Below the pieces are notes generated by a model that had not been told where the DNA came from, made no database searches, and worked only from the letters and a program-made list of their open reading frames with translations. Below, in pieces: positions 1-33,871 of a stretch of DNA of 33,871 bases (positions are counted from its first letter, which is position 1; each line of letters starts with the position of its first letter). A program made the position numbers and the translations under genes. The DNA comes from Gammaproteobacteria bacterium (lineage in GTDB: Bacteria > Pseudomonadota > Gammaproteobacteria > Ga0077536): positions 1 to 33,871 of the forward strand of contig JALRCR010000015.1 in NCBI GenBank assembly GCA_023257255.1, read 5' to 3'.

Positions 1-1
1 G

Positions 2-1027
2 GCCTCGATGCTGGTGGCCTATCTCGGCATCAATCTGCTTGCATGGTCGTCTGCATCGTTTGTTCTGCCGCTGGCGTCAGGTTTGCTGATGTTGGCCACG
101 ATGTTTGTGCTGAACATGTCCTATGGATATTTCGTCGAGACCCGCGGTAAACGCCAGATCACGGGACTGTTTGGGCAATACATTCCACCTGAACTGGTTG
201 ATGAGATGGCCCGAGATCCCGAGGCCTATTCGCTGGATGCGGAAAGCCGCGAACTGACCGTGCTGTTTTCAGACGTCCGGGGCTTTACGACAATTTCCGA
301 AGGGCTCAATCCGAAGGAACTCTCGTCTTTGATGAATCTGTTCCTGACCCCGATGACCGAAGTCATCCACGAATCCAGAGGCACCATCGATAAGTACATG
401 GGCGACGCCATCATGGCGTTCTGGGGCGCGCCGCTCGCAGACGCAGACCACGCGGGAAATGCGGTCAGGGCCGGCCTTGAGATGCTGGCCAAACTGGCAG
501 AAATCAATCGCGTGTTCGCAGAAAAAGGCTGGCCAGCGGTCAAGATTGGGGTGGGGATCAACACCGGCCCGATGAGCGTCGGCAACATGGGATCGGAATT
601 CCGGATGGCTTACACCGTGTTGGGCGACGCGGTAAATCTTGGCGCCCGGCTGGAAGGTTTAACCAAGAGTTACGGCGTAGAGATGCTGGTAAGCGAAACC
701 ACGCGCGAGGCCACGCCCCAGTATGCCTATCGGGAAATTGACCGCGTGAAGGTCAAGGGCAAGGACCGGCCCATCACCATCTATGAACCGCTGGGGCTGC
801 GCGAAACGCTGGATGGAAAGTGGAAAGACGAGCTGAAGCTGCTGCGCGAGGCACTCAAGCGGTACCGTGCCCAGGAATGGGATCTGGCAGAAATGAATTT
901 TCTTAATCTCGCGAGGAGTTCGCGTTCGCCGGGTGTTTATCTGATGTATCGCGACCGCATTACAGAATTCCGTCTGAACCCGCCGCCCAGGGACTGGGAT
1001 GGGGTTTATACGCATACCGCAAAGTGA
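2..1027 (+). CDS. CHASE2-type class III adenylate/guanylate cyclase, 5' truncated
   Basis: The frame is open from the first bases of the window, so the gene starts upstream; the ATG at 8 is internal. What remains begins with hydrophobic membrane segments (to about residue 45), a short linker, and a full class III nucleotide cyclase domain. The first metal-binding Asp sits in FSDVRGF, the second in DKYMGDAIMAFWG. YTVLGDAVNLGARLE carries the Thr typical of adenylate cyclases and the transition-state Asn and Arg. The membrane-linker-cyclase order is that of CHASE2 receptors, whose extracytoplasmic sensor would lie outside the window. The product would turn an envelope signal into cAMP (less likely cGMP). 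It converges on the FHA, phosphatase and kinase genes, the last of which also has CHASE2. The cyclase call is firm; CHASE2 is inferred from the architecture. Confidence 0.88.
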   Translation, partial: ASMLVAYLGINLLAWSSASFVLPLASGLLMLATMFVLNMSYGYFVETRGKRQITGLFGQYIPPELVDEMARDPEAYSLDAESRELTVLFSDVRGFTTISEGLNPKELSSLMNLFLTPMTEVIHESRGTIDKYMGDAIMAFWGAPLADADHAGNAVRAGLEMLAKLAEINRVFAEKGWPAVKIGVGINTGPMSVGNMGSEFRMAYTVLGDAVNLGARLEGLTKSYGVEMLVSETTREATPQYAYREIDRVKVKGKDRPITIYEPLGLRETLDGKWKDELKLLREALKRYRAQEWDLAEMNFLNLARSSRSPGVYLMYRDRITEFRLNPPPRDWDGVYTHTAK

Positions 1028-1117
1028 GGCGAGCCGCATCGCGGCGAGTAGCAATCAGCGACACCTTGGCCGGGAAGCAAACGCATCTACGAGACGCTTG
1101 CGCCTACGGCCAACGGC
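1028..1117. other. Convergent gap with weak inverted repeat
   Basis: This is the gap between two converging genes. It contains a 7-bp inverted repeat (1066-1072 TTGGCCG and 1107-1113 CGGCCAA) with a smaller internal AAGC/GCTT pairing. There is no T-tract on either side, so it is at best a weak bidirectional terminator. Confidence 0.25.
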
Positions 1118-1840
1118 TTAGGAGACCAGCGAGAACTCCATCTTGATACCCGCCAGTTCGATCACATCCCCCGGCTTGATGGCGTAGGCCTGAGCGCCGA
1201 TGGGCGTGCCGTTGACGATAGGGAAATTCATGGTTTTTCCGTCGCCTTCGATATGCGTCAGGAAATAACCCTGGGGACGGCGCGAAATCACGGCGACCTG
1301 TACACCGGGCTTCCCGAGTGTGATTAGGGCTTTCGTGAGTTCCAGCTGCTTGCCGGCGATCGGGCCATTCAGCACCTGAATACGGCCCAGCGGAAGTCCC
1401 GGAGGCACCGCAGGTGCGGTGGGGGCGGGTGCCGGCGCTGCGGCCGGCGGCGAGTTAGGCTCCGTGCCCGCTTTGGCCGCAGCAACGGCTGCGCTGGCCG
1501 AGCCGGGCCGGATAATCATGGTTTTTTCAAATTCTTCGTCATCGGCGGTCGCGTGCTCGTTGATGTACTTGAGCTCGTGTTTGCCGATGCCCACCACGTC
1601 GCCGTCGCGCAACGCGTGCTTCTTGATGAGCTTGCCGTTGACGTAGGTACCGTTCGTGCTGCCGAGATCTTCGAGGAAGGAGTCGTCAAGGATGGTGATG
1701 ACGAGCGCGTGCTTGCCGCTGACGGCCAGATTGTCGATCTGGATATCGTTGTCGGGCTTGCGGCCGATGGTCATCCGCTCTTTCTTGAGCTGGAATTCCC
1801 CTTGCACGGCGCCATTCAGGCTGAGTACCAGTTTGCCCAT
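1118..1840 (-). CDS. Two-FHA-domain phosphothreonine-binding protein
   Basis: A 240-residue cytoplasmic protein. Residues about 1-95 form a canonical FHA domain with GRKPDNDI, SGKHA and STNGTYVNG, the loops that bind phosphothreonine. An acidic stretch ending in EFEKTMIIRPG follows, then an Ala/Pro-rich linker. The C-terminal part (about 150-240) looks like a second FHA fold (LGKPGVQVAVISRRPQGYF, VNGTPIG, KPGDVIELAG) that lacks a clear S-x-x-H signature, so it may not bind phosphopeptide. The start ATG is 12 bases past the stop of the PP2C gene, so the two are probably co-transcribed with the kinase upstream. FHA proteins of this kind read out Ser/Thr kinase activity, and the Thr in EKTMII is a plausible phosphorylation site by analogy with GarA-type proteins (inference). 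Confidence 0.9.
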   Translation of the reverse strand: MGKLVLSLNGAVQGEFQLKKERMTIGRKPDNDIQIDNLAVSGKHALVITILDDSFLEDLGSTNGTYVNGKLIKKHALRDGDVVGIGKHELKYINEHATADDEEFEKTMIIRPGSASAAVAAAKAGTEPNSPPAAAPAPAPTAPAVPPGLPLGRIQVLNGPIAGKQLELTKALITLGKPGVQVAVISRRPQGYFLTHIEGDGKTMNFPIVNGTPIGAQAYAIKPGDVIELAGIKMEFSLVS

Positions 1841-1852
1841 AGTCGTGTCCTG

Positions 1853-2671
1853 TCAGCCTCCCATCAGGAAACTTTTGATTCTGGTGAGCGGCCCACCCGT
1901 CGGAATGCTATCGAGAGTAGCTCTGGCCAAAACCACGGTTACGTTGTCCTTACCACCGTTCTGATTCGCAAGGCGAACAAGTTCCTGTGCGGCAGTTGAA
2001 AGGTTAGCACCATATTTACCGAGGGTTAAGCTAATTTCTTCATCTTGAACCATATCATTCAGGCCATCCGAGCACAGCAGGAAAATGTCCCCTGCGGCCA
2101 GTGGCTGCTGCTGTACGTCTACCAGCACCATCTCTTCAACGCCGAGTGCCCGGGTAACGAGATTTTTAGGGGTATTCGCCTGCGCCTCTTCTGCGCTGTA
2201 GAACCCCCGGTCGATCATTTCCTGAACCAAAGAATGGTCGTTGGTCATCTGTTTGAGCTGGTTGTCCCGAAATCGGTAAATCCGCGAATCGCCCACATGG
2301 GCCAGGGTGACCCCGGTGGCCGTGAACAGGGCGGCCACGATCGTTGTGCCCATACCCTGACACTGCGGCAGCGCATTCGCCGCGTTGTAAATTCTCGTAT
2401 TCGCGCGCCCGATTGAGTCACGCATCACTTGCGCCTGGTCCGAATCTGCAGAACGTGACTTATGGACTGGCGTAAGCGCTTCACGGATGCCGTCCAGGAC
2501 AACCTGCACGGCAATTGCGCTGGCGACTTCGCCTGACTTGTAGCCCCCCATGCCGTCGGCGACCAGCGCCAGTCCCATGGAGGCATCGGTGACGGCACTG
2601 TCTTCGTTGTGTTTGCGCTTCAGGCCCGCGTGCGAGACGTTCGAAAATTCGACCTGTGGACGACTGCTCAC
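1853..2671 (-). CDS. PP2C-family Ser/Thr protein phosphatase
   Basis: A 272-residue soluble protein with the PP2C/Stp motif series: the N-terminal KRKHNEDS, VADGMGGYKSGEVAS, AHVGDSRIYRF, LLCSDGLNDMV and GGKDNVTVVL. The Asp residues in these motifs hold the two catalytic metal ions (Mn/Mg). No membrane segment or sensor domain is visible. It lies 21 bases after the Ser/Thr kinase stop and 12 bases before the FHA gene start. It is therefore the likely cognate phosphatase that resets the kinase and its FHA partner. Family assignment is firm; the substrate is inferred from context. Confidence 0.93.
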   Translation of the reverse strand: MSSRPQVEFSNVSHAGLKRKHNEDSAVTDASMGLALVADGMGGYKSGEVASAIAVQVVLDGIREALTPVHKSRSADSDQAQVMRDSIGRANTRIYNAANALPQCQGMGTTIVAALFTATGVTLAHVGDSRIYRFRDNQLKQMTNDHSLVQEMIDRGFYSAEEAQANTPKNLVTRALGVEEMVLVDVQQQPLAAGDIFLLCSDGLNDMVQDEEISLTLGKYGANLSTAAQELVRLANQNGGKDNVTVVLARATLDSIPTGGPLTRIKSFLMGG

Positions 2672-2692
2672 CGTGGGGCCTCCGGGGCAGTT

Positions 2693-5254
2693 CTAGGCGC
2701 CGACCTGCTTGGCGCAGGCCTGAATGTCGCGTGCCATATCGGCGCCGGTCTGATACCGCTGGTTCACATCTTTTTGCAGGGCCTTGTTGATGATCTCCGA
2801 CAGGCAGGGGCGCTGCGCCGCCAGTTCCGGCCGGATTTCCGCGATGTCCTGATGCGGTTCGTTCGCAATCTTGTACATCAAGGTGGCCATCGATTCGCCC
2901 TGGAAAGGCAGCTTGCCGATCACCATCTGGTAGAGCATCACGCCCAGCGAGAACAGGTCGGAGCGTCCGTCTACTTTCTTCCCGGAGAGTTGTTCGGGCG
3001 ACATATAAGACGGCGTGCCCAGCACCATGCCGGTCTTGGTTTTGCTCGAATCGGTGATGCGGGCAATGCCGAAGTCGGTCAACTTGACCGTCTTCTTGGT
3101 CGGTTCATACATGATGTTGGCGGGTTTGATGTCGCGATGAACGACGTTGGCCTTGTGCGCGTAGTCCAGCGCCAGCGCCGCCTTGAAAATAATCCCGAGT
3201 ACGATCGGTAATGGCAGCAGCGTATCCGCTTTGGTGTAGCGTGCGAGGTCGTGGCCTTCAAGAAATTCCATGGCGATATAGGCCAGATCGTGCTCTTCGC
3301 CGGCATCGTAAATCGTCACGATATTGGGATGCTGCAGGCGACCGGCCGTTTCCGCTTCGCGGAAGAAGCGGGACTTCACTTCATCAAGTTCGTCCGCTTC
3401 AAATTCCTGCGAGAGCGCCATGGTCTTGATGGCCACGATGCGATTGATCTTGGGGTCCTTACCGAGATACACGACACCCATCGCGCCCTTGCCCAGTTCG
3501 CGCTCGACGGCATAGCGGCCCAGCATGGTCTGTGGCATGCCGGGACCGGCCGGCATAATTGCCGTGCCGCCCGCGCCCGTGCTCCCCGGCGGCCGGCCGC
3601 TGGGGTAGAGCATCTGGGTGTCCATCATGTGCCGCGCTTGATTAATTTTGGCTTGTATGTCGCGGAATTTCGGGTTTTTCGAGTGCATGTACTCGTAAAC
3701 CAGCATCGCTTTTTCGGGTTTGCGTTTGACCTGAAAGTCGGTGGCCAGCGCGTACAAGGATTCGAGCAACTCATCGTCCACGGGGCAACGACGGAAATAC
3801 TCAAAGGCATTGTCCAACTCGCCTTTCTGCTGGAATTGCAGTGCGAGCTGGCGGTTTGACATGGCGGCCTTCAGATCGCTGTCGGCCGCGCCGCGTTCGG
3901 TTGCGAGATAGCGCTTGGTGGTCAGCAGCAAATGACCACTGATCAGCAAGGCTGCTGCAGTCACCAACTGGCTCCAGTTCGCCGTCGCCACCATCGCGCC
4001 GATTTCAGTTCCCAGCAGCACAAGCAGCAGGCTTGCGCTGCCCAGCGCTGCCGGGCCAGCTTTCAGCCGCGGTAACACCAGGGTCAGGTAGCCGGCGACG
4101 AGCAATACGGCCAGCAGTTCAAGCCACAAGGCCCAGTCGGGAGAGACGAAAAAGTGCTGATTAAGAATGCTGGCAACTTGATGCGCCAGAATCAGCACCG
4201 GGCCCTTGGCCTCGCCGACCGGCGTGTAAAGATCGGAGCCCACGCCGAACGCGGTAGGGCCAATCAGCACCACTTTATCCTTGAAACTCTCGAGCGCGGT
4301 CTTACCCTGCAGCACGTCGTAGAACGAGTAGACGGGAAAGGGCGCACGGCCGTCGGTGTCCCCGTAGTAGAACGTGTACATGTGGGAGTTGGGGTCGGTT
4401 TTGATGCGTAGGCCACCCAACTGCACGGAGTCGCCCAGCGCCAGTTTGATGTCCTTCACACCCAGATTGAGGCTTTTCGCGGCGGTCGCCAGCGCGAGCG
4501 AAGGGAAATACTGGTCGTAGTAGCGCACCACCAGCGGCTCACGTCGCAGCGTGCCGTCGCTGTCTACCGGGTTCATCAGGGAACCGAGCCCCGAGGCCGC
4601 GCTGCCGAGTGCCGCGACCGGGGCCGCGACGTCAATCATGGTGGGCGGGAAGTACTCATTACTGCCGCCGGGATCGCTGATATTTTCCGCAGGAAGTGCG
4701 AAGCGACTGACATATTCCGGCAACGGCTGGTCGGGGTTGCCAATGATTTCGCCGGGTGTGAATTGCATGCCCAGCACCGTGTTACCGGCGCTGCTCATGG
4801 TTTGACCCAGAATGGTGTCGGTGTCCAGCGCCGTCAGCGCCTCATTCAGGGTTTTGTTGACGTCGCCACCTGCGCCGGTGATGGTTGCCGAGGACAACTC
4901 GGTGCGCAGTTGCTTGATCCACTTCAAACCCGGATCGACCTGAGGTTCAGAATAGAACACGGTGGACGCGACAGCCTTGGCGCCGGCGTCGTGCAGTTTG
5001 TTGATCAGCGTAGCGTGGATATCTCGCGGCCAGGGCCAGCGACCAATGTTTTGAATGCTTTGGTCGTCGATCGCCACGATTGCGATTTGGTCCTTCCGCG
5101 TACTGGCCTCGCGCGAGGACAGCCGCACCCCAAGGTCATAGGCCATGCCCTCGAGTTTCGCCAGCGGTGCAGAACCAATGACCCAGGCCAGAATAAAGGC
5201 CATCGAAATGACAAGGCCCACGAAACGGTCGGATTTCCAGAAAGCTTTAGGCAT
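2693..5254 (-). CDS. CHASE2-domain transmembrane Ser/Thr protein kinase
   Basis: An 853-residue membrane receptor kinase. It has an N-terminal transmembrane helix, a large extracytoplasmic CHASE2 region (about 30-365), three closely spaced transmembrane helices (about 370-450), a cytoplasmic helical region resembling TPR repeats (about 465-545), and a C-terminal Hanks-type kinase domain (about 577-850). Kinase motifs are complete: glycine loop GKGAMG, VAIK (Lys about 610), HRDIKPAN (Asp about 708), DFGIA (Asp about 727) and the activation segment GTPSYMSPEQL. Unusually, the kinase is C-terminal to the sensor rather than N-terminal as in PknB-like kinases. The frame extends to a GTG at 5320, but the ATG at 5254 is preferred because it directly precedes the basic, hydrophobic N-terminus (MPKAFWKS). 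It leads the kinase-phosphatase-FHA set. Confidence 0.92.
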   Translation of the reverse strand: MPKAFWKSDRFVGLVISMAFILAWVIGSAPLAKLEGMAYDLGVRLSSREASTRKDQIAIVAIDDQSIQNIGRWPWPRDIHATLINKLHDAGAKAVASTVFYSEPQVDPGLKWIKQLRTELSSATITGAGGDVNKTLNEALTALDTDTILGQTMSSAGNTVLGMQFTPGEIIGNPDQPLPEYVSRFALPAENISDPGGSNEYFPPTMIDVAAPVAALGSAASGLGSLMNPVDSDGTLRREPLVVRYYDQYFPSLALATAAKSLNLGVKDIKLALGDSVQLGGLRIKTDPNSHMYTFYYGDTDGRAPFPVYSFYDVLQGKTALESFKDKVVLIGPTAFGVGSDLYTPVGEAKGPVLILAHQVASILNQHFFVSPDWALWLELLAVLLVAGYLTLVLPRLKAGPAALGSASLLLVLLGTEIGAMVATANWSQLVTAAALLISGHLLLTTKRYLATERGAADSDLKAAMSNRQLALQFQQKGELDNAFEYFRRCPVDDELLESLYALATDFQVKRKPEKAMLVYEYMHSKNPKFRDIQAKINQARHMMDTQMLYPSGRPPGSTGAGGTAIMPAGPGMPQTMLGRYAVERELGKGAMGVVYLGKDPKINRIVAIKTMALSQEFEADELDEVKSRFFREAETAGRLQHPNIVTIYDAGEEHDLAYIAMEFLEGHDLARYTKADTLLPLPIVLGIIFKAALALDYAHKANVVHRDIKPANIMYEPTKKTVKLTDFGIARITDSSKTKTGMVLGTPSYMSPEQLSGKKVDGRSDLFSLGVMLYQMVIGKLPFQGESMATLMYKIANEPHQDIAEIRPELAAQRPCLSEIINKALQKDVNQRYQTGADMARDIQACAKQVGA

Positions 5255-5343
5255 GGCCGAACCGTAATCTCCAACATGGTTTGTCCCCGATGGTAACCCC
5301 CGGTCCGGGTGGGTGAACACCGGAATCCGATCCGGATGCGAAA

Positions 5344-5802
5344 TTAGTCACACATTCTGGCCACGGCCTCCCGAGCAGAGTCGCGGGCTTTGCGGAGATC
5401 TGCCTCGCCCAGAATGCGCCTGGTGCCGTCCTGATCGCGGTCGTACAGGTAGGTCGCTTCGTTAAGTTCCAGCGCCTGCGTTTTGGCCTGCTCGCAGCCT
5501 GCCCTGCGCTTGTCCTCCACGTCGCGCGCTTGTTTTCGATCGGCCTCGCGCTGCGCGCGCTCGCCGACGAACTCCTCAAGCAAGCGCTCTGTGTGGTGGG
5601 TGCGATCAGGAGCCGCGCCGGACCTTGCGTGGCTGGGTGTCAGCTTGATGGCGCTTGCGCCTAGGCCATTGGGGCGGTCGCCAAAATGGGTTTTGCCATT
5701 CGCATCAGTCCAACGGTAAATCTCAGCCGCCACACAGCAGACGCCAAGCACCATGCCCAGCGTGAATACGAGTAGTTGCGGTTTGGTCCCGGGACGGCGC
5801 AT
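5344..5802 (-). CDS. DUF4124 domain-containing envelope protein
   Basis: A 152-residue protein of unknown function. An N-terminal hydrophobic segment (residues about 8-25), a signal peptide or anchor, is followed directly by the DUF4124 motif IYRWTDANGKTHFGDRP. The C-terminal half is charged and probably helical, with two Cys residues (one near the middle, one at the penultimate position). DUF4124 proteins are common periplasmic proteins of gammaproteobacteria with no assigned role. The frame runs up to 5862, but the ATG at 5802 (MRRPGTK) gives a sensible signal sequence. It lies 89 bases upstream of the kinase gene on the same strand; co-transcription is possible but not shown. Confidence 0.75.
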   Translation of the reverse strand: MRRPGTKPQLLVFTLGMVLGVCCVAAEIYRWTDANGKTHFGDRPNGLGASAIKLTPSHARSGAAPDRTHHTERLLEEFVGERAQREADRKQARDVEDKRRAGCEQAKTQALELNEATYLYDRDQDGTRRILGEADLRKARDSAREAVARMCD

Positions 5803-5963
5803 GGGCGAGTAGAACCCCGATGAAGTGCTCGTCGCGCATTGAAACGAAAGGCCGGCCCTCATGCAATTGTGAGCAGGCTCCGCGGGTTCGCGCCTTACCC
5901 CCGGAATTTGGCGGGATAAGTTCCCGTGGCCATCAATTTGGCGGCGCTGAAGGCTGAGCGCTG

Positions 5964-6000
5964 GCCGATAAAAATCTTTAAGTGGCGGATTTTTATGGGC
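5964..6000. promoter_or_regulatory. AT-rich inverted repeat, possible operator
   Basis: Two 13-base arms, 5964-5976 and 5988-6000, pair at 12 of 13 positions around an 11-base spacer; the core is ATAAAAATC/GATTTTTAT. The dyad lies about 30 bases upstream of the proposed -35 box of the RsmZ-like RNA. It could be a regulator binding site or a hairpin; no known consensus was recognised. Confidence 0.4.
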
Positions 6001-6031
6001 AAATAGAGAAATACTGCGGCGGCCATGAAAT

Positions 6032-6060
6032 TTGGCAGAGCGCGGTTTAGGTCTTAGTGT
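6032..6060 (+). promoter_or_regulatory. Putative sigma-70 promoter of the RsmZ-like RNA
   Basis: TTGGCA (6032-6037), 17 bases, then TAGTGT (6055-6060, matching TAnnnT). It would start transcription at about 6067, immediately before the first hairpin of the RNA. The -10 box is weak, as expected for an activator-dependent promoter. Confidence 0.45.
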
Positions 6061-6066
6061 GGACTC

Positions 6067-6212
6067 GTGGCCGGCAAGGACGCTGGCCCGGAGTGCGGCA
6101 AGCCAGGACGGCGAAGTCGCACGCCGGAGGGTCTTCCCTGCGAGGGACGCAAGGATGGGTTGGGATAGACCAGGTACCGGTGCCCGTTAACTGCGGGCAC
6201 CGGTACTTCTTT
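6067..6212 (+). ncRNA. rsmZ: RsmZ-like CsrA/RsmA-sequestering small RNA
   Basis: This is a roughly 145-base structured RNA candidate with seven GGA triplets (6078, 6090, 6106, 6126, 6145, 6153, 6163). Two GGAs sit in hairpin loops, the preferred RsmA/CsrA target. Hairpin 1 has GGCCGGC (6069-6075) pairing with GCTGGCC (6082-6088), loop AAGGAC. Hairpin 2 has GTGCGGC (6093-6099) pairing with GTCGCAC (6116-6122), with an inner GCC/GGC stem closing the loop AGGAC. GGTCT (6130-6134) can pair with AGACC (6167-6171). It ends in a strong intrinsic terminator. The position also fits: in Pseudomonas aeruginosa rsmZ lies next to fdxA and mutS, and the same neighbours occur here. Such RNAs, driven by GacS/GacA, titrate RsmA/CsrA and relieve translational repression. 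The 5' end is predicted, not seen. Confidence 0.7.
6172..6212 (+). terminator. Intrinsic terminator of the RsmZ-like RNA
   Basis: A perfect 13-bp stem, 6174-6186 with 6194-6206, has a 7-base loop (6187-6193). It can be extended by one G-U and one A-U pair, and is followed by TTCTTT. It reads well on the plus strand; the minus-strand exit lacks a T-tract, so it serves the RNA rather than fdxA. Confidence 0.75.
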
Positions 6213-6248
6213 CGAAGGCGGGCAGCGAGGCCCGTAGGCCTCGTCGAC

Positions 6249-6572
6249 TCAGCGCTCGAGCAACGGCAGTTTGCCGGGTTTGCCCTTCCACTCTTCGTGG
6301 TCAGCCGGCGGGTCTTTCATCTCATTAATGACCGGCCAATCCTTCGCAAGCTCGGCATTCAGCTTGAGGAACGGCTGTTCCGCATCGGTCAGGTCATCTT
6401 CCGACTTGATGGCTTCCGCCGGGCATTCGGGCTCGCACAGGGTGCAGTCAATGCACTCGTCCGGGTCGATGACCAGCATGTTCGGGCCTTCGTGGAAGCA
6501 ATCCACCGGGCATACTTCAACGCAGTCGGTGTATTTGCACTTGATGCAGTTTTCGGTCACTACAAAAGTCAT
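6249..6572 (-). CDS. fdxA: FdxA-type 7Fe-8S ferredoxin
   Basis: A 107-residue ferredoxin, the standard length for FdxA. The N-terminal half carries two clusters of cysteines, [17 protein letters not shown] (residues 9-25) and [12 protein letters not shown] (40-51), which bind one 3Fe-4S and one 4Fe-4S cluster. The C-terminal half is the acidic, cluster-free extension typical of FdxA. It is a small soluble electron carrier whose partner is generally unknown. ATG 6572 (MTFVV) matches the family start; a GTG at 6584 is in frame. A perfect TATAAT lies 31 bases upstream of that ATG, so it is probably transcribed on its own after mutS. The mutS-fdxA adjacency is shared with Pseudomonas. Confidence 0.96.
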
Positions 6573-6603
6573 GGTGGTCAGCACTTCGATTTAAGGTGCG
6601 GGC

Positions 6604-6609
6604 ATTATA
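6604..6609 (-). promoter_or_regulatory. -10 box of the fdxA promoter
   Basis: The minus strand reads TATAAT, a perfect sigma-70 -10 element, in the 92-base gap between mutS and fdxA. The -35 region (GTTTTA or TTTTAC, depending on spacing) is poor. Predicted start of transcription is about 6597. Confidence 0.55.
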
Positions 6610-6664
6610 GCCATGACTCGCCCGAGTAAAACCATGCGGTAGCGTATGGAAGAGCTCTCGCGTC

Positions 6665-9208
6665 TTATTCGCGGGCCAGATCGCGCAGGCGATACAGCAG
6701 ATCCAGCGCTTCCCGGGGCGATAGCTCATCGGGTTGCAGATTACGCAGCAGCTCAAGTGCGGGGGATGAAGGCAGAGGCAGGGGCAGATTCTGCTGTGGA
6801 GTTTCTGGGTCGGCGGCCAGATAGTGTGCCGTCAACAGGGCAAGCCGGTCGCGGGCCCGGGCCACCACGCTCCGGGGCACCCCGGCGAGCAGCGCCACCG
6901 CCAAACCAAAACTTTGATTGGCCGGACCTTCGCGTACCGCGTGCAGGAACACGACTTTTTCTTCGTGCTCCACCGCGTCCATCCGGACGTTGCCCACGCT
7001 GGGCAATTCCTTGGCGAGCGCGGTCAGTTCGAAGAAGTGGGTCGCGAACAAGGTGAAAGAGCGATTCACGCAAGCCAGATGCTCAGCCGCCGCCCAGGCC
7101 AGCGACATGCCGTCGAACGTGCTGGTGCCGCGCCCGATCTCATCAATCAGCACCAGACTACTGGCGGTTGCCTGGCGGAGGATCTGCGCGGTCTCGGTCA
7201 TTTCAAGCATGAACGTGCTGTGGCCGCGACTGACGCTGTCGGAGGCCCCGATGCGGGTGAAGATGCGGTCCAGCGGTCCAAAGCAGGCGTCGTTGGCCGG
7301 CACGTAACTGCCGCTGTGGGCGAGCACGGCGATGAGCGCGGTCTGCCGCATATAGGTCGACTTGCCGCCCATGTTAGGTCCCGTCACCACCAGCATCCGA
7401 CGCGCATCCTCCAGCAGCAAATCGTTCGCCACAAAAGGCTCTTCGCCGCGTTGTTCGACCACCGGGTGACGCCCCTGCCGAATTTCGACCAGCGGCTGAT
7501 CGCTAAACCGGGGCGGCCGATAGCCCAGCGTTTCTGCCCGCTCGGCAAAGCAGGCCAGCACGTCGAGTTCGGCGAGCGCGGCCGCGGCGTCCCGCAGGGC
7601 GTTGGCCTCTTCGGCCAGTTGCGCCAGCAGTTCGGCATAGAGCGTTCGCTCGCGACCCAGCGACTGGTCGTGGGCGCGCAGCACGCGGGTTTCGAAGCCT
7701 TTGAGTTCGGGGGTGATGTAGCGCTCTACGCCTTTGAGCGTCTGGCGCCGGAGGTAGTCGGCGGGCACCGCATCGCCGCGGCTGCGGCCGAGTTCGATGT
7801 AGTAACCGTGCACCCGGTTGTAGCCGACCTTCAGCGTGCCGATGCCCGTGCGTTCGCGCTCGCGTTGCTCGAGGTCGAGGAGATAGGCGTCGGCGTCGCC
7901 GGCCAGCGTGCGGAGCTCATCTAATTCGGCGTCGTAGCCCGGGGCGATCACGCCGCCATCGCGGGTAGTGAGCGGCGGCTGCTCAACGACCGCACGTTCC
8001 AGCAGGCCCAGCATGGTCGAAAACGCCGGGCAACGCGCCGTGAGGGCGGCCAGCAAGGGCGCGCCCGTGTCCGGCAGGCAGGCGGTAATGCCGGGCAGCA
8101 TGCGCAAGGTCTGGCGTAATCCGGCGAGGTCGCGAGGTCGGGCCGTCCCCAGCGAGAGGCGGGTGGTAATGCGTTCAAGGTCCGCAATCTGGCGCAACTG
8201 GTCGCGTAGCGAACTCAGCGTCAAGGCGTGCAGCAGGACGTCGACCGCCTGCAATCGTTGCCGGATTACGGCATGGTCACGACTGGGGCTTTGTAGCCAA
8301 CGGCGGAGCAGGCGACCGCCCATGGCCGATGCCGTGGTGTCCATCAGCGCAACGAGACTATGCCGCTCATCGCCATCCGGCCCAATGGCAATTTCCAGAT
8401 GGCGACGGGTGGCTGGGTCGAGCACGATGGCCTCGCTCACCTGCTCGATTTTAGGCGCCTGTAGTTGCGGTACCGGGCCGCAGTGCGTTTCTTCGCAGTA
8501 GGCGAGCAGGGCACCTGCCGCGCCGCTCAGCGCGGCCGCGTCGTCGAAGCCCAGCCCACGCAGGCTGCCCAGGCCGAACCGCTCGCGCAGCTGGCGCTCG
8601 CCGGTCGCCGGGTCAAACTGCCAGGCGGGGCGACGTTTGGCCCGCGTCAGTGCAACCGGCGGCGGCGCGTCGTCCGGATGCAGTACCTCCGCCGGCACCA
8701 GACGCCCCAACTCGGCCTCCAGCGCCTGCGTGTCGGCCAGCAACGCGACCCTGAACCGACCGCTGGCAATATCTGCCCAGGCCAGCCCGATCTGTCGGTC
8801 CCGCACACAGACGGCGGCCAGCAGGGTTTCGGTGCGGGCGCTGAGCAGGGCATCGTCGGTTACGGTCCCGGGCGTCAGGATTCTTGAGACGCGGCGCTCA
8901 ACCGGCCCTTTGCTGGTTGCCGGGTCGCCGACCTGTTCGCAGACCACGACCGATTCGCCCATTTTCAGCAGGCGGGCGAGATAGCTCTCGGCCGCGTGCG
9001 CGGGAACGCCGGCCATCGCGATTTTCTCGCCGCCGCTCTCCCCACGCGAGGTCAGCGTGATGTCGAGCAGGCGGGCGGCGCGTTGCGCGTCCTCGAAGAA
9101 AAGCTCGTAGAAATCGCCCATGCGGTAGAAGAGCAGCTGTTCGGGGTACTCGGCTTTGACCCCCAGATACTGGCGCATGACCGGCGTGTAGGCGCTCAGG
9201 TCGCGCAT
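6665..9208 (-). CDS. mutS: DNA mismatch repair ATPase MutS
   Basis: An 847-residue MutS1, the normal length. It recognises base mismatches and small loops and recruits MutL. The N-terminal mismatch-binding domain shows the Phe-x-Glu wedge in MGDFYELFF (about residue 31). Next come the connector, lever and clamp domains, and the C-terminal ABC-type ATPase with Walker [10 protein letters not shown] (about 608-616), Walker [17 protein letters not shown] and the conserved His in FATHFFEL. The start ATG lies 2 bases beyond the stop of the upstream TPR lipoprotein gene, so the two are translationally coupled. No frameshift or lost motif was seen. Confidence 0.98.
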
Positions 9209-9210
9209 GT

Positions 9211-9708
9211 TCAGGGTGCTCCCGGCGAGAGTAGCAGGTCGATCCCCTCGACCAGACCTCGGGCCCGTGCGCCGGTTGCCGCTTCGGTCGCGTCATTCCC
9301 CTCAGCGGCCCGGCCGAGGCTGGCACGGGCGAGCCTGAGTTGAACCACGCCCAGGTTATGCCAGGCCCGGGTCAGGCCAGGGTCGCGACGCGTCGCTTCG
9401 GCGTAGGCGGTTGCGGCTTCAGGTAAGCGGCCTGTCCGGGTGTAGAGATTGCCCAGCTTGAACAGGGCCTGACCGTCTCCCGGAACCGCTTTGGCCAGCG
9501 CCAGATAGTCGCGTTCGGCGCTTGCCCAGTCGCGCGCGGCGTAAGCCTCCTCCGCGCGCTGACGGAGCGCGTCCTCGCTAACCGGCGCGACGGCGGTTGG
9601 GGCAGCGCTTCGTTCGCGCGGGGTCCCGCTGGCGCAGGCCAGCATCAGCCCGACCAGCGGCCAGAGCAGCAGGGGGCGTAAAGATCGACTTGAGAACAGG
9701 CGGGGCAT
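9211..9708 (-). CDS. TPR-repeat lipoprotein
   Basis: A 165-residue predicted lipoprotein. The N-terminal basic and hydrophobic stretch ends in a lipobox (GLMLAC, Cys about residue 25). It is followed by an Ala-rich linker and about two TPR repeats ([20 protein letters not shown], then [20 protein letters not shown] and [20 protein letters not shown]). It would be envelope-anchored with a protein-interaction role; no specific partner can be named. The frame can start at a TTG (9726), but the ATG at 9708 fits the signal peptide better. It ends two bases before mutS on the same strand, an unusual operon mate with no obvious functional link to mismatch repair. Confidence 0.8.
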
Positions 9709-9763
9709 GACGGCGGATTTGCTCAATCGCGGCAGATGACTCTCGGGTAGGGCAATATAGCAG

Positions 9764-9780
9764 CCCCGCCGCAGGCGGGA
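9764..9780. repeat. Short GC-rich palindrome, REP-like
   Basis: CCCGCC-GCA-GGCGGG (9765-9779) in the gap between the TPR gene and htpG resembles repetitive extragenic palindromes in size and composition. Only one copy is in this window, so repeat status cannot be shown. Confidence 0.3.
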
Positions 9781-9795
9781 CCTACCGCACGCTCA

Positions 9796-9824
9796 CTTGA
9801 ATTGGGCTAGCCCTGTCCCCATCT
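9796..9824 (+). promoter_or_regulatory. Sigma-32 heat-shock promoter of htpG
   Basis: CTTGAAT (9796-9802), 14 bases, then CCCCATCT (9817-9824). This matches the RpoH consensus (CTTGAAA, 11-16 bases, CCCCATNT) at nearly every position. The predicted start is about 9831, 26 bases before the htpG ATG. Confidence 0.85.
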
Positions 9825-9856
9825 CGGGGACTTTCGACACAGCCAGAGATGAGGCC

Positions 9857-11743
9857 ATGACGACCACCGCTACCAAAGAAACCCTGGGCTTCCAGTCCGA
9901 GGTCAACCAGTTACTGGACCTCGTGATTAACTCCCTCTACAGCAACCGCGAAATTTTCCTGCGCGAGCTGATTTCGAACGCTTCGGATGCGATCGAAAAG
10001 TTGCGCTTCTCGGCGCTCTCCGACGAGTCTCTCTACGAGGGGGATCCGGAGACTGCGATCGACATCGAGTTCGACCGCGACGCGCATACCCTGACGGTAC
10101 GGGACGCCGGGATCGGCATGTCGCGCGAGGATGTGGTCGCCAATCTGGGCACGATTGCCAAGTCCGGCACGCGTGAGTTTTTCGGCGCGCTGAGCGGGGA
10201 TTCGCGTCAGGATTCGCAGCTCATCGGCCAGTTTGGCGTGGGTTTCTACGCAGCGTTTATCGTGGCCGACAAGGTCACCGTGCTCTCGCGCAAGGCGGGG
10301 GCGCCGGAAGGCGTGCGCTGGGAATCAGATGGTCGCGGCGAGTTCACGGTTGAACCCTGCGCGCGCAGCCGCCGCGGTACCGAGATCATCCTGCACCTGA
10401 AGGAAGACGCGCTGGAATATGCCGATGAATGGCGGCTGCGCGGGCTCATCAAGAAGTACTCGGACCATATCGCTGCCCCGATTCGCATGGCATCCGCGCA
10501 GACCGCAGAGCCGGAAGACGGTGAAGCGGCCCCAGCCCCGGCGCTGGAGACCATCAACAGCGCGACCGCGCTCTGGGTCCGTGCCAAGCAGGACATCAGC
10601 GATGACGACTATAAAGCGTTCTACAAGCACATTTCGCATGATTTTGCAGACCCCATGGTGTGGGTCCACACCAAATCAGAAGGCAAGCTGGAATACACCA
10701 CGCTGTTCTTCATTCCTAACCGGCCCCCGTTCGATCTGTTCGACCGCGACGTCAAGCGGGGTATCAAGCTTTACGTCCAGCGCGTGTTCATCATGGACGA
10801 TGCCGAGCAGCTGTTGCCCCGCTACCTGCGCTTCGTGCGCGGGATCGTCGACACCCGCGATTTGCCGCTCAACGTCTCGCGCGAAATCCTGCAGCGGAAC
10901 AAGGCTATCGACACCATTCGCGGCGCGTCGATCAAGAAAATTCTCGGTCTGATCGAGACGCTCGCAAGCGGTGAGGATTACGGCAAGTTCTGGAGCGCCT
11001 TCGGCCGCGTGTTGAAGGAAGGTGTCATCGAAGACGCCCCCAATCGCGAGCGGGTGGCCAAACTGCTGCGCTTCGCGTCCACGCTTGACGATGCCGCCGA
11101 ACCGGCGGTGTCGCTGGAGCAGTACGTCAGCCGCATGAAGGAAGGGCAAAAAGCCATCTACTTCCTGACTGCAGAAACCCACGCCACCGCCAAGGCCAGT
11201 CCGCACCTTGAAGTATTCCGCGCGCGCGGCGTGGAAGTGCTTCTGCTGTCCGACCCGGTCGACGAATGGGTGGTCCAGCATCTGACCGAATTTGACGGCA
11301 AGCCGCTACGATCGGTGACTCAGGGCAAGCTGGAACTGCCCGGCGACGAAGAGACCGGAGAGAAGCCGGAAGATGCTGAAGCCTCCGCGCTGGTCGGGAA
11401 GCTGAAGGCCGCGCTGGAAGGCAAGGTGAGTTCGGTTCGGGCCTCAACCCGACTGACCGATTCACCGGCCTGTCTGGTGGGCGATGAATACGATATGAGC
11501 ATCAACATGCAGCGGATTTTGCGGGCCGCCGGGCAGGAGGTGCCGCCGAGCAAGCGGATCCTTGAAGTCAACGAAAAGCACCCGCTGTTGATGCGTCTGG
11601 CGAGCGAGGAAGGCGAACAGCGCTTTGCCGATCTGGCCGTGCTGCTGTTTGAGCAGGCCGTGCTGGCCGAAGGCGGGCGACTGGACGACCCAGCGGCATT
11701 TGTCCGTCGGGTCAATCAACTGCTCATTGATGCAGCCGGCTAG
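9857..11743 (+). CDS. htpG: Hsp90-family chaperone HtpG
   Basis: A 628-residue cytoplasmic ATP-dependent chaperone, close to the E. coli length (624). The N-terminal GHKL ATPase domain shows LRELISNASDAIEKLRF, DAGIGMSREDVVANLGTIA, KSGTREF and GQFGVGFYAAFIVA. The middle and C-terminal dimerisation domains follow without interruption. The frame runs upstream to 9797, but that stretch overlaps the promoter; the ATG at 9857, seven bases after a GAGG ribosome site, gives the conserved N-terminus (TKETLGFQSEVNQLLDLVIN). Control is by heat shock through the sigma-32 promoter just upstream. prmB begins 36 bases downstream and may be read through. Confidence 0.98.
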   Translation: MTTTATKETLGFQSEVNQLLDLVINSLYSNREIFLRELISNASDAIEKLRFSALSDESLYEGDPETAIDIEFDRDAHTLTVRDAGIGMSREDVVANLGTIAKSGTREFFGALSGDSRQDSQLIGQFGVGFYAAFIVADKVTVLSRKAGAPEGVRWESDGRGEFTVEPCARSRRGTEIILHLKEDALEYADEWRLRGLIKKYSDHIAAPIRMASAQTAEPEDGEAAPAPALETINSATALWVRAKQDISDDDYKAFYKHISHDFADPMVWVHTKSEGKLEYTTLFFIPNRPPFDLFDRDVKRGIKLYVQRVFIMDDAEQLLPRYLRFVRGIVDTRDLPLNVSREILQRNKAIDTIRGASIKKILGLIETLASGEDYGKFWSAFGRVLKEGVIEDAPNRERVAKLLRFASTLDDAAEPAVSLEQYVSRMKEGQKAIYFLTAETHATAKASPHLEVFRARGVEVLLLSDPVDEWVVQHLTEFDGKPLRSVTQGKLELPGDEETGEKPEDAEASALVGKLKAALEGKVSSVRASTRLTDSPACLVGDEYDMSINMQRILRAAGQEVPPSKRILEVNEKHPLLMRLASEEGEQRFADLAVLLFEQAVLAEGGRLDDPAAFVRRVNQLLIDAAG

Positions 11744-11779
11744 GCCAGCGGACCGGCCAAGTCGGCGAGCGATCCGCTG

Positions 11780-12688
11780 ATGGCCCCGCGGCTCGCGACG
11801 CCACGGCGTCTCGTTCTGAATGCAGAGCGCCGCTTTCAGCGCGCACGGCTGGTGTTTGGTCACGGGACCGACAATGCGCGTGACGAAGCGGTGTTTCTGG
11901 TGTTTCACGCGCTGGGGCTGCCGTTCAGCGTCGACGATGTAACGCTGGACCGTCCGGTCGATGCGGCGGCAGCGGAAGCGGTGGAAGCGCTGATTCGCCG
12001 CCGGATCGACGAGCACAAACCGGCCGCCTATCTGACCGGCCGGATGTGGTTTTGCGGCCACGAGTTCGCCGTCGACGAGCGTGTGCTGGTGCCGCGCTCG
12101 CCCATCGGCGAACTGATCAACGCGCGTTTTGCGCCCTGGCTGGACGTGGGGCGCGTGCGACGCGTGCTCGACATCGCCACCGGCAGCGGTTGCATCGCGA
12201 TCGCGACGGCGCGCGCATTGCCCGACGTTGAAGTCCACGCGACCGACATCTCGGCTGACGCCTTGGCGGTCGCGCGGGTGAATGCCGAACGGCTGGGCGT
12301 GGCGCAACGGGTGCAGTTTCATTTGGCCGACATTTATCCGCCGGCGGGCGGGCCCTATGACCTGATTCTGGCCAACCCGCCCTATGTGCCGCGCGCAGAG
12401 TTTGAAGCCCTGCCCGCCGAATACCTGCACGAACCGGCGCTGGGGCTGGTCTCCGGCGACGATGGTCTGGATGTGGTCCGCCGCTTGTTGGCAGCCTTGC
12501 CGAATTATCTGGCTTCGACGGGCACGCTCATCATGGATACCGGTGCGACCTCTGACGCCCTCGCGGCCGCTTTCCCGGATTTGCCTTTTATCTGGCCCGA
12601 GATGCTTCACGGCGGCGATGGCATTTCGGTGCTTCACGCACAGGATTTGCCCCGCGGCCGTGGCGACGCGCGCGGCCGCAGTCGCTAG
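11780..12688 (+). CDS. prmB: Ribosomal protein L3 N5-glutamine methyltransferase PrmB
   Basis: A 302-residue SAM-dependent methyltransferase of the PrmB/PrmC family. The SAM-binding glycine motif is VLDIATGSGCIAIATA (about residues 129-144), and the catalytic NPPY is in ILANPPYVP. PRSPIGELI (about 105-113) is the PrmB-specific version of the segment that reads PRPETE in PrmC, so L3 rather than release factors is the expected substrate. An N-terminal helical substrate-binding domain is present. In many gammaproteobacteria prmB directly precedes aroC, as here (stop at 12688, aroC ATG at 12698). Confidence 0.94.
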   Translation: MAPRLATPRRLVLNAERRFQRARLVFGHGTDNARDEAVFLVFHALGLPFSVDDVTLDRPVDAAAAEAVEALIRRRIDEHKPAAYLTGRMWFCGHEFAVDERVLVPRSPIGELINARFAPWLDVGRVRRVLDIATGSGCIAIATARALPDVEVHATDISADALAVARVNAERLGVAQRVQFHLADIYPPAGGPYDLILANPPYVPRAEFEALPAEYLHEPALGLVSGDDGLDVVRRLLAALPNYLASTGTLIMDTGATSDALAAAFPDLPFIWPEMLHGGDGISVLHAQDLPRGRGDARGRSR

Positions 12689-12697
12689 AATGCAGAC

Positions 12698-13795
12698 ATG
12701 TCAGGAAATACTTTTGGAACGCTGTTCAGCGTCACGAGCGCCGGTGAATCCCACGGCGCAGGTTATGTCGGCATCGTAGACGGCTGTCCGCCGGGCCTCG
12801 CGATCTGCGAGGCCGATCTCCAACGCGATCTTGACCGCCGTAAACCGGGCCAGTCCCGGCACACCACGCAACGGCGCGAACCGGACGAAGTACGCATCAT
12901 GTCGGGCGTGTTTGAGGGTGTTACCACCGGCACCCCGATCGGCTTCGTGATCGAAAACACCGACCAGAAGTCCAAGGATTACGGCGCAATCAAGGACAAA
13001 TTTCGGCCAGGTCACGCCGACTACGCCTATCTGCACAAGTACGGCATCCGCGACTATCGCGGTGGCGGGCGTTCCTCAGCCCGTGAAACCTGCGTGCGCG
13101 TTGCTGCTGCCGGAATTGCCCGCAAGTATTTGTCCGAACGCTACGGCATCAGCATCGTCGGTTATCTGGCGCAACTCGGGCCGGTACAACTGCCTTGCGA
13201 TGACCTTACCGCCATCGACAGCAACCCGTTTTTTTGCGCTGCCCCGTCCCGCGTCCCCGAACTCGAAGCCTTCATGGACGCCCTGCGGAAGAGTGGCGAT
13301 TCCGTCGGCGCCCGCGTCAACGTGATCGCCCGTGGCGTGCCGCCGGGCTGGGGTGAGCCGGTGTTTGACCGGCTTGATGCCGACATCGCCAAAGCCATGA
13401 TGGGGCTCAATGCGGTCAAAGGCGTAGAGATTGGCGATGGCTTTGCAGTGGTTGAACAGCGCGGTACCGAACACCGCGATGAAATGTCGCCGACCGGCTT
13501 CCTCAGTAATCACGCGGGTGGCGTACTCGGGGGGATTTCGACCGGGCAGGATTTGCTGGTTAGTCTCGCCTTGAAGCCCACCTCGAGCATCCGGCTCACC
13601 GGTCAAACCATCGACCTGCACGGCGAGCCGGCCAGCATCGAAACCCTGGGCCGACACGATCCCTGCGTCGGAATCCGCGCAGTCCCGGTGGCGGAGGCAA
13701 TGCTGGCGCTGGTGTTGATGGACCACGCCCTGCGACATCGTGGGCAGAACGCCGACGTGCGCGCCGGAATTCCTGACATCAGTCAGCCGCGCTAA
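12698..13795 (+). CDS. aroC: Chorismate synthase
   Basis: A 365-residue enzyme that converts 5-enolpyruvylshikimate-3-phosphate to chorismate, the last shikimate step, using reduced FMN without net redox change. Visible signatures are [19 protein letters not shown] near the N-terminus, RPGHADYAY, the FMN/substrate region [10 protein letters not shown] and the C-terminal MDHALRH. Length equals that of proteobacterial AroC. It starts 9 bases after prmB, and the glycolate oxidase gene glcE begins 12 bases after its stop, so prmB-aroC-glcE-glcF may be one transcript. Confidence 0.98.
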
Positions 13796-13807
13796 TCCTG
13801 TTTGCGG

Positions 13808-14884
13808 ATGAACGACGCCGACACCCCGGAGTCTGCCCTTGCGCTGGAGGAGATCCGCGCAGGCTTGCGCGAGGCAGTCTCGAGCAAGCAGGGACTCAGT
13901 CTCGTTGGAGGGGGCACCAAGGCTTTTTTACGGCCCCCGTCCCAGTCTCCGGTTCTTTCGCTGACGGCTTACCGTGGCATCGTTGATTACGCGCCGGCCG
14001 AACTGGTGGCGGTGGTGCGTGCCGGTACGCCCCTACAGACACTCACCGACGCGTTGGCCGGCGAAGGGCAGCAGCTGGCCTTTGAGCCGCCGCACACCGG
14101 GGCCGCATCGACCGTTGGCGGTGTGATTAGCGCAGGCTTCTCCGGCCCGGCCCGGCCGTACACCGCGGCAGTCCGCGACCACGTGCTGGGGATCAAACTG
14201 CTCGCCGTGACCGGCGAGGTGCTGCGTTTTGGCGGCCGGGTGATGAAAAACGTGGCGGGCTACGATGTTTCGCGACTGGTCGTGGGCGCTTGGGGCGCGT
14301 TTGGGCCGGTGCTGGAAGTCGCGCTGAGGGTCGTGCCGAAACCTGCAGTCGAACGCTGCCTGTGCTGTGCGCTGCCATCCGCCGAAGCGTGGCCATGGGT
14401 TGCGCGCAGCCTGAGCCGGCATTGGCCCATTACCGGTCTGTGTTATGACGGCACACAACTCCATCTGCGCCTCGCCGGTTCGGCTGCCGCGGTCGAGTCC
14501 GCGTGTCGCGCGCTGGGCGCCCAGGTCGGTGAAGAGGCCCCCGAGTTCTGGGCTCGCTTGCGCGACTGGCAGCTGCCATTTTTTGCAGACTCCCGCCCCC
14601 TCTGGCGTGTCGTGCTGCCGCTTGCTGCGCCGGATCCGGGGCTCTCGGGGCTGACACTGACCGATTGGGGCGGTGCGCAACGCTGGCTGAAGACCGACGC
14701 GCCGCCTGATGAGATCAGAACACGCGTGGCGGCGGCCGGCGGCAATGCCTGGCCTTTTGACCGTCGGTTTGCCACGCGTTCGCGGGACCTTCAGCCTGCG
14801 AGACTGCAACTCGAAGCTCGCCTCCGGCATAGCTTCGATCCCGACGGCATATTCAATCCTGAACTGGCGATGGAAGAGGGCTGA
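13808..14884 (+). CDS. glcE: Glycolate oxidase FAD-binding subunit GlcE
   Basis: A 358-residue FAD-binding PCMH-type protein. The flavin-binding region shows GGGTKAFLRPP near the N-terminus, then STVGGVISAGFSGPARP and VMKNVAGYDVSRLVVGAWG, all typical of GlcE. The C-terminal end (HSFDPDGIFNPELAM) is the family hallmark. It works with GlcD (catalytic flavoprotein) and GlcF (iron-sulfur) to oxidise glycolate to glyoxylate at the membrane. ATG 13808 is chosen over a TTG at 13802. glcF follows after 2 bases. glcD, usually next to glcE, is not in this window. Confidence 0.94.
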   Translation: MNDADTPESALALEEIRAGLREAVSSKQGLSLVGGGTKAFLRPPSQSPVLSLTAYRGIVDYAPAELVAVVRAGTPLQTLTDALAGEGQQLAFEPPHTGAASTVGGVISAGFSGPARPYTAAVRDHVLGIKLLAVTGEVLRFGGRVMKNVAGYDVSRLVVGAWGAFGPVLEVALRVVPKPAVERCLCCALPSAEAWPWVARSLSRHWPITGLCYDGTQLHLRLAGSAAAVESACRALGAQVGEEAPEFWARLRDWQLPFFADSRPLWRVVLPLAAPDPGLSGLTLTDWGGAQRWLKTDAPPDEIRTRVAAAGGNAWPFDRRFATRSRDLQPARLQLEARLRHSFDPDGIFNPELAMEEG

Positions 14885-14886
14885 CG

Positions 14887-16125
14887 ATGCGAGCGCGCCT
14901 CGATCCTGCGATTACAGCAACGCCCGAGGGCGAGGAGGCCGCGGCGATCCTGCGGGCCTGCGTGCATTGCGGATTTTGCAACGCGACTTGTCCGACCTAT
15001 CAGCTGACCGGCGATGAGCGCGACGGTCCACGTGGGCGGATCTACCAGATGAAGTCGCTGCTTGAGGGCGAGCAGGTGGGTACCGAGACCAGGCTGCATC
15101 TCGACCGTTGCCTGACCTGTCGTTCCTGCGAAACCACCTGCCCCTCTGGGGTGCGCTATGGGCGCTTGCTCGATCTGGTTAAACCGCGGCTGGAGCAATC
15201 CGTGCCGCGCACGCCGTCCCAGCGTGTAATGCGCTGGGCGTTGCGCAAGCTGATTCCCTCGCCACTATTTGGCTGGCTGCTGCGGGTTGGGCGCTGGTTG
15301 CGGCCAGTACTGCCTGCGGTGCTGGTGCGTGAGATTCCGCCACTGCGCCCTGTGGGGATCTGGCCGCCCGTGCGCCATGCCCGGCGTTGGCTTGCACTCA
15401 TAGGCTGTGTGCAGGCGGACGCCAGACCGTCAATCGACGCAGCGGCAGCCCGCGTGCTGGACCGCTGCGGGCAATCCCTCTCGCAAGTCCCGGGCAGTGG
15501 GTGCTGCGGGGCCCTCGCCTATCATCTGGGCGCACACGGAGAAGCGGCGGCGATGGCCCGCAAAAATATCGATGCCTGGTGGCCGCAACTGGAGGCCGGC
15601 GCGACCGGTGTGCTGAGCACGGCCAGCGGTTGCACCAGCTTTTTGAAAGACTACGGCGAATTGCTGGCCCACGACCCTGACTATGCGTCGCGGGCGCAGG
15701 CGCTCTCCGCCAAGGTGCGCGATTTGAGCGAAGTGATTGAGTCCCGCGAAGTCGCGGCGCTAGGACTTCAGCTTGAGCAAACGATAGCTATTCAGACGCC
15801 TTGCTCGCTGCAACACGCCTTGCGCGGCAACGGGCGAGTGGAAGGCTTGCTTGCAGCGGCCGGCGCGCGGCTGGTGCCGGTGGCCGATGGCCATCTGTGC
15901 TGCGGCTCGGCGGGCACCTATTCCTTGCTACAGCCGGCATTCAGCAAGGCCTTGCGTAAGCGGAAGGTGTCAGCCTTGGAAGCAGGTAGCCCCGAAGTGG
16001 TGGCCACGGCGAACATCGGCTGCATGCTCCATCTTGAGAAGGGCATGCGCACGCCGATCAGGCATTGGATAGAAGTACTGGACGAGGCGGCCGCAAGGAC
16101 CGCCCCGCTGCGACCGGAGCGTTAG
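14887..16125 (+). CDS. glcF: Glycolate oxidase iron-sulfur subunit GlcF
   Basis: A 412-residue iron-sulfur protein with two 4Fe-4S ferredoxin motifs, CVHCGFCNATCP (about residue 22) and CLTCRSCETTCP (about 76). Two CCG-type domains follow (GSGCCGALAYHLG and LCCGSAGTYSLLQ), which bind a further cluster or pass electrons to quinone. It is the electron-transfer subunit of glycolate dehydrogenase. The ATG lies 2 bases after the glcE stop, indicating coupled translation. Its stop overlaps the converging mlaA stop by 4 bases, leaving no room for a terminator between them. Confidence 0.95.
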   Translation: MRARLDPAITATPEGEEAAAILRACVHCGFCNATCPTYQLTGDERDGPRGRIYQMKSLLEGEQVGTETRLHLDRCLTCRSCETTCPSGVRYGRLLDLVKPRLEQSVPRTPSQRVMRWALRKLIPSPLFGWLLRVGRWLRPVLPAVLVREIPPLRPVGIWPPVRHARRWLALIGCVQADARPSIDAAAARVLDRCGQSLSQVPGSGCCGALAYHLGAHGEAAAMARKNIDAWWPQLEAGATGVLSTASGCTSFLKDYGELLAHDPDYASRAQALSAKVRDLSEVIESREVAALGLQLEQTIAIQTPCSLQHALRGNGRVEGLLAAAGARLVPVADGHLCCGSAGTYSLLQPAFSKALRKRKVSALEAGSPEVVATANIGCMLHLEKGMRTPIRHWIEVLDEAAARTAPLRPER

Positions 16126-16904
16126 TAAACCTTCAGCACCGAGGATTCGTCTGTGGCCGCGGCGGGCGCGGCAGTCGCCTCGGGCTCATCAAGATAGTCG
16201 TCGATACTCTCGCTGGGCGGATTACCGTCGTAAATCTTGAATTCGCGTTGCTGACGATACGCTTCACGCACGAAGGTATAGGGATCGAGCGCGGCCTGAT
16301 CCCGGATATTGGTTTCTTCGAGCAGGTTGGCCCGCATGTTGATGGTATTGATTACCCCTAGCGGCACAGTGACCACAGCGTTGAGGTAGGTCAGCGGGTT
16401 GAGCGCCATGGCCGAGGCCACGTTGGGCAAATCGCGCAGGGAATTTGGGCCCATCAGCGGAAGCACCAGGTAGCGCCCTTCGCCGACGCCCCATTTGCCC
16501 AGCGTCTGGCCCAGATCTTCATCGTGCGCCGGCATGCCGAGTTTGGTCGCCGGGTCGAATAAGCCACCCAGCCCGACGGTGCTGTTCACGACAAAGCGGC
16601 CGCTGTCGGAGGCGAAATCGCTGACCTTGCCCTGAAGCAGGTCATTGGCCATGACGTTCAGATAGTTCACGTTCTCGAAGGCGTTGGTCACGCCGGCACG
16701 GACCGGCTTGGGCGTTGCCCAGACATAGCCCTTGGCCACCGGGGTGAAGAAGTTGCGATCAAGGCTGTCGTTGAAATTGTAGAAAGCCCGGTTGGGCTTT
16801 TCCCAAGGGTCGGACGGATTGCTCGGCGCCGTGCTGGCGCATCCGCCGAGTAGCGTTGCCAGACTCAGGCTCAAAAGCCCCTTGGCCACCAGTTCTTTGT
16901 TCAT
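16122..16904 (-). CDS. mlaA: MlaA/VacJ outer-membrane lipoprotein
   Basis: A 260-residue lipoprotein with signal peptide and lipobox LLGGC (Cys about 22). The conserved MlaA body follows: WEKPNRAFYNFNDSLDR, the DPATKLGMPAHDEDLGQTLG segment and YLVLPLMGPNSLRD. MlaA removes misplaced phospholipids from the outer leaflet of the outer membrane and passes them to MlaC. ATG 16904 (MNKELVAKG) gives a normal signal peptide; the frame extends to 16961 without one. It lies 57 bases after the MlaC-like gene and appears to end the hpnH-hpnB-mlaC-mlaA unit, which suggests a role in trafficking hopanoid or associated lipids. The Mla inner-membrane ABC proteins are not here. Confidence 0.94.
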   Translation of the reverse strand: MNKELVAKGLLSLSLATLLGGCASTAPSNPSDPWEKPNRAFYNFNDSLDRNFFTPVAKGYVWATPKPVRAGVTNAFENVNYLNVMANDLLQGKVSDFASDSGRFVVNSTVGLGGLFDPATKLGMPAHDEDLGQTLGKWGVGEGRYLVLPLMGPNSLRDLPNVASAMALNPLTYLNAVVTVPLGVINTINMRANLLEETNIRDQAALDPYTFVREAYRQQREFKIYDGNPPSESIDDYLDEPEATAAPAAATDESSVLKVY

Positions 16905-16961
16905 CTTTTCAGGATTCCAGGCGAGGGTGTTGGGTCCGTCAGGCGTATGCCGGCAGGGCAT

Positions 16962-17567
16962 TTATTTGCCAGATGCTGCGTATGATGCAACCTTGGCCTT
17001 CAATTTCGCAACCAGCGAATCAACCCCTTCGGAGGCGATGATGCCGTCATATTCGGAGCGCTTCAGTCCGAGGTCGGAGACCCCTTCAGCTACCACATTC
17101 ACAATGCGGTAGTCGTCTTTATTGCGGGTCAGAACGTAGTTGAGCGACACCCGTTTGCCCTCCCCGGTCACGATATTGGTGCGGACCAGTTCGGCGTTCT
17201 TTTTCTGTTCGTGGCCCAGCGTCTCAAACTTTTCGCCGCCGAAGTCCGAAAAATTATCCGCGTAGGTGGCCACGCTAAGGTCGCGGAAGGTTTGCAGAAA
17301 GGTTTGGCGCTGGTCCTCGGTCATTTTTTGCCAGTGACGCCCGGTGGCGACCTTGGCGATGGCCGGAAAATCAAAGGTGCTGTCGAGCACCGGTCCCAAC
17401 TGAGCTACCCGGCCCTTGAAACCCAGGGTCTTAGCGTCCTTCATCGCCGCCAGCAGCGCCGCGTGGAGTGTCTCGACGACGGCAGTGGCTTCCGCCGCCA
17501 GCGCGCCGCAGGGCAAGCCGAGAGACAACAGCAGCAGGAGGCGAGGGGCGAGTTTCAACATGTTCAT
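16962..17567 (-). CDS. MlaC/Ttg2D-family periplasmic lipid carrier, HpnM-like
   Basis: A 201-residue exported protein with a cleavable signal peptide (LLLLLSLGLPCGALAAEA) and the MlaC/Tol_Tol_Ttg2 fold signatures: FDFPAIAKVATGRHW, QRQTFLQTFRDLSVATYADN and RIVNVVAEGVSDLGLKRSEY. MlaC carries phospholipid across the periplasm between MlaA and the inner-membrane MlaFEDB. Members of the same family in hopanoid clusters are named HpnM. ATG 17567 follows AAGGA by 4 bases; the frame continues to 17633 inside the hpnB gene. The start is 23 bases after the hpnB stop and mlaA follows, so both names are defensible. The symbol is left blank for that reason. Confidence 0.9.
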   Translation of the reverse strand: MNMLKLAPRLLLLLSLGLPCGALAAEATAVVETLHAALLAAMKDAKTLGFKGRVAQLGPVLDSTFDFPAIAKVATGRHWQKMTEDQRQTFLQTFRDLSVATYADNFSDFGGEKFETLGHEQKKNAELVRTNIVTGEGKRVSLNYVLTRNKDDYRIVNVVAEGVSDLGLKRSEYDGIIASEGVDSLVAKLKAKVASYAASGK

Positions 17568-17589
17568 TGTCCTTGGCGGGTTGGTGCGT

Positions 17590-18699
17590 TTAACGGTCGT
17601 AGCTGCGGTTTTTCCAGCGCGAGCGTTCTCCACGGAAATAACGGATGGCGGACGTCCAGGTCATTGCCAAATAAAGCGAGGCGGCGAGCGGCAAAGTTGC
17701 TGCCCACCACCAGCTACGGTCATAAAATCTCAGCACCGGCAGATAGCTGCCCATCATCGCAAGGCAGCCGAACGCGGCAGCCAGTCGCACCCCGCTGCCG
17801 GGGACGAAGAGCCCCAGCACCGGCACCAGAAAAGTCAGTACCAGTAACGCAGTACACAGGAGCAGCAGGGGCGTTGAATAGCGCAGCTGCGTGAACGCGG
17901 TACGCGCCACCATATTCCAGATACTGCTGACCGAGTCGTAAGGGCGCGCCGCCGCGACATCGCGGGAAAGTCCCAGCCAGGTTTGGCCGCCGCGCTGTTT
18001 CACGGCTCGCGCCAGCGTGCAGTCGTCGATCAGGGCGTCACGCAAGGCCGCGAAGCCGCCGAGGCCACGCAAGGTGTCGGTCCGGAGCAGGATGCACCCG
18101 CCGGCGGCGGCGGCAATCCAGCGCGTCTTGCCGTTGGCGAGCGCGAAGGGGTAAAGCATTTTGAAGAAGTAGATGAACGGCGGAATCAGCAGTTTTTCGA
18201 ACCAGTGCTGCATCGAGAGCGACGCCATCACCGACACCAGATCGCGGTTTTCACGCTCCAGCTTGCCCAGCAGCGCGTCGAGAATGCCCGGCGCCAGCGC
18301 GATGTCGGCGTCCATCAGCAGGACGTAGCGCGTCTCGACCTCCCGCAGCCCCTGTTCCAGGGCCCATAGCTTGCCCGACCAGCCAGACGGTGGCCGTTGA
18401 CCTGCGAGCACGGTGAGTTGGTGGATACCCAGCCCACGTGCCAGATTGCCGGTGCCGTCGTCGCTTTCATCGTCAATCAGAATGATGCGGGCCAAATCAC
18501 CCTGCGCGGCGAGGCGGGGCAGGGACTCGGTTATGCAGAGCGCCTCGTTGCGCGCCGGGACGAGCGCGGTGACTTCAGCAAGACCGCCCGCGGAGCCCGG
18601 CGCGGCGGCCGAGATTTGCTCGCGTGTGCCCCACGGGCGCCACGGCAACAGAAGAATGGAAAGCCACACCAGCGCGGCGGCCAGCGCCCAGATCAGCAT
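17590..18699 (-). CDS. hpnB: Hopanoid-associated glycosyltransferase HpnB
   Basis: A 369-residue membrane-bound family 2 glycosyltransferase. It has an N-terminal membrane helix, then the GT-A domain with VTALVPARNEA, ILIDDESDDGT, the metal-binding DMD-like LLMDADIALAPG and the acceptor motif LIDDCTLARAVKQRGG. Several C-terminal transmembrane helices (about 265-345) follow. This is the layout of HpnB, a protein found in hopanoid clusters whose precise reaction is not established; it is thought to add or modify a sugar on the side chain. The start is 47 bases after the hpnH stop and 23 bases separate it from the MlaC-like gene, so the four genes probably form an operon. Confidence 0.9.
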   Translation of the reverse strand: MLIWALAAALVWLSILLLPWRPWGTREQISAAAPGSAGGLAEVTALVPARNEALCITESLPRLAAQGDLARIILIDDESDDGTGNLARGLGIHQLTVLAGQRPPSGWSGKLWALEQGLREVETRYVLLMDADIALAPGILDALLGKLERENRDLVSVMASLSMQHWFEKLLIPPFIYFFKMLYPFALANGKTRWIAAAAGGCILLRTDTLRGLGGFAALRDALIDDCTLARAVKQRGGQTWLGLSRDVAAARPYDSVSSIWNMVARTAFTQLRYSTPLLLLCTALLVLTFLVPVLGLFVPGSGVRLAAAFGCLAMMGSYLPVLRFYDRSWWWAATLPLAASLYLAMTWTSAIRYFRGERSRWKNRSYDR

Positions 18700-18746
18700 C
18701 TGAAGGCCGTGATCAGACGAGGGTATGCGGCGCCTGGCTCACGGGC

Positions 18747-19865
18747 TCAGGCGACGCGCTTGGTGTCGGAGCCCGTCGGGGCGGTCGCCGGACGCGGCGC
18801 ATCCGGCACTGCTTCCGGGTAGCGGAACGGCACTTCGGGCGCCATCGGGCCGTCGGTGCGTGGCCCGAAGAAGGCCACCTTGGCCGCCTTGAGCGGGTGC
18901 GAGAAGGTGTCCTCGACAGCGGTCATTTCGTATCCGCAATGCATCATGCAGTTGGCGCATTTCGGATTCACCCCGGTGCCATATTTGTCCCACTCGGTCT
19001 CGTTCATCAGGCCGTCGAAGGTTTTGGCATAGCCTTCGCCGACCAACAGGTAACAGGGCTTTTGCCAGCCGAACACGTTACGCGTCACAGCGCCCCACGG
19101 GGTGCAGTGGTAGGTCTGGTTGCCGGCGAGAAAATCCATGTACAGCGGCGACTGGTTGAAGCGCCACTTGCGGCCGCGGGCCAGCCGGAAGATGTCGCGG
19201 AACAGCTGCTTGCTGGACTCGCGCTTGAGAAACACGTCCTGGCGGGGGGCGCGCTCGTAGCTGTAGCCCGGCGACATCGTCACCGCTTCGACATCAAGCG
19301 CCATCATGCGATCCATGAAGTGGCCAATTTCGGGGGCGGTTTCGCCCTGAAACAGCGTGCAGTTGACGGTGACCCGGAAACCACGCGCGCGCGCCTTGCG
19401 GATCACCTGCTCGCATTTCTCATAGACGCCCTCACGACACACCGAGGTATCGTGGCGGTCCTTGTTGCCATCCAGATGGATGGAGAACGTGAGGTAGGGC
19501 GATGGGCTGTACTCATCCATTTTCCGGTCAAGCAGCAGCGCATTGGTGCAGAGATAGACGAACTTTTTGCGAGCGACGAAGCCTTTCACAATTTCCGCCA
19601 TCTCTTTATGGATCAGCGGTTCACCGCCGGCGATCGACACCACGGGCGCGCCGCTTTCGTCGATCGCCTGCATGCATTCCTCAACGCTGAGGCGCTTGTC
19701 GAGAATTTCGTCCGGGTAATCGATTTTGCCGCAGCCGGCGCAGGCGAGATTGCAGCGAAACAGCGGTTCCAGCATCAGCACCAGCGGATAGCGCTTAATC
19801 CCACGCAGCTTGTTGCTGATGATGTAGCGGGCCACTCGGTACTGTTGGATCAACGGAACACTCAT
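18747..19865 (-). CDS. hpnH: Radical SAM adenosylhopane synthase HpnH
   Basis: A 372-residue radical SAM enzyme that attaches the 5'-deoxyadenosyl group to diploptene, giving adenosylhopane, the first step of C35 hopanoid synthesis. The cluster motif CNLACAGC (Cys 38, 42, 45) lies in the family-specific block RYPLVLMLEPLFRC. SIAGGEPLIH is the SAM-binding GGE motif. A C-terminal SPASM-like Cys cluster (CANCMMHCGYE) is present. ATG 19865 (MSVPLIQQYRV) matches the conserved start; the frame runs to 19910 without homology. It is divergent from dxs, and first in the hpnH-hpnB-mlaC-mlaA unit. Confidence 0.96.
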   Translation of the reverse strand: MSVPLIQQYRVARYIISNKLRGIKRYPLVLMLEPLFRCNLACAGCGKIDYPDEILDKRLSVEECMQAIDESGAPVVSIAGGEPLIHKEMAEIVKGFVARKKFVYLCTNALLLDRKMDEYSPSPYLTFSIHLDGNKDRHDTSVCREGVYEKCEQVIRKARARGFRVTVNCTLFQGETAPEIGHFMDRMMALDVEAVTMSPGYSYERAPRQDVFLKRESSKQLFRDIFRLARGRKWRFNQSPLYMDFLAGNQTYHCTPWGAVTRNVFGWQKPCYLLVGEGYAKTFDGLMNETEWDKYGTGVNPKCANCMMHCGYEMTAVEDTFSHPLKAAKVAFFGPRTDGPMAPEVPFRYPEAVPDAPRPATAPTGSDTKRVA

Positions 19866-20099
19866 GCGTGAAAACCCCGGCTGCGCTGGCAATAAACCAC
19901 TACGATTCAAAGGATTAAAAAAGCTCTAAGCCCAGCATGGTACGCCATCACCTCTAGCATCGGAAGCACGCAGGGCTGCTGCCTGCTGATGACGTAAGCG
20001 CGGGCGACCGGCCGCCTTCTCGGCTTGCAAGGCTTTCGAGCGGTATCCATAATCCAGAGCCCGATTGCATCGCGATCGGTTCTCCATCCGGATAAAGAC
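19866..20099. promoter_or_regulatory. Divergent hpnH-dxs control region
   Basis: A 234-base noncoding gap holds the start signals for hpnH (leftward) and dxs (rightward). Only the dxs promoter is clear. A candidate for hpnH on the minus strand (TTTAAT, 17 bases, TTTATT at about 19890-19919) is poor. No riboswitch-like structure was recognised. Confidence 0.5.
20025..20053 (+). promoter_or_regulatory. Sigma-70 promoter of dxs
   Basis: TTGCAA (20025-20030), exactly 17 bases, then CATAAT (20048-20053). Predicted transcription start is about 20060, giving a 40-base leader before the ATG at 20100. The -35 box coincides with an alternative TTG codon, which argues against the longer reading frame. 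Confidence 0.7.
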
Positions 20100-22001
20100 A
20101 TGACCGAGCAAAGCCAGTATCCGCTGCTCTCGCGGATCAACTCACCCCACGATTTACGCCAGTTGCCGGAATCCTCTCTGGAACAGGTCGCGCGTGAGTT
20201 GCGCGGCTGTCTGCTCGATTCGGTCAGCCGCAGCGGCGGTCACTTTGCCGCAGGACTGGGCTCGGTCGAGCTGACCGTTGCGCTCCATTACCTCTACAAC
20301 ACGCCCGAAGATCGTTTGGTCTGGGACGTGGGCCATCAGGCCTATCCACACAAAATTCTGACCGGTCGCCGCGAGCGTATGCACACCATTCGTCAGTGGC
20401 AGGGGCTGGCGCCGTTTCCGAAACGCGAAGAAAGCCCCTACGACGCCTTCGGCGTTGGCCATTCCAGCACCTCAATAAGCGCCGCGCTCGGCATGGCCAT
20501 CGCCGCGAAGAAAACCGGTAGCGGCCGCCGCGCCGTCGCGGTCATTGGCGATGGCGGACTCACCGCAGGACTCGCGTTTGAAGCACTGAACCACGCTGGC
20601 GATACCGGCACCGATTTGCTGGTGATCCTTAACGATAACAACATGTCGATTTCGCCCAACGTGGGCGCCTTGGCCAATCGGTTCGCGCAACTGATTTCCG
20701 GCAAGCTCTACACCACGGTGCGCGAGGGCAGCAAAAAAGTGCTGTCGCAGATGCCCAACGTGTGGGAGCTCGCGCGGCGCGCCGAAGAGCATGTGAAAGG
20801 GCTGGTGGTTCCCGGCACCTTGTTTGAAGAGTTCGGTTTCAACTACATCGGTCCAATCGACGGCCACCATCTGCCCACGCTGCTGTCGACCTTGCGCAAT
20901 ATCAAGGAACTGAGCGGGCCGCAGTTCCTGCACATCATTACCAAGAAGGGCAAGGGCTACGCGCCCGCCGAGGCCGACCCGGTCAAATACCACGGCGTAT
21001 CACCCTTTGACCCGACGGTCGGCATTGTCCCGTCCGGCAAGGTCGCCAAGCCTACCTACAGCGATGTGTTCAGCGATTGGATTTGCGACATGGCCGCGCA
21101 AGACCAGCGACTGGTGGCGATTACGCCCGCGATGCGCGAAGGCTCGGGACTGGTCCGGTTTGCCCGGGAATACCCAGAACGCTACTTCGACGTGGCGATT
21201 GCCGAACAGCATGCCGTCGCGGTGGCGGCCGGCATGGCCTGCGACGGCGTCAAGCCGGTCGTTGCGATCTACTCGACCTTCCTCCAGCGCGGCTACGACC
21301 AACTCGTGCACGACGTGGTAACCCAACATCTGCCCGTGTTGTTCGCGATCGACCGCGCCGGCGTAGTGGGTGCCGATGGTCCCACGCATAACGGCAGTTT
21401 TGACGAGAGCTTCCTGCGCTGCATGCCGGGCATGGTGTTGATGGCACCGGCCGACGAGAACGAGTGCCGGCAAATGCTCTACACCGGATTCCAAATCGAC
21501 GGTCCGGCTGCGGTGCGCTACCCGCGCGGTGGCGGCAGTGGCGTTGCGGTCGAGAAACAAATGACCTCGCTGCCGATTGGCAAGGCTGAAGTACGCAGAC
21601 GCGGGCAGGGTATCGCCCTGCTGGCCTTCGGCAGTCTGGTCTCGGCCGCCGAGGCAATTGGTCAGCAATTGGACGCCACCGTCGTCAACATGCGCTTCAT
21701 CAAGCCGGTCGACGAGGCGATGGTGCTGGAAATGGCCGCCACGCACAGCCTGCTGGTGACCCTGGATGAAAACGCCATCGCGGGTGGTGCGGGCGGAGCA
21801 GTGAGCGAAGTGCTCGCCGCCCATGCGGTCGCCGCGCAAGTACTGCATCTAGGCCTGCCAGACCGTTTCCTCGAGCACGGCTCGCGCGACGACATGCTGC
21901 GGGAAGCCGGACTTGGGACCGATCAACTGCTGGCGGCAATCACCGCGCGCTGGGCGCTGTTGCAGGATGCCGCGTCAGGGCAGGCGTCAGTCGCGCGTTA
22001 G
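20100..22001 (+). CDS. dxs: 1-deoxy-D-xylulose-5-phosphate synthase
   Basis: A 633-residue thiamine-diphosphate enzyme that condenses pyruvate and glyceraldehyde-3-phosphate, the entry and flux-setting step of the MEP isoprenoid pathway. Motifs: [20 protein letters not shown], the TPP-binding [15 protein letters not shown]...[12 protein letters not shown], and the transketolase-like [20 protein letters not shown] with the catalytic Glu. Length is close to E. coli Dxs (620). The ATG at 20100 lies behind GGATAAAG. Its position between two hopanoid gene sets suggests it supplies isoprenoid precursor for hopanoids, possibly as a second dxs copy. The 3' end overlaps the converging phnW gene by 15 bases. 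Confidence 0.97.
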
Positions 22002-23075
22002 CAGCTCACGGAAGGCCTGTGCCAGGCGGGCAAGGTCCTCGGTCGTCAGATCGCCCATGAGCGAAATCCGGAAGATGTCCGCGGCCAGACGACCCTGACC
22101 CGCGTAAATCACGAACCCCCGCGCCTTCAGTCCGGCGTGTAGTTCCTCGTAGCCCTGACCGGCCGGCAGCCGGAACGCTTGCAAAACGCAAGAGCAGTCT
22201 GCCTCGGGCAGGATGCCCTCGACTCCAAGCCCCGACAGCGTCGCGCGTGCCTGCCTCATTCTTGCCCGATACAACTGTTGTCGCGCCGCCTGACCGCCGG
22301 CGTCGGCAAACTCTGCCAAGGCTTCGTTCAGCGCATAAAAGCCCTGGACGGACTGCGTAAACGGCGTGCCACCTCGCTCCTGTTGCGTGAGGTAGGTGTC
22401 TAAATCCAGATACACCGAGCGCGCTGGCGTGCCACTGCGCGCAAAGCGCTGCCGGTTCAGGATGACGAATGAGACCCCCGGCACGCCGTGCAGGCATTTG
22501 TTGGCGGTGGCCGCGCAGGCCGCGATGGGCAAGGCGCGAAAGTCGATATTTTCAGCGCCAAAACTGCTGACTGCATCCAGTAATAAATCGACGCCGCGCG
22601 CAGCGCAGAGCGCGCCCAGGGCGTGCAGATCGTTCAGTCGGCCGGTGGTGGTTTCATGGTGAACGACCGCCACGTGAGTGGTATCCGGGAAAGCTTCCAA
22701 CTGTGCCTCAACCGCCGCGAGGCGCAGGCTCGATTCCCAGGACGTCGCGCAACGTGCGGTGGTGATACCGGCGCGTTCCGCCATCATGCTCATGCGCTCG
22801 CCGTACACGCCATTTTCAAGCACCAGCAAGCGACCGCTGCGCGGTACCGTGCTCGTCAGCATGGCTTCCACGGCCGCAGTGCCAGAGCCGGTCAGCAGCA
22901 CCGCCGCCCACGTGGTGGCATCAAGGTCGTATACCTTGAGCAGCGCGGCACAAATCGCGCCCTGCAGCGATGAAAACTCAATTTCGCGATGGCAAAGATC
23001 GGGTCGTAACAAGGCCTCCCTGACCCGCGGACTCAGCGTCACGGGGCCCGGATTGAGCAGCAGGGTACGGCTCAT
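21987..23075 (-). CDS. phnW: 2-aminoethylphosphonate:pyruvate-type aminotransferase
   Basis: A 362-residue PLP-dependent class V aminotransferase of the PhnW family. The N-terminus [20 protein letters not shown] is characteristic, [12 protein letters not shown] contacts substrate, DAVSSFGA holds the PLP-binding Asp (167), and [12 protein letters not shown] carries the Schiff-base Lys (193). PhnW interconverts phosphonoacetaldehyde and AEP. Beside PEP mutase and phosphonopyruvate decarboxylase the direction is biosynthetic. The same frame is open up to 23459, but that part overlaps the decarboxylase; the ATG at 23075 shares one base with the upstream TGA, a coupled start. It is the last gene of the phosphonate-hopanoid run. 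Confidence 0.93.
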
Positions 23076-24226
23076 CACGCGAGGCCGAGGTGCCGCCGCA
23101 GTCGCGCCATTGCAGCGGGCGGGGTGATGTGCGGTCGGGGCAGATCCGGCAGGCTGCCGGGGGCAGTTTTCAGATGGATGAAGCCGGCACCCGACTGGCG
23201 CGGGCGGGCAAGAAACTGGCCCAGCGTGTTGACCTCGGCCGCGCGCCAGACCTCGCCATACGCACAGGCCACAGCCACTGCGGCAAAGTCGACGCTGGCG
23301 CTGAGGGTGGCTTGGGCGCCGGTCGAGTCGTGCACCTCGTTGTCGAGCAGCACGTGGCTCAGATTGGCCGGGCCGTAGCGACCGCTCATCGCCATGTTGC
23401 CCATCCGCATCAGCGCCGCCCCGTCGCCGTCGACCACCACCACGTGCTGGTGCGGGCACGCGAGCGCGAGACCTAGTCCCAGTGCGGATGCGCAGCCCAT
23501 GGAGCCGACCATGTAGAAGTGATTGGCCCGATCGTTCAGCGCATAGAGTTCTCGCCCGGTGAAACCCGTGGTGGCAACGACCACCGCGTTGTCGAGCGGC
23601 GTGGCCTCAATCACGGCTCTCAGCGCCGCTGCGCGTGACGGGCGGCCGCTGCTGGCAGGTGCGGGAGAGCCCTTGATAGTGGCGACTGCGGCGGTGGTTC
23701 GCGCGGCGTCATCAACCAGTGGACAAGGGGCGACTGCGCCTTTCGGCATCAGCAGTGCGTACGGGCCTCGCGCCGCGGCGTGATGCGCGGCGGCCCGCGC
23801 CAGCGCCGGCCCCACCGCCGCCGGAGAGGCTGGGAACGGCTCCCAGGGGATTTGCATCAGATCCAGCAAGGCTCCGGTGATTTCGCCCATCAATGCGTGC
23901 TGTGGTTCATCGGGCACGTCTGCTGCGCCCCGGTGGGTGCAAATCAGCAGCAGCGGAATGCCGAACGTATGGTTCAACGAGGTTAGCGGACTGACGGCAT
24001 TGCCGAGCCCGGAGTTCTGCATCATCACCACCGCTGGCTGTCCGCCTAACCAGGCGCCGGCCGCGAACGCCACCGCATCACCTTCGTTGGCCGCCGGGAA
24101 GTAATGTAGCGACGGGTCGCCGATCACGTGGTTGATCAGCGGCGTGAGGTAAGAGCAGGGCACGCCGGTAAATCTGTCGTAACCCGCCGCCCGGAGCCCC
24201 GTGACGAAAGCTTTGGCGTCGATCAT
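23075..24226 (-). CDS. aepY: Phosphonopyruvate decarboxylase
   Basis: A 383-residue thiamine-diphosphate enzyme that decarboxylates phosphonopyruvate to phosphonoacetaldehyde, the irreversible step that pulls the unfavourable PEP mutase reaction. The N-terminal PYR domain starts FVTGLRAAGYDRFTGVPCSY, with the activating Glu in AANEGDAVAFAAGAWLGG (Glu 48). The C-terminal PP domain shows VVVDGDGAALMRMGNMAMSG and the downstream LLDNEVHDSTGAQ that holds Mg-TPP. It starts 8 bases after the PEP mutase fusion stop and overlaps phnW by one base. Ppd and sulfopyruvate decarboxylase are related, but the neighbours settle the substrate. Confidence 0.95.
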   Translation of the reverse strand: MIDAKAFVTGLRAAGYDRFTGVPCSYLTPLINHVIGDPSLHYFPAANEGDAVAFAAGAWLGGQPAVVMMQNSGLGNAVSPLTSLNHTFGIPLLLICTHRGAADVPDEPQHALMGEITGALLDLMQIPWEPFPASPAAVGPALARAAAHHAAARGPYALLMPKGAVAPCPLVDDAARTTAAVATIKGSPAPASSGRPSRAAALRAVIEATPLDNAVVVATTGFTGRELYALNDRANHFYMVGSMGCASALGLGLALACPHQHVVVVDGDGAALMRMGNMAMSGRYGPANLSHVLLDNEVHDSTGAQATLSASVDFAAVAVACAYGEVWRAAEVNTLGQFLARPRQSGAGFIHLKTAPGSLPDLPRPHITPPAAMARLRRHLGLA

Positions 24227-24234
24227 CTCGCGCC

Positions 24235-25905
24235 TTACTGGCTGCCGGCCGCGAAGTTGCCGGCACGTTCCAGATCGCGCACGGAGTTAACGTCCAGCCA
24301 ATGCCCGTGCACGTACCACACTTGCACGGGCTGACCATGACCAATCAGATGATTGATGAGATCCGGCACGCCCAGCGTGGAGAAATCGTCCCGCTGCCGC
24401 AGCGCTGCCAGCGCGTTGAGCAACCACTCACGGCCGACACCGCGGAACCGAACGAGCCCAATCCAGCGCCCGTGCGGCGGCAGTTCGTCGCGCTCGCCGC
24501 CGCTGCTGATTCGACGCAATTGCACTGCCTGACCCCAGCTGGAGCGGTCGTCTGCCTCGCTGCACCAAGCGAAGTCGGCAGGCTCTGAACTGTTGGCCGG
24601 TTGGTTAGAGTCGATGACGACGGTGACCGGCGCCTCGCACTCCAGCAGGTCGCGCAAAATGTAGCTGCGAAACAGCACGTCGCCGTAGACCAGCACAAAG
24701 TCTTCGGTGCAATACGCACTGGCGCAAACCAGCGAGGACAACTCGCCGGTCGTGCTGTGTGCCTCGTTGAGCAGCACGCGAATGCCGCCCACGTCGATCG
24801 CCTCGGCCTTGTAGCCGGCGACCACGGTGATGTCGTCGATGCCGCGCTTTTTCAGCTTGTCGACCAGATGGCGCAGCAGGGGTTTGCCGGCGATCGGCAG
24901 CATGACCTTGGGGCGGTCGTCGGTCAGCGACGCAAAGCCCTCACCGCGCGTGGCTGCGAGCACGATGGCGCGGGTATCGCCCTGTCGGGCGCCAAAATAG
25001 CGTTCCTCGGCGGCTTCCAGCTCCTCCGCACCCTGCAGGCGAAATATCTCGTCGACCGAGGCCACACGGTCCTCGATTTCGGCAATCGATTCTTCTCGCC
25101 GGATTTGGCCGGCCGTCGCCTGCATCGCCGCCGCTGCGGCTCTAATCAGTTGGTTGGCCCAGATCACGACGCTAATGCCGGCCCGCCGGAACACCTCGGT
25201 CGGTGTGCTGTAGTACTTGGTGGGGACAATGATCAGGGGCGCGCGATTGGCCCATGCGTGGGCAAATTCCAGGATTTGGTCGGGGCGTGACAGCTTGCTG
25301 TGGATCAGGATGGCGTCGGCCCCGGCCTGCCGATAGGCCTCGGCGCGACGCAGCGCCTCGTGCATATCCCAACCGGCGATGAGGGCCTCGCAGCGGGCCA
25401 CGATGCAGAAATCCGGGTCGGTCTGGATATCTTTGCCCGCCGCGATTTTGCCGCAGAACTCGTTGACGTCGGCCAGCGCCTGACGGTCGCCGGCAATAAA
25501 GCTGTTGGTCTTCGGAAACAGCTTGTCCTCAATGCAGACGCCGGCAATGCCGCGTTGTTCAAGCTTACGCACCAGACGGCGCATGTTGTTGAAGTTCCCG
25601 TAGCCGGTGTCGCCATCAAGGAGGATTGGGATCTGCGTGACGTCGGCCATGAACTCAGCCACGTCGACCACCTGCGTCCAGCTGGCTTCGTTGTTGTCGC
25701 GCACGCCCAGCTGGGCCGAGATCGCGAGCCCGCTCGCCCAAATTCCCTTAAAACCGGCTTCCTCGACGATGCGCGCGCTCAGCCCGTTATGAGCTTCGAG
25801 CAGAAACTCGAGCTCAAGAGAGGCAATCAGCTGACGTAGCCGGGTCGTCCGACGGGCGGCCGGGGCGTGCGCGTCAGACACGGTGTATGGCGGGCAGGAT
25901 TTCAT
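24235..25905 (-). CDS. aepX: Phosphoenolpyruvate mutase fused to a nucleotidyltransferase domain
   Basis: A 556-residue fusion. Residues about 20-305 are PEP mutase, which forms the C-P bond of phosphonopyruvate. The diagnostic motif [10 protein letters not shown] (126-135) is intact, with metal-site Asp residues in LLDGDTGYG (97, 99). Residues about 311-556 form a nucleotidyltransferase domain: [20 protein letters not shown] (Lys 333), VYGDVLFRS with the metal Asp, and [15 protein letters not shown]. Its glycine-rich loop departs from the usual GxGxR pattern, so its activity is uncertain. Fusions of this kind occur in phosphonate clusters and suggest CMP activation of the product. The ATG at 25905 overlaps the stop of the upstream PntC-like gene by 32 bases; a GTG at 25881 is a weaker alternative. 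Confidence 0.94.
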
Positions 25906-26614
25906 CGGTCGCTCGAAGAATATCTGCCGGGAAATCTATCTCAATCCACGGTTCGCCGCTGACATCTTCAAAGCCGAAATCGTGCTCGCCGCTCCGCAAG
26001 AGCTCCTGCAGCGCGTTTTCGTGTGGCTCCTGCGCCCGTCCAGTGGCGATGAAGCGCTCACAGTGCGCGGCCAGCGCCCGTGCGGTGGTCGGCGAAAGTT
26101 TGAAAAACCCCACCGACTCGCCGGTGAAATCCCAAGCGCGGGCCGGGTCAGGGCGTTTGCTGAAATCAACGATGCGGCTGCCTTGGACGCAGACTTTGAC
26201 CGGCTCATCGCCCGGCACGTAGGCGCGGTCCAGCAAGAGGCAGCTGCGGTGCACGCTGGCGGCCAGACGATCGAGAAAGTGCGCCGGGTAGAGCACATCG
26301 GCATCCATCAGCAGGACCTCTTCACCGCAGTTCAGCGCCGACCTGACGGCCCACAGCGACTTGATGCTGCCCGCGGTGAAGTCCGGATTTTCAACGCACT
26401 CGATGCGGGGCGCTGCCTGATCGCGGATCGCTGCCAAGATATCGACGGCCCGGTAACCGGTGCAGATCGTGAGCTTGCGAATGCCCAGCGCCGCCAGATT
26501 CTGGACATGCCGTTGCAGGAGCGAGCAGCCGCCAATCTCGAGTAGCGCCTTGGGGCGCCCGTCGGCCAGCCCGAGACGGTTGCCCATGCCCGCGGCCAGC
26601 AGGATTGCGTCCAT
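25874..26614 (-). CDS. pntC: PntC-like CMP-phosphonate nucleotidyltransferase
   Basis: A 246-residue single-domain nucleotidyltransferase. The intact loop [12 protein letters not shown] with the catalytic Lys in [21 protein letters not shown] with the metal Asp, and the C-terminal [14 protein letters not shown] are typical of the phosphocholine/2-AEP cytidylyltransferase group (LicC, PntC). Between hpnA (5 bases upstream) and PEP mutase (overlapping), the likely job is conversion of AEP plus CTP to CMP-AEP. That is the activated form a CDP-alcohol transferase, also in this operon, could place on a lipid. A sugar-1-phosphate nucleotidyltransferase is the alternative. Substrate is inferred; family is secure. 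Confidence 0.78.
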
Positions 26615-26619
26615 GTTGG

Positions 26620-27606
26620 CTAGGCGGGACGGGTGCGAAACCAGTCGACGGCAGCCACGATGGCTTCATGCGCTGGCCGGTATTGATAGCCCAGCTCGCG
26701 CACCGCGCGCTCGGAACTGAAATACATTTTCTTGCGCGACATGCGCAGACCGTCCAGCGTGACCTGTGGCTCGGCGCCGTGTGTAAGCCAGGCCCAGGCT
26801 TCGGCAATCGCTGCAATGGGCATCAGGCCGAGACGTGGGAGCTCGATCCGGGGCGGTTTGCGACCTGCGAGGCCGGCGATGTCGGCCAGAATCTCCCGCA
26901 GTGACAGATTTTCGCCGCCCAGAATGTAGCGGCGTCCGACCACGCCTCGTTCGAAAGCCCGCAGGTGGCCTGCGGCGACGTCGTCCACATGGACCAGATT
27001 CAAGCCCGTGTCGACAAAGGCCGGGATACGTCCGAACCAGGCGTCGCGAATCATTCGGCCAGTTGGGGTGGGCTTGACGTCGTGCGGCCCGATCGGGGTC
27101 GATGGATTCACAATCACGGCGGGCAGACCAGCCTGCTGTACGAGGTCATCGATCACGCGCTCGGCGAGGAATTTGGAGCGCTTGTAGTGCCCGATCATGT
27201 CGGCCACCGTGACCGGTGAATCTTCGGTGGCCGAAGTACCATCGGCATGCAGCCCCAGCGTTGCCACACTGCTCGTGTAGACCACGCGCGGGATGCCGGT
27301 TTTCAGGGCGGCAGCCATCAGATGTCGCGTGCCTTCGACGTTGCTGGCGTAGAGTTCATCAGGATTGCGGGTCCAAAGCCGGTAATCGGCGGCCACGTGG
27401 TACAGGCCCGTGCAATCGGCGCAGGCGCGTTCAAGTGAGGCCCGGTCGCGCAGATCGCCTTCGGCGATTTCCAGCGCTAATCCGGCCAGATTGCTGCGGT
27501 CGCTGGCGGGCCGCACCAGCACGCGCACGCTGGCCCCGGTCGCGAGCAAGGCCCGCACTACCGCGCTGCCAACAAATCCGGACGCACCCGTGACCAGAAT
27601 CGTCAT
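26620..27606 (-). CDS. hpnA: Hopanoid-associated NAD-dependent sugar epimerase HpnA
   Basis: A 328-residue extended short-chain dehydrogenase. The Rossmann NAD motif is TILVTGASGFVGSAVVRALL at the N-terminus, with catalytic YKRSKFLAE (Tyr-x-x-x-Lys variant) in the middle. HpnA-like features include YHVAADYRLWTRNPDELY and VNPSTPIGPHDVKPTPTG. HpnA occurs in most hopanoid clusters but its substrate is unproven. The ATG at 27606 overlaps the stop of the CDP-alcohol phosphatidyltransferase by 4 bases (ATGA), and the PntC-like gene starts 5 bases after its stop. It is thus wedged between the lipid transferase and the AEP-activation genes. Confidence 0.95.
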   Translation of the reverse strand: MTILVTGASGFVGSAVVRALLATGASVRVLVRPASDRSNLAGLALEIAEGDLRDRASLERACADCTGLYHVAADYRLWTRNPDELYASNVEGTRHLMAAALKTGIPRVVYTSSVATLGLHADGTSATEDSPVTVADMIGHYKRSKFLAERVIDDLVQQAGLPAVIVNPSTPIGPHDVKPTPTGRMIRDAWFGRIPAFVDTGLNLVHVDDVAAGHLRAFERGVVGRRYILGGENLSLREILADIAGLAGRKPPRIELPRLGLMPIAAIAEAWAWLTHGAEPQVTLDGLRMSRKKMYFSSERAVRELGYQYRPAHEAIVAAVDWFRTRPA

Positions 27607-28214
27607 GGGCGCACCGTCCGGGCCAGTCGTTCGACCTGACGGTAATGCACGATCACCAGCACGAGTGCGATCGGGGCGCCAATACAGGCGGCGCGCAGGA
27701 ACAGCGGCAATTGTTCGCACCAGCTGACCACCGGGGTCAGGTACAGGACGTCTTCGGCCTCAAAACCCCGCCAGCGTGGCTGGCGTGTGACCGTTTTGCC
27801 GTAGCGACTTTCCAGCAGATTGCGCAGGTGAAAAATGGTGGCCACCGCGATGCCAGCCGCCAGCCCCATGCCGAGTGCCGACTGCCCCAGCACGGGCTGC
27901 AAGCCGTAGCCAATGCCGATGAACATGCCGCTGGTAACGATAGCGTCGGAGATCAAATCAAAGTTGTGACCAAACTGGCTCTGGCGGCCACCCAGGCGCG
28001 CCAGTTCGCCGTCGGTGTGATCCAGAAAGTTCGACAGGACGATGAGAATGGCGGCCGCATTCGGGGAATCGCCCGCCGCAAAGAGCCAGGCACCCAGCAG
28101 GCCTGTCGCAAGCCGCAGGGTGGTGAGGTGATTGGGCGAGACTGGTCCACCCACCAGCGGCTTTACCAGCCAGGCCGCCAGGCGTGCGTCGTAAGGACGG
28201 GACGGGCCGCTCAT
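27603..28214 (-). CDS. CDP-alcohol phosphatidyltransferase family protein
   Basis: A 203-residue integral membrane enzyme with about five transmembrane helices. The CDP-alcohol phosphotransferase signature (D-x2-D-G-x2-A-R-x8-G-x3-D-x3-D) is complete: Asp 65, Asp 68, Gly 69, Ala 72, Arg 73, Gly 82, Asp 86 and Asp 90. Such enzymes displace CMP from a CDP-alcohol or CMP-activated headgroup with a hydroxyl acceptor. The ATG at 28214 overlaps the hpnG stop by 4 bases and the stop overlaps the hpnA ATG by 4 bases, so it belongs firmly to this operon. With CMP-AEP as donor it could form an AEP lipid on diacylglycerol or on a hopanoid hydroxyl. An ordinary phospholipid synthase is the alternative. 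Confidence 0.92.
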   Translation of the reverse strand: MSGPSRPYDARLAAWLVKPLVGGPVSPNHLTTLRLATGLLGAWLFAAGDSPNAAAILIVLSNFLDHTDGELARLGGRQSQFGHNFDLISDAIVTSGMFIGIGYGLQPVLGQSALGMGLAAGIAVATIFHLRNLLESRYGKTVTRQPRWRGFEAEDVLYLTPVVSWCEQLPLFLRAACIGAPIALVLVIVHYRQVERLARTVRP

Positions 28215-28924
28215 TGGACGCGGCCCGTGGGGGGCTGGAACAGTCCGGCCCCGGCTAGCAACGTGGCGGCGCGGCTCAGCGACTGGAGCGCTTGCCGAAA
28301 ATGCAACCCCAGGCGGAGCAGGGGGGGGAGATCCGTCGGGCGACGACACAGTGCGGCCATGACCTTCCGCGGACTGCTGCGGCCGTCTGCCCCCATCCCG
28401 GCGATTGCCGCTGCGGGGATTTCAAGTCCAACCGGATCGACGACCGCGCGAATCCCCAGAAAGGGTACGCCAGCCGCCGCGGCGACTGCGGCGACCGCAG
28501 CAGATTCCATGTCGACCGCCGCGCAGTGGCTGCGCTCGCCAAGCCGGCGCTTGACGCCCGCGCCGGTGAGCGGCGCGCGCACCGTGCAGGCGTCTACCAG
28601 TTGAGGATTCAGTGGTGCCAGCGCTTCCGCGCAGGCGTTCAGCCACTGCGGGTCGGCGGTGAGGCGCGGTTCGCCCAGTCGACCGGTGGTTCTGAGCAGC
28701 AGGATCTGGCCGGCCTGAAGCGAGGTGCTCAAGGCGCCCGACGTGCCCCAACTCACCAGCGCGCCGGCACCGGCAGCCAGCAGTGCGCGCGCGCCGTCGG
28801 CGGCAGGCGTTTCACCAGGGCCAGTAATCCGGCACAGCGCCTGGCTCGCGCCTTGCCAGCGGGCGGCCGTTTTGGCTTCGGCGTCGAGCGCAAAAATAAT
28901 CCCCATCAGCGCGCGTTGTGTCAT
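28211..28924 (-). CDS. hpnG: Hopanoid-associated phosphorylase HpnG
   Basis: A 237-residue member of the nucleoside phosphorylase family. GIIFALDAEAKTA at the N-terminus, VSWGTSGALSTSLQAG and AVDMESAAVAAVAAAAGVPF with the conserved Met-Glu ribose-binding pair are visible. HpnG removes adenine from adenosylhopane (the HpnH product), giving phosphoribosylhopane on the way to ribosylhopane and bacteriohopanetetrol. The ATG at 28924 is used; a second at 28906 is possible. It starts 35 bases after the squalene synthase stop and overlaps the CDP-alcohol transferase start. HpnH and HpnG are in separate transcription units here, yet serve consecutive steps. Confidence 0.92.
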   Translation of the reverse strand: MTQRALMGIIFALDAEAKTAARWQGASQALCRITGPGETPAADGARALLAAGAGALVSWGTSGALSTSLQAGQILLLRTTGRLGEPRLTADPQWLNACAEALAPLNPQLVDACTVRAPLTGAGVKRRLGERSHCAAVDMESAAVAAVAAAAGVPFLGIRAVVDPVGLEIPAAAIAGMGADGRSSPRKVMAALCRRPTDLPPLLRLGLHFRQALQSLSRAATLLAGAGLFQPPTGRVQ

Positions 28925-28959
28925 GCCAGTGCTTGCCGTAGAGCGATCCCGGACCGTGC

Positions 28960-30045
28960 CTAGCAACGGTGTCGGGACTCCATGCCTTCGATGTAGAGCG
29001 GGTCGGTTGCCGGCACGTCGACCTGCGGCAGTCCGATGGCCGCGAGCCCGAACAGGCCGCGTACGGCGAGGTCGGACCGCGCGCCGAGACTGGTCAGCAA
29101 AATGGTCGCCTTCACGCTGCGACGGGAAATTTTGACGTCCTGACCACCGACAAACAGCGGGTTATCGTTGATCCGCCGTAAGGTCAGCACCGCCATCCCC
29201 AAGGCCCACAGGCAGAATTTACGGATGCCGGTTTCGCGCGACGGGATCATCAGTGTGTAGTCCAGCGCGTTGCGGATATGTCCGTGGGCGACTGCCAGCA
29301 GGTCGTGGAGGCCATCAGCAAAGGCGCTTCCGCCTTCGCCCGGGCGGAGGTTGCTGAGCCGCAAGCCGCGCGGTTCAAAGACCGAACGCGGGAGCCAGCA
29401 CGCGCCACGGGCACGGTCTTCCCAGATATCTTTGAGAATATTGGTCATCTGCAGCGCCTGCCCAAAAGAAACCCCCAGTCGCAACAGATGCTGGCGCGAT
29501 GGTTGGAGTTCCGGACAGTGGTGGCAGAAGAGTTCTGTCAGCATTTCGCCGACCACGCCGGCGACGTAATAGCAGTAGCGATCCATCGCCGCCTGATCCG
29601 CAAGTCCGTCCAGTGTTTCCTGACCCTGATAGAACAACATGCCATCGGTCATCACCCGCACACAGCGGGCCAGCGCCTGTTGTTGAGGCGGCGCAAGCGC
29701 GTGAGTAATCCGGATCACCTGATCGGTATGAAGCACTAATTCACGCTCGGCGGCCGTGGCATGCGGGGCAAGCTTGGCAGCCAGCGTTTGCCCGAAGTCT
29801 TGCGCATCGCCCCGCGCCTGCACGACCTCGTTGAACCACTCGGAATAGCGTTGTTTTTCGGGAAAAGTAAGGCCGGCGTCGTCTTCGATTGTGTCCGCAA
29901 TGCGGCACAACAGATAGGCATTACCGACTGAGCGGGACAGGGACGCGGGCAAGACCGGAATGGTCAGCGCGAAGGTGCGAGATACACCCTGCAGAATGGT
30001 AATCTGGAAGGCTTCGTCGGCTGCGGTAGGGGAACCAGCAGTCAT
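28960..30045 (-). CDS. sqs: Squalene synthase (farnesyl-diphosphate farnesyltransferase type)
   Basis: A 361-residue head-to-head prenyl synthase with the two Asp-rich motifs DTIEDD (51-56) and DIWED (206-210). LLCRIADTIEDD, MDRYCYYVAGVVGEMLTELF and QMTNILKDIWEDRARGACWLP resemble the single-enzyme squalene synthase class. They differ from HpnC and HpnD, which split the reaction and need HpnE. It would use two FPP and NADPH to make squalene, the hopanoid precursor. A phytoene synthase is less likely given the hpn neighbours. The frame is open through the tRNA gene to 30402; the ATG at 30045 is preferred, with 30114 possible. It heads the phosphonate-hopanoid run. Confidence 0.9.
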   Translation of the reverse strand: MTAGSPTAADEAFQITILQGVSRTFALTIPVLPASLSRSVGNAYLLCRIADTIEDDAGLTFPEKQRYSEWFNEVVQARGDAQDFGQTLAAKLAPHATAAERELVLHTDQVIRITHALAPPQQQALARCVRVMTDGMLFYQGQETLDGLADQAAMDRYCYYVAGVVGEMLTELFCHHCPELQPSRQHLLRLGVSFGQALQMTNILKDIWEDRARGACWLPRSVFEPRGLRLSNLRPGEGGSAFADGLHDLLAVAHGHIRNALDYTLMIPSRETGIRKFCLWALGMAVLTLRRINDNPLFVGGQDVKISRRSVKATILLTSLGARSDLAVRGLFGLAAIGLPQVDVPATDPLYIEGMESRHRC

Positions 30046-30130
30046 GCTTGGCGTCGCTCTTCCTCGAAACGGCGTGCTAACGCCTGCTGCGGATGGGTTA
30101 TGCGGGAAATCCATCCGCGTGAAGAAAATT

Positions 30131-30207
30131 TGGTCGGGGTGACAGGATTCGAACCTACGACCCCTGCCTCCCGAAGGCAGTGCTCTACCAGACTGAGCTA
30201 CACCCCG
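30131..30207 (-). tRNA. tRNA-Pro (anticodon CGG)
   Basis: The minus strand folds as a 77-base cloverleaf with encoded CCA. The acceptor CGGGGTG pairs with CACCCCG, followed by discriminator A and CCA. The D arm contains AGCTCAGTCTGGTAGAGC, the anticodon stem CTGCC/GGCAG encloses loop TTCGGGA with anticodon CGG, and the T arm has GGTTCGAATCC. It begins 7 bases after the ispB stop and ends 86 bases before the squalene synthase ATG, all on one strand. Confidence 0.97.
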
Positions 30208-30214
30208 ACTGTGT

Positions 30215-31213
30215 TTACGACTTCCGTTCCACGGCAAATCTGGATAACGCGAGTAGCGCGTCCAGATACGGAGACCCCGGAACTCCCGCCAAGGCGAGGC
30301 GAGCTTTGCTTGCTTCCGCCTCAGCGAGCGCAAAAGTGTAAGTGATGGCTCCCGTCGATTCAATTGCGGCGGAGATTTCTTCGATGTGTTCGAGTCCGCC
30401 ATGTTCGATCGCGTGCCGAATCAGGTCAGCTTCGGCGGGTTTGCCTTTCCACATGGCATACAAGAGCGGCAAGGTTGGCTTGCCTTCAGCAAGGTCATCG
30501 CCGATGTTTTTGCCGATATCTGCGGCAGTTGCGCTGTAGTCGAGCGCGTCGTCGACCAATTGGAAGGCGGTTCCCAGGTGGCGGCCATAGGAGGCGAGCG
30601 CCTGTTCGGCTGCGCTGTCGCTACCCGCAATAACGGCGCCGAGTCGGGTCGCGGCTTCGAAGAGCTTGGCTGTCTTGAACCGAATCGTATCGAGGTAGCG
30701 CGCCTCGCTGGTGTCGGGATCGTGACAATTCACCAGTTGCATGACCTCGCCCTCGGCGATGGTGTTGGTCGCATCGGCCAGAATCTGCAGCACCTTCAGG
30801 TTGCCGATATCCACCATCATCTGGAAGGCCCGCGAGTAGAGAAAATCGCCCACCAGCACACTTGCTTCGTTGCCCCACACCGTGTTGGCGGTCTCGCGGC
30901 CGCGGCGGAGCAGGGAAGAATCGACCACGTCGTCGTGCAGGAGTGTGGCGGTGTGGATCAACTCGACGATCACGGCCAGATCGATATGGCGGTCACCCGC
31001 ATAGCCCAGAGCCTGTGCGCTCAGCAAGGCCAAGACCGGGCGCAGTCGTTTGCCGCCGCCAGCGATCACATAATGGCTAACCTGGTTGATCAGCGGCACG
31101 TCGGAATGCAGGCGTTGGCGCATCAGCGCATCGACCGCCCCCATCTGGGTGGCGATTAGTGTGCGAGTGCTTTCGATGCCGGCGTCGCCGGGAAGAAATG
31201 GAGCAGGCGGCAT
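30215..31213 (-). CDS. ispB: Octaprenyl-diphosphate synthase IspB
   Basis: A 332-residue trans-prenyltransferase that extends FPP with isopentenyl diphosphate to make the long ubiquinone side chain. The first Asp-rich motif is LLHDDVVDSSLLRRG, the second LVDDALDYS, with GGGKRLRP for IPP binding and GDFLYSRAFQMM as in E. coli IspB (323 residues). ATG 31213 gives the matching N-terminus; the open frame to 31651 runs antisense through rplU and is not coding. It is divergent from rplU, the usual arrangement in gammaproteobacteria. It is followed closely by tRNA-Pro and squalene synthase, so FPP-consuming genes are adjacent. Confidence 0.96.
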   Translation of the reverse strand: MPPAPFLPGDAGIESTRTLIATQMGAVDALMRQRLHSDVPLINQVSHYVIAGGGKRLRPVLALLSAQALGYAGDRHIDLAVIVELIHTATLLHDDVVDSSLLRRGRETANTVWGNEASVLVGDFLYSRAFQMMVDIGNLKVLQILADATNTIAEGEVMQLVNCHDPDTSEARYLDTIRFKTAKLFEAATRLGAVIAGSDSAAEQALASYGRHLGTAFQLVDDALDYSATAADIGKNIGDDLAEGKPTLPLLYAMWKGKPAEADLIRHAIEHGGLEHIEEISAAIESTGAITYTFALAEAEASKARLALAGVPGSPYLDALLALSRFAVERKS

Positions 31214-31317
31214 GGCGACTTGGTACCCGAGCCAGAAAACAACCGGATTCTGCCAACAGGCCGACGCATAAGCCAGCAGGCGACACGCACCGGGTGCCAC
31301 TGCCGCCATAAAAAGTG

Positions 31318-31346
31318 TTGAGTCACGGCCGCCAATTACGTACCAT
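31318..31346 (+). promoter_or_regulatory. Sigma-70 promoter of rplU-rpmA
   Basis: TTGAGT (31318-31323), 17 bases, TACCAT (31341-31346). Predicted start is about 31353, leaving a leader of some 57 bases before the rplU ATG. It lies in the 196-base ispB-rplU divergent gap. Confidence 0.6.
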
Positions 31347-31409
31347 TCGGCCCCTGTCAGTCCGAGCCTCGGGCGGCAGTCCCCTTGAACAGTACTGGTC
31401 AAACACCCC

Positions 31410-31724
31410 ATGCAAGCAGTGATCAAAACTGGTGGCAAGCAGTATCGCGTTGCTATCGGTGACAAGTTGGCCGTTGAATCGCTCCCCGTTGAAGCTGGCG
31501 CCGCCGTCGAATTCGACACGGTGTTGCTCATCAAATCGGGAGACGCCGTCACGGTAGGCACGCCGACCATCGTCGGGGCCAAGGTTCGCGCGACGGTGAT
31601 CGAAAACGGTCGTGGCGATAAAGTCCGCATCTTGAAGTTCCGCCGCCGCAAGCACCATCGGAAGCAGATGGGTCATCGGCAGAACTACACCAAGGTCGAA
31701 ATCAACGAAATTCTGGGAGCCTGA
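31410..31724 (+). CDS. rplU: 50S ribosomal protein L21
   Basis: A 104-residue L21, normal length, binding 23S rRNA in the large subunit. The N-terminus [20 protein letters not shown] and C-terminal [19 protein letters not shown] are diagnostic. First gene of the conserved rplU-rpmA-obgE order, 6 bases before rpmA. Confidence 0.99.
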
Positions 31725-31730
31725 AGCGTC

Positions 31731-31991
31731 ATGGCACACAAGAAAGCAGGCGGTAGTACCCGCAACGGTCGCGATTCTCAGGCGAAGCGTCTGGGCGTCA
31801 AAAAGTTCGGTGGTGAGGCGGTGATCGCCGGCAACATCATCGTGCGTCAGCGGGGCACTTCTTATCGCGCGGGCCCCAATGTGGGTTGCGGTCGTGACCA
31901 TACCCTGTTTGCGACGGCCGATGGTGCGGTTCGCTTCGAGCGCAAGGGGCCTGACAATCATCGCTACGTCACTGTTGTCACCGCCAGCTAG
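31731..31991 (+). CDS. rpmA: 50S ribosomal protein L27
   Basis: An 86-residue L27, whose flexible N-terminus ([20 protein letters not shown]) reaches the peptidyl transferase centre. It starts directly with the short mature-like N-terminus, so no Firmicutes-style cleaved extension is present. A terminator follows 25 bases after its stop. Confidence 0.99.
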
Positions 31992-32015
31992 GGTTTTCCC
32001 CTGCTGTGCGCATGA

Positions 32016-33871
<1,856 letters not shown>

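Follow-up and report, generated by a model that had tools for sequence, protein, structure and literature searches.

A predicted RsmZ-type CsrA-sponge RNA gene beside fdxA and mutS in a distant gammaproteobacterial order

Introduction

The locus studied here raises the question of whether a short intergenic stretch behind a ferredoxin gene holds a gene for a small regulatory RNA, and, if so, whether that gene is the one known beside fdxA in Pseudomonas. The stretch lies in a 33,871-nucleotide contig (JALRCR010000015.1, hereafter the window) from a draft genome of a member of the Gammaproteobacteria, where a sequence-only reading had proposed a conserved, RsmZ-like RNA. The gene order fdxA-rsmZ has been described for Pseudomonas (PMC4353343, PMC9788540), and in Alcanivorax dieselolei a GGA-rich RNA adjoining a ferredoxin gene, CsrR2, was detected by dRNA-seq, its authors pointing out in 2022 the parallel with fdxA-rsmZ of Pseudomonas (PMC9788540). 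The sponge RNAs CsrB/CsrC, RsmX and RsmY titrate CsrA or RsmA by means of GGA motifs (PMC7652899), the Xanthomonas RNA RsmU, which sequesters RsmA, was reported among mRNA-derived small RNAs (PMC7694677), and the sponge RNA of Halomonas was listed as unknown in a 2020 review (PMC7366521). In the open-licence literature no report of such an RNA was found for the order to which the window belongs. Among the genomes compared, the window's family (f1) makes up the whole of that order, with 36 genomes in 10 genera, and the fdxA flank could be collected from 34 of the 36.

Results and Discussion

The element and its fold

The candidate RNA gene occupies positions 6061–6212 on the plus strand, within a 386-bp gap between a DUF4124 gene (5344–5862, minus strand; Pfam PF13511) and fdxA (6249–6584, minus strand), and is supported by a covariance model, by its fold and by conservation in congeners; its start is placed from the −10 sequence and its end from the terminator, at about 6207–6212. 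It is convergent with fdxA and heads for the 3′ end of that gene, while the DUF4124 gene, its upstream neighbour, is transcribed away from it and has the same place across the order. fdxA encodes a 7Fe-type ferredoxin (Pfam DUF3470 and Fer4), whose start may be at 6572, as suggested by relatives that match from residue 3–5, and has mutS on its far side (6665–9208, minus strand; Pfam MutS I–V), so that both neighbours named in the sequence-only reading were confirmed.

GGA occurs on the plus strand at 6061, 6078, 6090, 6106, 6126, 6145, 6153 and 6163, i.e. seven times in 6062–6175, as had been claimed, and eight times if 6061 is counted. Of all 114-nt windows of the contig, both strands included, just 0.04% contain seven or more, but the count is marginal when dinucleotide shuffles of this G-rich sequence are the reference (p ~0.08), and because of this the number of GGA triplets by itself is weak evidence. 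The fold is far more distinctive, with −92.7 kcal/mol for 6040–6212 (z = −5.1) and none of 200 shuffles as stable. In the minimum free energy (MFE) structure of the 152-nt RNA, four of the eight GGA lie in hairpin loops. The two loops reported earlier are both present: hairpin 1 (6070–6087, GCCGGC-AAGGAC-GCTGGC) carries AAGGAC at 6076–6081, and the tip of hairpin 2 (6102–6112, GCC-AGGAC-GGC) carries AGGAC at 6105–6109. A further hairpin at 6140–6150 (GCG-AGGGA-CGC, a GAGGGAC-type loop) adds a third loop and is followed, up to 6157, by AAGGATG, which in the alignment of the genus corresponds to the third of the conserved GGA loops. The predicted RNA ends in an intrinsic terminator (6174–6212) with the 13 uninterrupted Watson-Crick pairs that had been described (6174–6186 with 6194–6206), the loop TTAACTG and the tail TTCTTT, which is TTTTTT in the sister genome. 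The T run is present in the plus direction only, and the terminator therefore belongs to a plus-strand transcript.

Evidence for the promoter is slighter. The pair that had been proposed, TTGGCA (6032–6037), 17 nt and TAGTGT (6055–6060), was located, with a poor −10 that matches at three of six positions, and most relatives have, as judged by eye, a −10-like sequence of the type TA(A/G)NCT at a similar distance. A consensus scan of the stretch called neither promoter nor terminator, missing the latter because its T run is interrupted.

Conservation within the genus and the order

The alignment of the RNA from nine genomes of the window's genus has 159 columns and a mean identity of 69%. The three loop GGAs are invariant in all nine, and two of them carry an invariant A two bases upstream. 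When the two GGA hairpins and the terminator were examined for covariation as three helices with 25 pairs in the nine congeners, 94.6% of cells were paired and 15 of the 25 pairs had changed on both sides, which none of 500 shuffles matched; in a control with slid partners pairing fell to 31–47%. Stem pairs of hairpin 1 and of the terminator are among those that covary. This combination of conserved loops with covarying stems marks, as judged from these alignments, an RNA under selection to display GGA, and the claim that the element is conserved, made originally from one sequence, is thereby upheld, with conservation among relatives well beyond chance. Per-sequence counts of GGA hairpins against shuffles were weakly informative with loose criteria and are superseded by the covariation test and by the terminator-anchored scan described below.

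The same results bear on whether there is a gene here at all. The stretch could be a shared terminator region of fdxA joined to a chance G-rich sequence, and the marginal GGA count and weak promoter would suit such a view; it is nevertheless scarcely credible given a T run in the plus direction only, compensatory changes in three helices, GGA loops that are invariant across the genus and an opposite-strand control that stays flat.

Across the order, 17 of 18 members had two to four GGAs in loops of the MFE structure and the remaining one had a single such GGA. In all 18 the 3′ end of the RNA stops short of fdxA, at a distance of 12–62 nt. This is relevant to a second alternative, in which the RNA would act by base pairing, either antisense to fdxA mRNA or as an Hfq-type small RNA, with its GGA runs incidental. 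Its convergence with fdxA, ending about 40 nt from the fdxA stop codon, could be taken to favor that role, which the Alcanivorax authors have proposed for CsrR2 (PMC9788540), but with the RNA ending before fdxA in every member measured, complementarity is confined to the fdxA 3′ untranslated region, and conservation is concentrated in the GGA loops and not in an antisense seed. We consider it very unlikely. In five genomes of the order (G013, G014, G021, G022 and G028) the RNA was not clearly recognizable at fdxA.

The flanking genes

The flank beyond the DUF4124 gene is where the window departs from Pseudomonas, as the sequence-only reading had noted. Pfam identifies, in a cluster spanning 8–5862 with the DUF4124 gene, a CHASE2-Ser/Thr kinase (2693–5320, minus strand), a PP2C phosphatase (1853–2671, minus strand), an FHA protein (1118–1840, minus strand) and a cyclase (8–1027, plus strand). 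No RpoS match occurred in the loci searched, the DUF4124 and CHASE2-kinase genes being found instead on the side where rpoS would lie. The order of the cluster is kept in most members of the order, parts of it are present even in genomes without a recognizable RNA (G013, G028), and a locus from another family, L052, shares its start. The portion common to the order, to Halomonadaceae and, according to the papers cited above, to Pseudomonas is thus mutS-fdxA-RNA. As a separate observation, the cyclase is preceded by a CHASE2-like region.

Relation to known RNA families

Rfam, which had been suggested as a check, disappointed at its curated cut-offs: no family reached the gathering threshold for the element, nor for related RNAs. 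PrrB_RsmZ (RF00166) scored 14.6 bits against a cut-off of 44, in a match that covers the whole model (1–133) on the correct strand, and there was no match to CsrB/CsrC, RsmX or RsmY even at E up to 5–10. A hit to sX7 (24 bits against a cut-off of 55) was rejected, its match being centered on the terminator and downstream flank.

R1, a covariance model trained on the window's genus alone, was applied to the fdxA loci. In the window's own genome, which contributed to the training set, its sole match is 6062–6212 at 130 bits. At the fdxA flank it scored 66.8, 53.8, 42.6, 30.3 and 28.3 bits in genus g8, 30.4 in g10 and 27.6 in g9, in each case adjoining fdxA and convergent with it, and it scored 25.3 bits behind fdxA of Halomonas lysinitropha. 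In the one Pseudomonadaceae-like genome examined (L149), R1 matched exactly the stretch that Rfam calls as RsmZ, at 27.3 bits (84.2 with Rfam); in this genome rsmZ adjoins rpoS, and fdxA lies on a different contig. When 78 named fdxA loci (465 kb) were scanned with R1, the four best matches included three that lay immediately behind fdxA, on the strand opposite to it. Class-wide scans of whole genomes with RF00166 and R1 gave few confident matches, mostly weak ones, and are too insensitive for a census.

A second, model-free scan sought GGA hairpins followed by a terminator in 220 fdxA flanks, with the other strand as control. On the strand antisense to fdxA scores rose to 17, with 13 loci at 7 or above, and the other strand never exceeded 4. 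Among the positives are loci of the order itself and of Halomonadaceae (L074, L093, L127), together with L141, L059 and L049; they represent a lower bound, as the scan misses some members of the order and also L052, which is positive by inspection and was lost because of the limit on G-T pairs. Xanthomonadales-type, Methylophaga-type and most other fdxA flanks examined were negative, so that the fdxA-linked RNA locus is patchy in the class. The RNAs behind fdxA in the three Halomonadaceae loci and in L141 are clearly RsmZ-like and go unrecognized by Rfam.

Taken with the architecture, these patterns indicate that the locus is very probably a free-standing gene for an RsmZ-type small RNA that would sequester CsrA/RsmA, and most likely one that shares its ancestral gene with RsmZ of Pseudomonas; common descent is favored because strand, place 3′ of fdxA-mutS and architecture are all the same. 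An RNA with the same mechanism but another ancestry, whether a CsrA sponge of independent origin or a relocated RsmY/RsmX-type copy, appears unlikely. It would accord with a similarity to the Rfam RsmZ model that is below any cut-off, with the capacity of GGA-hairpin RNAs to converge in evolution and with the finding of nothing at fdxA in most orders examined, for which a single descent needs several losses or transfers. It would not account for the same flank, strand and architecture in the order, in the families of L052, L059 and L049, in Halomonadaceae and, by published description, in Pseudomonas and Alcanivorax, nor for the recovery of a true RsmZ in L149 by a model built from one distant genus. 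The RsmZ-like reading proposed at the outset is thus supported by locus, by architecture and by that match.

Compared with RsmZ/PrrB, the window RNA shares multiple GGA hairpin loops with a terminator, a location beside fdxA-mutS and a length class (152 nt against the 137-nt match in L149), and differs in its score with the Rfam model, in the kinase, phosphatase, FHA and cyclase genes that with DUF4124 replace rpoS, and in lacking the box TGTAAG-N6-CTTACA. CsrR2 is likewise GGA-rich and by a ferredoxin gene, in a different order, the likeness resting on its published description. CsrB/CsrC, RsmX and RsmY are alike as GGA-motif sponges, which is the function predicted here, and differ in giving no Rfam match to the element. 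RsmU, which sequesters RsmA in another branch of the class, is unlike it in having been reported among mRNA-derived small RNAs, and among the Xanthomonadales-type fdxA flanks examined none has an RsmZ-like RNA. To our knowledge, the genomic place of the window RNA is typical of none of CsrB/CsrC, RsmX and RsmY. This is a known kind of regulator extended to a distant gammaproteobacterial order, and not a new kind. Conserved structure, GGA loops, synteny and neighborhood, together with csrA in the genus, are what the sequences provide.

Proposed action and the presence of csrA

Transcription would run from about 6061 to the terminator at about 6207–6212, and the product is predicted to display three or more GGA motifs in the loops of hairpins and others single-stranded. 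These motifs would be the binding sites for CsrA/RsmA dimers, several of which could be held by one RNA, and by analogy with RsmZ/CsrB the titration of CsrA off mRNA leaders might change translation of CsrA targets. Transcription, binding by CsrA, the sponge effect and the signal that drives the promoter are steps that we infer.

The sequence-only reading had made its case depend on a csrA homologue in the genome, and here the answer is divided. None was found in the window's own draft, which is 87% complete, and a full-length csrA is present in seven of eight congeners, in one or two copies; the one congener CsrA that was read has Arg44. Given the incompleteness of the draft and the presence of the gene in nearly all of the genus, the missing csrA reads as an assembly gap. 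Two genera with small genomes, g3 and g4, have neither csrA nor an RNA at fdxA, a joint absence that fits dependence of the RNA on CsrA, in two lineages only. As an observation apart, in genus g7 two nearly complete genomes (G014 and G021; loci L014 and L015) have no detected csrA and keep gacA by uvrC, and at their fdxA two GGA hairpins are retained without a clear terminator T run, possibly a decaying locus.

GacA and the input to the RNA

The earlier reading had also suggested looking for gacA in the genome, and this too is answered in part. With the NCBIfam GacA model (cut-off 280 bits), Pseudomonadaceae-like and Halomonadaceae genomes scored 270–325, passing or nearly so, and genomes of the order at most 208, with 163 in the window's own. 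To conclude from this cut-off that the order has no GacA proved wrong and was rejected, as many of its members have, upstream of uvrC like gacA in L206, a divergent regulator that groups with GacA in the tree (support 97/92). Beside uvrC, nothing GacA-like was found in congeners G001, G003, G004, G005 and G006 or in the window's own genome, whose two best GacA-like proteins fall outside the GacA clade. The uvrC-linked gacA thus appears to have been lost in the window's own sublineage. Among the uvrC loci L230–L255, gacA is also missing from that place in the csrA-less genera g3 and g4.

Upstream of the RNA, the GacA box TGTAAG-N6-CTTACA matched at 7–9 of 12 positions in 18 members of the order, the same as in shuffles, compared with 11 of 12 in L149 and 10–11 of 12, palindrome-like, in the three Halomonadaceae loci. 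Because no such box is recognizable in these 18 members and no GacA-like gene was found by uvrC in the window's sublineage, the input to the RNA has probably changed from Gac. A fuller scenario can be offered tentatively, as one that is possible though on the doubtful side: the sublineage may have kept the sponge RNA and csrA while losing gacA at uvrC, the RNA then responding to a different input, which might be the neighbouring CHASE2-kinase/PP2C/FHA/cyclase cluster, so that an RsmZ would have been rewired off Gac.

The fdxA-linked RsmZ locus is accordingly not peculiar to Pseudomonas, being found also in a distant and sparsely described order and in Halomonadaceae. Sponge RNAs that Rfam misses can be sought in a simple way, by position beside fdxA together with a small covariance model, and comparing lineages that have csrA and gacA with those that lack them makes rewiring of the Gac-to-Rsm circuit testable.

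Other observations

Two public records of metagenome-assembled genomes, L069 and L141, carry labels that look mistaken: they are named Klebsiella pneumoniae and Pedobacter, and the mutS-fdxA loci in them belong to gammaproteobacteria of quite another sort. Elsewhere in the window, at 17590–30402, genes of a phosphonate pathway are interleaved with the hopanoid genes HpnB, HpnH, HpnA and HpnG and a squalene-synthase-like gene. The pathway genes encode a PEP mutase–nucleotidyltransferase fusion, phosphonopyruvate decarboxylase and 2-AEP aminotransferase, and the region also has a CDP-alcohol transferase-like gene and a second gene for an NTP transferase. This is possibly a phosphonolipid or phosphono-hopanoid cluster. 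The squalene-synthase-like reading frame as called (28960–30402) runs across a tRNA (30134–30207, minus strand), and its true start must therefore be downstream of the tRNA.
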